Origin: a virus
IMG/VR virus record: IMGVR_UViG_3300008116_000261
Coordinates: 1-49,223 of that record
Length of the DNA stretch: 49,223 nt
Strand: one strand, 5' to 3'
Below, one piece after another: positions 1 through 49,223 of the stretch; positions within the stretch are counted from its first letter, which is position 1; each line of letters starts with the position of its first letter. The translations under genes and the position numbers were made by a program. Below the pieces are notes generated by a model, which was given only the letters and a program-made list of their open reading frames with translations, did not search any database and was not told where the DNA came from.

Positions 1-1548
1 TGCTGGTGTGAAGGTAGTTGGATTGTACACTAATGGAGTCATGATAAGTGGAATATATGGAGCATAAACTGCACCTGTTTCCAAGAATTGAGATCCTCTG
101 TAACCCATTAAGATTACGTTTTCAGTCATGTAAGGGTTTTTGTAAACTCTGAAACGAGAATTCAAGTTACCTACTTTCTGAACTCCCATTGCAAAGTCCA
201 TTTTGTCACCGTTTGTATCAGCTGCATATCCTGGAATTGATTCTAAGATTGTAGCTACAGTTGGAGATACTACTAAGAAGTTAGCTCCACCTCTTAAAGT
301 TTTTTGGTGAATTTTGTTAGATACTTTTTGGATTTTAGTTCCTAAAGTTCCAAACCATTGACCTTGAGTGTTGTAGAAGTCTGTTGAAGCAGCAGTCCCT
401 GAAGACCAAGCTCCTGTTGTAGCTCCTGTAGAAATCCAAGTTTTGTTGTTTCTAGCTGACCATCTTTCAGTTGTAGCTGCATCTTGGATTAACATATCCA
501 TTAACTCTAAGTCAATCTCCATAGAGATGTACTCTGATAATAATGAAGTTAATTCTGCTTCAGCATCAATTGAGTGGTAAGCATTCAAATCTTGTGCGAA
601 CTCTGGAGTCCATTGTGCTTTTAATTTTCTTGTTTTAGCAACGATAGCTTCAGAAGCTAATGATACGTTGATTTCAGGAATCTTAATTTCTCCGTTGTTT
701 GGACTAGTAGCTCCATCCTCGAAGTCACCTCTTGTAGTGTCAGTTGGTTGACGGTTATATTTTACAACAGCATCTGTTAAGTTAACTGCAGTAGGTAATG
801 AAGCTGTTACAACGAATGTTACAACATTTCCTGATACTGTAGTTAATTCTGGGTTAGATGTAAGATCTACTATACCTGCTCCTGATCCAGAATATAAACG
901 GAAAGCTCTAACACCTTTGCTATCAAAGTCTGTATATCCTGTAATACCGAAGTTTACTCCGTATGTTTTGTATTGACCTGGGTTAATACCATCTTGGTAA
1001 GCGATAGAAGCTGAAGTAGCTGTACCTGCTGTGATTGAACCTGTTGCGAATGATGCAGAGTTGATTGAGTAACCAAATTGACCTGCTCCATATAAACCTC
1101 CTGATACTTCTTCATCAACTGACATTTTGTCATTAGCTGTAGAAACGTTTCCGTATAGGTTACTTCCGTCTGTTCTACCTACTGCGTTTGTACCGTATTT
1201 AAAGTCTAAGTAAAATACAAGTCCTGAAGGTAAGTTCATTGGTTGTACAGAAACGAAGTCTTTAGCTGCGATTTGAGCGAATACTTTACGTACTAATGGT
1301 AAAGCTACTCCAGCCCATTGTTCAGCATTACCTGTAGCAGTACCCATTGCACCGTTACCTGTAGTATTTCCTTCTGATACGATTTGTTTTGCTTGATTCT
1401 CAAGAATCATAGCCATGTTGTTTCTTTCGATTTCATTAGAAATTCCTTCTAATAAACCTGATTTGGCCCATTTACCAGACAAACGAGCTGCGTCAGCTTG
1501 TAGAGTCTTATAATTACTAGCCCCTTCGAATAATTGATTTAATTCCAT
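1..1548 (-). CDS. 23: Major capsid protein, T4 gp23-like (3' end outside window)
   Basis: The frame is open for 516 codons from the ATG at 1548 to the window edge, so the C-terminus is missing. Around residues 77-115 the segment AEQWAGVALPLVRKVFAQIA followed by VQPMNLPSGLVFYLDFKYG matches the T4 gp23 region that reads 'RRAIPHLIAFDICGVQPLNSPTGQVFALR'-like, which marks the start of the mature HK97-type fold. In T4 the first 65 residues are removed by gp21. Here possible (L/I)xE-type sites are MILE at 47-50 and the weaker VSE at 57-59, which is inference. It follows the scaffold gene by 26 nt in the usual 21-22-23 order. The leader reads ...AACCACAATGG with no Shine-Dalgarno sequence. Confidence 0.95.
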   Translation of the reverse strand, partial: MELNQLFEGASNYKTLQADAARLSGKWAKSGLLEGISNEIERNNMAMILENQAKQIVSEGNTTGNGAMGTATGNAEQWAGVALPLVRKVFAQIAAKDFVSVQPMNLPSGLVFYLDFKYGTNAVGRTDGSNLYGNVSTANDKMSVDEEVSGGLYGAGQFGYSINSASFATGSITAGTATSASIAYQDGINPGQYKTYGVNFGITGYTDFDSKGVRAFRLYSGSGAGIVDLTSNPELTTVSGNVVTFVVTASLPTAVNLTDAVVKYNRQPTDTTRGDFEDGATSPNNGEIKIPEINVSLASEAIVAKTRKLKAQWTPEFAQDLNAYHSIDAEAELTSLLSEYISMEIDLELMDMLIQDAATTERWSARNNKTWISTGATTGAWSSGTAASTDFYNTQGQWFGTLGTKIQKVSNKIHQKTLRGGANFLVVSPTVATILESIPGYAADTNGDKMDFAMGVQKVGNLNSRFRVYKNPYMTENVILMGYRGSQFLETGAVYAPYIPLIMTPLVYNPTTFTPA

Positions 1549-1574
1549 TGTGGTTTTTTGTGTTTTTTATTTTA

Positions 1575-3005
1575 TTATTTAATGATTCCTGCTAACTTCT
1601 GCCATCTTGATACTTGCTCAGATACTTCTGAGATAATTTCTTTTGGTGCAGTTGTTTGTGCGTTACCTGTTGCTTTAGAAGCAAAAGATCTGTGTTCTTT
1701 AATTGCAGCTGGTTTAGCAACTACATTTTTAGAAACTGTTTCGAAAACTAATTTTACTTCTCTTACTGTCTCTGCTTTATCAAATGCTGCGATAACGTTT
1801 ACTTTTTGACCTTCAGATAAGTTGTTTGATTTGAATACTTTATTTACATAAAGTAATTTTGCATTTAGAAGATTAACTTCTTGAAGTTGGTTTCTTAAGA
1901 TTTTAACTGTCTGTAAAGCTTCGTTTAATTCTTCAGACTCTTCAGATACGTTTCTAGCATTAGCTGCATCTTTACCTAAATCAGTTAATTTATCTCCAAC
2001 TTTCTTAGCTCCTTCACCGAAAGCACCGTCTTTAGCCATTTGGTGGATTTTAGAAGCGATAGCACTTAATCCTGTGATTCCCATTGCTCCGAAAACTCCT
2101 AAAAGCATTTCAGCTGTACTGTTTGTTAGGAATGGGAACATGTCAATAAGTTGGGCGATAATATCGATGTTTTCATCCATATTTTCAACTTCCTCATTTA
2201 CTGCTTCAACTCCTTCTCTGTTTTGGGTAGCTTTAGCTGCTGCTCCTCCTGCTGCTTGTAATTTTTCAGCAAAAGATTTAGCTGCACCTCCGAATTTTCC
2301 TGCTAGAGCCATCTCTTGTACTTTAGCAACAATTGCAGAAAATCCTGCAAGACCTGCTGCACCAAGTGCTCCTATGACTAATGATGCGGTTTGCATGTTC
2401 AAGAATGGAAACATTTCAACAAGTTCTCTAGCACCTTCGATATACTCCGGCCCTATTTCGTTTATAGTTTCTTCTTTGTCCATTTCGTCTAATTCTGCTA
2501 ATAGTTCGTTAATGTCGATCTCTTCTGAATCACCGTCCATGCTTACCATGTCTTCTTCTCCTTCTGGAGCTTCCTCACCTGCTAATTCTTCTTCTGATTC
2601 GTCGTGACCTACTTCTTGTGAAACGATATCACGGATAAGATCTTTTAAGTCCTCGATAGACATGTCTTCGATTTCTACTTCTTCCTCTTCTCCTTCTTCG
2701 TTACCTTCTTCTTCAGCTCCTTCTTCTTCTTCTTCTGCTTCTTCCTCTTCTTTTTCTGCTTCTTTCATTAAACGAACATCTGATGCATCTACATCACCGT
2801 CACCATCCATGTCGGTACTTGGTTGTGTTTCTGCATATTCGTCCATTTCATCTGCATCTTCCATTTCCTGTAGCTTTTGAGCTAACATTTCTTTTAGATG
2901 TGGAGTCAATGATTCTTCTAAAGCTTCTTTAGCGTTGGCGATTGCAGCTTCACGAATAGTTTTAGCTTCAGCAATAGCTTGCTTTAATAAATCTTTGTTT
3001 GACAT
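1575..3005 (-). CDS. 22: Prohead core scaffold, gp22-like, with duplicated hydrophobic domain
   Basis: The 476-residue protein lies directly upstream of the capsid gene, where T4 encodes its scaffold gp22. The N-terminus (1-50) and C-terminus (about 355-476, ending VSRWQKLAGIIK) are helical and charged, as in scaffold proteins. Residues 82-175 are almost entirely Glu/Asp. Residues 65-76 form a canonical EF-hand loop (D65, D67, D69, G70, V72, D76). An unusual insertion is two copies of a roughly 65-residue unit at about 187-250 and 277-340. Each begins with an acidic helix and the motif MFPFL and continues into a Gly/Ala-rich hydrophobic helix. I know of no such repeat in T4 gp22. It has its own leader after a terminator, suggesting separate strong expression with gp23. 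Confidence 0.85.
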   Translation of the reverse strand: MSNKDLLKQAIAEAKTIREAAIANAKEALEESLTPHLKEMLAQKLQEMEDADEMDEYAETQPSTDMDGDGDVDASDVRLMKEAEKEEEEAEEEEEGAEEEGNEEGEEEEVEIEDMSIEDLKDLIRDIVSQEVGHDESEEELAGEEAPEGEEDMVSMDGDSEEIDINELLAELDEMDKEETINEIGPEYIEGARELVEMFPFLNMQTASLVIGALGAAGLAGFSAIVAKVQEMALAGKFGGAAKSFAEKLQAAGGAAAKATQNREGVEAVNEEVENMDENIDIIAQLIDMFPFLTNSTAEMLLGVFGAMGITGLSAIASKIHQMAKDGAFGEGAKKVGDKLTDLGKDAANARNVSEESEELNEALQTVKILRNQLQEVNLLNAKLLYVNKVFKSNNLSEGQKVNVIAAFDKAETVREVKLVFETVSKNVVAKPAAIKEHRSFASKATGNAQTTAPKEIISEVSEQVSRWQKLAGIIK

Positions 3006-3024
3006 AATTTTGTTTTGTTTGTCG

Positions 3025-3051
3025 TACGTCTATTGTAGTGTGTGAGACGTA
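3025..3051 (-). promoter_or_regulatory. Stem-loop in the leader of the scaffold gene
   Basis: TACGTCT at 3025-3031 and AGACGTA at 3045-3051 form a perfect 7-bp inverted repeat around a 13-nt loop. It starts 20 nt upstream of the scaffold ATG, inside the 163-nt gap after the terminator. It could be an mRNA 5' hairpin affecting stability or translation, or a protein-binding palindrome. Only the repeat is seen; the function is inference. Confidence 0.4.
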
Positions 3052-3102
3052 ATAATGTTTTACTTTGTAGTAGATATCATATAAGTGTCATGATATATTC
3101 TT

Positions 3103-3114
3103 AAATAAATATAC
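3103..3114 (-). promoter_or_regulatory. AT-rich box, candidate promoter of the scaffold-capsid unit
   Basis: The plus strand reads AAATAAATATAC here, close to the recurrent box described at 6676, 8562 and 11541, but about 98 nt upstream of the scaffold start. It lies just after the terminator at 3132-3160 in the direction of transcription, where a new promoter would be needed. Weak support from sequence alone. Confidence 0.3.
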
Positions 3115-3131
3115 ATATATTTTCAAAACAT

Positions 3132-3160
3132 AAAAAACCCACCTTTTTTGAGGTGGGCTT
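3132..3160 (-). terminator. Rho-independent terminator after the gp21 operon
   Basis: On the minus strand, stem GCCCACC / GGTGGG (plus-strand arms 3138-3143 and 3152-3157) closes an 8-nt loop and is followed by six Ts. It begins about 10 nt after the stop codon at 3169 and separates the portal-protease unit from the scaffold-capsid pair. Its stem is nearly identical to the terminator at 10184-10212. Confidence 0.85.
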
Positions 3161-3168
3161 GTTTTTAT

Positions 3169-3405
3169 TTAGGATATGTACCCTAATGTTAATAATGCTT
3201 CTTCTATATCTACTTCTACATCGTTAAATGGATTTTCGTTAGAAGCTATTTGATTGGCTTCCTTATACTCTTCTATTATATCTAGTGCAATCTTTAAGTG
3301 TCTCTTTACTTCAAGTGCTACTGTATCTTGAGTTATTTGTTCATTCAAAGATGCTTTCTTTAAATGTTTAGCTTGCCAGTTGTGTATGTCGAAATTATTT
3401 TCCAC
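3169..3405 (-). CDS. Small acidic protein of the head block, leader-like N-terminus
   Basis: This 78-residue ORF starts with GTG (no nearby ATG) 7 nt after the preceding stop and ends at the terminator. The N-terminus MENNFDIHNW resembles the MENxF(D/N)LKKFL leader of its neighbour at 3413-3763 in degenerate form. The rest is predicted helical and acidic. It lies between protease gp21 and scaffold gp22, where T4-like phages carry small prohead core components. No family was recognised; a core or internal protein role is inferred from position only. Confidence 0.6.
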   Translation of the reverse strand: MENNFDIHNWQAKHLKKASLNEQITQDTVALEVKRHLKIALDIIEEYKEANQIASNENPFNDVEVDIEEALLTLGYIS

Positions 3406-3412
3406 TATGCTG

Positions 3413-3763
3413 TTATATGTTATTTATTTGATCTAACGTAAATCCTAACTCTTGTGCTAAGGTCTCTAGTTCTGGGTTCTCTTCTCCTGAATATTCACTG
3501 TCAATTGTTATTAGATTTGCAATCTCTTTTACTTTTTGTAAATACTCCTCTCCTTTCATTGCAGCAATTTTACTAGCAATTTCTGGTTGCTCTAATTCCG
3601 CTGCTTCGATTTGACTTTCAGATCCTTGATCAATTGTGTAATCGTTAGATACGTAATCTTGCACTAATCTTAGTAGGTCGTCTCCCTGTTCTTCATTTAG
3701 TAATCTTGAATTAGTAGTTAATTTATTTTCTACTAAAAATTTTTTTAAATTAAAATTTTCCAT
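3413..3763 (-). CDS. Leader-bearing small head protein
   Basis: This 116-residue acidic protein begins with the leader FNLKKFLVENKLTTNSRLL (residues 4-22), shared with proteins at 24487, 24283 and 10232. The leader contains LVE at 11-13, a match to the (L/I)xE consensus cut by T4 gp21 protease. The remainder is helical and low in hydrophobics. The ATG overlaps the stop of the protease gene as TAATG, suggesting coupled translation. It may be an internal or core protein that is processed during head maturation; no named family was recognised. Confidence 0.7.
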   Translation of the reverse strand: MENFNLKKFLVENKLTTNSRLLNEEQGDDLLRLVQDYVSNDYTIDQGSESQIEAAELEQPEIASKIAAMKGEEYLQKVKEIANLITIDSEYSGEENPELETLAQELGFTLDQINNI

Positions 3764-4344
3764 TATGCTCTTAGTATATTGTTAATAATACAATCTAATC
3801 TATCGTATTTTCCTACTACTTGTTTTCCTTCATTCAATGAAATTGGATTCATGAATGCTCCTTGTGTAGATGGATTAGAAACGAAATCCCAGCATACTAA
3901 TTCGAAGTCTGGTTGAACCATTAAAGTTCCTTCGTTTGTTTGAGTTACTGATCCTGTTCCTCTTGAAGAGATTCCTATTGTATGTCCTCCTCTTAATATC
4001 TCTTTTACGATATTTCCTGAAGGTGTGTTTAGTAATTCTACTTTACCCATTAAATCATCTCCTTGCCACCATAGTTCTTTTACGACATGTGATGCATTTT
4101 TTAAAGATACAATTGCTGATTCTGGATGATCTAATTCTCCGTAAGCATTTCCAACTTTAACAAAATTCTCTATATAGTTTTGAACTTCTTGTTCAAGAAT
4201 TTCTCTTTTATAGATTCTTCCGTTTTGGTTTTTAGCTCCTGCTCTCTGCATAATACCTGTTACTTCAAAAACACCTGGTTTGGTTTTTGATTCAGTAAGA
4301 AGTCCTTTGAAAGGAGTTACGTTTATTAATAGTGGATTGTTCAT
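3763..4344 (-). CDS. 21: Prohead maturation protease, gp21-like serine protease
   Basis: The 193-residue protein carries the signature of the T4 gp21 / herpesvirus-type assemblin fold: NGRIYKREIL at 41-50, GELDHPESAIVSLKN at 69-83 with His73, GHTIGISSRGTGS at 120-132 with the nucleophile Ser at 126/127, and VSNPSTQGAF at 155-164. In T4 this enzyme sits in the prohead core and cleaves gp23, gp22 and internal proteins after (L/I)xE. It overlaps the flanking genes by single bases (TAATG). The length is close to T4 gp21. Its likely substrates here are discussed in the findings. Confidence 0.95.
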   Translation of the reverse strand: MNNPLLINVTPFKGLLTESKTKPGVFEVTGIMQRAGAKNQNGRIYKREILEQEVQNYIENFVKVGNAYGELDHPESAIVSLKNASHVVKELWWQGDDLMGKVELLNTPSGNIVKEILRGGHTIGISSRGTGSVTQTNEGTLMVQPDFELVCWDFVSNPSTQGAFMNPISLNEGKQVVGKYDRLDCIINNILRA

Positions 4345-5585
4345 TATATTAGATCTGTTAATGATACTGTTTCATCTATTCCTTCTCTATCAGCTTCAAA
4401 TCTATCTTGATTTGCTAAACTCTGTAAAGCTCCTGCTTTTGCTCTATCAATTAGAGATAATAAATGCTTGAATTTAACATCTTTAGAAGTAGATGCTTGA
4501 GTTTGTGCTTGCTTGTGTAATTTTTCAAATTTAGAAGGTTCAGTTTCGTACATAGCCATTAATTTACGAACCATGTTTTTATCTGCTTCTGTATCTGTTT
4601 CTTCGAACAAATCGTCAAAACTTTCTTCATCACTAGCTTCTTCATATCCTCTTGGATGTGGAATATCATCTTCTTCCTCTCCGTCAATCATCGGATCTGA
4701 GAAGTTTTCATCATCGTAGTCGATTTCATCTTCGCTTATTGAATTTGACATTCTCTCATAATCAGTAGTATCCCATTCATCATGTGATTGATCTCTGTTT
4801 GCGTAATCTCTAAAGATTGCTAGAAGACCTTTGTTATATCCATAAATCTGATTATCGTCTAAGAAGTCTGCTAACTTATCTGCTACTGTTTCTTCAGCAG
4901 GGTCTGTTAAGATGTCAAAAAGTCTATCTGTGTATCCGTAGATTTGATTATCCTCTAAATAATTTTCTAATTCTCTTTTATATTCTGCGTCTGTTTTAGG
5001 TCCGTACATTTCATACATGTCAGCCTCTTTGTAGTTTTCTACATCGGATAATTCTTCTGATAGTACTTTTTTGATAAGTTTTTTAAAGCCTTCTTTTAAC
5101 TCTGCTTTTTTCATACCATTAAAAGTATCTACAGTATTTTTTGCTGTAACATCTACCATTTTATCATGTAGATCTACCTTTGGATTAACTCCTGCTAATT
5201 GATTTGTATAGAAGATTGAATCTTTTGCTAAGTTTTTAGATACTTTTGCTAATGCTTTTGCGTATTCTTCTGCTGTTGGTGTTCCACCGACTTCCATTGC
5301 CTCCAACTCAACTCTTAAACCTCTAAGGATTTGCTCATATGGATACTTATCCATTTCGTTAGTTGGTTTATATCTGTAATCTGTTAGGTTATTTTTAGTA
5401 AGTCTAGCTTCTTCTACTCTAGCTTCTTGAATCATTCCTCTGTTCTTTAAAATTTGAACAGCATCATCGTATCCGTTAAAACGAGTTACTAGGCTTGGAA
5501 GTTCTTTTCTAGCATCAGCTAAAAAATTCTCTTTAGAAAATTTTCCTTCTTGAATCCCGTTATATTTTTCTTGTAAAGTTCTCAT
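4344..5585 (-). CDS. Acidic head-block protein of unknown function
   Basis: The 413-residue protein is acidic and mostly helical and lies between portal and protease genes. The N-terminal part (about 1-175) contains a conserved-looking helical segment with ILRGLRVELEAMEVGG. The middle (about 190-265) contains two similar segments, ELENYLEDNQIYGYTDRLFD and KLADFLDDNQIYGYNKGLLA, which is an internal repeat of roughly 40 residues. The C-terminal 60 residues are helical. Position suggests a prohead core or packaged protein, analogous in place to T4 genes 67/68, but no sequence similarity to those could be shown. Confidence 0.7.
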   Translation of the reverse strand: MRTLQEKYNGIQEGKFSKENFLADARKELPSLVTRFNGYDDAVQILKNRGMIQEARVEEARLTKNNLTDYRYKPTNEMDKYPYEQILRGLRVELEAMEVGGTPTAEEYAKALAKVSKNLAKDSIFYTNQLAGVNPKVDLHDKMVDVTAKNTVDTFNGMKKAELKEGFKKLIKKVLSEELSDVENYKEADMYEMYGPKTDAEYKRELENYLEDNQIYGYTDRLFDILTDPAEETVADKLADFLDDNQIYGYNKGLLAIFRDYANRDQSHDEWDTTDYERMSNSISEDEIDYDDENFSDPMIDGEEEDDIPHPRGYEEASDEESFDDLFEETDTEADKNMVRKLMAMYETEPSKFEKLHKQAQTQASTSKDVKFKHLLSLIDRAKAGALQSLANQDRFEADREGIDETVSLTDLI

Positions 5586-5586
5586 A

Positions 5587-5808
5587 TTATTTATTTTCGT
5601 CTAAGTAATCAAACATTTTAGTATGTGAAGGACGTTTAGGTCTTTCAACTGTTTTATAACCTAATTTTTCAGCCGTTTTAGTAGCTACATTTTTTCCTTG
5701 GCCTTTTCTAGCAAAAGCATTTTTGGTTAAATAACCTCCTACTGCTCCTGTTGTGCTCATCTCTTCCAATACTTCATGTATCGCTTTTACTACTTCTGAT
5801 CTTTTCAT
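5587..5808 (-). CDS. Small conserved-looking basic head-block protein
   Basis: This 73-residue basic protein starts MKRSEVVKAIHEVLEEM, one of the recurrent charged N-terminal helices in this genome. It then has STTGAVGGYLTKNAFARKG at 18-36, which resembles short proteins I recall near the portal/protease of other T4-like marine phages. It overlaps the upstream gene by 4 nt (ATGA). Function unknown; head association is inferred from position. Confidence 0.65.
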   Translation of the reverse strand: MKRSEVVKAIHEVLEEMSTTGAVGGYLTKNAFARKGQGKNVATKTAEKLGYKTVERPKRPSHTKMFDYLDENK

Positions 5809-6659
5809 AAACTTCTTAACTCATTTACTAATTCATAGTACTGCATTAATGAAACTAAATGATTATCTTCTACTTTTTGAGTATTTTTTACAGGTGTAAT
5901 TGCTTTGTGAATTTCTTCCAACTTAATCTTAACTACTTTATCTGTAACGTTTTCTTTTAACTTAGAAATTTCCTTTTGTAGTTTTATCATTTCTTCGTTT
6001 ACTACGTTTCTCAATCTTGCTGATGAGTTAACAGATACAATAAACTCTTTTAAGATATTTTTTTGTTCTGGAAGTAAATCTTTATACTGGTCGTTAAATT
6101 TTTCTAGAAGTATTTTATATGTTAAAAGTCTTAAATCTTTATCATATTTAGAATACTCTTCAATTAGAGCATCTTTTATTTTTCCGTCTGTTAATTTACT
6201 TTGGGTTAAGTGTTCTAATAGAGTTGTTTTATTGTCTACAAATACATCTAAGTCAACAAGTCCTGATGCTGCTTGTGCTTCCATTAAGCAGTATAGAGCT
6301 GCTAAGGGTTTATAGGTCTCTACTTTAATAGAAAAGAATTCTTCTAAGTCATAATGGCTTTTAAGTTCTTTTATTAACTCATACTTCTGCTTTTTAAGTG
6401 AATTAGCATCAAGTTTTCTAGAGATTTCTACAATAGTACTGAGTACTGATTCTGCTTTCTTTGATCCTACTCCTTTATTCTTTAGTATAAAATCGTAAAG
6501 TTTAAACTCTCTTACTAATGTTGTATTTCCTGTATAGAATTTTCTTAGTACGGATAATGCCGGGGATTCTCTTTTTGATAGAGTATCTGCAGCGATTTGC
6601 TTTACTAGTAGTTCGTAGATTAAGCCTGTGTTTTTATACTTACTGTGTTTAATACGCAT
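5805..6659 (-). CDS. Helical protein following the portal gene
   Basis: The 284-residue protein is Lys/Glu/Leu-rich and predicted nearly all-helical, with a coiled-coil-like segment at about 218-250 (MIKLQKEISKLKENVTDKVV). It lies directly after the portal gene and before gp21. Its ATG follows the AT-rich box at 6676-6686 by 17 nt. I recognise no family. A role in prohead assembly is plausible from position only. Confidence 0.65.
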   Translation of the reverse strand: MRIKHSKYKNTGLIYELLVKQIAADTLSKRESPALSVLRKFYTGNTTLVREFKLYDFILKNKGVGSKKAESVLSTIVEISRKLDANSLKKQKYELIKELKSHYDLEEFFSIKVETYKPLAALYCLMEAQAASGLVDLDVFVDNKTTLLEHLTQSKLTDGKIKDALIEEYSKYDKDLRLLTYKILLEKFNDQYKDLLPEQKNILKEFIVSVNSSARLRNVVNEEMIKLQKEISKLKENVTDKVVKIKLEEIHKAITPVKNTQKVEDNHLVSLMQYYELVNELRSL

Positions 6660-6675
6660 CTTAGGTATGTCTTTG

Positions 6676-6686
6676 TTATAAATAGT
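6676..6686 (-). promoter_or_regulatory. Recurrent AT-rich box (ACTATTTATAA on coding strand)
   Basis: The box fills most of the gap between the portal stop and the next ATG, ending 17 nt before the start. The same 11-mer occurs at identical spacing at 8562-8572 and 11541-11551. It is a candidate late promoter or translation-initiation element. Confidence 0.45.
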
Positions 6687-6688
6687 GT

Positions 6689-8545
6689 CTAGTTATCTAA
6701 ATCCTTAATATTCTCTTCATTTAAAAGATCTGACTCTTTTTCTACCTCCTGTTCAAAGATATTTTGCTTTTTAGTAGGGAATATATTTTTGTTTCTAAGA
6801 AAAACAGACATCGTATTGTTTATACTCTCTCTTACATTCTCATTATCACTTGGAAAACCACCTTTCATTCCTTGTACTCCTAACCTGTCTCTTCCTCCTA
6901 CTGGATCTGCATTTGTTCCTATTATAGACATCTTCTCTCTAGGTCTTCCTATAGGAGCATTTTCATCATACCCAGCTGGTAAGTTTCCTTGTTCTCTACC
7001 GTAAATTGAAGCTAAGTCATGAGGTGTTCCAAAAGACATTCCTGTTGATACTGGATCGTTTCCTTCGTTTTCAATTTGAGATAACCTAAAGTTTCTTTTA
7101 CCGTCTTCTCTAATAAGGTCTCTCATTTCGTTATAATTATCTTCTGAGATATCAAATACCATGTCGTAGATGTAATCTGAGGAGAATAGTTTAGTTGCTT
7201 GCATTTGAGTTGCTAGGTCAATTTTCTCTTTCCAAAGAGCTACTTTTTCTTGTTCATAGATAATAGAAGGAGTAGTTAACTTAATCTCAAAGTTTACTAA
7301 AGACTCTTTATCGAATCCCTGAGAGTATAAATGTACTAGTCCAATTTTAGTTAACTCGCTTTCTACAATTCTTTGAATTCTTTCTACTGTTCTAGCAAAA
7401 CGGATATCTTCTGCTGCTAAAGTTGCTTTACCTGTTAAATCTTTTTCAAATCCAAAATATGCTTTAGGTACTTTTAGTGCAGCAAATAGCTTATCTCTTA
7501 AGTATTCAATATCATTTGTACCATCGTACTCTAATCCTTTTGTAGTTTCAATTTTTGTAGAAGTATCTCCTCCACGAACTGGAAGATAAAAGTCTTCCAT
7601 CATGTTCTGCATGTTGAATTTTAAGTTATACTGACCTGTCTGTGGATCAACATATGGAGTTTTTTTAATACTATTGATAGTTTTTTGCATGAACTGCTCA
7701 ACTTCGTTTGGTGGAATAGATCCTACATTAATGTAGAACATTCTTTTTTCAGGAGCTCTCATGATTCTGTGAATCAACATTGCATCCTCCATTAAAGTTA
7801 ATTGTTTGTATATTTTACGGCCTGGTTCAATATACGATCTACCGTACGGAAGGTAGTTTGTATCTGATATTAATCTAAAATGTGCTACTTCGTAATTGTC
7901 TAAGGAGATAGTTGTTTTACTATTATTTGGAATATAGTTTGGATCTGCTGAAGAAGCTAATCCGTCTGGATCGATTGAGAATGTTACTTTAGTTGGATCT
8001 TCTTTATCCATTCCTTCATGTCTTACCATATGGTAAACTGTGTAAGGAAGTACATTATAAACACCAAATTTTTCTGATATTTCTAATTTTAAAAAGAAGT
8101 CTCCGTACTTGCACATATTTCTAACCCATGACCATAGGTTAAATTCAATGTTTAGTACATCGTAATATAAATTGTAAAGAACTCTTTGTATGTTTTCGTC
8201 TGATGATTTAACTGAAAGAATTTCTCCCATTGGGTTCTTTAATGTGGATTCATCTGCTAAAATATCTAAAGTTGATGCTATAATAGCATCAGTATCCATT
8301 GCTTCGTAATCTGAGTAAAGTTGTATCCTTAACGTCTGGTAGTTAAGGTTTGGATTGAATATGTTCTTATTGTTATATATGTATAGACGAGAAAACCTAT
8401 CCAATAGTGAATTGGTTTGATACTTCCCTGTTGATTGTATGTGGTTAACATCAGCAATCTTTAATTCATCTCCTCCTACGTTTCTAACTAATATATCAGT
8501 TGAGAACAGCCTCTGGAGTGAGGTAAATAAATTTCTTTCTGCCAT
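6689..8545 (-). CDS. 20: Portal protein, gp20-like
   Basis: The 618-residue protein lies between terminase and prohead protease, as expected for a T4-like portal. Recognisable gp20 features include DTDAIIASTLDILADES near 82-98, MCKYGDFFLKLEI in the first quarter, RMFYINVGSIPPNEVEQFM near 267-286 and KVPKAYFGFE...GKATLAAEDIRFARTVERIQ near 357-390. The last matches the T4 'RIPSSRIP..LSKEEIRFSKFI' clip/stem region in position and character. Portals form the dodecameric vertex through which DNA is packaged and to which the neck binds. The C-terminal 130 residues are polar and of low conservation. A 30-nt gap with an AT-rich box separates it from terminase. Confidence 0.93.
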   Translation of the reverse strand: MAERNLFTSLQRLFSTDILVRNVGGDELKIADVNHIQSTGKYQTNSLLDRFSRLYIYNNKNIFNPNLNYQTLRIQLYSDYEAMDTDAIIASTLDILADESTLKNPMGEILSVKSSDENIQRVLYNLYYDVLNIEFNLWSWVRNMCKYGDFFLKLEISEKFGVYNVLPYTVYHMVRHEGMDKEDPTKVTFSIDPDGLASSADPNYIPNNSKTTISLDNYEVAHFRLISDTNYLPYGRSYIEPGRKIYKQLTLMEDAMLIHRIMRAPEKRMFYINVGSIPPNEVEQFMQKTINSIKKTPYVDPQTGQYNLKFNMQNMMEDFYLPVRGGDTSTKIETTKGLEYDGTNDIEYLRDKLFAALKVPKAYFGFEKDLTGKATLAAEDIRFARTVERIQRIVESELTKIGLVHLYSQGFDKESLVNFEIKLTTPSIIYEQEKVALWKEKIDLATQMQATKLFSSDYIYDMVFDISEDNYNEMRDLIREDGKRNFRLSQIENEGNDPVSTGMSFGTPHDLASIYGREQGNLPAGYDENAPIGRPREKMSIIGTNADPVGGRDRLGVQGMKGGFPSDNENVRESINNTMSVFLRNKNIFPTKKQNIFEQEVEKESDLLNEENIKDLDN

Positions 8546-8561
8546 TTTTAAAATGTTTTAT

Positions 8562-8572
8562 TTATAAATAGT
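8562..8572 (-). promoter_or_regulatory. Recurrent AT-rich box upstream of portal
   Basis: The plus strand reads TTATAAATAGT, identical to 6676-6686 and again 17 nt before the start codon. See the finding on this motif. Confidence 0.45.
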
Positions 8573-8575
8573 AAC

Positions 8576-10150
8576 TTATCCTAATAGCCAGGTAAGGTCT
8601 TCCTGTCCACCAGGTGTTTCCATAAGATACGGATTATTCTGCATTGGAGCAACGTTATATACGCCTGGGGTTCTTTGGTTAAGGCTTACAAAAGAAGACA
8701 TTGTAGCTCTGGAAAGGTCCATTCCCTGTTGCCTCATTCTAATAGCTGTATCTCTAACATACAAAGCAGTTGCAAAAGCCATAATTAAATCATCATTATA
8801 ACCTGACTGTGCCTGTGCTTTACCGTTCTTCCATATGAATACTCTCATTTCAGCTAATAACCTCTTAGACTGCACTATAACCGATCTTTCCCGTATGTAT
8901 TCAGTCATCTTAGCGATAACTAGGGGTCTTGTTTTAAGAGACATTGTAAATCCTGGTACTAGTTTATCTCTTTCGTATTTTGCCATATACGATTCAACTG
9001 TTTCATTATCTGATCTAGATGAATAATAAAGGTTTTTATATTCTCTTTCTATTACTTGTTCAATTGTTGCCCATCCAATATTGGCATTCTCTATTACAAG
9101 TAATGCATCACAGTATTCTGTTGCTATTCCTACTAGTACGTTTCCGTATTCTTTAGGAGATATCTTTCCTTTATATTCTGCAACTTGTGTACAGCTCTCT
9201 ATATCAAAGACATGGAAGCCAGAGTAGTCGGTAGAGTCTCCTCTAGCGACGTCGGCAACAACCATATATGATTTCTGATAGTCAGGTGATTCCCATATCC
9301 AAAGATTTCCATCTACACCTCTCTTCTCCATTGGTTCTTTCACATATGTCTCTTCGTAAAAAGCCATATTCTCAACCTCAATTACTGAATCTCCAGATGA
9401 TAGGAAGTCACAATCACACTCTTGTGCTGCTTGCTTCTCTCCTAACTGTCTTGTTTGTTCATCTCTCCAGTCTTGCTTTCTTTCCGGATGTACATCCCAT
9501 TTTAATTTAACAGGTACAAATCCATTCTCTCCTGCTTCAGCTTTTTCCCATGTTTTATGGAACCAGTTTCCTACACCATTTGGAGTTGACAATGCCATAC
9601 ACTGACCTCCGGTTGCTAAGGTTTGCTGAGCTGCTGTAAATGTTTCTTCAATATTATCAATGAAAGCTGCCTCATCTATTAATAGTAACGATACCGCTTC
9701 TGAACGAGCTGCATCTGCATTAGAGGATTTAGCTGTTATTTTAGAACCGTTTTTAAGTCTAAGAGATAGTTTATTCTTTTCTGTGAAAGGTAATTGTAAC
9801 CACTTTGGTAGATTCTCATACATGAAAATCGTTTTGGTTACAAGGTTTCTAGCTGTTGCTTGAGTAATTGCAAGTGCTAATACGTTTTTATCTTTATGAA
9901 AGATCATTAACCATAAAGCGTATGCTGAGGCTAATGTAGAGATTCCTAGTTGTCTTGATTTAAGAGTTACTATAAACTTCTCGTCTCTAAATAAGTGAAG
10001 AACTCCTTCCTGAAATGGATAGAGGTTAAATAAGATTCTACCTCTGGTTGGATGTTGAATATAGCAATACTTCTTCATGAAGTAAGCCGGGTCTTTTGCA
10101 CATTTTATGTACTCTTGTGCAACTATTTGTTTTATATCTTGTTGTGACAT
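8576..10150 (-). CDS. 17: Terminase large subunit, gp17-like packaging ATPase/nuclease
   Basis: The 524-residue protein has both terminase domains. ATPase: P-loop KSRQLGIST at 64-72, Walker B LLLIDE at 155-160 with the catalytic Glu, and coupling motif LSTPNG at 187-192. Nuclease (RNase H fold): VADVARGDSTDYS at 298-310 with the first Asp, LVIENANIG at 351-359, and a later Asp in YNDDLIMAF. The classic Walker A lysine (RQLGKT in T4) is replaced by Ile; a lysine at the front of the loop may substitute, as in lambda-type deviant P-loops. It cuts and pumps concatemeric DNA through the portal. It begins just after a terminator, so it probably has its own promoter. Confidence 0.97.
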   Translation of the reverse strand: MSQQDIKQIVAQEYIKCAKDPAYFMKKYCYIQHPTRGRILFNLYPFQEGVLHLFRDEKFIVTLKSRQLGISTLASAYALWLMIFHKDKNVLALAITQATARNLVTKTIFMYENLPKWLQLPFTEKNKLSLRLKNGSKITAKSSNADAARSEAVSLLLIDEAAFIDNIEETFTAAQQTLATGGQCMALSTPNGVGNWFHKTWEKAEAGENGFVPVKLKWDVHPERKQDWRDEQTRQLGEKQAAQECDCDFLSSGDSVIEVENMAFYEETYVKEPMEKRGVDGNLWIWESPDYQKSYMVVADVARGDSTDYSGFHVFDIESCTQVAEYKGKISPKEYGNVLVGIATEYCDALLVIENANIGWATIEQVIEREYKNLYYSSRSDNETVESYMAKYERDKLVPGFTMSLKTRPLVIAKMTEYIRERSVIVQSKRLLAEMRVFIWKNGKAQAQSGYNDDLIMAFATALYVRDTAIRMRQQGMDLSRATMSSFVSLNQRTPGVYNVAPMQNNPYLMETPGGQEDLTWLLG

Positions 10151-10166
10151 ATTATATATGTATATA

Positions 10167-10178
10167 ATATAAATATAG
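10167..10178 (-). promoter_or_regulatory. AT-rich box upstream of terminase
   Basis: The plus strand contains TATAAATA at 10168-10175, about 18 nt before the terminase ATG and just past the terminator at 10184-10212. It fits the recurrent box and would be the promoter of the packaging/head unit if the motif is a promoter. Confidence 0.4.
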
Positions 10179-10183
10179 GGATA

Positions 10184-10212
10184 TAAAAAAACCCACCTTT
10201 ATGGGTGGGCTT
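10184..10212 (-). terminator. Rho-independent terminator upstream of terminase
   Basis: On the minus strand GCCCACC pairs with GGTGGG (plus arms 10192-10197 and 10204-10209), followed by a run of seven Ts. It lies 20 nt after the stop at 10232. The stem and trailing sequence are nearly the same as the terminator at 3132-3160. Confidence 0.85.
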
Positions 10213-10231
10213 ATTTAATTACTCTGTAATA

Positions 10232-11524
10232 TTATTTTCTATTTTCTGCTAAGAATTTTCTTAAGTCAAATCCTTCTTGTAAAGCTTGTGTTGCTTTTTC
10301 TTTAGCTGGGGTTTCTTTCTTTTCTTTACCTGCGAATTTTTTATCAAATTCTTTTCTTAATTTCTCTTCTGCTTTTCTTAATGCTGCAATATCTTTACGC
10401 ATTTGTTTAACAGCTTTTTGATCAATATGCTCAGCATGCTCTCCTTCTTCTAAAGATCCTACTTTAGCCTCTAGTGCTTCGTAAACTCTTTTCATCTCAT
10501 CCATTTTGTATTTATGAGCTGCTTCGTTTGTTCCGTGTTCAATCTCTTTCATTAATTCTTCAATTGAATTGTATTTTGGAAGAGGTTTTTCTTGTACCAT
10601 TTCTTCTTCTGCTACTGCCTGTGGTGCTATACCTAAAGCATCTTGTACCATTTCTACTAAACGTTTTTCTTTAGCAGTTAGTTTTGTTTCTTTCATCATT
10701 GGTTTTTTCTTATTTTCATAAAGCGATTGAGCAGCCATATCTGATAGCTCTCCTGATTGGTATAACTCGTCTGTTAACTGTTCTAATTCTTCCTCACTCA
10801 AAGGTGTTCCATCTTCAAATTCTGCAGATACAACATATACATCTACAAAGTCAGGGTAATCGTCTGGGTCGATTCCATCGATTTCGATAGAGCTGTAATC
10901 TACTCCTTCTAATCCTGGTTGAGATTGTGCTTGTGGTTTTGCAGTTGGTACTTGGTAAGGTTGTACTGATTTTATCGACTGTACAAAGTCTGGATTGTTT
11001 ACAAAGATATCTGTAAAAACTTCTTCTGCTTGTTCTGGAGTTTCTGCGTTAAGTATTCTAGAGTCTCCTCCACCGTACTTATTTACGAAGGTTACTTCAA
11101 AAGCTTTTTGATTTTCATCAAATCCTTCTACCCTTGCTTCGTTCATTTTGTTTTTCATTGAACGAGATGCTTCAAGTAAGCCTTCTTCTTCTAGTTGTGA
11201 ATTAATATCGTTTGCTATAAACTCAGCTATCTTTCCAGTAACATCGGAATCCTGTTCTACGTAGTCAGCATCTACTGGTTCTCCTGATACGTCTATACCA
11301 ATAACCTCTACTCCTTGTGGTCCCTCTAAAGCATAAAAGCAAGTATCCATTATACTTGAATCTTCTAAGCTGTAGATTTTTACTCCATCTACAGTAGTCA
11401 TGTAAAATCCACCTGTTCCTTCTTCATCGAAATATTTGTAGTCATCTCCTTCTTTAAGAAGTTGTGAATTTTTTGTAAGTTTATTCTCTGATAAGAATGC
11501 TCTTAAATTAAAATTATCTGCCAT
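10232..11524 (-). CDS. Leader-bearing, probably virion-associated protein
   Basis: The 430-residue acidic protein begins with NFNLRAFLSENKLTKNSQLL (4-23), the same leader as at 3413 and 24487, with LSE as a possible gp21-type cleavage site. It ends with a second copy-like element, GFDLRKFLAENRK, at its extreme C-terminus. The middle includes a segment FEVTFVNKYGGGDSRILNAE near 142-161 of probable alpha/beta character. The last third (about 285-415) is Lys/Glu coiled-coil-like. No named family was recognised. The leader and the position next to the packaging genes suggest incorporation into the prohead (inference). Confidence 0.7.
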   Translation of the reverse strand: MADNFNLRAFLSENKLTKNSQLLKEGDDYKYFDEEGTGGFYMTTVDGVKIYSLEDSSIMDTCFYALEGPQGVEVIGIDVSGEPVDADYVEQDSDVTGKIAEFIANDINSQLEEEGLLEASRSMKNKMNEARVEGFDENQKAFEVTFVNKYGGGDSRILNAETPEQAEEVFTDIFVNNPDFVQSIKSVQPYQVPTAKPQAQSQPGLEGVDYSSIEIDGIDPDDYPDFVDVYVVSAEFEDGTPLSEEELEQLTDELYQSGELSDMAAQSLYENKKKPMMKETKLTAKEKRLVEMVQDALGIAPQAVAEEEMVQEKPLPKYNSIEELMKEIEHGTNEAAHKYKMDEMKRVYEALEAKVGSLEEGEHAEHIDQKAVKQMRKDIAALRKAEEKLRKEFDKKFAGKEKKETPAKEKATQALQEGFDLRKFLAENRK

Positions 11525-11540
11525 TGTGGTTTATTTTTGT

Positions 11541-11551
11541 TTATAAATAGT
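11541..11551 (-). promoter_or_regulatory. Recurrent AT-rich box
   Basis: A third exact copy of TTATAAATAGT (plus strand), 17 nt before the ATG at 11524 and touching the stop codon of the upstream gene. Confidence 0.45.
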
Positions 11552-12805
11552 TTATTTTTTGGTTGAGTATGCTAATGTTAAGTTACCTAATGCAACTCTA
11601 TTAATTTTAATTATACTTTCACTATCAATCAGCTTTGCCTGTTCTTTGGTATCTATAATTTCAGCTGATGTAGGACTTGTCCACAGCATTAGGTAGTCTA
11701 GTGAGTTTAAATATGCAACTTTTATCTTTGTAAGATCTTTTATTGGACTTGCTGTCTCTCTAGTTGCAACCCAAGGATGGTTTAGCAGTTTTCTAATATT
11801 TGACTGCTCTTGATCTGCTTCCTTTGGTGTGTTGTCTGTCTGTACTAGGTTACCTTTATCATCCAATTCTAATGTATACTTGGCACCTTTTGTAATCATG
11901 TATTTTTTACCACCTATTTTAATTTCTTCAGATTGTTTATCAAGATTTTCCTTTGTATATGGGAAATCTGATAGTAGTTTTTCTAATGTAAGTAGGTATT
12001 CCTTTGGTACTTTATTTACATCTGTAAGTCCTATATATGCTAATCTAAATTGTGGTAAAGTTTTAAATGGAGTGATTGCTTTTTTAAAAGTTTCAAGATG
12101 TTCTTGAAATTTGCTTCCTGCAATTCCAGCTGTACTTGCTAGTGCAAATTCTTTTGTCCCCTCTCCTTTTGCTAATTCTTTTACTTCTAGTACCTTTCCC
12201 GCTGCTGTAATATCTTTCTCATTCGCTCCTCCTATTCTAGCTTTCTGTATAGATACTAGTGGTACTAGCTCTCCTAAACCTCCTCTAGGGACTTTGTATT
12301 TATATAAGTTTGCAAATGCATCTATGTATGTTTGCTTATTTGTTACAAAATCAGGTATATCTGCTGCTTTTTTATAATTAGGATTTTGTAAAGTAGTCTG
12401 TATCACCTCTTCAGGAACTCCTGCTTGTTGTAGTATGGATATAACATATTTATCCTCGTCTGTAACTGTATCCTCATCTTTTTTGTCAGAGTCAGTAGTT
12501 ATTGGTTTATACGCTCCTACAGCTCCTCTACCTTTTTCTTTCTTTACTAGTCTGTACAGTTGTGCTCCTGGTTTTGGTTTTTTAGTCTTTGCATCAAAAT
12601 CCTGTACTCTTACATATTGATCTTCGTTTCCTCCTGGGATGTATATGTAATCGTTAGGATTTTGCGACTCTTTTGCTTCTACTGCAATTCCATATTCTGA
12701 ATAGATCTCTTTCAATATTTTCATATCGGCAGGATTATTCATATCTGGGTATCCTTTCTTACAACGGAAAGCCCATTCTGCAACTATTTTATCTACTACG
12801 CTCAT
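11552..12805 (-). CDS. Unknown protein with phage EWAFRCKKGYPD N-terminal module
   Basis: The 417-residue protein starts with KIVAEWAFRCKKGYPDMNNP at 6-25 followed by ILKEIYSEYGI. I recall this type of short N-terminal module in front of unrelated C-terminal regions in other marine phage proteins, but this is not verified. Residues about 110-300 are helical with several Lys-rich stretches. The C-terminal 70 residues (KIKVAYLNSLDYLMLWTSP) look alpha/beta. Its ATG overlaps the preceding stop (TAATG), so it is likely coupled to the 666-residue protein. Function unknown; virion association is plausible. Confidence 0.65.
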   Translation of the reverse strand: MSVVDKIVAEWAFRCKKGYPDMNNPADMKILKEIYSEYGIAVEAKESQNPNDYIYIPGGNEDQYVRVQDFDAKTKKPKPGAQLYRLVKKEKGRGAVGAYKPITTDSDKKDEDTVTDEDKYVISILQQAGVPEEVIQTTLQNPNYKKAADIPDFVTNKQTYIDAFANLYKYKVPRGGLGELVPLVSIQKARIGGANEKDITAAGKVLEVKELAKGEGTKEFALASTAGIAGSKFQEHLETFKKAITPFKTLPQFRLAYIGLTDVNKVPKEYLLTLEKLLSDFPYTKENLDKQSEEIKIGGKKYMITKGAKYTLELDDKGNLVQTDNTPKEADQEQSNIRKLLNHPWVATRETASPIKDLTKIKVAYLNSLDYLMLWTSPTSAEIIDTKEQAKLIDSESIIKINRVALGNLTLAYSTKK

Positions 12806-14805
12806 TAAAGTGCTTCTGGTGTTTCTGGTTCTGGTGCTGCTTCTCCTCCTTCAGGAGCTGCTTCTTCACCGCCTCCGGCTTCTCCGCCTGGGAAGTCTCC
12901 TCCTCCACCGCCTCCAGCTGCTGCTGGTTCAGCCGCTGCTCCGAATTCTTCTCCACCTGGTTCTTCACCTTGTGAGATTGGTCCGTTTTTAAGAATATCG
13001 TTTATTTTATCTAAAGCTTGTTGGTAGTCTTGTAGAGTATCTAAATAATATTTTTTACCTTCTATCTGTGCCTCAAATCCTTTACCCATCCATTTTAAAT
13101 TAAATGTTTGACCATTTTTAAGGTCAACTGCAAATGTGGAAGGTTTTGGTGCTACCCATCTTACATCTGTTACAAATTCTGGATATTCTTTTGTGAATAG
13201 GGATACTAATGTCTTTTTAACTGTAGGAAATTTTCCTAAGATTTCATCTGTAGATGTTTCTAGTACTGCTCCTTCTTCTTCTCTAAGAACTTCAATGTAT
13301 GCTTCAAGCATAAGAGCCTGTACTTCTTCTTTAGTTATTTTTTTAGAAATAGTATTTCTTCTGTTTTTTAAGTACTTATCTGTTTTATCGACTTTCCCAT
13401 CGTTATTGATATCATCATCTTCTTTTCCTACCGGGTCAAGTCCTTCGTTTTTATTAGACATATAAGCTGCAATAGCCATTTGTCTTTTCTTCTCTGCTGA
13501 TTTACCTTTAAATTGAGGGGCATCTGATTTTGCAAAGTCCTTTATGTAAGTTTCTGGTTTTGATTTAGGACCTAATTTCTCACTTACTACATTCTCTTTG
13601 AAAGGTCTTGGACAAGGTGTTCCTTTAACATGAGTATGTCCACATCTTCCGCAGTATGTTGCTTTCTTTTCGTTCAATGCTAATGCAACTATTCTAGTCT
13701 CTTGGTCTTGATGTTTTTCTGATTCTGTATATCCTGCTACTGCATCTAAATAATCTTCTGCTTTTGTTAATTTAGATTGAACCCATGCATCTAATTGATC
13801 ATCATCTCCTAATAAGTCCATCATCTTACTTGCGTTTGATTGAATAGATCTTAATTGTGCTTTTGCCATTGAAGATTCGTCATCTGGCTGTAGGTGGTCA
13901 TCTTCTTTTAGAGTAGGTGCATTCATTTTAATAAAATCATCTGATACTGCAAATACTATTACCTTTCCTGCACCATTATCAGATACATCGATATCTTCTA
14001 TGTTATATGTTGCTTGTAATTTATCTGCTACTGCTTGTCCGATTTCCATTGCTTTCTTAATACCGAACTCTCTTTCTTGTCCTGATAGTGTTGTTTGTCC
14101 GTAGGCCTTTAAGTGTCCCACTCCTTCTGGGTATTTTATAAATACTTTTAAGAAATTAGGATTGTTAGGGTCTTTGGTAGCATATGGTTTAAAGTCTTTT
14201 GAGTCGAAATTGCCTTCTGCTATGTTTTTATTCATTTGTGAAGGGTCTACTGGTGCTTGCATTGCTGCCATACCGTCATACTCAGTGTCTGTAGGTTCTC
14301 CCACATACTTTTTCATTGCATCACTTAGTTTATCTTCTAGTTCAGGAGTCGGTAGAGATACAGTGTTTCCTTGTGTTATCACAAAGTCTACCAGTTCCAT
14401 TGGCTCGCTTCCTAGATCTAATATAATAGCAGTTCCTTCTGGGTTAAGATCAAATTTAAAAGTATCTACTCCTTTATCATTTCCGTACTCAACATGTATG
14501 TTGAATTTATCAACTCCTATTCCTGTAAGTTTTAGCTTTGAGATTTCATCTCCTTGTGCTCGTAATACCTTAACTAATGACTTAGCAACTGCTTTTCCTA
14601 CAGCTGCAGATTCTTGAGAGGTATACTTTCTACCTGCTTCTTCTTTTATCTTCTTACCATCTCCAGTCTCAATTGATTTAATATCCTGGTTGTTTTTTAA
14701 AGGCATTAATTCTTGGTCATTTGCGTAGTCGATTGTTTTCTTCTCTCCAGTTGCTGTCTGTATAAAAGCTGTCTTTTCTTCTACTATTCTCATTAGTTTT
14801 TTCAT
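12805..14805 (-). CDS. Large modular protein with zinc-knuckle and EF-hand loop
   Basis: The 666-residue protein is modular. Residues 1-300 are alpha/beta of unknown type. Residues 312-360 ([20 protein letters not shown]...[19 protein letters not shown]) form a helical module I recall in many T4-like marine phage proteins. Residues 385-398 form a Cys/His cluster (C385, C388, H390, H392, C398) likely to bind zinc. Residues 465-476 are an EF-hand loop (D465, N467, D469, G470, D476) followed by [10 protein letters not shown]. The last 60 residues are Gly/Ala/Glu/Pro-rich and disordered. Several (L/I)xE sites lie between modules (NIAE at 194-197, LKE at 299-301). Function unknown; a packaged virion protein is possible. 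Confidence 0.7.
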
Positions 14806-14812
14806 ATTATAA

Positions 14813-14856
14813 TATCTAAAGATAGTTATTTTGAATCATATATACAAATAAATAGT
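14813..14856 (-). promoter_or_regulatory. Two AT-rich boxes upstream of the 666-residue protein
   Basis: The 59-nt gap holds AATAAATAGT at 14847-14856 (plus strand; the recurrent box) and the near-palindrome TATCTAAAGATA at 14813-14824. The latter recurs exactly at 44496-44507 and with changes upstream of 21651 and 47137. The region is a plausible promoter. Confidence 0.4.
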
Positions 14857-14864
14857 AAATTATT

Positions 14865-15293
14865 TTACTGACAGTGGTAATTTAAGTATCTCTGTAATGC
14901 TTTTGCATAATGAGTGCCTTTATCTTCTAATTTACTTCTTTCTGCTCTTACTTTTGAACATGTAAGTTTACCTAACCTTTTTTTTAAAATACCTGGCTCT
15001 ACTGGGTCATGCTTCCCTTCCTCTATATTAGATAATTTATCATAGTACTTAGGATCTTCATATACATGGTCAAAAGCTATTTCCATAGCAACATCTAAAT
15101 CTGTTGTGTGTTCAGACTCTATTTTTACTCCTTTTGTTATCTGCTTTATAATTTGACCTAAAGGAAGATCGTGCATTGTAGCTAAGTCTCCAATAGTGGC
15201 GTGTTGAGCTAGTCCTCCTGGTATTTTGTCAGGAGCAGTTGTTGAAGCATCTAAAGCTTCTTTAACTATTTGTCTTAGTTGACTTTTTTTCAT
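14865..15293 (-). CDS. Small protein with DUF5661-like region
   Basis: The 142-residue protein begins MKKSQLRQIVKEALDAS, a charged helix like those of several other proteins here. Residues about 53-94 (GVKIESEHTTDLDVAMEIAFDH...DPKYYDKL) resemble the phage domain I know as DUF5661; the name is from memory. The C-terminal 35 residues (SKVRAERSKLEDKGTHYAKALQ) form a basic helical module. The start overlaps the upstream gene by 32 nt. Function unknown. Confidence 0.65.
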   Translation of the reverse strand: MKKSQLRQIVKEALDASTTAPDKIPGGLAQHATIGDLATMHDLPLGQIIKQITKGVKIESEHTTDLDVAMEIAFDHVYEDPKYYDKLSNIEEGKHDPVEPGILKKRLGKLTCSKVRAERSKLEDKGTHYAKALQRYLNYHCQ

Positions 15294-15906
15294 TTTCTAA
15301 AGTGTAGTAGTAAGTGTTTTCATTACCTTTTTCCATTGTCCATTTATCGGAAACTGATTCGCAAAACCATTCTTTGTTATCAATCATCCAGTCCGGCTTT
15401 TCAGGGAATGGTTGAGTTACAAAAGACATATCTCTCCACATTAACCTGTTATTTGGTTGAAGAGTAAAGTTTCCGTTATCTAATTTAATTAGATGTGCTG
15501 CTTTATATTGTGTAGGTTCGTTAGAATATGGATTATCGTACCAATCAAAAGTCATGATATAATTTCCCCACTCTGTACTTCCGTCTTTAAATATTACTTT
15601 TACTCTTGATTGAAGTAAGTAATCGTATGCTGTGCATGATACTTCATGTCCAAAACAGTCCCATAATTGTAAATGGTCTAAAGCCATTTTTGGTGCATCA
15701 TCTTTCCAAGCAAGCATGTGAATCGGAACTCTTGATCTAACAGCTCCTTGATCGGTCATTATATGGAAGGTAAGAGCTCTTCCTCCTATAGACTGTGCTC
15801 CAAATACTATAACATCTTGCATACCTTTTCTACCGTCATGCTGATAAAGATGTTCTACTCTCATCTTAGCGTAGAAATGGGGTATGGATGTATTCAGTAC
15901 TGGCAT
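15262..15906 (-). CDS. Unknown alpha/beta or beta-rich protein
   Basis: The 214-residue protein is rich in aromatics (many Trp/Tyr) and probably a compact beta-rich fold. It includes VIFGAQSIGGRALTFHIMTD near 33-52 and DWYDNPYSNEPTQYKAAHLI near 121-140. It lacks a signal peptide or membrane segment. It overlaps the downstream gene by 32 nt and its start abuts the upstream stop. I do not recognise the family; the fold suggests a structural or binding protein. Confidence 0.65.
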   Translation of the reverse strand: MPVLNTSIPHFYAKMRVEHLYQHDGRKGMQDVIVFGAQSIGGRALTFHIMTDQGAVRSRVPIHMLAWKDDAPKMALDHLQLWDCFGHEVSCTAYDYLLQSRVKVIFKDGSTEWGNYIMTFDWYDNPYSNEPTQYKAAHLIKLDNGNFTLQPNNRLMWRDMSFVTQPFPEKPDWMIDNKEWFCESVSDKWTMEKGNENTYYYTLENEKKSTKTNS

Positions 15907-16220
15907 TATTTATTTTTTATTAATAATTCTCCTAATACTTCCAAGCGTCCTACTTCTCTTTGGAATTCAATTTGAGACATATCTAAAGAAATCTTTTTAT
16001 AGGTTTCTTCGAATTCCTTCTTTGCTTGTTTCATATCAAGCTTTCCTTCAGAAGCTTTTTTGTAATAAGGAGCTTTTACTTTGAAGTGGTGCCAGGTTAA
16101 TAAAGCTAATCCTCCTTTTTCTCTAGCATTTGATGCTATTTTTGCAGCACCTTCTCCTCTAGTCTTAGCAAAGTCTTCTAATACTTCTTTTGCTTCTCTT
16201 AATAAGTTTAATAGCTTCAT
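15906..16220 (-). CDS. Small helical phage protein
   Basis: The ATG at 16220 is chosen, giving 104 residues from MKLLNLLREAKEVLEDF. A longer reading from 16430 would overlap the conserved Cys-rich domain of the upstream gene in another frame. The segment GLALLTWHHFKVKAPYYKKA at 37-56 and the C-terminal SQIEFQREVGRLEVLGELLI look like a conserved helical domain. Function unknown. The N-terminal amphipathic helix with LRE belongs to the recurrent leader type. Confidence 0.7.
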   Translation of the reverse strand: MKLLNLLREAKEVLEDFAKTRGEGAAKIASNAREKGGLALLTWHHFKVKAPYYKKASEGKLDMKQAKKEFEETYKKISLDMSQIEFQREVGRLEVLGELLIKNK

Positions 16221-16221
16221 A

Positions 16222-16692
16222 TTATTTTGTTTTACCCCAGGTTTTACCTTTTCCTTTTGTTCTACATTGAGCAGGTGTTGGTCTACATGCTGGGTATTTT
16301 GATCTTTTCTCTCCTTCTTGTCTTCCGCAGGATTTATATCCTCCTTTTCCATCAGGTGCATTACAGTCAACCCATCCTTTGGATTTACCTTTTGCTCCTT
16401 TTCTTGAAAACCATTTATGTAAAGATTCATCTTCTTGTAATAGTTCCTGGATTGCTTGTTTTACTTTGGCATATCCTGAACCGTATGGTGCTGCTTTTCC
16501 AGCTTGAGGATCATCTGCTTCTTTTATATCTTTCCAGATATCTCCTTTTCTACATCTAACAATAGCTCCTGACCTATATGCGGAGGGCTTATCGTATTTT
16601 GTTCTAGCGATACGGAGGCATCTATCTGCTTTTTCTTCAGATAAAACTTCTTTAATTAGTTGAGTTAGGTATGTCTTATTTACCCTGTCCAC
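16222..16692 (-). CDS. Cys-rich basic phage protein
   Basis: The 156-residue protein starts with a leader-like helix (TYLTQLIKEVLSEEKADR). It then has RIARTKYDKPSAYRSGAIV plus a Cys at about 27-45, and ends with a strongly basic Cys-rich domain at 88-156 containing GWVDCNAP, YKSCGRQEGEKR and YPACRPTPAQC. The C-terminal domain is one I recall from many phages (possibly DUF6321, not verified) and may bind metal or nucleic acid. It overlaps the 47-residue basic gene upstream by 17 nt. Packaging with DNA would fit its charge, but that is inference. Confidence 0.7.
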   Translation of the reverse strand: MDRVNKTYLTQLIKEVLSEEKADRCLRIARTKYDKPSAYRSGAIVRCRKGDIWKDIKEADDPQAGKAAPYGSGYAKVKQAIQELLQEDESLHKWFSRKGAKGKSKGWVDCNAPDGKGGYKSCGRQEGEKRSKYPACRPTPAQCRTKGKGKTWGKTK

Positions 16693-16819
16693 GGTACAGT
16701 TTCTTATAGTTCTTAGAACTCTTTAGTTTAGAAGTTTTACATTTTGCATGAACTCCTGGTCTTGAAACTTTTGGTTTGTCTACTTTAGTAACTGTAGAAG
16801 ATGCTTTTACTTTTGCCAT
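16676..16819 (-). CDS. 47-residue highly basic protein
   Basis: An ATG at 16819 opens a 47-residue frame, MAKVKASSTVTKVDKPK..., ending LYRGQGK. It is about one third Lys/Arg and has a single Cys. The start lies 16 nt downstream of an AT-rich box (16835-16845), and the frame fills what would otherwise be a 127-nt gap. Possibly a small DNA- or RNA-binding or internal protein; no family known. Confidence 0.6.
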   Translation of the reverse strand: MAKVKASSTVTKVDKPKVSRPGVHAKCKTSKLKSSKNYKKLYRGQGK

Positions 16820-16834
16820 AGCTATTAAATGTTT

Positions 16835-16845
16835 TTAATAAATAT
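16835..16845 (-). promoter_or_regulatory. AT-rich box upstream of the basic small gene
   Basis: The plus strand reads TTAATAAATAT, 16 nt from the ATG at 16819, a variant of the recurrent box. Confidence 0.35.
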
Positions 16846-16858
16846 GCAAAAGTATATA

Positions 16859-17437
16859 TTACTCCTCTATATGACTTCTTAAGTGTTTTAAATACTCTTG
16901 AAGATTATTGGTTAGTTGTTTTTTAAATTTAGAATCATTATTATTCCAATCTTCAATATCTCCTTGCTCTGTTACAAAGCTGTTACTTGTTTCTAATGTA
17001 TCCAATACCCACTGCTCAACATCTCTAGTAAAAGCTTTAAGACTTCCTTGCATCATATTCTTTTCATACGATTCATATAAACCTGCTTTTCTTAATTCTG
17101 CTTCATAATCAATCACACAATCAAAACACATTTTATGTATCTTATACATTTTATGGCTAAGATAATAGTTCATAGATCCTCCACATTTAGGGCATGCTAA
17201 GGGTATTTGTAAAGCTTTTTTTGCTGAGTCTAGTTTTGTAATGTTTTGTTTTAATCCATCTTTAATAGTCCAGGTTCTTCCGCTCTCTTCCCAGATATCT
17301 CCTTCTTTATAAGCAACCTGTGCTTTAGAATACCCTATACCGTCTACGGTCTTTGCGCTAAAGTCTTTATTAACTAAATTCCTAGCTCTATTTACGTCTT
17401 TTGATTTGAATTCTTTTTTAAGTAAGCTCTCGCCCAT
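16859..17437 (-). CDS. Zinc-ribbon-like phage protein
   Basis: The ATG at 17437 is chosen, giving 192 residues; an upstream TTG adds only two. Residues about 13-60 (NRARNLVNKDFSAKTVDGIGY...EGDIWEESGRTWTIKDG) resemble a widespread short phage domain. CPKCGG and CFDC, about 25 residues apart, form a four-Cys zinc site. The C-terminal half is helical and acidic. Function unknown; a nucleic-acid-binding role is possible. It overlaps the HAD gene by 20 nt. Confidence 0.7.
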   Translation of the reverse strand: MGESLLKKEFKSKDVNRARNLVNKDFSAKTVDGIGYSKAQVAYKEGDIWEESGRTWTIKDGLKQNITKLDSAKKALQIPLACPKCGGSMNYYLSHKMYKIHKMCFDCVIDYEAELRKAGLYESYEKNMMQGSLKAFTRDVEQWVLDTLETSNSFVTEQGDIEDWNNNDSKFKKQLTNNLQEYLKHLRSHIEE

Positions 17438-18005
17438 AACCAAGTTGTTTTAATTTATTAATAACTGATTGTATTTCTCCGTCTTTTACCTCTAATGCTA
17501 TTCCTCCTTTGGCGGCAAATGCTTCTAGATTGGAAGGCTTATCGTCTATTAATATAGCATTTTCATTTGCAAAATCCGACTTAGCATCTCCAAATCTAAA
17601 TAAGACTTCAGGAGCAGGTACTAGGTTTTCTTTTACCCATAATCTTTTACCAAGTCTTGAGCTATTGTCTTGGGATGGTGAAGTTAATAATTTTGGTCCA
17701 TATGGCTGTATAAAGTTCCACAACTCTCTACCATTTGGCATCCATTCCATCTCTGACCAGAATTCTAATCCGATATGCTGATCTATAAACTTCCAAAACT
17801 CTTCTGTTCCTTCTAGTTTATCGAAATGTTTAGGTCTTGTTACTTGAGCAATTGTTGCTTTTGAATAGTACTTTGGACCTTCTTGTTGTAATAATGTAAC
17901 AAATCTCTTTTCAAAGTCTGTTAATACTCCATCCATGTCACAGTATATCTGATACTTTGGCATGAAGTCTGATTCTTCTAGTAATAAGTCTGCTAGTTTT
18001 CCCAT
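17418..18005 (-). CDS. HAD-superfamily phosphatase, 5'-nucleotidase-like
   Basis: The 195-residue protein has the HAD motifs: motif I DMDGVLTDF at 23-31 (nucleophile D23, acid D25), motif II within KLLTSPS near 104-110, and motif IV in LIDDKPSNL near 151-159. The small cap and overall plan resemble deoxyribonucleotidase (NT5C)-type phage enzymes that dephosphorylate nucleoside monophosphates; the substrate is not shown. The first 14 residues before the fold (GKLADLLLEESD) resemble the charged leaders of neighbouring proteins and include LLEE. It is cytoplasmic, with no signal peptide. Confidence 0.85.
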   Translation of the reverse strand: MGKLADLLLEESDFMPKYQIYCDMDGVLTDFEKRFVTLLQQEGPKYYSKATIAQVTRPKHFDKLEGTEEFWKFIDQHIGLEFWSEMEWMPNGRELWNFIQPYGPKLLTSPSQDNSSRLGKRLWVKENLVPAPEVLFRFGDAKSDFANENAILIDDKPSNLEAFAAKGGIALEVKDGEIQSVINKLKQLGYGRELT

Positions 18006-18017
18006 AACCTTTTTATT

Positions 18018-20741
18018 TTATAATGATTGCTGTATTCCTATAGCTGGCATTCTTTCACGCCATAGTCTTAATATTTTTTGCTTTTGTCTTGGACCTAATT
18101 CTTGTGCATCTAAATATGTATTAACTACATCTGCGAAAGGTTTTCTTTCTTTTTTAGCTCTGAATAGTAGTCCTTGTAAATTTGCATCTATTTCTTTTGC
18201 TAGATGAAAGTATTGATTTCTTCTTGATTTTCTTTTGTTAATCCATCTTCTCTTTTCCAAATCATCTTCCATTCCTTTATTAGGATTAGATGTAGGACCT
18301 CCTATATTATGTGTAAGATGTTCGATTTCATGTCTTACAATATCTTTTAGAGTCATAGAAATTTCTTCCCAACCCTGCGGTAACATCTCTTCGTCGATAT
18401 CTATATCAATTCGAATAAAATCTCCTTTCTTATCCGTACCTGCTCCTGTTGTGTCGATAACTTCCATTTTTTCTGTTTCGAAAGTTAATTCTAGAGTTGC
18501 TTCTACATCAAATTTTCCACCTAATGCTTCGTATGTTTTCTTAAACTGTACTCCATCTTCCCCTGAATCTATTGCTTCTTTCCAAGCTCTAAATACATCT
18601 GAAGAGACCATATTTGATAACTTGTCGTATTTACCTTCTGCCATAACCTCTTTATTATTATTTTTTAAACCGTCTTCCCAGTTTCTAAATGTAATATTTC
18701 CTTTTAAATAAGCTTCTTTTTCTATTTCCTGTAAGTAATCGTCTTCATTTGTATTGGTAGTAGCTGCTAATCCTTCAAGTCTTCCTTCCATGTTTTGCAT
18801 ATGGTGAATCATTTCATGAGAGAATGATCTACAAACATCTTTAGGATGTCTTCCCATTACGAAAAGAACTACTTCTTGCTTGGTTGGATCATAGTAAGCT
18901 GTTTTACCAAAGAAGTCGCTAGCTTCATTTTTATCATATCTTATCTTTACTTCCGGTAGTGGTTGAATGTTCATACCTTGATCTAACATATATTCTATAA
19001 GTGATCCTATGTACGGAGTGTAATTAAACTTTTCCTGTTCTGCTGCTTCTGGTAAATGTTTTTGATACGGTGTTTGATCAAAGCTTACATCTGAGTATGT
19101 TTTAATATAGATGTTAATTCTATCTTGATTAAATACAACTGTGTACTTATCCGAGTCAACTGTCTGTTTTAAGTCATTAAAAAGGTGTAGTAGTTCTGCT
19201 CTATCTTTTGCTGGGATTGCTCCTCCTGGTTGAATAGGAGTTCCGGATGATCCTTCTTTTATTACTTTTTTCTCGGTATTCTTCGGAAAGAAGCTTTCAA
19301 AAACTCCATCTACTGCTGTTAGCATTTTATCTTCTACTGAATCTTCTTGCTGTGGTGCTATAAGATCTACGATTGTTTGTTTATCTTCTTTTGATACTAC
19401 TTTTGGAATCCATTTACCCTGTAGTAAGAACTTTTCTGACTTCCTAATATCTGTTGCTGAGAATTTATCATCTTCTTTATTTGTGATAACAGGTAATTCT
19501 TTTACTTCTACGTTCTTATATTCACCTTTTTGTTTTCTCTTTTCTATTCCAGAGAATTTACCCATTTCATCAGCCATAGCTCCTGTAATAATATTTGTTA
19601 CTTTGTCTTGATTTGCATCAATCCATTCATAAGTATCTAATATAGGAGTTACTTTACTAATTACAATCTCCATTGGCACGTTTATGTATTTAGCATAAAT
19701 TTCCCAAATAGCTTTTGATTGTTCTGCTGTAATTTTTACACCTTCTCTGATTTTAGGTCCGATGAATATTACAATTTTATCTGCTTTAGTAGAAAGGAAT
19801 TTAGCATTCTCAAAGTGAGCAAGGTGTGGTGGTTTAAATCCTCCAGCATAAAGTGCTACTACTTCTGATCCATCGTCTAAAGCTTCTGAAAGTGTTTGTG
19901 CTACTTTTTCAAGTGCATCTTCTTTTCCCTTTCCTTTTGCTGTTCCTACTTCTCCTGATTTAACAGATACCATTGATTTGAATATACCTGCTATTCTGTT
20001 TTTAGATCTAGCATTTGTAAGTTTCTTAGCAACATCATCTAATAGGTCTTCAAAAGAACCGTCTATATTAAATCCTTGAAATAATATCTTGATAGTACCC
20101 CAAGCTGTTGTTGACCATACTTCTTCTCTTGATATTTCTCTAAATCCGTCTAATTGTACTTTTCTTAAAGACAGTTTTACCGATGATAGGTTAAATTCAA
20201 ACTCTTCTCCTTTTTTTAATTTAGGTACATTTGAAATACCCATTCTTCTAAATACGTCTTGTGGGTCTTGCTCAAGTAAGATTACTTTTGCTAATCCTAT
20301 TAATAGTCCTTGCTTTTCAGCTGGTAAATCTAGGAAAGATCCTTTAAAGGCATGTTCTTCTTCTGTAAGAGCTATTATATTATCAACCTGAATGTATTGA
20401 TCTTCTTTTCCTACAATTGGATAAAGTACTGAGATTAATTCTCCTGAGTTATAGTATCTTCTTCCGGTATATTTTTCTGATTTGAAAGGTACAATTACGT
20501 TTTGCGGTAAAGCTAAAGCTGCATCGATAAGTCTTTGTTTAACTTCTCTCTTATCGTCTCCTTCAAACCATACAATGATGTCTAGGTCTCCAAAGTCTGT
20601 TTTTGTACCTGCTTTAACAGATCCTGATAGAGAAGCTTTCTTGAAGCCTGGTATTTTACTTAGAACTTCTTCTACGTATTTGTTGAATGTATTATGTACA
20701 TCCCCTCTTTCGATTCTATTTCCTCCTGCTACTCCTGACAT
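18018..20741 (-). CDS. 907-residue fusion: nucleotidyltransferase, NMNAT-like domain, two HEXXH domains
   Basis: Four modules are visible. Module 1 (about 1-260) is a pol-beta-type nucleotidyltransferase: G40-S41, DLD at 52-54 and a third acid near D120. Module 2 (about 292-455) is a cytidylyltransferase/NMNAT-like Rossmann domain: AGGFKPPHLAHF at 299-310, where HLAH replaces HxGH, and FSATDIR at 427-433. Module 3 (about 500-690) contains SHEMIHHMQN at 641-650 (HEXXH). Module 4 (about 700-907) contains VRHEIEHLTHN at 802-812 (HEXXH). Linkers carry (L/I/M)xE: LSE 284-286, IKE 494-496, MAE 700-702. Zinc-metallopeptidase and nucleotidyl-transfer chemistry are family expectations, not shown. The gene abuts the second NTase gene by 1 nt. 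Confidence 0.8.
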   Translation of the reverse strand: MSGVAGGNRIERGDVHNTFNKYVEEVLSKIPGFKKASLSGSVKAGTKTDFGDLDIIVWFEGDDKREVKQRLIDAALALPQNVIVPFKSEKYTGRRYYNSGELISVLYPIVGKEDQYIQVDNIIALTEEEHAFKGSFLDLPAEKQGLLIGLAKVILLEQDPQDVFRRMGISNVPKLKKGEEFEFNLSSVKLSLRKVQLDGFREISREEVWSTTAWGTIKILFQGFNIDGSFEDLLDDVAKKLTNARSKNRIAGIFKSMVSVKSGEVGTAKGKGKEDALEKVAQTLSEALDDGSEVVALYAGGFKPPHLAHFENAKFLSTKADKIVIFIGPKIREGVKITAEQSKAIWEIYAKYINVPMEIVISKVTPILDTYEWIDANQDKVTNIITGAMADEMGKFSGIEKRKQKGEYKNVEVKELPVITNKEDDKFSATDIRKSEKFLLQGKWIPKVVSKEDKQTIVDLIAPQQEDSVEDKMLTAVDGVFESFFPKNTEKKVIKEGSSGTPIQPGGAIPAKDRAELLHLFNDLKQTVDSDKYTVVFNQDRINIYIKTYSDVSFDQTPYQKHLPEAAEQEKFNYTPYIGSLIEYMLDQGMNIQPLPEVKIRYDKNEASDFFGKTAYYDPTKQEVVLFVMGRHPKDVCRSFSHEMIHHMQNMEGRLEGLAATTNTNEDDYLQEIEKEAYLKGNITFRNWEDGLKNNNKEVMAEGKYDKLSNMVSSDVFRAWKEAIDSGEDGVQFKKTYEALGGKFDVEATLELTFETEKMEVIDTTGAGTDKKGDFIRIDIDIDEEMLPQGWEEISMTLKDIVRHEIEHLTHNIGGPTSNPNKGMEDDLEKRRWINKRKSRRNQYFHLAKEIDANLQGLLFRAKKERKPFADVVNTYLDAQELGPRQKQKILRLWRERMPAIGIQQSL

Positions 20742-20742
20742 A

Positions 20743-21651
20743 TTATACTTTATATTGTGTTAAGTTTGAATTATCTGGTAGGAATTTACCTTTTAATCCT
20801 AATCTTTCTTGATTTTCTATCCAATAAGACTGTAAGTCTTCCGGTATATCTGCTCTAGTACTATCTAATATTTTTAAATAAGTATCATAAACAGCGTGCA
20901 AATCCTGCGGAGATAACCCTGCTTCTAATGCTTCTGTTAATTTAAAATAGTCTCCTATTGTATCTCTATCTAAATTTAAACCATATTCCTTATTCAAAAG
21001 ATCTATTGCTTGTTGCGGTTGATTTGCTACAATCTCTTGTGATTCTTTATCTTTTACTCCATAGTTATGAGAGAATGTATATCCTTTCTGAGAGAATAAA
21101 GATACAAGTAATTGTGTTCTATGTAACCCTTTTACGTTTCCTGAGTATGTAGCCGAATGATATGCAAACTGTAACCAATCTACATCTCCTACATTTACAT
21201 CTATTTGAACGTTTTGTCCTACTGCTTCTTTATTTTCATCGTATTGAGGAAATAGTAAGAATAAAGCTCCTGCTGAGGATCCTTTTACATCTGCTATAAT
21301 TTCTGTATCAGCTTCTGCAATCTTTTGTGCTACTGCTACAATAACAGCTCTTTTCATTAACTGATCATCAGAAGAAGTTCTAGCTCTTTTTTTAAATCCT
21401 ACAAATAGGTCTTGAACGTGTTTCTGATCTAATCCCCAATCCTCTAAATTATCAAAGGATGACCCGGCAAGTGCTAGGTCAATATCCCCTGAATAATCTT
21501 TTTTCCCTACAGATCCTAAGGTCTTCATTTCTCTGAAGAATGGTTCTGCTTTTGGAAATATTTGTTTGAACTGTTTAAAAAACTCTAATAGAGTTGGTTT
21601 AATATGCTCTTTTTTTATCGGTGCTGTACTATCGAATACGTTTCCTCCCAT
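20743..21651 (-). CDS. Nucleotidyltransferase-fold protein
   Basis: The 302-residue protein has LGSVGKKDYSGDIDLAL at about 46-62 (GS...DID) with a third acid in VQIDVNVGDVDW near 148-159. This gives the complete acidic triad of a pol-beta-like nucleotidyltransferase. The C-terminal half (DRDTIGDYFKLTEALEAG...) is helical, as in tRNA-nucleotidyl or poly(A)-type enzymes, but the substrate cannot be told. It starts a unit with two AT-rich boxes upstream and is followed without a gap by the 907-residue protein that has another NTase domain. Confidence 0.75.
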   Translation of the reverse strand: MGGNVFDSTAPIKKEHIKPTLLEFFKQFKQIFPKAEPFFREMKTLGSVGKKDYSGDIDLALAGSSFDNLEDWGLDQKHVQDLFVGFKKRARTSSDDQLMKRAVIVAVAQKIAEADTEIIADVKGSSAGALFLLFPQYDENKEAVGQNVQIDVNVGDVDWLQFAYHSATYSGNVKGLHRTQLLVSLFSQKGYTFSHNYGVKDKESQEIVANQPQQAIDLLNKEYGLNLDRDTIGDYFKLTEALEAGLSPQDLHAVYDTYLKILDSTRADIPEDLQSYWIENQERLGLKGKFLPDNSNLTQYKV

Positions 21652-21664
21652 TATACTTTCTATT

Positions 21665-21720
21665 TACCTAAAGATATGAATATTCTTTTAAATATCCAAC
21701 GATTATATTAAATAAATAGT
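21665..21720 (-). promoter_or_regulatory. Two AT-rich boxes before the NTase gene
   Basis: The 70-nt gap holds AATAAATAGT at 21711-21720 and TACCTAAAGATA at 21665-21676 (plus strand), 14 nt from the ATG. The pairing of both motif types is the same as at 14813-14856. Confidence 0.4.
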
Positions 21721-21721
21721 A

Positions 21722-22504
21722 CTAAAGTTTGATAGTAATTGGATACGAAGTGAATTTAGGCTCTGTTGTCGGATTCTCTATTTCATACAATTTATAGATT
21801 AATTTGAATAATTCAAAGTTTTTTTCTATATCATCTACTACTTTTAACTCCCATCCTTTACCCTGTATCTTTTTACCGCTCTTATCCTCTCCTCGAGTTG
21901 AAGCTTTCAACCAAAGAATAGCTGTTCTATCAATCTTAATACCTTTTGTTTCTTCAATCGACTTAGCATAAGCTGCAAGCTGTAAGTCGTATGATTTATG
22001 TAAACTGTTAGATGTTTTAAAGTCAATTAGCCAATTCTCTCCATTCATCTTAACAACTAAATCGGCAGTACCAGCATACTTATGTGTATCTGAGTAAGTA
22101 AATTCTTCTGTAAATACTAATTCAGGTTTTGCTACATCCCAGAATTCTTTAAATTTAAGAACCATTCCCCATACCAGTTCATTATAACGGGCATTACCGT
22201 ATTCATCCATCCATTGAACTTCTTTTCCTTCTAATAACTCTTCAATTGCATTGTGGGTTTGAGTACCTTCATCTCCAGCTCTTCTCATAATGATATCGGC
22301 ATTATGTCCTACGTCTTTAATCCAGTTTTCGAAGAACTTATTCTTTGGCATGTACTGTAAGATTGAAGTAACTGAAGGATAAAATACTCCTTCTGATCGT
22401 TGATAAACCCTCCTATCTAAAAAATTAATCTGCTTTAATTCAGGTTTAAAGTCTAACCTTTTTTTGGCATGTTCTGATAGAACATTTTGTCCTTTTTGTA
22501 TCAT
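21722..22504 (-). CDS. PD-(D/E)XK nuclease, RecB/Cas4-like fold
   Basis: The ATG at 22504 is chosen, giving 260 residues and leaving one base after the primase stop; the longer reading starts with TTG inside the primase. Motifs: GTQTHNAIEELLEG at 80-93 with His84, GTAD at 145-148, LIDFKTS at 159-165 with the catalytic D161 and K163, and the QLAAYA helix at 175-180. This is the nuclease core of RecB-, Cas4- and phage exonuclease-type proteins acting on DNA ends or recombination intermediates. It probably forms a replication/repair pair with the primase just upstream. Confidence 0.88.
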   Translation of the reverse strand: MIQKGQNVLSEHAKKRLDFKPELKQINFLDRRVYQRSEGVFYPSVTSILQYMPKNKFFENWIKDVGHNADIIMRRAGDEGTQTHNAIEELLEGKEVQWMDEYGNARYNELVWGMVLKFKEFWDVAKPELVFTEEFTYSDTHKYAGTADLVVKMNGENWLIDFKTSNSLHKSYDLQLAAYAKSIEETKGIKIDRTAILWLKASTRGEDKSGKKIQGKGWELKVVDDIEKNFELFKLIYKLYEIENPTTEPKFTSYPITIKL

Positions 22505-22505
22505 A

Positions 22506-23426
22506 TTATGATAGTTTGTAGCGGAGTAACTTTCCGAAGTCCATTTCCTCTGCCTGTTGTACATAACGAGTGAAGCCTGCAAAGCCCATATCGCTTGGAT
22601 CCTTATCTTGCATATCTACTAGATATACTTTCTTTCCCATATTCAGAAACTGTTCTGTATATGAGAGTGCTTTTTTAAATGCATCCCTGTCTAGGGCTAC
22701 GTATATATCTTGAACCTGACTTGATACTATCTTTTTTATCAAAGATTTTGATAAAGACTTACCAAGTATTGGTACTGCGTTTCTTTTTACTGCTATTGCA
22801 TCAAATACCCCTTCTACCAGGACTATGGGCTGTGACCAATTAATTAAGTTCTCAAACCCTATTATGTCTTTAGAGCACTCTGGATTTCTATATTTGTGGT
22901 AAGCATCTTCAAATGTTCTTCCTACAAAGAAGTTTAATTGGTTATTCTCGTTATATGATGGAATAATTACTCTACCGGCATATTCTCCTGATGTACAGTA
23001 TCCGATGTTGTATTTTAGGAAGTCTCTGTCGGTAAAACCTCTTTTATAAAGGTATCTCCTTACTTTATTTGCTATAATAGATGTAGTTGATGCTGTATAA
23101 AGTGCTTGAAACTCTTTAGGAAGTTCTACAGAAGTTGTAGGAGCATACCCTACCTCTTCTCCTTTTCTTACATATTTAAGTATTTCATATGCTTGTTCGG
23201 CAGGTACTTGTAACTGCTTAAGTAAAGACTTAATTGTACGTCCTTTAAACCCACATACCCAGCATTCGAAAGGATTCTCTCCTTTTTCATTGGTATGCAT
23301 GTTTACCTCTAGCTTTGGCTTATGGTGATTGCATTTAGGGCAAGTAAAAGCGTAGTTCTCTCTTGCTCTCTTATGAGATTTACCTAAGACATTCTCTATA
23401 AACCCTAATAATATATTACTACTCAT
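22506..23426 (-). CDS. 61: DNA primase, DnaG/gp61-type (zinc finger plus TOPRIM)
   Basis: The 306-residue protein has an N-terminal zinc-binding region with C29, C32, H34/H35, C55 and C58 (CPKCNHH...CWVCGF). The TOPRIM domain has VLVEGVFDAIA at 202-212 (E205), ALDRDA at 244-249 and DKDPSD at 274-279. In T4 gp61 makes RNA primers with helicase gp41. It is shorter than bacterial DnaG and lacks a helicase-interaction domain. Transcription probably starts in the gap 23427-23458, after the terminator. No helicase gene is in the window. Confidence 0.92.
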   Translation of the reverse strand: MSSNILLGFIENVLGKSHKRARENYAFTCPKCNHHKPKLEVNMHTNEKGENPFECWVCGFKGRTIKSLLKQLQVPAEQAYEILKYVRKGEEVGYAPTTSVELPKEFQALYTASTTSIIANKVRRYLYKRGFTDRDFLKYNIGYCTSGEYAGRVIIPSYNENNQLNFFVGRTFEDAYHKYRNPECSKDIIGFENLINWSQPIVLVEGVFDAIAVKRNAVPILGKSLSKSLIKKIVSSQVQDIYVALDRDAFKKALSYTEQFLNMGKKVYLVDMQDKDPSDMGFAGFTRYVQQAEEMDFGKLLRYKLS

Positions 23427-23458
23427 ATACGTACATAACCGATTGACATCTTAAGATA

Positions 23459-23490
23459 CGAAAAAAGACTTGAATAAACAAGCCTTTCTT
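23459..23490 (-). terminator. Rho-independent terminator before primase
   Basis: The minus strand reads AGGCTTG, a TTTATT loop, then CAAGTCT with one G-T pair (plus arms 23466-23472 and 23479-23485), followed by six Ts. It lies about 20 nt after the stop at 23508. Confidence 0.8.
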
Positions 23491-23507
23491 TAATTATTTT
23501 ATGTGTA

Positions 23508-24317
23508 CTACTTATCCCCTTTAAAAGAGGTTTTGAAGCTTCCTGTACCTCCTGCTTGGATAGGTGAAAAGCCTTGTGGTAAATTTTTATTGACATTATC
23601 TACTGCTTCTTGAACGGTTAGGTAAAGGTCTTTTAGAAATTCATTATAACCTTCAATATTGTATTTCTTGATAGCAGAAATATATGCTGCCATATTATCT
23701 AAATCAGTATGCAATGGCTGAGTGCTTTTCCCTAGTATTATTAAACCTATACCCACTACTAGTTCAGCTATTGCTTCTAATAGGCCTATATTTCCTTGTG
23801 TAGTTAGTAGCTTGTATGTTTCGTTTTTAAAAGAATTTTGCTTACCTGAGTATACGTCTAGTATGTTTTGTAACCCTACCTGTACTGTGTTGTAGCTTTC
23901 CTCATCAAGTCCTTGCTGAACTAGTTCATCTGTTCTTCGAAGAATAGCTTCCATAAACTGTCCTGTCATTGTAGGAAATTCTGTCCAACTCTTATAGTAT
24001 ACCTCTACTTTATTTGTATCATACGGTTCTTTTAGTAAGTGATGATTTACAGCTGGGTCTTTTGCATGTATAAGTTCGTGGGTGATTGATCTTTTTAAGT
24101 CCTCCATTGGAGTACGTCCTGTTAATCCCTGCCATATATTCATAAAGATATTGTCAAATGCAGGTATGTAGAACTTAGAGTTTATGTTAATTATATTATC
24201 TTCTAAGTTGGTTCCTTCTGTATCGTTTCGTTGAAAGTGAGCTGTTGAGTTGTTATCTACGTATGATAATGTAAAGGATACTTTACCTGGTGATCCGTCT
24301 AGCTTGTCCTGATTCAA
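23508..24317 (-). pseudogene. HEXXH metallopeptidase-like ORF, separated from its start by a frameshift
   Basis: The 269-codon frame contains SITHELIHAKD at about 77-87 (H80, E81, H84) and a later TEFPTM whose Glu could be the third zinc ligand. It also contains a hydrophobic helix LLEAIAELVVGIGLIILG. It has no ATG: the frame opens with TTG at 24317, and an in-frame TAG sits at 24327-24329. The leader-bearing ORF at 24283-24462 runs into it in the other frame. A +1 shift near 24317-24290 would join them into one protein of about 317 residues. It is either a frameshifted gene, a sequence error or a programmed shift. It ends at a terminator. Confidence 0.6.
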
Positions 24318-24462
24318 GGAAAGTACCTAGTATGTTTGCTACCTTATTAACTATAGCAGTATCGTTAGGTGTCAGGGCTAACCTTTTTTCAGCAATTATC
24401 TTAGCATTACTAGTTAGTCTATTCTCTACTAAAAATTTTTTTAAATCAAATGTATTTTCCAT
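24283..24462 (-). CDS. Leader-bearing 59-residue ORF, probable 5' part of the HEXXH gene
   Basis: An ATG at 24462 opens NTFDLKKFLVENRLTSNAKI, the shared leader. The frame ends 35 nt inside the next one at a TAA (24283-24285). The first 42 nt differ at only two positions from the start of the gene at 24487-25122, indicating recent duplication or exchange. After the leader it encodes TPNDTAIVNKVANILGTFL. It is most simply read as the N-terminus of the downstream HEXXH protein. Confidence 0.6.
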   Translation of the reverse strand: MENTFDLKKFLVENRLTSNAKIIAEKRLALTPNDTAIVNKVANILGTFLESGQARRITR

Positions 24463-24486
24463 GTTACTACCTACTTTAACCCTGTA

Positions 24487-25122
24487 CTATACTGGTTTTA
24501 ATTGCCCTTTTACTTTTGCTGCTATCTGCACTATTTCTACAGCTTTTACCCCTCCTAGAGCACCTTCAATACCCTTTAGTAATGTTGATCCTGGACCTAG
24601 TACGGTTCCTACGGCATTTCCTATTGCCATAGCTAGTATAGCTGCGTATATATACTTAGCTAGTACTAGTAATTTTTGCTCGTCTATTTTACCGTCTCCG
24701 GTTATCCAAAGTTTTTTAAGAAAGTTAGTTTTTTTAACTACCCATATAATAGTCTTTATATACAAATGTTCCCACTTATGTGTAAAATGCACTATTTTCT
24801 TAACAAAGGCAGGATCTTCAGGATTATCTTTACTTCTAAATAGTTTTGAAATTGTTCCTATTGCTTTTGCTATCCACTCTATTATTTTTGGAGCAGCTAA
24901 AAGTCCACTTCCTATTAATGCAACAACACTTTCGTTAAGTTCTTTTGGCTGTTCTTCTTCTGTGATTTCATCTAATGAATCTCCACCACTACTTAGTGCT
25001 GATAGTCCTGCTTTCATAGCAGCATCTAGTTCTGAATCTTCAGTATCAACTTCTAGTAACCTAGAGTTATTAGTTAATTTATTCTCTACTAAGAATTTTT
25101 TTAAATCAAATGTGTTTTCCAT
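24487..25122 (-). CDS. Leader-bearing protein with hydrophobic segments
   Basis: The 211-residue protein begins NTFDLKKFLVENKLTNNSRL, with LVE as a possible maturation site. Then comes an acidic stretch (about 25-64) and hydrophobic helices near 66-90 (VVALIGSGLLAAPKIIEWIA), 120-135 and 155-180 (YIYAAILAMAIGNAVGTVLG), joined by basic segments. A prohead leader on a membrane-type protein suggests a packaged protein that could act on the host membrane during entry, which is inference. It overlaps the kinase-like gene by 1 nt. Confidence 0.65.
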   Translation of the reverse strand: MENTFDLKKFLVENKLTNNSRLLEVDTEDSELDAAMKAGLSALSSGGDSLDEITEEEQPKELNESVVALIGSGLLAAPKIIEWIAKAIGTISKLFRSKDNPEDPAFVKKIVHFTHKWEHLYIKTIIWVVKKTNFLKKLWITGDGKIDEQKLLVLAKYIYAAILAMAIGNAVGTVLGPGSTLLKGIEGALGGVKAVEIVQIAAKVKGQLKPV

Positions 25123-25565
25123 TATACGTCTATTACTTTTATATTACCATAATACCTATCTTGCATTATGTTATCCATCTTAATTAAACCTCCCGGCCCT
25201 TCTAAGTCTGGATATATTCCTAACATTTCTGCTTCTTCTATTATATCATCAATTGGAACATCTTTTTCAGACCCTGTGAAAGGTTCTAGATTATCCATTG
25301 TGATAATTCCTAGTTTTGGATTTCTAACCTCTACGTCATATATGTATACGAAGTATTTAGTCTTTTGTCCTTTTATTTGTTGTGCATCTTCTAATTCTTC
25401 TGAATCAGTAGTTACTTTTTTTACTCTATCTCCTACTAAAAATACTGCTCCGTAATCTCCTTCTCCTAAATACTCTCCTCCTTGATCAACGATATCGTTA
25501 ACAAGTTCTTGGTATTCTTGAGAGGGTGTAATTACCTCCTTTAGTATGTTATAAAGGCTAATCAC
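25122..25565 (-). CDS. Compact protein-kinase-like protein, catalytic Asp not visible
   Basis: The 147-residue ORF starts with GTG (MISLYNILKEV...). YLGEGDYGAVF at 32-42 looks like a glycine-rich loop, VKK at 48-50 supplies the candidate lysine, and GIITMDNLEPF resembles a hinge. KMDNIMQDRYYGNIKVIDV at 129-147 resembles the catalytic-loop Asn plus the DFG-type metal site, and the protein ends there. The usual catalytic-loop Asp (HxDxxxxN) is not evident, so it may be a pseudokinase or a degenerate fold. It lies in a run of small accessory genes. Confidence 0.55.
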   Translation of the reverse strand: MISLYNILKEVITPSQEYQELVNDIVDQGGEYLGEGDYGAVFLVGDRVKKVTTDSEELEDAQQIKGQKTKYFVYIYDVEVRNPKLGIITMDNLEPFTGSEKDVPIDDIIEEAEMLGIYPDLEGPGGLIKMDNIMQDRYYGNIKVIDV

Positions 25566-25571
25566 TTATTC

Positions 25572-25988
25572 TTAAGTTATATCCATTTCGTAAGAACCAG
25601 CTTGTATTCCTTTTGCTTTCAAAGCATCTACAATCTTGTATACTTCTGGATCGGTATAGTCAGCTCTTTGTGGAAGTTCTAATCCTGTAAGACTGTTTAT
25701 AATTTGACTTGCTTCTTCGTGGTTAGATATTTTCTTACCATCTACATTTATTGAGTAGAATCTTTGGTTCGGGAAAGTGTAACTTATATCAAGTCTCTGT
25801 ATATTAGAAGCTTCTTCTTGCATAGCCTTCTTCTCAGAATCATCTTCTTTAGGAACACTTTTAGCAATTGTTGTTAAGATGTTTCTAAAGTCATCTGTAG
25901 TACCTCCTTTAGTTTCTCCTCCTGGAGCATACTTTGAATATCCTTTTAATTCTTCTTGGATGATTCTTTTTAATTCTGATTTCTTCAT
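25572..25988 (-). CDS. Unknown protein with charged N-terminal helix
   Basis: The 138-residue protein begins MKKSELKRIIQEELKGYS, nearly the same helix as at 15293, with IQE as a possible gp21-type site. The rest looks like a small alpha/beta domain (RFYSINVDGKKISNHEEASQ). Function unknown. Confidence 0.6.
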   Translation of the reverse strand: MKKSELKRIIQEELKGYSKYAPGGETKGGTTDDFRNILTTIAKSVPKEDDSEKKAMQEEASNIQRLDISYTFPNQRFYSINVDGKKISNHEEASQIINSLTGLELPQRADYTDPEVYKIVDALKAKGIQAGSYEMDIT

Positions 25989-25991
25989 TAG

Positions 25992-26081
25992 TTATTCTTT
26001 TTTAAATTCTCTTAAGATCAGTATTATACCTAATACAGTTACTGCTGCTATCCAAAAATATGGGGCGTTTCCTCCGTCCAT
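25992..26081 (-). CDS. 29-residue single-pass membrane peptide
   Basis: ATG at 26081, stop at 25992-25994: a short polar start (MDGGNAPYF), a hydrophobic stretch WIAAVTVLGIIL, then LREFKKE. One membrane helix with a basic C-terminal end fits the positive-inside rule for N-out. It ends 3 nt before the next ATG (TAACTAATG). Too short for homology; the support is the complete ORF, tight packing and a matching neighbour peptide. Confidence 0.5.
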   Translation of the reverse strand: MDGGNAPYFWIAAVTVLGIILILREFKKE

Positions 26082-26100
26082 TAGAATTTTATAATTAGTA

Positions 26101-26196
26101 TTACTTCTTTTTAGGTTTAATTATAAATAGTAAGGTATTCATTAGAATTACAAAAGCACCTAACACTATTATTCCTGCTATTACTTCTTGTATCAT
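26101..26196 (-). CDS. 31-residue single-pass membrane peptide
   Basis: The ATG at 26196 overlaps the upstream stop by one base (TAATG). The peptide MIQEVIAGIIVLGAFVILMN continues TLLFIIKPKKK: one long hydrophobic helix with a Lys-rich end. A copy of the box TTATAAATAGT (26121-26131) falls inside this coding sequence. Possibly a holin-like or membrane regulatory peptide; the function is unknown. Confidence 0.5.
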   Translation of the reverse strand: MIQEVIAGIIVLGAFVILMNTLLFIIKPKKK

Positions 26197-26453
26197 TAGT
26201 ATTCTTTTATTCTTACATTTAACGTTCCTGTTCCTTTTATAAGTCTATGATAGACCTCTTTTGGTATAAACACTTTATCTTTTAATACCTGCGGTAATTG
26301 GTTATCGAATTGAAACATCCAATCGGTAGATTCTAATATCTCTACCTCTCTATCGTTTTTATCTCTATGCCATACAAACTCTTCTTCTGGAGTATCTTCT
26401 GTAAATTTTCTATAAAGATACTCTGATGTCTCTAATTGAAAGTACGGTCTCAT
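26196..26453 (-). CDS. Small conserved-looking protein, possible cupin-like fold
   Basis: The 85-residue protein includes FVWHRDKNDREVEILES at about 26-42, WMFQFDNQLP and FIPKEVYHRLIKGTG at 62-76. The last pattern resembles the second metal-site half of a small cupin. I recall similar short proteins in T4-like marine phages. Function unknown. Confidence 0.6.
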   Translation of the reverse strand: MRPYFQLETSEYLYRKFTEDTPEEEFVWHRDKNDREVEILESTDWMFQFDNQLPQVLKDKVFIPKEVYHRLIKGTGTLNVRIKEY

Positions 26454-26454
26454 A

Positions 26455-27012
26455 TTACCAATAACCGCTAAAGTTTCTACTTCCTCCTAAAGATTTCCAA
26501 TATCTTCCGATATTGCAAGCCCAGTATCCTGGTTTTGTTTTATCTTTTTTAGTAGCACATTGATGACGGGCTGCAAAAGAAGCTCTTGCTCCTGGCTCGT
26601 CGATCTTAACATTCAATCCTGTTGTACCTCCAAAAGATACTTTTACTACATTTCCTTTTTTATTCTTAGTATAAACGTAGAATTTTTTAGAACCGCCTCT
26701 TTTTGGTTTGTTTAAAGGAACATCTTTACCTCTGTATTCTGCTTCATCAAGTTCTTCGTCGACCATTGGAAGATCTAAAGGAACTTTCTGTCCTTCATAC
26801 ATTCCATACTCTCCAATATCTGTTAATTCTAGCAGTAGAATATCTTGTTCACTTAATACAATTTTACCGTCTCTTAGGGCTTGTCTTGCTTCAGCAAACA
26901 ATTGTATAAACGAGTCAGAGGAGTACCTGTAGACACATTCAGATAGTGTTAGCTTATTGTCTAAATGGTACTGTAGGTTTGGTAATCCAACTATTTCCTG
27001 TAATCTTATCAT
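26455..27012 (-). CDS. Unknown protein with basic Cys-containing C-terminal phage domain
   Basis: The 185-residue protein has a helical N-terminal half (MIRLQEIVGLPN...), an acidic linker at about 78-94 and a basic C-terminal domain at 107-185. This domain contains KKFYVYTKNKKGNVVKVSFG, SFAARHQC and KPGYWACNIGRYW. It is common on phage proteins by my recollection and may bind metal through its two Cys and one His. It overlaps the upstream gene by 4 nt. Function unknown. Confidence 0.65.
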   Translation of the reverse strand: MIRLQEIVGLPNLQYHLDNKLTLSECVYRYSSDSFIQLFAEARQALRDGKIVLSEQDILLLELTDIGEYGMYEGQKVPLDLPMVDEELDEAEYRGKDVPLNKPKRGGSKKFYVYTKNKKGNVVKVSFGGTTGLNVKIDEPGARASFAARHQCATKKDKTKPGYWACNIGRYWKSLGGSRNFSGYW

Positions 27013-27446
27013 AAGAAATCTTTTCTAAAATATCTTCCTTCTATATTATCATTTATATAGTTGGAATCTGGTTCTATTACTCCTTTTATAAATAGGAATT
27101 TATTTTCATAATATGTATGAAGCTTTTTATTTGGAGTAAAGATAAGAATTTCTCTTGAGAATTCCGACTGTTTACCTTCTTTTATTAAGCCTTTTATTTC
27201 TGAGTGAGAACCGTAATAGGTTTTCCAATCAGATTCTTTTCTAACTATTTTAGATTTACTAGCTCTTTTATCTGTTATTAAAGCCAGTTCTTTTTTACCT
27301 AAAGCTTTTTTTGTAACAGAAATAAGTTGTTTCTTTCCTAAGTATTTTCTACCGGTTGGTAGATGTGTTACTTCATAGATAAACCCGAAGTTGTCTCCGG
27401 GCATATCTGCTAATTCCTTAATTTCTTTTTCTTTATATAACCACAT
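27009..27446 (-). CDS. GIY-YIG-type putative nuclease (SegE-like)
   Basis: The 145-residue protein has NFGFIYEVTHLPTGRKYLGKK at about 19-39, the variant of the GIY...YIG motif seen in SegE-type phage proteins. It then has DWKTYYGSHSEIK near 73-85 and a late Glu in YYENKFLF. SegE-like enzymes of T4 are free-standing homing endonucleases. Many relatives in other phages are of unknown activity. No intron or inserted target is visible nearby. It directly follows the fibre gene. Confidence 0.7.
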   Translation of the reverse strand: MWLYKEKEIKELADMPGDNFGFIYEVTHLPTGRKYLGKKQLISVTKKALGKKELALITDKRASKSKIVRKESDWKTYYGSHSEIKGLIKEGKQSEFSREILIFTPNKKLHTYYENKFLFIKGVIEPDSNYINDNIEGRYFRKDFL

Positions 27447-27460
27447 TTTTTACTGTTTTA

Positions 27461-28396
27461 TTAGAATAATGCATTCCAAATTGTTCCGTCATAGTAATAA
27501 GGCTTACTTGATCCTGGTGCTCCTTGTGCTACTATCATACCTTCTACTGCCGGTGATGGAAAAGATCCTGTTGGTGTTAGTTGCAGTATATTATTGATCA
27601 TCAATGAACCTGTAATCTGTACTTGAGAACCTGATGCAAATATTAAATTTCTTCTTGAAGCATTTGAAGTTCCGTTTCCTACTATAAAAGCAGATTGAGC
27701 TGATGATGAGATATTAAACTGCCCTATTACTGACTGAAATGATCCTGATGCTACTGTTTGATTACCTGCTGCATGTGAATATGATCCAGATGTAATAGTG
27801 TAATACCCTTCAGCATGTGAATAGTCTCCTATTGCTTTTGCATAGAAACCTTCAGCATGAGACCCTACTCCTCTGGTAAAACTATTTTGTCCTTCTGCGT
27901 GAGAATTAGCTGCATAAGTTATTGTAATGTATCCTTCTGCATGTGAAGCATCCCCTATTGCATATGTTTGATTTCCTTCAGCATGTGAACCTGCTCCTTG
28001 AGAATATGTACCACTACCTTCTGCATGTGAACTTTCTCCTTCTGCATGTGTTGAAGCTCCTTCAGCATGTGAATATAGTCCTGGTGAGTACACTTGATTT
28101 CCTTCTGCATGAGAATAGTTTCCTTGTGCATAAGTACTGTACCCTTCAGCATGTGAACTATTTCCGTATGATATTGAATTTTCTCCTTCTGCATGTGAGT
28201 AAGATCCAGATGAGATTGTATTATACCCTTCAGCATGTGAATAGTCTGCAGATGCTGTAGTAAAGTATCCTTCTGTATGTGCTCCAACTCCGTATGCTAA
28301 TGTTCTCTCTCCTTCAGCATGTGAGAATGTACCGTATGCTTCTGTCGCTCTACCTTCACTATGAGCAGAATTTCCTGATGCTAGTGTTCCAAATCC
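27461..28396 (-). pseudogene. Downstream part of SHAEG-repeat tail fibre, cut off by an in-frame TAA
   Basis: This region continues in the same frame as the gene at 28397-29905, after TAA 28397-28399. The frame has no other stop and no ATG near its beginning. It encodes about 16 further 14-residue SHAEG units, then a cap (FQSVIGQFNISSSAQSAFI), a GSQVQITGSL stretch and a C-terminal SKPYYYDGTIWNALF. The cap duplicates that of the upstream half. Either it is silent, or it is read by stop readthrough, or the stop is a point mutation or error of GAA to TAA in the repeat motif. Confidence 0.75.
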
Positions 28397-28430
28397 TTAA
28401 GCATGAGAATATAATCCTGTTACTGTATTT
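27770..28430 (-). repeat. Degenerate ~42-48-bp tandem coding repeats, block B
   Basis: The plus strand repeats CCTTCTGCATGTGA-like cores about every 42-48 bp, encoding SHAEG units after the TAA. Coding repeats, not CRISPR: no conserved spacers and continuous reading frame. Confidence 0.8.
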
Positions 28431-29905
28431 TGTCTTCCTTCTCCATGTCCTCCGGTCGGCCCTGCAGGTACTATATTTTCAAACCCTTGTGTTAAAGATC
28501 CTGTTATCTGCACATCCCCATTTATAATACCACTCCATGTTGTTGCATAAGAAGCTGTAGTAGCATTTGTTGCTGTTGCAAGTGTAAAAGAAGCTGTACC
28601 AAGTAAAGAACCTGTAAATCCTTGAGTAGCAATAACTGAACCTGTTACTTGGAATGTACTTCCTGATGCAAATACTAAATTACTTCTAGATCCATTTGCT
28701 GTTCCATTTCCTATTATGAAGGCTGATTGAGCTGATGAAGAAATATTAAACCTTCCTATTACTGATTGATATAGTCCTGATGCTACTGTAGAGTATCCTG
28801 CTGCATGTGAAAAATTTCCTGATGCTACTGTGGCAAATCCTTCAGCATGTGAAGCTAATCCAGATGCTACTGCATCGTTTCCTTCAGCGTGAGAATATAT
28901 TCCAGATGCTACTGTATTGTTTCCTTCAGCGTGAGACCAGTCTCCTGATGCTGTTGTGTAGTATCCTTCTGCGTGTGAGAAAGTACCTAATGATACTGTT
29001 TGATCTCCTTCTGCATGTGAATAGACTCCAATAGCTTGAGTACCTTGGCCTTCAGCATGTGTATAATCTCCTATGGCTTGAGTAATATTTCCTTCAGCAT
29101 GTGAGTAGCTCCCTATTGCTTGAGTGTTATCTCCTTCAGCATGAGAATAAGATCCAGAGGATATTGTAGAATGCCCTTCAGCATGTGAGTAATTTCCTGT
29201 TGCTGTATTAAAATATCCTTCTGCATGAGATGCTAGTCCTAATGCTGTCGTACCATTTCCTTCAGCATGAGAATAAGACCCTGATGCTGTAGTACTGGTA
29301 CCTTCAGCATGTGAGCTTTGACCTGATGCAGTTGTACTATCTCCTTCAGAGTGAGCAAAATTAGCAGATGCTACTGTACTAGTACCTTCGGCATGTGATC
29401 CTGTTGCTTGTGCACCTGTATTATCTCCTTCAGCATGTGAGTATAAGCCTGATGCTATAGTATAATTTCCTTCAGCGTGAGCATAAACACCAGTAGTTGT
29501 AGTTTGTGTATTTTTACCTTCTGCATGTGAACCTGTTGCAAGTGCTGAAACAGAATACCCTTCGGCGTGTGAGAAACCTCCTTGTGCTAATGTATTATAC
29601 CCCTCAGCATGTGAGTATATTCCTGATGTATAACTACCGGTACCTTGTGCTAATGATCCAGTTATTTCAACATTACTATTTCTTGAAATTCCACCACTAC
29701 CTAGATTTGTCCAGTTTGAAGTTGAAGTAATTGAAATAGACATTGATGCAGGTTCCGGCACCCCTGTTATACCTGTACTTCCTGTTGTAAAGAAAGTAAT
29801 AGTACTTCCTGATAAAGAAGCAGAGTAGAAGTACGATGATAGGTTAGTATCTAACTGTTCGTATGAAAGTGCTGATCCTGTTACCGATCTTAATGTAATT
29901 GCCAT
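28397..29905 (-). CDS. Tail fibre with YadA-head-like SHAEG repeats (first half)
   Basis: The 502-residue product starts MAITLRSVTGSALSYEQLDT, a common fibre N-terminus that likely docks to the baseplate or an adaptor. About 20 units of roughly 14 residues with consensus (Y)SHAEG follow from residue 98. They match the left-handed trimeric beta-roll of YadA/Hep-Hag adhesin heads. A cap, YQSVIGRFNISSSAQSAFII, then a GFTGSLLGTASF linker follow. It ends with YSHA and a TAA where every other unit has GAA. A trimeric receptor-binding fibre is the likely role. Confidence 0.8.
   Translation of the reverse strand: MAITLRSVTGSALSYEQLDTNLSSYFYSASLSGSTITFFTTGSTGITGVPEPASMSISITSTSNWTNLGSGGISRNSNVEITGSLAQGTGSYTSGIYSHAEGYNTLAQGGFSHAEGYSVSALATGSHAEGKNTQTTTTGVYAHAEGNYTIASGLYSHAEGDNTGAQATGSHAEGTSTVASANFAHSEGDSTTASGQSSHAEGTSTTASGSYSHAEGNGTTALGLASHAEGYFNTATGNYSHAEGHSTISSGSYSHAEGDNTQAIGSYSHAEGNITQAIGDYTHAEGQGTQAIGVYSHAEGDQTVSLGTFSHAEGYYTTASGDWSHAEGNNTVASGIYSHAEGNDAVASGLASHAEGFATVASGNFSHAAGYSTVASGLYQSVIGRFNISSSAQSAFIIGNGTANGSRSNLVFASGSTFQVTGSVIATQGFTGSLLGTASFTLATATNATTASYATTWSGIINGDVQITGSLTQGFENIVPAGPTGGHGEGRQNTVTGLYSHA
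28795..29618 (-). repeat. Degenerate ~42-48-bp tandem coding repeats, block A
   Basis: The same CCTTCAGCATGTGA-type core as block B, about 20 units encoding the first SHAEG array. The similarity between blocks A and B offers a substrate for recombination that would change fibre length. Confidence 0.8.
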
Positions 29906-29916
29906 ATCTTTATTTT

Positions 29917-30933
29917 TTAAATATCTATTTTTACTATAATTGTCATTTCTGTATTAGCAGATTTTGGTACCGGTCTTGGCATTTTACCTACTGCAATTAA
30001 TTGATTTGCATCGTTATACAAACCTACTGTTGTTATGTAAGGTTGAAATGTACTGCCTGTAACATTGTTGTTTAATACCCCATTACCGACCATAGAAGAA
30101 GTACTATACAAATTTCCACCGTTATCGTAGACTGTTTTTAAAGAACTACTCAATGCTGATGGATTATATGTAAAATTATACTCTGACTCTCTTATTTTAC
30201 AGTGATAATTGTGCGTAAATATCGGCTGTGTATTTTCAAAAGACATTGTAACTTTTGTACGTGTTTTATTATTACGAAAAACGTCTCGTATTAAATTAGT
30301 GTACCTACTATCTGTTACAATAGCCATTCCATGAGGGTATATTATATCTCCTACTTTTTGATTTATATTACTCCCTGATAAGTATAGATTACCTTCTGCA
30401 TCATCTTGAAAGACATATCTCTCTATAGGAGGTCTAGTCCGTATAGGATCAAGATCAGGTATAGGATCCCAACTACTTGGAGAACGTGTTTCTCCTGTTC
30501 CGTTAAAATCATCTATATAAAATGTAGACAGTCCTTGTATATATCCGTCTGTCATAAATCCTATGTCTATGGGGCCTAATGACCTTACTTCGGCTGGCGG
30601 TATAGTTACTTTAAAGGTACCTGGTCTTATATTTGCACCATACAGTTGTCTTGGTATTGAAAATATTTGAGAGCCTGTTGTTAGGTTTCTAGAGCTAGAA
30701 AAAAATAAAGTCGATTGATTATATAAGTCAAAAGAATGTGATGGAATTGTTCCATTACTACTTTTAGTCTTATAGTACAGTTGCTGTAGGTTTTGTAATG
30801 TATACCCACTTCCTGCTGACTGTAACGTTATTCCATAACTACTAAATTGGCTACCTGACAATGCCCATGGTTTGTGGGCATTATAGGTAGTTATATATGC
30901 ATCTTGTTTATTTAATTTCTTGTAAGCACTCAT
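29917..30933 (-). CDS. Tail-fibre/baseplate adaptor-like protein, paralogue of next gene
   Basis: The 338-residue beta-rich protein shares its C-terminal third with the gene at 30937: CKIRESEYNFTYNPS against FIRVRNSEFNYSTNPS, and PYITTVGLYNDANQLIAVGK against YITTVGMYNDNNDLLAVAK. A central RPGTFKVTI against LPGSFNLTL also matches. The N-terminal 150 residues differ. It sits immediately before the SHAEG fibre, where an adaptor would be expected. Structural role inferred from composition and position. Confidence 0.65.
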   Translation of the reverse strand: MSAYKKLNKQDAYITTYNAHKPWALSGSQFSSYGITLQSAGSGYTLQNLQQLYYKTKSSNGTIPSHSFDLYNQSTLFFSSSRNLTTGSQIFSIPRQLYGANIRPGTFKVTIPPAEVRSLGPIDIGFMTDGYIQGLSTFYIDDFNGTGETRSPSSWDPIPDLDPIRTRPPIERYVFQDDAEGNLYLSGSNINQKVGDIIYPHGMAIVTDSRYTNLIRDVFRNNKTRTKVTMSFENTQPIFTHNYHCKIRESEYNFTYNPSALSSSLKTVYDNGGNLYSTSSMVGNGVLNNNVTGSTFQPYITTVGLYNDANQLIAVGKMPRPVPKSANTEMTIIVKIDI

Positions 30934-30936
30934 TCA

Positions 30937-31971
30937 CTAGTAATCAAGCTTAATTCTCAATAACGCTTCTTTTGTAAAGTCTTTTAATAATGGTTTTGAT
31001 AGTTTAGCAACTGCTAAAAGATCGTTATTATCATTATACATTCCAACTGTGGTAATATAAGCTTGCGGAGTGTTAACCATAACATCCCATCTCAACTCTC
31101 CTGAACCAGAGATTACTGAAGGATTTGTTGAGTAATTAAATTCACTATTTCTCACTCTGATAAAGACATAGTTAGATGATACTGTTTCTTCAGATTGAAG
31201 TTTAAAATTACCTCCTGCTTTTATTGCATTATAGAATGTATTTAAGTTTAATCTTGAGCTTACATTTAAACCTTCATTAACAGGTAATGCCATTCCGGCT
31301 GCTGCTACTGAACCGCTTAATGCTGCTGCGTTCAGTATAATAAGACCTACATCTGGTAAAAATTTACCGTATGAACCTGAGTTAGGTGTGAATCCTGTAG
31401 TTGTTAACCCTATGTACGGTACACCGTCCGAACCACTTACTACATCGAATACTCTTCCTGAGTCTACATAAGATACTATGGTTGAAGTACTACTATTATC
31501 TGTTAACTTTAGTGTATTACTTCCTGAGGTAAGTGTTAAGTTAAAACTTCCCGGTAGTAGTTTTTCTTTATATTTATTCCTATTAACTGCTATTACAAAT
31601 ACCGATTTTGGTATAGTAGTTCCGAAAGTGAAGTTAGTATTTTCATCTCCATTTACAAGTGTTCTATACTGTCCATAGGTAATAGCAGAAGGAGTTGAAC
31701 CTGTAACTACTGATATTTGAGTTGATCCACTTCCTAGGTAATTTCCATAAGCAATAGAGAATTGTACCGATGCTGTAGCTGCTGGTGTTCCTCCTGCATC
31801 TGCTGGGTCTACTTGGTAGATATCGTAATAGTACTGTCCTGAACTCTGTCCTGGCTGTATGGAAGAAGTAAAGAAGTTTGTAAGTGTCGTTACTTGTGAG
31901 GACCATGCTGGTGCTACTACTGATTCTGCTGATATTGTTATATCTTCTGGGTCTAATCTTTTAAATGACAT
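30937..31971 (-). CDS. Tail structural protein, paralogue of the 338-residue protein
   Basis: The 344-residue Ser/Thr/Gly-rich beta protein has the conserved C-terminal module (NSEFNYSTNPS near 270-280, then YITTVGMYNDNN). It has an N-terminal region reading ISAESVVAPAWSSQVTTL. There are 3 nt between it and the next gene. Likely a fibre or baseplate-associated component; no activity motif. Confidence 0.65.
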   Translation of the reverse strand: MSFKRLDPEDITISAESVVAPAWSSQVTTLTNFFTSSIQPGQSSGQYYYDIYQVDPADAGGTPAATASVQFSIAYGNYLGSGSTQISVVTGSTPSAITYGQYRTLVNGDENTNFTFGTTIPKSVFVIAVNRNKYKEKLLPGSFNLTLTSGSNTLKLTDNSSTSTIVSYVDSGRVFDVVSGSDGVPYIGLTTTGFTPNSGSYGKFLPDVGLIILNAAALSGSVAAAGMALPVNEGLNVSSRLNLNTFYNAIKAGGNFKLQSEETVSSNYVFIRVRNSEFNYSTNPSVISGSGELRWDVMVNTPQAYITTVGMYNDNNDLLAVAKLSKPLLKDFTKEALLRIKLDY

Positions 31972-31981
31972 GGTTCCTTTT

Positions 31982-32641
31982 TTATTGTGTTACTTGAATA
32001 ATAGTCACTGGGATTGTAAGCCTAGCTCCTGAATCTCTTCCGATTACTGTAATCGTTGTCTGTAGTGTTGTATTACCTCCAAATAACGTGTTAACTGTTG
32101 TAGCAGATAAGTTAATCGAAGTTCCAATTACTGTTTTAGATACGTTTGTTCCTAAAGTAGTCGTAGAGTTTAGTGCCGCTGCTTCTTGTGTATTAATACC
32201 TACCCCATTAAAATTACTTAATACTCTAGCATCTGCAATAGTTGCTACATACCCACCTGCTTCAAAAGCATTAGTAGATCCTAAATAGTTTAATGTCTGA
32301 GGAGTTATAGCAAGTGATGCTCCCTGTTTTAATCTGATAGCTGCAAATCCTAAATCAAGAATTGGTAACTTAGCAGTACCTCTTGGTAGAGTTGTAAGTT
32401 TATATTTCATGATTTGAGTTTCGTCTGGAAATGCTTCCATAAGTGGCATTGCTTCTATAGCTTCACCGTAGTAAGCAGATCCATTTGGATGATCCGGATT
32501 ATAAAGAGTATAATCTATCTCATCATCTGCTAAAGCAAATTGTGTAATTTTAAAGGATCCGTCTCCTTTTGCAAGAAGTTCTCTTCCCTTTTTTGTAAGA
32601 ATTGCATCAACCGTTACAATTTGATTACTTAAGTATCCCAT
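31982..32641 (-). CDS. Tail/baseplate structural protein
   Basis: The 219-residue protein begins MGYLSNQIVTVDAILTKKGR, ELLAKGDGSFKITQFALADD and DEIDYTLYNP, a start I associate with T4-like phage tail proteins of this genomic position. The C-terminal half is a Thr-rich beta region (TTVNTLFGGNTTLQTTITVI). An AT-rich box lies 16 nt before the ATG. The exact role is unknown. Confidence 0.7.
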   Translation of the reverse strand: MGYLSNQIVTVDAILTKKGRELLAKGDGSFKITQFALADDEIDYTLYNPDHPNGSAYYGEAIEAMPLMEAFPDETQIMKYKLTTLPRGTAKLPILDLGFAAIRLKQGASLAITPQTLNYLGSTNAFEAGGYVATIADARVLSNFNGVGINTQEAAALNSTTTLGTNVSKTVIGTSINLSATTVNTLFGGNTTLQTTITVIGRDSGARLTIPVTIIQVTQ

Positions 32642-32656
32642 TTTTCTATGTGTTTA

Positions 32657-32667
32657 TTAATAAATAT
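32657..32667 (-). promoter_or_regulatory. AT-rich box in tail block
   Basis: The plus strand reads TTAATAAATAT, 16 nt from the ATG at 32641, matching the recurrent box and spacing. Confidence 0.35.
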
Positions 32668-32685
32668 GTTTTAATTTAATTTAAT

Positions 32686-33849
32686 TTATGTCGAAGAAAT
32701 AACAAACCCTAAGGAATCTAATTTTAATATTCGACCTGTTTCCTTTACCAGTACTTGTCCTTTTGGCACTCCTGTTAACCTATTCCCTGTTACATTATAT
32801 ATTTGTACTAGATTTACCCTGGAAAAATTACTTCCAAGAGGTATTGGTTGTGGGTTTCCGAAATAACCTCTTGTTACAAGTAAGCTATATACTAGAGGTG
32901 AAGCCGTTAACACACCTACTGCATCCACTCGCATAATTTCATCAGTAGAAAGCATTCCAGTTGAAATAAGATCACCAACTCTAAAGATAGGTGGTGTAGT
33001 CCCTATTGCATTTGTTGTTACTGCAATAATTGTTGTATTCTCATTATAACCTGCGTTTGGTAAATATCCGGAATTTTCTTTATTAAATCCTGGTGTATCT
33101 CCTATTCCTGCAAAGAAATACTCTTTATAAACCACTTGATTACTGTTTATTAGGTAGTTTATCTCACTTAATGTGGATCCTGATGGGAATTCAGAAGCTT
33201 GGAAAAACTTTCCTGATATTGCAGGTTCTGTTAAGAAGTCTACTCTATCTGTTTTACTTCCTTCATACCTACCATTTATCCACCCTGTTGTAGTATAGTT
33301 ACTATCCTGTATATCTGCTTTTGGTGCAGATCCTGAGATTAATTCTCTTATATTTAAAGGACCTGTATATGCTGGGTTTGCTAAAGTCCCAATCTTATAC
33401 CTATCAGCTTGCATTATGTAACTAGACTGTCTACTTGCTTCTAAAGATCCTTCTAATATATTATACGGACTATCTGCAAACTCAAATGTGTCTAAAGAAG
33501 GTGAGAATACTATATTACCCGAACCAATTCCAATATTACCTATAGTAGTTAATGTTAATGGTACTACATTATAGTAGTAGTAAGAGGTAACTGGCATTAC
33601 AGGGGTTCCCGGTGACTGTACTTGTGTTGAGGATATTACGTTTAGTGCTATACTCTCTCCCGTAGATAACGGTACTGTTATCTGCTGTACACCTGCTAGT
33701 AATCTTGAACGGTCTTGAGGAGGTGTATTAAGGTCTATAACCGGTATAGTTATTGCTCGTAATATATACGGAGGTCCTCCAGTATCGTACCAAATATTTA
33801 CCTGATCCGGATGTAGTTGTGTATACGCGAAGAATTCTTGTTGTGTCAT
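32686..33849 (-). CDS. Tail structural protein of unknown role
   Basis: The 387-residue protein has a central segment YNILEGSLEASRQSSYIMQA, DRYKIGTLANPAYTGPLNIR that likely forms an interaction arm. It has a beta-rich C-terminal domain (IFRVGDLISTG...EIMRVDAVG) resembling short hub-like folds. It lies between the 1328-residue protein and fibre genes. No enzymatic motif; a baseplate or fibre connector is plausible. Confidence 0.65.
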   Translation of the reverse strand: MTQQEFFAYTQLHPDQVNIWYDTGGPPYILRAITIPVIDLNTPPQDRSRLLAGVQQITVPLSTGESIALNVISSTQVQSPGTPVMPVTSYYYYNVVPLTLTTIGNIGIGSGNIVFSPSLDTFEFADSPYNILEGSLEASRQSSYIMQADRYKIGTLANPAYTGPLNIRELISGSAPKADIQDSNYTTTGWINGRYEGSKTDRVDFLTEPAISGKFFQASEFPSGSTLSEINYLINSNQVVYKEYFFAGIGDTPGFNKENSGYLPNAGYNENTTIIAVTTNAIGTTPPIFRVGDLISTGMLSTDEIMRVDAVGVLTASPLVYSLLVTRGYFGNPQPIPLGSNFSRVNLVQIYNVTGNRLTGVPKGQVLVKETGRILKLDSLGFVISST

Positions 33850-33862
33850 CTTATTTAAAATA

Positions 33863-36800
33863 TTATGGAGGTGTACCTGTTCCTGGGTTTCCGTATTTTC
33901 TTACTTTTATTTCTTTCCATGGTCTTAAAACACCATTTACTACTGCTGGGAAAGGGTATGGATATTGAGCAGGGTTTGGGATTCCTAGATTAATATAATC
34001 CCAATCTACCAGTATTCTCTTAACTGTATACTGCGGAAAATTGTTTGGTCCAACTGCTCCTTCTGCAGCTTGTAGTGTAGCGTTAGTTCCGTAAACTGTA
34101 ACCTGTTGTATACAGCTTTCCTGGGCTGCATTATATGCTTCTATTACGTACGCTCTTGTTAATTGATTAACAGCTACATCCTGTGTTGTATTTCCTAGGT
34201 ATTGATCATACTGAAATATGTAGTTAGAATCTTCTACGTTTAGTACAATTGCATAGAAATTGTTATCATACCCATAAAGTGCTGGGTCTGAAATATTAAA
34301 TGTGTTTTTAAATGTTGATTCTAATGGGTTAAGATCTTCATCTGGTATCCATGTAGATGGAGGTTGCCCTGGGTTTATTCCTTCTGCGACTGTTATCAGT
34401 CTGTACTTATCTTCCCTGTTAGGATCTGTTAACTCTGATGTATTAGTTAATCTATATATATTATAACGTATAGATGGATTTTGTGTTAAGCTTGTACCTA
34501 GATTTCCGCCAAGTGTAAAAAAGGATTGTATACCTCTATACTGAGATATACCGGTACCCGGTACAGCGCCAGGGAGAGTATTGTTAAGACGAGTGTATCC
34601 TGACCCTACTGGGGTAGTTGTGTATCCTTCTCCTTCAGTTGGGTTCTGTTCTTCCCATGTTCCGTGTTGGTATTTTGAGAATTGAAATTCAAATCCTCGG
34701 AATACCTGCTGAGTGGTTTGAGCATATGGTTTCTTACCTAATGTACATGTTCCTACAGTTACTGATTTAGTTATTGAACATACATCTCCTATATTAGCAT
34801 CTCTCACTGTAATTGTTACAACAGTACCTGTTTTTTGATTAAACTGATAAGTACTTGGAGAGGGTATCGGATCTATTGCAGAGCTTGTTGAATAGGAAGC
34901 TGTGTATTGTAGAAATTGGTTATTTGGATTAGTAATCCATGTCGTTAAGTCTGTAATTGGCCCTCCTGTAGCTGATCCTACTACGTTTGTAGTTTGAACT
35001 CCTATTGTTGATAAAAATATACTACAAGTTGCAAATCTTACTTGAATGTTCTTAGTACATACTGGCCCTACGGTAACTTCTGTATTTGTTGCCTTGATTA
35101 AGAAATCCTGGTAATACCCTGGTGTTGCTGATGGAGGAATAACTGGTAATATTCGCGGAAATGATATCGGTGTCCAGGTAGTAGGTACTAGGTCATTTGA
35201 TGCACTATATATGCAGTTATTATTTGTAAATGTAAAAAATTGATTTGCATTCCAGACAGCTGTAGATGATGTAATATAGAACGGTGTTGGTACTGCTTCT
35301 AATAGACATACCTCGTTTGAAGAGCTTACAAAAGCTATTTGATAAGGGGATGCAGAATATGCTAGATCTTTATAGATGTTAGCATTGTTTAGATTTACAT
35401 TTGAAACAGATATTTTACTTCCTGAGATTTCTCCATTATATTTAGCTTCTTCCTGAAAGTGAGTAGTTCCTACTCCTATACCTGTTGGTGTTTGGAAATT
35501 ATCGTAATACACTGTTGTATATTCATTCTGACCTGTTTTAAAGGTATTTGGACTTCTACCTGATATAAATGCTGTATCTATTGATCCAGAGTATTCCGGT
35601 CTTGAACCTGTAGTAATTATAGATTTAGCTTTTGATCTATTAAGTAAGTTCGGTTTGATTATAATTCCTGTATCTGCTACTACTCTTGCAGGTAAGAAAT
35701 CTTTAACCATCTTAAAGATAGTATTATCGTAGAACTTAATAAGTCTTACATAATCTCTTAAGTCGTAAGAACCTGAAGCTCCTAAGGAACCGCTTAATAT
35801 AGTTGTAGCTATTCTTTCTAATCCTGAGTAATTATTTAAGTGTAGGTTACTTGGGTCTCCTATGTAATCATCTATATTAAAGTTTGCAAGTGATGCTGTG
35901 GCTAAAGATCTAGAGATAATGTAGTTGTCTATATTATCTGAAGGTGAAAAACCTACTTCAACTGCGTGAAGATCATCTGTATACTTATCGTCTCTTTTTA
36001 TAATAGAAACATAATTAGAAAGTGTGCTTCCGCTTATTAAACTACCTGTATTATCTAATCGTATCTTACTTAAAGAACTTGTATAGTTTTGATAGTCTCC
36101 GTAAAAAGGTCTTTCGTTTCTATTTCTACCTCCGTATAGTTTTATATCTAAAATATCACCTGGTATTCCTAAACAGTTTATAAGTGCTCTTAAACCTCTT
36201 TCTGTTCCTTTTGATTTTAAAAGTAACGGTAAGTTATGGTATATACGTTTTTGAACTTCTTTTTGATAATCGTCATACGAAACTGGCTGTATAGGAGTAT
36301 TCGAACCAGTTAAAGATCCTGTTACGTATACATTGATTTGTTCACTTCCTGATTGATATGCTTGTCCTACAAAAGTTGTAAATAAATCCTCTATAGACTT
36401 ATTAGAGGTGTATAATTTTACTCCAAAGTTCTCTAAAGCTTCTGCTACTAAGTCTTTCGAAATACCGTAACCAATTCTATTATCAGCATCATACTTATCT
36501 GTTACTGCTTTAGAATATAGCCATAGGTTATCGAAATGTTGACCGACCATGTATATAAAGGTCAGGTAGTTTTCGTTATTTGGATCATCTCTTAAGAAAG
36601 AAGGTATACTGTATGCTAGTGAATTATAGTTTGTTTGATCGTATTCAATTGCATTTGCAATCTGATCTGTATACCATGTTACTGCTTCTGGTGCAGTACT
36701 TATTTTATTAACATAGGGCTTAGTTGTATTACTTTTTGGCCAAGAGTTACTTCCTGATTCATAATACAAATATCTTTCATAATGATCGAAATTACTAACA

Positions 36801-37849
36801 ACTCCTGTTAGTAGATTTTGATAATAATCCCTACTTCCTGATATTCCTTGAATACCTGTTGTTGCTGTATCTATAGCTACTAAACTTGCAGAATAACTAT
36901 TTACTAAGTCTATCTTATATTTAAAGTTTAGAAGTCTTTCTTGTGCTGATGAGAAATGAACGAAGTCGTTAAAATCAGTATAATCAACACTAATGTCAAT
37001 ACTCTTCTCTTTAACTGTTGAGAATAGTTGACTATTTGAGTTATTTATTGGGTAACTGAATAATTCATTATAATCGTAATACCCTGTTGGAACTACGTTA
37101 TTATCTGTTATGTCAATATTAAAATTTGGAGATCTTAGAGTAGGTGCAAGTACTGGAGGTAATATAATCTCTACATCTATTTCATAAGCTAGAGAGTCTG
37201 ATACTATATCTACTATACTTAAGACGCTCTTTACTCTATAGATATCAGGTAGAGGTTCGTATAACTTTACTACGACAACCTTCCCTGTAGGAGAATCTAA
37301 CGTATCAATATTTGTTGCAATTAATAAGTCGTTATCTTTAAAATTTAATCTAAAACCTGTGAAATAAGACTGATTCTGTAATTTATTTTTAATTGCAGAA
37401 GTAATGCTTACTAGCTCTTCTGACGGTATATTTAGTGTTGCTAAACTTAATTCTGTCCTATCTGCTGATATTTCTTGTATGTAAAAATCTACTCTAGACC
37501 TGTCCTGTGAGTATAAATCATCTAGAAAATGGTACAGTAATTTAACACCGCCATTTTCGTATCCATAAGTTTTAGCATCTTCAACAGGGTCAATAGTTAG
37601 GGCAGATGTTCCTTCTTGCCCGGCAGATTGTGCTGCTGCTGCTTGTTTATACCCTGTATAGTCGTATATACTTTCTACTAACTCATCTGATAGAGATAGT
37701 ATATGTAATTCTGAGTAGTTCTTAGTTGGGTCAAATACATTATTAATCTGAAAGGAGTCTACCAGAGCTCTATCTTCCTGAGAGAATTGTTCGAAACCTT
37801 CTATATTTTCAGGTGAATCTTGATTAACTGTATAAATTATATCTGCCAT
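33863..37849 (-). CDS. Very large baseplate wedge/fibre-network protein (gp7-like position)
   Basis: The 1328-residue protein is the largest in the window. It has an extended N-terminal region (about 1-480), then EVQKRIYHNLPLLLKSKGTE and RGLRALINCLGIP near 530-565. The latter resembles the P2 gpI/T4 gp7-type motif in which a KxKGT...AL...LG helix anchors wedge proteins. The C-terminal half is a chain of beta domains with Cys pairs (CTKNIQVRFATC, CSITKSVTVGTC) typical of surface-exposed repeats. It follows gp6 and a small coiled-coil protein, as wedge components do. The gp7 equivalence is inference. Confidence 0.7.
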   Translation of the reverse strand: MADIIYTVNQDSPENIEGFEQFSQEDRALVDSFQINNVFDPTKNYSELHILSLSDELVESIYDYTGYKQAAAAQSAGQEGTSALTIDPVEDAKTYGYENGGVKLLYHFLDDLYSQDRSRVDFYIQEISADRTELSLATLNIPSEELVSITSAIKNKLQNQSYFTGFRLNFKDNDLLIATNIDTLDSPTGKVVVVKLYEPLPDIYRVKSVLSIVDIVSDSLAYEIDVEIILPPVLAPTLRSPNFNIDITDNNVVPTGYYDYNELFSYPINNSNSQLFSTVKEKSIDISVDYTDFNDFVHFSSAQERLLNFKYKIDLVNSYSASLVAIDTATTGIQGISGSRDYYQNLLTGVVSNFDHYERYLYYESGSNSWPKSNTTKPYVNKISTAPEAVTWYTDQIANAIEYDQTNYNSLAYSIPSFLRDDPNNENYLTFIYMVGQHFDNLWLYSKAVTDKYDADNRIGYGISKDLVAEALENFGVKLYTSNKSIEDLFTTFVGQAYQSGSEQINVYVTGSLTGSNTPIQPVSYDDYQKEVQKRIYHNLPLLLKSKGTERGLRALINCLGIPGDILDIKLYGGRNRNERPFYGDYQNYTSSLSKIRLDNTGSLISGSTLSNYVSIIKRDDKYTDDLHAVEVGFSPSDNIDNYIISRSLATASLANFNIDDYIGDPSNLHLNNYSGLERIATTILSGSLGASGSYDLRDYVRLIKFYDNTIFKMVKDFLPARVVADTGIIIKPNLLNRSKAKSIITTGSRPEYSGSIDTAFISGRSPNTFKTGQNEYTTVYYDNFQTPTGIGVGTTHFQEEAKYNGEISGSKISVSNVNLNNANIYKDLAYSASPYQIAFVSSSNEVCLLEAVPTPFYITSSTAVWNANQFFTFTNNNCIYSASNDLVPTTWTPISFPRILPVIPPSATPGYYQDFLIKATNTEVTVGPVCTKNIQVRFATCSIFLSTIGVQTTNVVGSATGGPITDLTTWITNPNNQFLQYTASYSTSSAIDPIPSPSTYQFNQKTGTVVTITVRDANIGDVCSITKSVTVGTCTLGKKPYAQTTQQVFRGFEFQFSKYQHGTWEEQNPTEGEGYTTTPVGSGYTRLNNTLPGAVPGTGISQYRGIQSFFTLGGNLGTSLTQNPSIRYNIYRLTNTSELTDPNREDKYRLITVAEGINPGQPPSTWIPDEDLNPLESTFKNTFNISDPALYGYDNNFYAIVLNVEDSNYIFQYDQYLGNTTQDVAVNQLTRAYVIEAYNAAQESCIQQVTVYGTNATLQAAEGAVGPNNFPQYTVKRILVDWDYINLGIPNPAQYPYPFPAVVNGVLRPWKEIKVRKYGNPGTGTPP

Positions 37850-38188
37850 CTATGTTATATTTGTTTCTAGTGTTAGTATCTGTTGATTTAATGCTAGATT
37901 TTCTTGTCTTAATTGTGCTATTTCATCTAATAGCGGCTGTATGTCCTGTGTTACTCTATCAAAAGTTAGTAATTCTGAACTCTTTTTTACTAGATATTCG
38001 TGTGAGTTTGTTTCTCCTGTTACATCTATTACAAAGTAAAGTTTCTCGTATAATCTAAATAACTCTTCTGGAGTATCTGGATCTTCTTCCGGAACTGGCT
38101 GTACAAAAGTGCTGAAGGTATTATCAACTACTTTAGTAAAGTCAACAGCGTTAAAAACTGTTTTCTGTATATTAATGTTATTAGCCAT
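37850..38188 (-). CDS. Small coiled-coil tail protein
   Basis: The 112-residue protein ends in a heptad-like coiled coil (IAQLRQENLALNQQILTLET) after an acidic segment PEEDPDTPEELFRLYEKLYF. Its stop touches the ATG of the 1328-residue gene, and its start overlaps the upstream gene by 8 nt. It is probably an assembly partner of the large protein. Confidence 0.65.
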   Translation of the reverse strand: MANNINIQKTVFNAVDFTKVVDNTFSTFVQPVPEEDPDTPEELFRLYEKLYFVIDVTGETNSHEYLVKKSSELLTFDRVTQDIQPLLDEIAQLRQENLALNQQILTLETNIT

Positions 38189-39299
38189 TTCTTACTACTT
38201 TAAATATATTTTGGTTATCTACTACTGTAGTGCTTCCATCTAAAGTCGTCTTTATTAATATACGATAATATCTCTCAGGTTGCAACCCATCCATATACAT
38301 GTCAAAATACCCTCCTTGACTATCACAGCTAACTTTTGTAAATTTTGTATCAAAATCAATAATCATCTCTTCTGTGTTCTCATCTCTTATTCCCCAATAA
38401 GAACCTGATGGAAGAGCATAGTTTGTTGTATATATAGAACTTGTTGTAAATGTTCTTACCGGGTATTTTGGCTTTGCAGCTACCCTGAATCTCTGTTTAC
38501 CTACGTTAGTATATTTACCTGTATTATTAGTTATATTAATTGTTGAGATACTATTAGAGAGAACCGATAAACTACCTGTACTGTATGTACTGTCATCCCA
38601 TTTAAAATCTAAATATGGAGGGTAAATAGTGTTCGTATCTGCACTAAAGTATTTTAATCTTATAGAAGATGTTGTATTAAATTCTAAACTATCTGCAAGT
38701 TTTAAAATAAACCCACTGTTTGTGATAGTGTTTGCATTCCAAAGTTTTACAGCTTGTGTTACGTTTATGTCAACATCGTATGTAGAGTTCATAGGATTTG
38801 ACTGAGTAAATTCAAGGCTGGTTGCTCCTGAAGCTGTATACCAGTTACCTCCTCCTGTTTTAGATCCTGTAAAAGAAGCAGTAACACCTGCTGGATACAT
38901 TGAAGATAACCATGGAGATCCTAATCCTGCTTTTTGATAATTCCAAGAAACACCTGATGTATTAGTTGGAATATCTCCATACTTCCCTGTACCATTATCC
39001 CATCCTCCTGCTGAAGAATAGACTGGGTATGTGTATATAGTTGTGTTAACAGGTATTTGGTAAGCATCAGCTAAATACAGTCCTAAGGAAGCACTATAGT
39101 TATTACTGCCTATTTTATTAGAAACAATATCAGCAATTTCTGTAGAACTGAATTGAACCAGTATTCTACTAGTCTCACCTGTTCCTGTTACGTCGTAATA
39201 TCCTCCTAGTTCAACTATTTCATCTAATCCTGCGTTAGAGGAAGATGCTTCGCTGAAAATAAAAGTGTCTTTTTCGGGAAATATTCTATATACTGCCAT
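38181..39299 (-). CDS. DNRLRE-like beta-sandwich tail protein
   Basis: The 372-residue protein begins VYRIFPEKDTFIFSEASSSN and runs ...GGYYDVTGTGETSRILVQFS, ASLGLYLADAYQIP, typical of the DNRLRE carbohydrate-binding-type beta-sandwich. The middle contains GGWDNGTGKYGDIP and WLSSMYPAGVTASF. The C-terminal 120 residues are a second beta domain (FRVAAKPKYPVRTF). It follows gp6, the position of gp8-type wedge proteins, and may bind glycans or the baseplate. Confidence 0.7.
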   Translation of the reverse strand: MAVYRIFPEKDTFIFSEASSSNAGLDEIVELGGYYDVTGTGETSRILVQFSSTEIADIVSNKIGSNNYSASLGLYLADAYQIPVNTTIYTYPVYSSAGGWDNGTGKYGDIPTNTSGVSWNYQKAGLGSPWLSSMYPAGVTASFTGSKTGGGNWYTASGATSLEFTQSNPMNSTYDVDINVTQAVKLWNANTITNSGFILKLADSLEFNTTSSIRLKYFSADTNTIYPPYLDFKWDDSTYSTGSLSVLSNSISTINITNNTGKYTNVGKQRFRVAAKPKYPVRTFTTSSIYTTNYALPSGSYWGIRDENTEEMIIDFDTKFTKVSCDSQGGYFDMYMDGLQPERYYRILIKTTLDGSTTVVDNQNIFKVVRNG

Positions 39300-39300
39300 G

Positions 39301-41136
39301 TTATAATGTTGTTATTCTTCCTTTAATGTCTGTGTTTGGGTATTTTACTTCAAATATACATGGATCATAAGACGGGTAAACTATATTATTTCTAGTTGCT
39401 CCTTGTATATCGTATTCATACTGTGAATATATTCCTCCTGCATTATTAACTATTTCTATTTTCTGTACTGTCTGTACACCTTTTACCTGGTCTAACAATG
39501 TATAAATACTAGAAAGATTAATCGGCTGGTTAATATTCCATTTTGCTATATCAAAATAGTCCTGTAATAGGTTTGTACATGTAAGTAGTACATCTCTACC
39601 TGAGAAATTAGGTTTAACTATTATGTCAAAATTAACCCCTATGTTTACAATAAAAGCATCTTTTATATTCAAAGCATCTGTTAAGATCATATACTCTGAA
39701 AGGTATGTTTTCAGGTTATTTTTTAGTGTGATTGTTGCAGGTGTTAGATTTTTTAAATTATCATATGCTAAAGTAAATAAGGATAGTGATAGTGGATTAC
39801 TGTCAATTATACTATCTGTGTTACTATTTGGATTTGTTAACTGGTCTTGTGTTACGTACACTTTTGCAATTGACCCGTACTTAGAATCCATTGATAAAGC
39901 TCTTACTGTATAATCCTGTAATGTTACTGCTCTTCCTTGTTCATTAAAAGCTCTTAATGAATTTTCTCTTAATTCATCTACAGTATCTCCATCTCTTCCT
40001 CCTATAGCTGCTAAGTTGTTATTAAACGTTACTGTACCTAATTGTGCTGGGGAGTTTGGATTTGCTGATCTATCGATCACCTGACCTCCATATCCTATAA
40101 GGGTATTTACTGTATTTGCAGGAGCGTTTGCTTGAACTCCTCCTCCTACTAGGTATGTTATAGTGAGTGTAGTGTTAGCAGGTGCTAATCCATATGATCT
40201 TGTAGATAGAAAGTTAGAGGGATCGTATGCGTAATCTACCCTTCTTACTCCTTGATCTGAACCAAATCCTACATTAGTTGGATCTGGTGTTATTATAGAG
40301 TCATCTTGACCGCTAATTCCTGCTCCGAATTGAATCTGTAGTTGGCCGTTTGCTAAAAATCTCGTTACAAATCTTCTAGGAACTCTCTGAAGAGTTAAAC
40401 TAAAAGGTACTGACTGTTTATCAGGTGCATTATTTGTATTATCTATAAAAACAGTGTCCTGTCCTAGGAACGGAACTTCATACCAAATATTACCACCGCT
40501 ATCAACTATCGATTGTATTCCTATAATATTAGCATCATCTATTGTAATTGTCTTAAATTTCTCTACTAAAGTAACAACCTCTGTTGCAGTTCTTACTTCT
40601 CCTGATATTGCTTTAGCAGTTTTAGTTAATCTAAACTGGTTAGGATTACCTCCTGAAAAGCTTTCAATTGTAACATCTGTATCGTCATATGAGCTTGAGA
40701 AAGCAAAATCAATATGCCTATCTATAAAGAAATTAACTTGGTCAGCTACTGTTGATTTTATTCTTGTATAACTAGGTATATATAGAGCTTGAGTCCAGTC
40801 TGGGTTTCCTCCTACTGCTCCTACTATTTGAGATACTTCAATATCTACTGTAGCTGGTGATGTTACTTTAGGACGGTATCCCATCATATAAGCTAAGTTA
40901 TATAAATTAGCTGGATTTTTAGCATACTGTATATATGTTTCTTGAAGCTGTGTATCTTGGTAAAATGATAAAACATCTCCTACATAAGCAGCCATCTCTA
41001 TAAACATCATACCTGGTGATGATGGTGAGAAGTCGTTATAAGAGTCTGGGAAATAGTTTTTAGCGTATTCAGTTAATTGACTTCTAAAATCCCCAAAGTC
41101 TTTATTTACGTATTTTATATCTCTATCTTGAGCCAT
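39301..41136 (-). CDS. 6: Baseplate wedge protein gp6 (baseplate J-like)
   Basis: The 611-residue protein carries gp6 signatures: DIKYVNKDFGDFRSQLTEYA at 5-24, FSPSSPGMMFIEMAAYVGDV near 37-56 and SFYQDTQLQETYI next to it. It also has RENSLRAFNEQGRAVTLQDY near 395-414 and IGVNFDIIVKPN near 500-511. In T4, gp6 dimers form the ring linking wedges around the hub. It overlaps gp25 by one base, in the usual 25-6 order. Length is close to the T4 protein. Confidence 0.93.
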   Translation of the reverse strand: MAQDRDIKYVNKDFGDFRSQLTEYAKNYFPDSYNDFSPSSPGMMFIEMAAYVGDVLSFYQDTQLQETYIQYAKNPANLYNLAYMMGYRPKVTSPATVDIEVSQIVGAVGGNPDWTQALYIPSYTRIKSTVADQVNFFIDRHIDFAFSSSYDDTDVTIESFSGGNPNQFRLTKTAKAISGEVRTATEVVTLVEKFKTITIDDANIIGIQSIVDSGGNIWYEVPFLGQDTVFIDNTNNAPDKQSVPFSLTLQRVPRRFVTRFLANGQLQIQFGAGISGQDDSIITPDPTNVGFGSDQGVRRVDYAYDPSNFLSTRSYGLAPANTTLTITYLVGGGVQANAPANTVNTLIGYGGQVIDRSANPNSPAQLGTVTFNNNLAAIGGRDGDTVDELRENSLRAFNEQGRAVTLQDYTVRALSMDSKYGSIAKVYVTQDQLTNPNSNTDSIIDSNPLSLSLFTLAYDNLKNLTPATITLKNNLKTYLSEYMILTDALNIKDAFIVNIGVNFDIIVKPNFSGRDVLLTCTNLLQDYFDIAKWNINQPINLSSIYTLLDQVKGVQTVQKIEIVNNAGGIYSQYEYDIQGATRNNIVYPSYDPCIFEVKYPNTDIKGRITTL

Positions 41137-41546
41137 TATTGTTCAAAATTAATTAACAATTCATCTTGTATGTTTGTCTGGGTAACACTATAACTTAGGT
41201 ATACTGTTACTGTATTTGTATCGGGAGAAGTTACCACCTTTACGTCGTTTACTTGCAAATTTGGAAACCAAGTTGAAATTTCAGTCCTTACTACAGCATC
41301 TATTTCACCTTTTTTATCTTCTGTTATTTGATCGAAAAGAAGCCTTCTTAGTCCTGCTCCTAAATCTGGGTTCAGGTATCTCTCTCCTTTTTCTGTAAGG
41401 AAATGATTAACTAAGTTTGCTTTTAGAGCATCTCGTGTTGTATATGTAGAGTTAAATACAGAATTTGAAGAAAACGGGAGATTAACTCCAACTGCTTTCC
41501 TAGCCTGTAAATCTAGTGGATTTATTTTCTGTATATTAAATGCCAT
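41136..41546 (-). CDS. 25: Baseplate wedge protein gp25
   Basis: The 136-residue protein has the gp25/lysozyme-like baseplate fold pattern: DALKANLVNHFLTEKGERYL near 39-58 followed by NPDLGAGLRRLLFDQ. The helix EIDAVVRTEISTWFP with the beta hairpin VNDVKVV then follows. In T4, gp25 nucleates sheath polymerisation at the baseplate. It is coupled to gp6 and the upstream gene by one-base overlaps. Confidence 0.93.
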   Translation of the reverse strand: MAFNIQKINPLDLQARKAVGVNLPFSSNSVFNSTYTTRDALKANLVNHFLTEKGERYLNPDLGAGLRRLLFDQITEDKKGEIDAVVRTEISTWFPNLQVNDVKVVTSPDTNTVTVYLSYSVTQTNIQDELLINFEQ

Positions 41547-41965
41547 TATGCTCCGAATCTTTCTTTATCTTTTTGTACTGATGCCTTATATACATCTCCT
41601 GCTCTCATCATAAAATCAAACTGTGATATATCTAATCCTGGTTCTGGACCTTGTCTAAAGTTCTCTACTATTGGATTCATCCCTAACCCTGGTGCTTGTA
41701 CCATATCTGATGTTGCACTTACTAGGTTCTGGTATTCTCCTTGAGTCATTGAGTATTTTGTTTCATTCATCAGATCCATAATAGGATTACCTGTAGGTAC
41801 TGGTTTTGCAACTACAGGTTTATGCTCTGCATACTTTGTTACATGCTGTACTGTAGGTTTGCTTGAAGTAGGTTCTACATCTTCTGAAAGAATTACTGCT
41901 AACTCTTCTCGAACTGCTTCTCGAACTGCTTCTTTAATTAATTTTTTTAATAAATCTAACTTCAT
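41546..41965 (-). CDS. Unknown small protein in baseplate block
   Basis: The 139-residue protein begins LLKKLIKEAVREAVREELAV (4-23), an amphipathic leader-type helix with IKE. Then comes a Pro/Lys linker (about 30-60) and a C-terminal QFDFMMRAGDVYKASVQKD. It lies between gp25 and the coiled-coil protein. An AT-rich box (41967-41978) is immediately upstream. Function unknown. Confidence 0.65.
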   Translation of the reverse strand: MKLDLLKKLIKEAVREAVREELAVILSEDVEPTSSKPTVQHVTKYAEHKPVVAKPVPTGNPIMDLMNETKYSMTQGEYQNLVSATSDMVQAPGLGMNPIVENFRQGPEPGLDISQFDFMMRAGDVYKASVQKDKERFGA

Positions 41966-41982
41966 ATTAATAAATAGTTATG

Positions 41983-42966
41983 TTATGTGAATTGATTATC
42001 TATTCTAAATTTAATCTCATCTAAAAGAACTTGTGTGTCTGAACTGAAAGAAGAATCTCCTCTTAATCGAATTGTACCTCCTCTATCTTTTGCTACTGCA
42101 TACCTTCTAGGTGCTATTTCTGGAGAATCCGGGTCTTGTATAATTGCTAATACATAGTTCTTATAGAGGTAGTCTTGGTTAGGGGTACCCTCAGATCCTG
42201 TATTTTCTGGCGGTTGTGCTGTTGCAAGTATTTCATTCAGGTCGGCTGGTTCTCCTATACTACATTGTTGTATTGCTAGGTCAATTGAATTTAACCTATC
42301 TTTTAGGTTTTTTATAACAAGACTTATTGCTGTTACAACAGCTAAGATTGCAGCTGCATCTCCTAATAACCTGTCCAATATTTTATTTAACTTAACTAAG
42401 GAAGCACTATATTTATTAGGTATACTGATTGGAATACCGATACCTCCTGACATAGGCGGTATAATTGCTGTTGGAATAGGTATAGAAGTTATTATTTTTA
42501 TCAAAGCATTTACTATACCTACAACTGCTGTAAGTTTTGCTGCTATACCTTGAAAGACTGCTATTCTTTTTTCAAAACTTGTTAGGTGGTTTATTAACGT
42601 ATTCCTTGTCTTAATTACTTTCTGAAGTTCTTTAGAGGCAGGGCATCCGCTTGAGAATTTATTTAATAGTGCTACTACTTGCTTCTGTATCTGCGCTACT
42701 AACATACCTCTTAATGTACCTATTTGAGAAGCTGCAATAGCTGCTATACCACCTTTTATTCCGCCTGGTGTCCTAAACAAAGCCTGCGTTTCTTTTATTT
42801 TTTGTTGAAGTTCTTTAGCTTTTTTTACTGCAGCTTCTGCTTTTGCCTTAGCATCTTCTACCTGTTTTTTTGTTTCTTCAAATTTCTTCTGAGCCTCTCT
42901 AACTTTTGCTATTGATGACTCTGCTGATGCTTTTAATGCCTCTGCTTTTTGTACCTCTCCTGCCAT
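41983..42966 (-). CDS. Coiled-coil/hydrophobic baseplate-region protein
   Basis: The 327-residue protein has an N-terminal coiled coil (about 5-65, Ala/Lys/Glu-rich). Long hydrophobic helices follow (GIKGGIAAIAASQIGTLRGM; AKLTAVVGIVNALIKIITSI; AAAILAVVTAISLVIKNL), then a soluble C-terminal domain (YVLAIIQDPDSPEIAPRRYA). It is coupled to the gp5-like gene. The arrangement recalls tail-internal or hub proteins that may be membrane-active, but it is far too short for a tape measure. Function unknown. Confidence 0.65.
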   Translation of the reverse strand: MAGEVQKAEALKASAESSIAKVREAQKKFEETKKQVEDAKAKAEAAVKKAKELQQKIKETQALFRTPGGIKGGIAAIAASQIGTLRGMLVAQIQKQVVALLNKFSSGCPASKELQKVIKTRNTLINHLTSFEKRIAVFQGIAAKLTAVVGIVNALIKIITSIPIPTAIIPPMSGGIGIPISIPNKYSASLVKLNKILDRLLGDAAAILAVVTAISLVIKNLKDRLNSIDLAIQQCSIGEPADLNEILATAQPPENTGSEGTPNQDYLYKNYVLAIIQDPDSPEIAPRRYAVAKDRGGTIRLRGDSSFSSDTQVLLDEIKFRIDNQFT

Positions 42967-44126
42967 TATTCTGTAAATACTTTTTTAGATTGAAATAACT
43001 TCATTTGAGTTTTTAAAGATCTTGATACAGCTCCTAATTCCGGTCCTGCTGCTATAAGGGAAGTTACTGGAGCAGGTTTACTTTCTACGTACACTTCTGC
43101 TGTAGACATTGCTATTGCTACACTTTCAAGAGTATCTAGTAGACTAGTTAGCCAATTTTCAAGTTGAGTACCTAAGACTACTGCTTCTTTTGTATTGGAA
43201 GCTCTAGCTGCTCTTCCTAAATATATCTTATTTGCATCTACACACATATAGTCTTTAGCATCAAAATTTAAAGTTCTAGCATTTAATCCTATTGATTCTT
43301 TAGCGGATATAAATGCAGACTCTTCTTTTGCATTAAGAAAAAGCCTTCCGCCGTTTAGTACAACTTGATTACCTACATACCGCCTAGCACTCAACGGGGC
43401 TACATCGTAAGAAGCTCTTTTCTTATTTACTTCTATTAAATCTGTTTTATGATCAGACAAGAAGTATAGAGAGTTAGGATCTTTATTTATATCCTCAACT
43501 ATGTGATCTATTCCATTATCTGTTTTTAATTGTCCATTACTTATCAGTATAATAGGTTTAGCATTATTACTTTCATCTACTAACTTATTCTCAGGTGACA
43601 TATTTCCACTTAGCCTGATTGACTGCCCTTGTCTTCCTTCTATTATAACGTCTCCCGGAAAAGGATATAGAGGATTTATATCTGCAAGTTCTTTCACATC
43701 TTTCCCTAATATGGTACTTATATCTGTATTAGGTTCTGGAAGTGCATTATGGTGACTACTTCCCCACAGGTTAACTACTGTGGAATAGTACATATCTTTA
43801 CTTGTTACACTTGACTGTATATCCGAAGTAGGTCCTTGCATTATCATTACTACTTCATTTAGTAATGGAAATTGTTTTATATTAGTATGTAGAGGTAGTG
43901 CTGGGTATTCGTTAGAAGTTATTTCTTTCTCTTCTAATATATTTCGGTATAGAATTGTGCCTATAGGTAGGGTGTTACCGTTAGGATCTGTAATTACAGT
44001 AGATTCATCTAATGCAATTTTTAGAACTCTTCCGAAAATAAAAGCGGGTTGAGAAGAGGAACCTCCGTCTTGGGACTGTACTATTGACCCTAACCTATTT
44101 CCTAAAAAGTAGTTATTACTTTTCAT
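42966..44126 (-). CDS. 5: Baseplate hub/spike protein, gp5-like without lysozyme domain
   Basis: The 386-residue protein has an N-terminal OB-like region (AFIFGRVLKIALDES near 28-42, FPLLNEVVMIMQGP near 88-101). The module GDVIIEGRQGQSIRLSGN near 158-175 is typical of T4-like spike proteins. A repetitive beta segment (NGGRLFLNAKEESAFISAKE) that could form the needle then follows. No lysozyme domain like that of T4 gp5 is present. The C-terminal 80 residues are helical. It is followed by hub-region genes and gp25-gp6. Confidence 0.7.
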   Translation of the reverse strand: MKSNNYFLGNRLGSIVQSQDGGSSSQPAFIFGRVLKIALDESTVITDPNGNTLPIGTILYRNILEEKEITSNEYPALPLHTNIKQFPLLNEVVMIMQGPTSDIQSSVTSKDMYYSTVVNLWGSSHHNALPEPNTDISTILGKDVKELADINPLYPFPGDVIIEGRQGQSIRLSGNMSPENKLVDESNNAKPIILISNGQLKTDNGIDHIVEDINKDPNSLYFLSDHKTDLIEVNKKRASYDVAPLSARRYVGNQVVLNGGRLFLNAKEESAFISAKESIGLNARTLNFDAKDYMCVDANKIYLGRAARASNTKEAVVLGTQLENWLTSLLDTLESVAIAMSTAEVYVESKPAPVTSLIAAGPELGAVSRSLKTQMKLFQSKKVFTE

Positions 44127-44476
44127 TACTCTTCGTCTTTTTTATCTAACTGTTTTCCTAGTTCTTCACTCTGTTCCATTAATTTTGCAAGCTCTTCTGG
44201 GTTAAAGAAGTCTACTTCAGATCCTTTTCCTGCTCCTTCAAGTCTTTGAACAAGTGCTACCATCTTTATAAGGTGCTCATCATTCTTTACTCCAACTTCT
44301 AAATACTCTTTTATCATAGGAACAACTAAAGTTGCATCTCCTATGTTCTCAACAAGAGGTTTTAACTCTCCGATAAGAGCGTTGATTTGTTTTTCTTTAT
44401 TTTTAGAATTGTCGTAAATTTCTTTTAAAACATCAGAAACGGTCTTTTTTCCAAATATTGTTGTGTCTAATCCCAT
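44126..44476 (-). CDS. Acidic helical protein before the spike gene
   Basis: The 116-residue protein, MGLDTTIFGKKTVSDVLKEI..., is helical and acidic, ending EELGKQLDKKDEE. It is coupled to the gp5-like gene by one base. Possibly a baseplate assembly partner; no family recognised. Upstream lie both recurrent AT-rich motifs (44490-44507), so it likely begins the tail transcription unit. Confidence 0.65.
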   Translation of the reverse strand: MGLDTTIFGKKTVSDVLKEIYDNSKNKEKQINALIGELKPLVENIGDATLVVPMIKEYLEVGVKNDEHLIKMVALVQRLEGAGKGSEVDFFNPEELAKLMEQSEELGKQLDKKDEE

Positions 44477-44489
44477 AGTCTATTTATTA

Positions 44490-44507
44490 TATAAATATCT
44501 AAAGATA
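44490..44507 (-). promoter_or_regulatory. Combined AT-rich boxes before the tail block
   Basis: The plus strand has TATAAATAT at 44490-44498 overlapping TATCTAAAGATA at 44496-44507, 14-20 nt from the ATG at 44476. The second element is identical to 14813-14824. It is a likely promoter of the baseplate unit, if either motif is one. Confidence 0.45.
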
Positions 44508-44509
44508 TG

Positions 44510-45208
44510 TTATTGAATAGTAAATCCTGCGTCTTGGTAGGATTTGTATACTTTATAAAACTCTTCTTTAAGTTTAGAGATTACTTTAGTAAGGGTAGGG
44601 GTTTCACAATCTGTCATCTCTCTTATATAGATGTAGAGAGCTTTCTTTCTGAAGATTTCTAAGTCATGACGTGTTTTAAATAGGGTAAGTATAGCGTCTG
44701 CTACTTTCTGATCTTGCTCTTTAGGAAAGAGTTCATCTATAGTTTCATAACTGTTCTCTATAAAATAGTCTACGATAGTTGTTAATGCAATCTTCCTTTC
44801 TGAATTAGGGACTCCCTCTACCTCGTAGGAATCTTCCATTTCATCAAAAGATCCTACTTGTTTTAGTTTTTTATAGTTACGGTTATTATAGTTTATAAGC
44901 CATCTCTTAACTATTGTTTGAAAGTATGAAAATGCTTTAGCACCATTTGTACTATCAAACCTATGAAGTTTTTCTTCTACAAGCATACTTACTACATCTA
45001 ATTTCAAATCCTCTATACTTGCTACATCCAGGTAGTAAAATTTAAAAGTATGTATAATATTTTCTGCTAACTTATAAAGTGGGTGGTATATTTCTTTTTT
45101 AAATACCATATCCCTAAAAACAGGGTCAGAAGATGCGTTATATCTTACGATTGCATCCTCTGTTTCTTGTGTGAAATAGTAATTGTCTTTATTTTTTGGC
45201 TTTGCCAT
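44510..45208 (-). CDS. 55: Late-transcription sigma factor, gp55-like
   Basis: The ATG at 45208 gives 232 residues (MAKPKNKDNYYFTQETED...); an ATG 24 nt upstream is possible but overlaps the previous gene more. The region ENIIHTFKFYYLDVASIEDL, KLDVVSMLVEEKLHRFDSTN, GAKAFSYFQTIVKRWLINYN aligns in plan with sigma region 2 of T4 gp55 (core-binding helix, then -10-type recognition). T4 gp55 directs RNA polymerase to TATAAATA late promoters with gp33 and gp45. No gp33 or clamp gene is in the window. Confidence 0.85.
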   Translation of the reverse strand: MAKPKNKDNYYFTQETEDAIVRYNASSDPVFRDMVFKKEIYHPLYKLAENIIHTFKFYYLDVASIEDLKLDVVSMLVEEKLHRFDSTNGAKAFSYFQTIVKRWLINYNNRNYKKLKQVGSFDEMEDSYEVEGVPNSERKIALTTIVDYFIENSYETIDELFPKEQDQKVADAILTLFKTRHDLEIFRKKALYIYIREMTDCETPTLTKVISKLKEEFYKVYKSYQDAGFTIQ

Positions 45209-45482
45209 AGTCTTCTGGGAGACGGAAATCATTTATTGTATCCTGTATTTCTTTCATAAAATTAAAGAAAACTCCTACTTCATCATCTGATCTAAATGCT
45301 CCTGACTCATCTAATTGTTCAACGTAAATTTTCGATTCACTAATAAGATACGAAACTTTTCTTAGATAGTCAACTTGGTATTCTAGTATATCTTCTTGCT
45401 TAATTACCTTACGGTTTAGGTTATAAACCAGGTAGATTAGTACTAAAATAATTACCCCTAAAATTCCTACAATTATTTCCAT
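45189..45482 (-). CDS. Small single-pass membrane protein
   Basis: The 97-residue protein has an N-terminal membrane helix (IIVGILGVIILVLIYLVYNL, 3-22), then a helical cytoplasmic-type domain with acidic patches (QLDESGAFRSDDEVG). It overlaps the sigma gene by 20 nt. Function unknown. Confidence 0.65.
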   Translation of the reverse strand: MEIIVGILGVIILVLIYLVYNLNRKVIKQEDILEYQVDYLRKVSYLISESKIYVEQLDESGAFRSDDEVGVFFNFMKEIQDTINDFRLPEDYGKAKK

Positions 45483-45483
45483 A

Positions 45484-46221
45484 TTAAATTCCTTTTACTG
45501 TATTCATTAATCCTTCTGAGGCGTTAACTCTTTTACCTGTAGATGAAGTTGTCTTCTCTACTTTAGGTGTTGAAGTGCCTCCCGAGGTTTTCCAAGCATC
45601 GTATTCTATTTTAGAAGCTAGAAAATCTGCTTGATGTAAAATATAAACTATATTAGTTCTTAATTTAGAATCTGGATTGAAAGTCATGTAGTATGGTTTG
45701 TTAACATCGTCATACAATCCGTCATGTAATTTAATAGCTAAATACTCTTTTTCATTCATAGCTATACCATTTTGCTGAAGAATAAATAGAGATCGATCTT
45801 GAATAAGCATAAAAGAAAGATCTTTATTATGCGTATAAACCTCTCCTAATTTATCTCTTCTCCAGGCATCTGTTTGAGGAAGGTAGTTTGGTTGCCCTTT
45901 AAAACCTATTTTTCCTAAATCATGGTTAAGAGCAGCAAAAACTAATTCTTCATCGGTAAAATCAATAGTAGCACCCATTTCCTGCCATAGTTGTTTTGTC
46001 TTTAGAGCACAATGAACAACACGGTTGACATGGTCAATATACCCTCCGGGGAAGGCATTATGGAAGGAAGGTTTACCGGAAGCAGGAGCCATAATCATAT
46101 CTTCTACTAAAGATTCATAAAGAGATTTTAATTTCTCCTTACGATCTCCGGTAATAAAAGTATCTACAATTTTTAGATGCTTATCCCAATTCTTTTCAAT
46201 CTGTTCTGCCGAAAGGTTCAT
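45484..46221 (-). CDS. HD-domain hydrolase
   Basis: The 245-residue protein shows the HD superfamily ligands: His64 in GGYIDHVNRVVH, H100-D101 in NHDLGKIGF, a further His166 in KLHDG and Asp199 in HQADFLASKIEYD. Such enzymes are metal-dependent phosphohydrolases acting on nucleotides or cyclic nucleotides; the substrate here is not shown. The C-terminal 35 residues are Ser/Thr/Lys-rich. The ATG overlaps the stop of the 57-residue gene (TAATG). Confidence 0.85.
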   Translation of the reverse strand: MNLSAEQIEKNWDKHLKIVDTFITGDRKEKLKSLYESLVEDMIMAPASGKPSFHNAFPGGYIDHVNRVVHCALKTKQLWQEMGATIDFTDEELVFAALNHDLGKIGFKGQPNYLPQTDAWRRDKLGEVYTHNKDLSFMLIQDRSLFILQQNGIAMNEKEYLAIKLHDGLYDDVNKPYYMTFNPDSKLRTNIVYILHQADFLASKIEYDAWKTSGGTSTPKVEKTTSSTGKRVNASEGLMNTVKGI

Positions 46222-46394
46222 TAATCTTGGTGTTCTGTATTTAACAAAGTTCTAAGGTCCCCTATCTTTTCCAATAACTCTTCCACTTTAGTATATGCTT
46301 CGGATTGCTCGTTACGATGAATATGGTACCCTATGTTTTTTACCTCGGCTTCAAATCTCTCTAATTTCTGTGCAAACAAATCTTTGTTTCTCAT
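46221..46394 (-). CDS. 57-residue coiled-coil small protein
   Basis: ATG at 46394, stop overlapping the HD gene start. MRNKDLFAQKLERFEAEVKN then a helical VEELLEKIGDLRTLLN region fits a short coiled coil. No other reading frame explains this gap. Function unknown; possibly a partner of the HD protein. Confidence 0.65.
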   Translation of the reverse strand: MRNKDLFAQKLERFEAEVKNIGYHIHRNEQSEAYTKVEELLEKIGDLRTLLNTEHQD

Positions 46395-46483
46395 TTTTTT
46401 TATTTTTAATTTATTAATACTTCTTTATACTTTATAAATCCATATAGGGGTAAGTTATGAACTTTTTTTTTGGGAAACAACTC
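46395..46483. other. Short AT-rich intergenic gap
   Basis: A T-rich run on the plus strand and no terminator stem on the minus strand. A promoter for the HD unit may lie here; nothing definite seen. Confidence 0.3.
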
Positions 46484-47137
46484 CTATGGTTCAAACACTA
46501 CTTTTAACTCTTTTAAGATAGTTTTTTTATTCTCTCCTAGAGTAACCTCTATATAAATTGTAGCAGTTCTACCTATAAAATCTGGGAAGAAAGTCATAGA
46601 CTGCTGTGGTCTATACGTATATTTACTATATGTAGCGAAATAAGTCTTATATGCCGGGTGATTTACATTTACATTAGGATTTCGTTGAATTGTATATCCT
46701 GCTAGGTTCATTATACTTGTTTGTCCAATAAGCTGTGGGAATGTATAAGTCTGAGTTCCTACAGCAATAGGAGTATTCATTTGATTACTTGACCACAGTC
46801 CTAAGTAAGAATAAACAGGGTAGGTCCATATTACGTTACCTGGAGTATAGAAGAAATTAGAGTCAAACCCCACGCTCACTAAAGGAATTCCATTAATAAC
46901 ATAGTGAGGATCTAATTCATTTACATCACCTTTTACTGTAAAATAATTCAATCCAGCATGTTTAATATGCCAAACACCTTGAACATCTTGATAAGTTCCA
47001 GGATGACCTAGGGTATCAATTCGGAATTCAGCCCCGCAATTACCATTTAAACAAACATCTGGTTCAATTTCAGGGGTTGAACAACTAAATACGAATAAGG
47101 AAAGTAATAGTAAAAATAAATTTTTCAACTGTTTCAT
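46484..47137 (-). CDS. Bacteroidota-type lipoprotein carried by the phage
   Basis: The 217-residue protein starts with a signal peptide (basic start, Leu-rich core) ending in lipobox VFSC, with Cys19 as the lipidation site. Right after it, STPEIEPD is acidic, as in surface-export signals of flavobacterial lipoproteins. A CLNGNCG motif and a beta-rich domain (YFTVKGDVNELDPHYVINGI; TATIYIEVTLGENK) follow. Phage lipoproteins often block superinfection or mask receptors; that role is inference. It stands alone with gaps on both sides, as an acquired (moron) gene would. Confidence 0.85.
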   Translation of the reverse strand: MKQLKNLFLLLLSLFVFSCSTPEIEPDVCLNGNCGAEFRIDTLGHPGTYQDVQGVWHIKHAGLNYFTVKGDVNELDPHYVINGIPLVSVGFDSNFFYTPGNVIWTYPVYSYLGLWSSNQMNTPIAVGTQTYTFPQLIGQTSIMNLAGYTIQRNPNVNVNHPAYKTYFATYSKYTYRPQQSMTFFPDFIGRTATIYIEVTLGENKKTILKELKVVFEP

Positions 47138-47155
47138 AATATATCTTTTTGATTG

Positions 47156-47167
47156 TACCTAAATATA
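47156..47167 (-). promoter_or_regulatory. AT-rich box upstream of lipoprotein gene
   Basis: The plus strand reads TACCTAAATATA, 19 nt from the ATG at 47137; it resembles the TATCTAAAGATA group. Candidate promoter. Confidence 0.3.
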
Positions 47168-47243
47168 CGAAGAAAAAAGGAAGGGAACAACTAAAATAAC
47201 AATTATTTTCGAAGAATCGCCGCGCAAGATTTTTTATATATCC

Positions 47244-47876
47244 TTAATAACTAATAGGATCCCCTACCCGGAACATATCTCCTACCTCTCTTATCTTATC
47301 AAAAGCCGTAAATGGACTTACCTCGAAAAATTCTCTAGATGCTCCATGGTCGGAATTTACCCTTGAAGAAGCAAAGAAAGTATGAACGGCCTGCTCAACT
47401 TCATACGCCTTACCCTTCCTTACAGGTAAAGCAAACTTTGGAACCCACTCCTCTACCGTGGCAGTAGCGTTTATCCCTTTGACTCTCCTATGAACATCAT
47501 GAATGGTCATTCCAATCTTAACCAGTGTAGGATAAGCGGGATTTACAAGGACATATACATACTCGATATTATCTGTAGATTTCTCTTTCACCATAGCATT
47601 TTCTATACCGTGGAAATATCTCCAGGAAAAAGTATTTGTATCCTCATCCACTTGTCCTTCTGATACCTCTATAAGATATCTTGCCGAAAGAAAGTCAAGG
47701 AGTTTACTGGGTGATATATGTCTGTGTTTTGCCTGGAGTGTAATAAAGTTCTCTTTCCACTTCTTTCCTTCTCCTTGGAAAGGAGGGATGGACTCTGGTG
47801 AAGAATCGACAATGGTAATATGTCCGGACTCTGCTAAAGCCTTAGCAGTCTTTAAATCTATCTTATCTTTAAACAT
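47244..47876 (-). CDS. T5orf172/MUG113-type GIY-YIG protein
   Basis: The 210-residue protein has a C-terminal GIY-YIG-superfamily domain of the T5orf172 type: EYVYVLVNPAYPTLVKIGMT near 105-124, then HRRVKGINATATVEEWVPKF, YEVEQAVHTFF and REFFEVSPFTAFDKI. The N-terminal 90 residues (helical, no known fold) may bind DNA. Such proteins are often free-standing phage nucleases or regulators; activity is not shown. Confidence 0.75.
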   Translation of the reverse strand: MFKDKIDLKTAKALAESGHITIVDSSPESIPPFQGEGKKWKENFITLQAKHRHISPSKLLDFLSARYLIEVSEGQVDEDTNTFSWRYFHGIENAMVKEKSTDNIEYVYVLVNPAYPTLVKIGMTIHDVHRRVKGINATATVEEWVPKFALPVRKGKAYEVEQAVHTFFASSRVNSDHGASREFFEVSPFTAFDKIREVGDMFRVGDPISY

Positions 47877-47891
47877 ACTTATTGATTTTGA

Positions 47892-48095
47892 TTAATCCTC
47901 CTTACCTACAATGAATGCACCGGCAAGTAATAAGAGAACAAGTGGCCAACACATAGTACAACCCCATATCTGTATTAAAGTAAACCGGCTAGTTGCTTTT
48001 GTGTAGTGAATTGCTATATCTAAAATAGCAGCAATGGTTACCCCTATGGCTAAATACGGTAACGAAAAAACGGTGTTTAAAATACTTACTAACAT
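47892..48095 (-). CDS. Small two- or three-helix membrane protein
   Basis: The ATG at 48095 is chosen (67 residues); the longer reading begins with TTG at the previous stop. It has helices LVSILNTVFSLPYLAIGVTI and MCWPLVLLLLAGAFIVG with a short basic loop. Holin-like size, but no lysis gene is next to it. Function unknown. Confidence 0.6.
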   Translation of the reverse strand: MLVSILNTVFSLPYLAIGVTIAAILDIAIHYTKATSRFTLIQIWGCTMCWPLVLLLLAGAFIVGKED

Positions 48096-48155
48096 AACCT
48101 TTATTTTTAATTGATTTCTATAACTAAATATATGAATAAAGATTGTATCTAGCAA

Positions 48156-48569
48156 CTATTTTAAGGAAAAAAGTTCATAAAACTTAAAAATAATTGCACA
48201 TTTCTCGTAAAATTCTAATTCTTTGTAGAATTCAAGCATTTCTTCTAATGCGTAGTGAATGGCCTGGGGTCCGAATTCATCTATAAGGTCTTCTACCGTA
48301 TCTGACTGTATAGTACCGGCTCTCTCAAGGTAATTTACAAGACCGTTAAAGTACTTTAGTTTTATAGAATCTCTTACGGAGTCATAATACTGCCCATATC
48401 TCCTATCATACATCTTATCTATAATGTAGTAATTCTCCACACCTCTTATAACCATGCCAAGAAGTATGAAGGAATTATCCATCACCTCCTCTATCTTATG
48501 TTCTCTATAAATCTCTTCATCTCCTATAGAGAATATATTGAAAAGATCATCGCTGTTTAGCTTTTTCAT
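48156..48569 (-). CDS. Unknown helical protein, first gene of the right block
   Basis: The 137-residue protein, MKKLNSDDLFNIFSIGDEEI..., is helical and acidic. It includes GMVIRGVENYYIIDKMYDRR and ALEEMLEFYKELEFYEKCAI. A box TATAAATAT (48574-48582) directly precedes the ATG. It follows the long non-coding interval, so it probably opens a transcription unit. No family recognised. Confidence 0.65.
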   Translation of the reverse strand: MKKLNSDDLFNIFSIGDEEIYREHKIEEVMDNSFILLGMVIRGVENYYIIDKMYDRRYGQYYDSVRDSIKLKYFNGLVNYLERAGTIQSDTVEDLIDEFGPQAIHYALEEMLEFYKELEFYEKCAIIFKFYELFSLK

Positions 48570-49006
48570 CTTATATAAATATATACTTCACCTATAACGA
48601 AAAATTTTCCGGAAAAAATCCTGAGGGTAGTTGGAAAATTGCCTAAAAGGTTCTATATTAAATATAAGAAACAAATCTGATAAGATACAACATAAGAGGT
48701 AGGTTAGGGGTATAGGTGGTAACTCGTGCTTGAAGTAAAGCAGCTATATAGACCAAACTTGAGAGAGAGGACACCTTGGGCAGTAATTCTTCTTTGGAAG
48801 GACTAGGATTGGATTGGTTGGGTCCATAACAACATCTCTCTTAAAGCTATGTAGTATATATAAATATATACCCCCATACCTCAATTTTCATCAGAAATAT
48901 ACAACTCTATGTGGCGCCGGATCCCCGAGTGCCAACCCGTTGAGGGAACTTAACTATCAAACTTCTCTCAACTTGACCTCACCGTGACGTCACCTTGACC
49001 TCATGC
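48570..49006. other. 437-nt non-coding interval, possible regulatory or RNA region
   Basis: No convincing gene on either strand. It holds AT boxes at 48574-48582 and 48855-48870 and an interrupted inverted repeat (AGAGAGA 48762-48768 with TCTCTCT 48835-48841; GGAC with GTCC just inside; CTTC/GAAG hairpin near 48790-48800). It also has a GC-richer island at about 48910-48950 and the repeats at 48973-49003. No tRNA was found. It could be a promoter region, a structured RNA or an origin. Confidence 0.5.
48973..49003. repeat. Direct repeats flanking a perfect palindrome
   Basis: TTGACCTCA occurs at 48973-48981 and 48995-49003 (22 nt apart, about two helical turns), with the palindrome GTGACGTCAC at 48984-48993 between them. 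This looks like a protein-binding site, for example an operator or replication iterons. Confidence 0.5.
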
Positions 49007-49035
49007 AAAAAAAAAAGAGGCCTAAGCCTCCTCTT
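49007..49035 (-). terminator. Rho-independent terminator overlapping a stop codon
   Basis: The minus strand reads GAGGC, loop TTAG, GCCTC (plus arms 49017-49021 and 49026-49030), followed by ten Ts. The TAG stop of the upstream gene overlaps the loop. Confidence 0.85.
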
Positions 49036-49223
49036 TAAATTCTACCAAACTCTCAAATCGATATGTTACTACTACCTTCTTACCCATCACATATGTAAAT
49101 CCAGAAAAGCTTACTCTACCTACCCGATCTACATTACATTCATAATCATCTAGGACTATTCTACCATCTACAGATGATCTTGTTTGTCTTGAGATGTGAC
49201 CCGGATGAAAGGTATAAGTAGGA
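49022..49223 (-). CDS. C-terminal part of a truncated unknown gene
   Basis: A frame open from the window edge encodes about 66 residues ending KKVVVTYRFESLVEFKEEA before TAG at 49022-49024. It looks like a small beta-rich fold (RIVLDDYECNVDRVGRVSFS). The start lies outside. No family recognised; the terminator directly after supports it being a real gene. Confidence 0.6.
   Translation of the reverse strand, partial: PTYTFHPGHISRQTRSSVDGRIVLDDYECNVDRVGRVSFSGFTYVMGKKVVVTYRFESLVEFKEEA

Follow-up and report, generated by a model that had tools for sequence, protein, structure and literature searches.

A shared leader on unrelated proteins of a T4-like phage as a probable capsid-targeting propeptide with exchangeable classes

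Several ORFs in a stretch of phage DNA open with variants of one short leader, and the proteins behind it are unrelated, which raises the question of what the leader does. The stretch is an IMG/VR record of 49,223 bases, classed as linear, and the whole of it was analysed (the window). The first-pass annotation had proposed a capsid-targeting signal that contains the cleavage motif of the T4 prohead protease gp21. Comparison with relatives supports this proposal through the presence of such a protease, the LxE boundary of the leader, the exchange of leader classes, the sharing of cargo with core proteins and the genes adjoining the protease. The leader is very probably a capsid-targeting propeptide that would be cut by a gp21-type protease and that exists in exchangeable classes.

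The genes of the window lie mostly on the minus strand, and their order matches that of Flavobacterium phage vB_FspM_immuto_2-6A (immuto), a T4-like myovirus of 160 kb. As its genes indicate, the window is a piece of a T4-like myovirus near immuto. The protease ORF matches phrog_207 (E 3e-52) and Peptidase_S77 (E 5e-35). All four N-terminal leaders claimed earlier are present at their ORFs on the minus strand, as is the C-terminal copy GFDLRKFLAENRK on the 10232-11524 protein, directly preceded by ALQE (Table 1). The leader core, searched as a degenerate DNA pattern, occurs exactly five times in the window (four N-terminal sites and one C-terminal) and not once in 100 dinucleotide-preserving shuffles of it. 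Segments 24421-24462 and 25081-25122 differ at two of 42 bases, as had been counted. The presumed degenerate form on ORF 3169-3405 is also there; it is a second leader class (D) that is seen in protease-related phages. ORF 24283-24462 does carry the leader, but it is probably not a separate ORF, being rather the N-terminal piece of a longer, frame-broken gene.

Elsewhere in the window, two neighbouring SHAEG-repeat proteins (27461-29905) lie beside predicted tail genes and are possibly a tail-fibre or adhesin array. A 907-residue protein (18018-20741) gives weak matches of nucleotidyltransferase and cytidylyltransferase-like type, has HExxH-like motifs and resembles a multi-domain cargo or a polyprotein, and the ORF at 46484-47137 has a lipoprotein-like signal (LLLLSLFVFSC).

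Table 1 Leader copies and head genes of the window. CTS, capsid-targeting sequence; a slash marks a putative cut.
Feature	Position	Strand	Remark
Gp22-position scaffold protein	1575-3005	-	by synteny with immuto
Class D leader of ORF 3169-3405, VENNFDIHNWQAKHLKKASLNE	3340-3405	-	
Leader protein directly 3' of prohead protease	3413-3763	-	
Class A leader of ORF 3413-3763, MENFNLKKFLVENKLTTNSRLLNE	3692-3763	-	
Prohead core protease, gp21 type (Peptidase_S77)	3763-4344	-	presumed processing enzyme
Gp68-position core protein	4344-5585	-	relatives ~280 to 853 aa
Portal protein (gp20)	6689-8545	-	
Terminase	8576-10150		head block
C-terminal tag LQE/G-FDLRKFLAENRK, then stop, on 10232-11524 protein	10232-10282	-	conserved in orthologues
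N-terminal class A leader of ORF 10232-11524, MADNFNLRAFLSENKLTKNSQLLKE	11450-11524	-	
ORF with class B start MKKSQLRQIVKE	14865-15293	-	
5'-deoxynucleotidase-like ORF	17418-18005	-	CTS-like start MGKLADLLLE
Probable single leader-tagged gene, HExxH (HELIH) motif	23508-24462	-	ORFs 24283-24462 and 23508-24317
Class A leader of ORF 24283-24462, MENTFDLKKFLVENRLTSNAKIIAE	24388-24462	-	
Leader protein with hydrophobic body	24487-25122	-	
Second LxE/S site, residues 62-64, LNE/S	24931-24939	-	putative cut after E
Class A leader of ORF 24487-25122, MENTFDLKKFLVENKLTNNSRLLE	25051-25122	-	last residues LLE
ORF with T4-CTS-like start	25122-25565	-	VISLYNILKE
ORF with class B start MKKSELKRIIQE	25572-25988	-	

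Aligned on its first F, the class A leader reads F[DN]L[KR]xFLxENxLTxN[SA]xLLxE. The search pattern itself fixed residues 1-13, in full or in part, and the independent test of conservation is therefore confined to residues 14-21, among which N15, S16, L19 and E21 are conserved. The information content amounts to 2.7 bits at residue 21 and to at most 0.8 beyond it. In 125 of 136 leaders, an [LIVM]xE has its glutamate at residue 20 or 21 (about 6-14% of body stretches of the same width), and within residues 18-23 an [LI]xE ends in 116 and an [LIVM]xE in 129 of the 136; about 5% of the leaders are without a clear LxE at the boundary. Conservation stops there, and the module ends in a second LxE (residues 20-21); the main cut is therefore probably made at this (L/I/V/M)xE, residue 21, and not only at FLxE. 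The comparative evidence supports the earlier view of a cleavable leader well, with its putative cleavage point moved; FLxE may be an additional cut site. Some cargoes contain several LxE motifs, and the exact mature N-terminus of those cargoes is therefore uncertain.

Besides class A, the leaders comprise class B (MKKSxLxxIIxE), class C (MKLxxIILE), class D (FDIHxWQAKFLKE) and class E (RMQxLAGIITE...LxE). In a test targeted at the bodies of leader proteins, at least 12 body families were seen behind leaders of more than one class; for the majority of swapped pairs, homology begins within a few residues of the LxE glutamate on both sides. Such pairs include NSKILKE/EITKDSPSF and FLKKVLKE/EITKDSPSF (87% identical), NSRLITE/NTQHTELKPL in L220 and LAGIITE/NTRYNELKPL in L266, SREVNE/EMDFESS in L173 and KFLKE/EMDFESS in L193, and EILKE/SDENQLG in L112 and MKLAHIILE/SDETQLG in L141; the boundary is less exact in L123/L288 and in L027/immuto gp095. 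The targeting of the test means that the swap pairs are not an unbiased sample. An unbiased all-against-all search for N-terminal replacements gave no signal over controls; antisense ORFs were frequent among its pairs, and its alignments extended into the leaders. Elsewhere, the body family of the 24487-25122 protein stands behind leaders of classes A, B, C and E, and immuto gp092, at the same locus and with the same leader, has an unrelated body, the tblastn match being restricted to residues 1-26. Only two columns of this family are invariant, one of them E64 of the LNE site. The structure model of the protein is poor (mean pLDDT 52.6).

A search of IMG/VR with the degenerate leader DNA pattern returned more than 119 stretches, and the matches in 84,980 bacterial and archaeal species genomes fell on one contig. 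This search in relatives, run as the first-pass annotation had suggested, bears out that the bodies behind the leader are unrelated: on all loci retrieved, and among the matches listed, 162 distinct class A proteins form 69 body families, 48 of which have a single member. Immuto has four leader genes (gp003, gp076, gp077 and gp092), and up to four leader genes occur in a row (L058, L100). In a cultured neighbour, Microcystis phage Mel-JY01, the gp21 of which is 49% identical, leader A was not seen in the head region examined. When 73 cargo representatives were scanned against Pfam and PHROGs, nearly all of the matches were weak and single, and the T4 internal-protein family (IPI-III, Alt) was not among them.

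The leader is also found away from the N-terminus. Among 28 such copies, 12 are C-terminal tags and the other 16 run on, mostly into a second cargo. An [LIVM]xE lies within the 13 residues before the leader in 27 of the 28, against a background of 40% in these glutamate-rich proteins, and a candidate cut site therefore separates the core from the cargo whichever end the tag is on; in fused genes, an LxE separates the cargo from the leader. Orthologues of the 10232-11524 protein often finish in LQE/G-FDLRKFLAENRK, and in view of this conservation the interpretation of the C-terminal tag as a decayed fusion or stray copy was dropped. Of the leader, the tag retains just the first half; this half, by implication, would direct targeting, and the second half would carry the cut site. 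A precedent is T4 Alt, which has a propeptide at each end (PMC9026906).

ORFs 24283-24462 and 23508-24317 are probably one gene, the frame of which was broken naturally or by sequencing. The latter ORF is metallopeptidase-like, with a HELIH motif, and TTG is its only start. The assignment is based on intact relatives of it in L356 and L357 (41% identity), which stand under another leader, MRKFIKETLRANLLSE/A, and on a weak match of the post-leader piece of 24283-24462 to the post-leader region of these relatives (4 of 500 shuffles were equally good). The intact HELIH relatives in L356 and L357 adjoin a weak homologue of the 24487-25122 protein.

The leader is linked to the prohead protease and to the prohead core. 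A gp21-type protease occurs once in each of the 14 leader-A records of at least 38 kb and in all four class E or related records of at least 89 kb; some class E records of 35-84 kb, which may be fragments, gave no protease match. At 47 of 53 protease loci, the gene that follows the protease opens with leader A or D (44 by script and three D forms counted by eye), a set retrieved mostly with the protease as sole query and completed with some earlier loci that contain it. Several of the remaining loci have an inserted GIY-YIG-like gene; GIY-YIG-like ORFs (MVGIYKITSPTGKIYVGQS) immediately follow the protease at L203:9139, L211:4126 and L212:3485, in the usual place of the leader gene. Homologues of 12 class A cargoes are present as inserts in gp22-like scaffolds or gp68-position core proteins, the latter of very variable length. 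In the window, part of the scaffold is homologous to the cargo domain of a leader protein, and some relatives of the gp68-position protein hold cargo domains that are also present on leader proteins. One cargo follows VLTE/AL in a free gene and PINE/AL in a core protein, that is, the same E/A junction. The cut site of T4 gp23 aligns with a conserved glutamate in an (I/L)(V/I)xE of these phages. N-termini with the T4-like spacing phi-x-x-phi-phi-x-E characterize 11 of 37 immuto genes at 100.8-129 kb, a region picked after the data were seen, versus 9 of 195 elsewhere (Fisher p 2e-5; p 6e-4 when class A is left out).

A similar segment (MFPFLN... and MFPFLT...) is present twice in the window scaffold, and in immuto gp067, which occupies the same place, a different segment is repeated. 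The C-terminus of the scaffold, RWQKLAGIIK, resembles the class E leader RMQKLAGIITE; this leader may mimic scaffold self-contacts.

From modular leaders with an LxE boundary, their exchange, the double-ended tags, the protease linkage and the cargo shared with core proteins, we infer binding to the core, cleavage, packaging and delivery. The leader core F[DN]L[KR]xFLxEN would bind the assembling prohead core, by which the attached protein would be built into the prohead. On completion of the shell, the gp21-type protease would cut after (L/I/V/M)xE, between the targeting core and the cargo, on either side, and the cargo would remain in the mature head and probably be delivered along with the DNA. 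Leader classes (A to E and the short T4-like ones) would be swapped between cargoes at LxE. A wider proposal, which we consider evenly balanced, is a general protein-packaging code, in which several exchangeable classes of N-terminal, C-terminal and internal leaders would send dozens of mostly unknown effectors to the head, and cargo would move freely between leader genes and scaffold or core inserts and be freed by the protease.

Copying at the DNA level bears on this interpretation. The cassette had been thought to duplicate or move, and codon usage agrees: the share of synonymous codons in common is 0.78 within one genome or locus versus 0.63 between them. In L021, two leader copies in front of unrelated bodies share an identical stretch of 48 bases. 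Codon choice is more biased in the first ten leader residues, and at the invariant leader codons, than in the bodies; part of the leader conservation may thus come from DNA-level copying. The codon sharing within loci, the identical L021 copies and the bias in the first ten residues support duplication or conversion of the leader as DNA, besides selection on the peptide. The same observations would also suit a shared segment that is mainly a DNA element, such as a recombination site, a mobile cassette or a signal for translation or regulation, with no role in protein targeting. We consider this very unlikely, as leader classes that have no DNA in common take each other's place on one and the same body, at the same protein motif, and as the core is conserved as an in-frame C-terminal tag and also occurs inside fused genes.

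Sorting to another destination (host membrane, tail, injection apparatus or infection compartment), with the LxE coincidental or the site of another protease, would suit the amphipathic look of the leaders and the membrane-associated look of some cargoes. It is nevertheless very unlikely, given that LxE is the gp21 motif, that the protease is present in every long leader-A record tested, that leader genes adjoin it and that core proteins of the prohead contain some of the cargo domains as well. The leader might instead be a docking tag that binds the scaffold or another assembly factor and stays uncleaved in the virion; FLxE and LxE are short enough to occur by chance, and cleavage is predicted from sequence. 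The end of the module at LxE, the exchange at the same point and the shift of the cut motif to the cargo side when the tag is C-terminal make such a tag extremely improbable.

T4 IPII and IPIII start with MKTYQEFIAE/A, and in IPIII residues 4 and 7 direct targeting and residues 8 and 10 processing (PMC9026906). Leader A, with L3xxF6L7xE9, matches the spacing of T4 Y4xxF7I8xE10, a similarity that is too short for statistics. As with the T4 CTS (IPI, IPII, IPIII and the Alt propeptides), a short N-terminal leader, here a putative propeptide, is carried by unrelated proteins and ends in L/I-x-E, the motif cut by gp21, the hydrophobic spacing before the putative cut looks similar, and variable genes stand behind a conserved tag. 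The sequence-level features of a CTS found here are the shared leader on unrelated proteins, its L/I-x-E end, and a gp21-type protease together with a core scaffold. In contrast to the T4 CTS, the leader is longer (21 residues), has a second LxE, comprises several exchangeable classes, serves far more cargo families and has C-terminal and internal copies; the bodies are without detectable homology to the T4 internal proteins in PHROGs or Pfam. In the giant phages phiKZ and SPN3US, inner-head propeptides are removed by a distant gp21 relative, and SPN3US gp53 and gp54 have identical N-termini and diverged bodies (PMC5694885); the cut there is at S/A-x-E or A-x-E, however, and the propeptides are usually longer and are not a multi-class shared cassette. 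The N-terminal 30 residues of P1 DarB send a reporter to the capsid; the signal is reported for DarB and the Dar N-termini are discussed, and no shared, exchangeable LxE-ended module is described (PMC9024508). Our search of the open-access literature found no description of this leader system, no experiment on these phages and no virion proteomics of immuto or a relative. The best reading is that the principle is the known one of the T4 CTS, and that the apparent novelty is a larger kit, multi-class and double-ended, with exchange at the putative cut site and copying within the genome.

Of the three internal proteins of T4, the tags of which are shared or similar, IPI defeats a restriction enzyme. 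Should T4 logic hold, the leader would be a search key for packaged cargo in a large group of aquatic phages of presumed Bacteroidetes hosts, the genes of which are almost all unannotated, and the cargoes would be good candidates for counter-defence or host takeover. The natural leader swaps at the putative cut site would then offer tags and cut sites, ready for use, with which to study entry into the head.

Follow-up and report, generated by a model that had tools for sequence, protein, structure and literature searches.

The window analysed here, the whole 49,223-nucleotide stretch of a viral record (IMG/VR IMGVR_UViG_3300008116_000261), is syntenic with Flavobacterium phage vB_FspM_immuto_2-6A (Immutovirus, NC_055915). 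The genes at 27009, 26455, 22506, 20743, 31982, 26196, and 18018 are collinear with their counterparts in immuto and 97, 95, 94, 92, 88, 81, and 81% identical to them, respectively; the genes on the baseplate side are more diverged (29–62% identity). By core gene similarity and synteny, the window thus belongs to an Immutovirus-like phage. At the fibre locus, flanked by genes mostly 80–97% identical in the two phages, immuto carries the four genes gp104–gp101, of which gp102 is annotated as hypothetical and the other three as fibre or spike, whereas the window has, between the same neighbours, a single fibre gene, which comprises two SHAEG modules and is interrupted by a TAA. At its N terminus this fibre resembles gp104, and in its repeats, cap, and tip it is similar to the C-terminal part of gp101; by comparison with L213:7371-14735, this arrangement suggests a fusion or a loss inside the locus. 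The next gene on the minus strand (27009–27446), syntenic with immuto gp100 (97% identical), encodes a SegE-type GIY-YIG protein. In immuto and PHROG 447 the corresponding gene goes by the name NAD synthetase, a label that looks wrong given the SegE-type GIY-YIG endonuclease domain recognized by Pfam. Elsewhere in the window, similar short DNA segments lie at 3699–3767, 24420–24462, and 25055–25123, that is, at the starts of the ORFs 3413–3763 and 24487–25122 and near 24440, all of them similar to a single site in L120 (MENTFDLKKFLVENKLT-like start); the segment shared by the two ORFs is perhaps a common N-terminal leader.

Translation of the fibre frame (minus strand, 29905–27461) yields 502 codons, a TAA, another 311 codons, and a terminal TAA. 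The internal TAA (codon 503, minus strand, 28399–28397) is the sole interruption of the 814-codon frame, as the original prediction had described it, coordinates included. It sits in the context CAT GCT TAA GGA, where the usual repeat reads CAT GCT GAA GGA (the plus strand at this site reads CCTTAAGCATG), and all aligned homologues have GAA where the window has GCT TAA GGA; that a single G-to-T change had replaced the glutamate codon of a SHAEG unit is thereby borne out. The presently translated ORF (28397–29905, minus strand) encodes 502 residues and the stretch behind the stop (27464–28396, minus strand) is open. The latter contains no ATG start, its first in-frame GTG lies at 28093, and translation confirmed that the same repeats and a duplicated cap continue in it, again as predicted. 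No second lesion was found behind the internal stop, and no other gene of the window shows the same split pattern, the remaining same-frame neighbours being ordinary gene junctions. That the stop falls exactly inside a repeat motif had been singled out as well; the location is correct, but it carries no significance, because the frame contains 35 repeat units and 35 of the 431 single-base routes to a stop (∼8%), or 35 of the 117 G-to-T routes, strike a SHAEG glutamate.

The full frame (27461–29905, minus strand) describes a two-module tail fibre in the order anchor, SHAEG roll, cap, linker, second roll, second cap, and tip. The N-terminal anchor region (codons 1–93, MAITLR...; 29627–29905, minus strand) is common to Immutovirus gp104-type proteins. 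It is followed by the first β-roll (about codons 83–385; 28751–29659, minus strand), by cap 1 (QSVIGRFNISSSAQSAFIIGNGT...ASGS; 28661–28766, minus strand), which is a near-copy of cap 2, and by the linker and two turns of the second roll, at which point the stop ends the present ORF. The remainder holds the rest of the second roll, cap 2, and the C-terminal tip (SFPSPAVEGMIVAQGAPGSSKPYYYDGTIWNALF, ending ...YYYDGTIWNALF; 27464–27568, minus strand), and a similar tip ends the relatives and Immutovirus gp101. The N-terminal part matches the YadA_head family of Pfam (PF05658; E 4e-13, 49.8 bits vs a cut-off of 25), whereas the part behind the stop alone scores 21.9 bits, below the cut-off; the profile match and the 14-residue periodicity identify the protein as a YadA-head-like repeat tail fibre. 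Matches of phmmer were to the BpaC adhesin head (7o23), which the first roll resembles, and to a Hep_Hag structure. With these adhesins the fibre shares SHAEG-type 14-residue repeats, expected to form a β-roll, but it combines them with a phage anchor, cap, and tip, where the adhesins have an autotransporter stalk and membrane anchor. A monomer model of the read-through protein contains two confident β-rolls (residues ∼83–385, with pLDDT mostly 70–97 in the first, and ∼476–728), whereas anchor, caps, and tip are without confident prediction; in this model, the stop falls within the opening turns of roll 2. A fold search of the PDB with the model gave no significant match, and a search of a viral structure library returned YadA-like proteins that superposed poorly. 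By analogy with the general organization of tail fibres, the N terminus would be the anchor and the C terminus the tip that contacts the receptor.

Comparison with sister genomes, proposed beforehand as a check, found all six two-module relatives uninterrupted and with glutamate at codon 503. Because this two-module architecture is conserved without a stop in the six relatives, the 311-codon open tail with its repeats, second cap, and tip is, judged by its sequence, not a product of chance. In the nearest relative, L001, the 41 residues around codon 503 are otherwise identical to the window; when the viral collection was scanned with this peptide as a pattern, only this contig matched, although such scans may leave out near-identical records. 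Between the window and L001, dN/dS was 0.16 behind the stop (67.5 synonymous and 42.5 nonsynonymous changes over 311 codons) and 0.35 before it, the latter value being raised by the fast-evolving first roll. When the changes behind the stop were polarized with the other relatives, 33 synonymous and 18 nonsynonymous ones fell on the window branch and 30 and 21, respectively, on that of L001, which means that no excess of amino acid changes marks the window branch. Neutrality over the full branch would have produced ∼12 extra nonsense changes, none of which is present, and a simple mixture calculation rejects the case in which constraint was lifted over more than about 15% of the branch (P = 0.024 at 15%, 0.065 at 10%). 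The remainder of the gene was thus under purifying selection until very recently. As neither excess changes nor a second lesion are found, the stop is either recent or not acting as one: it would be very recent, or an error, or read through, three cases that the sequence alone cannot separate.

We judge the likely explanation to be a recent nonsense mutation, a single G-to-T change that struck the main fibre gene of this locus in an Immutovirus-like phage. The original prediction had listed a recent mutation shortening the fibre among its readings, and both the glutamate in the six relatives and the lack of relaxed selection behind the stop support it; relative to the intact relatives, the mutation is a disrupting one, as expected of a loss-of-function allele. 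The same lack of relaxation and the otherwise intact frame are also what would be seen if the stop did not exist, that is, if the population had glutamate and the consensus base were wrong through a sequencing or assembly error. The gene is, moreover, a repetitive one, of the kind in which contigs often break (8 of 29 distinct fibres of the family run off the end of their contig). Against such an error, TAA occurs in no other repeat unit of the window, and hence shuffling of repeats cannot create the stop. Base errors that make stops are also rare, as eight other genes contained no nonsense codon in about 112,000 codons of comparable contigs, and a TAA at the same repeat position recurs in another phage, where two assemblies (L121 and L124) contain it. 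We therefore regard an error as unlikely, although not negligible. Full-length and truncated alleles might also coexist in a mixed population from which the assembler kept the stop allele. This would be a sub-case of the nonsense allele rather than its competitor; the lack of relaxed selection behind the stop fits it, as does the variability of tail-fibre regions in marine phage populations (PMC3909814), and its chances appear somewhat short of even.

How the truncated product ends bears on what such an allele would do. In 20 of 21 distinct complete fibres of the family, the last SHAEG is followed by 95 or more residues of cap and tip, and these 20 include natural one-module fibres of 383–525 residues, which retain both. 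Only L086 departs from this, and it too is a nonsense allele (TAA at 'NTLA*YDG'), whose cap is frameshifted. The 502-residue product of the window ends in '...GLYSHA' without the second cap and the tip, and no intact relative looks like that, which argues for loss of function over an evolved short fibre.

The constrained open frame behind the TAA could likewise be accounted for by a programmed leaky stop, by which codon 503 would terminate most fibres but let a minority reach full length. In an unrelated phage (L121/L124), the first SHAEG indeed reads CATGCT-TAA-GG, and the frame then stays open for 235 codons. But the stop is present in none of the six two-module relatives and is thus not conserved together with the downstream frame, and no suppressor tRNA is encoded in the window. 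The short product would, in addition, lack the tip that natural short fibres keep. Nor are the 108 bases downstream of the stop more structured than shuffled sequences (z = 0.40), and a stimulatory RNA element in this segment was accordingly discarded. TAA is usually the least leaky of the stop codons. The earlier suggestion of readthrough giving long and short fibres therefore did not hold up, and we consider it very improbable. More doubtful by a shade is the broader conjecture that a leaky TAA early in the SHAEG β-roll sets the ratio of short to long fibres, arose more than once (in the window and in L121/L124), and produces particles of mixed binding. A changed genetic code had been called unlikely from the outset, and the window agrees: 37 of its 47 genes end in TAA, 8 in TAG, and 2 in TGA, no tRNA genes are present, and in-frame stops that fail to end genes do not recur in several genes. 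Recoding was dismissed on these grounds. Least probable of all, and hardly to be expected, is a split gene whose second half is translated on its own, with the GTG at 28093 or a non-ATG codon as its start. An AGAAGGA does lie a few bases upstream of this GTG, but AAGGA simply spells the glutamate-glycine codons present in each repeat; initiation at 28093 would omit 101 constrained codons and leave the protein without an anchor, and internal starts are unlikely because the genes of the window are generally devoid of Shine-Dalgarno motifs.

Stops and other lesions occur in SHAEG fibres beyond the window. A search for the pattern HA-stop-G with HAEG one repeat further on gave five viral stretches on four contigs. 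Among public phages, the same stop as TAA was found only in L121/L124, two contigs of one phage that differ by 1 base in 4086, with the TAA in the first SHAEG; L122, L123, and L125 have TAG in its place. The TAA site of L121 and L124 (L121:306 and L124:439) lies in an unrelated phage and adjoins a tail-sheath-like gene, and other genes there also end with TAA. L122/L125 and L123 (TAG), as well as L031 (TGA), appear to be stop-recoded phages with SHAEG fibres. They resemble the window in having in-frame stops inside the same repeats; however, they have several such codons per frame, whereas in the window there is just one, a TAA, and TAA is also the codon with which most of its genes terminate. 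Bacterial and archaeal matches (L205–L212) were set aside as chance hits in unrelated frames. Further lesions came from loci that had not been chosen for stops. L086 has its in-frame TAA early in the repeats (L086:7427), in addition to the frameshifted cap, and the related contig L084 stops just short of this position. In L012 (6671–6730), L174 (4972–4998), and L193 (1328–1362), SHAEG repeats are joined out of frame, with differing junctions ahead of the same last unit and cap in L012 and L174; these joins are either real deletions or misassembled repeats. By comparison, the homologues of the eight other window genes, 410 distinct segments in all, contained a single frameshift and not one stop. 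The excess of lesions in fibres over neighbouring genes (P = 0.03 with L086, L012, L174, and L193 counted; 0.29 for nonsense alone) is suggestive, but the enrichment is weak, and misassembly of repeats could inflate the frameshift count.

Loss of a tail fibre through a small mutation has precedents. The side tail fibre gene stf is inactivated by a frameshift in laboratory lambda (lambda PaPa), and under agar-matrix selection it was mutated in 19 of 21 lambda isolates, 15 of them by frameshifts (PMC2762979). In marine phage genomes, too, the regions that encode tail fibres count among the most labile, one such fibre having a C-terminal YadA domain (PMC3909814). As in lambda, a tail-fibre gene would here be disabled by a small mutation that leaves the remaining sequence intact, the differences being that the lesion is a nonsense codon instead of a frameshift, and that the phage is uncultured. 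The window is best read as showing an allele that lost its function recently within the population sampled, much as stf did in lambda. Provided that the base is correct, as seems likely, and that the stop is not read through, ribosomes would halt at codon 503, and the product would retain the baseplate anchor, the first β-roll and its cap, and about two turns of the second roll, but not the remainder of that roll, the second cap, or the tip. Most likely, the resulting fibre could not bind via its tip or would fail to fold as a trimer. The allele would then be of the loss-of-function or host-range kind, presumably frequent in the population and with an effect on adsorption.

The stop, confirmed in the sequence, is probably a genuine and recent nonsense allele, and it adds one more case to fibre loss, a familiar type of phage variation; it reveals no new mechanism. 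If real, it captures a tail fibre being lost in nature, in an uncultured relative of a Flavobacterium phage, and, together with the other broken SHAEG fibres, suggests that this fibre is frequently gained and lost in aquatic phage populations.
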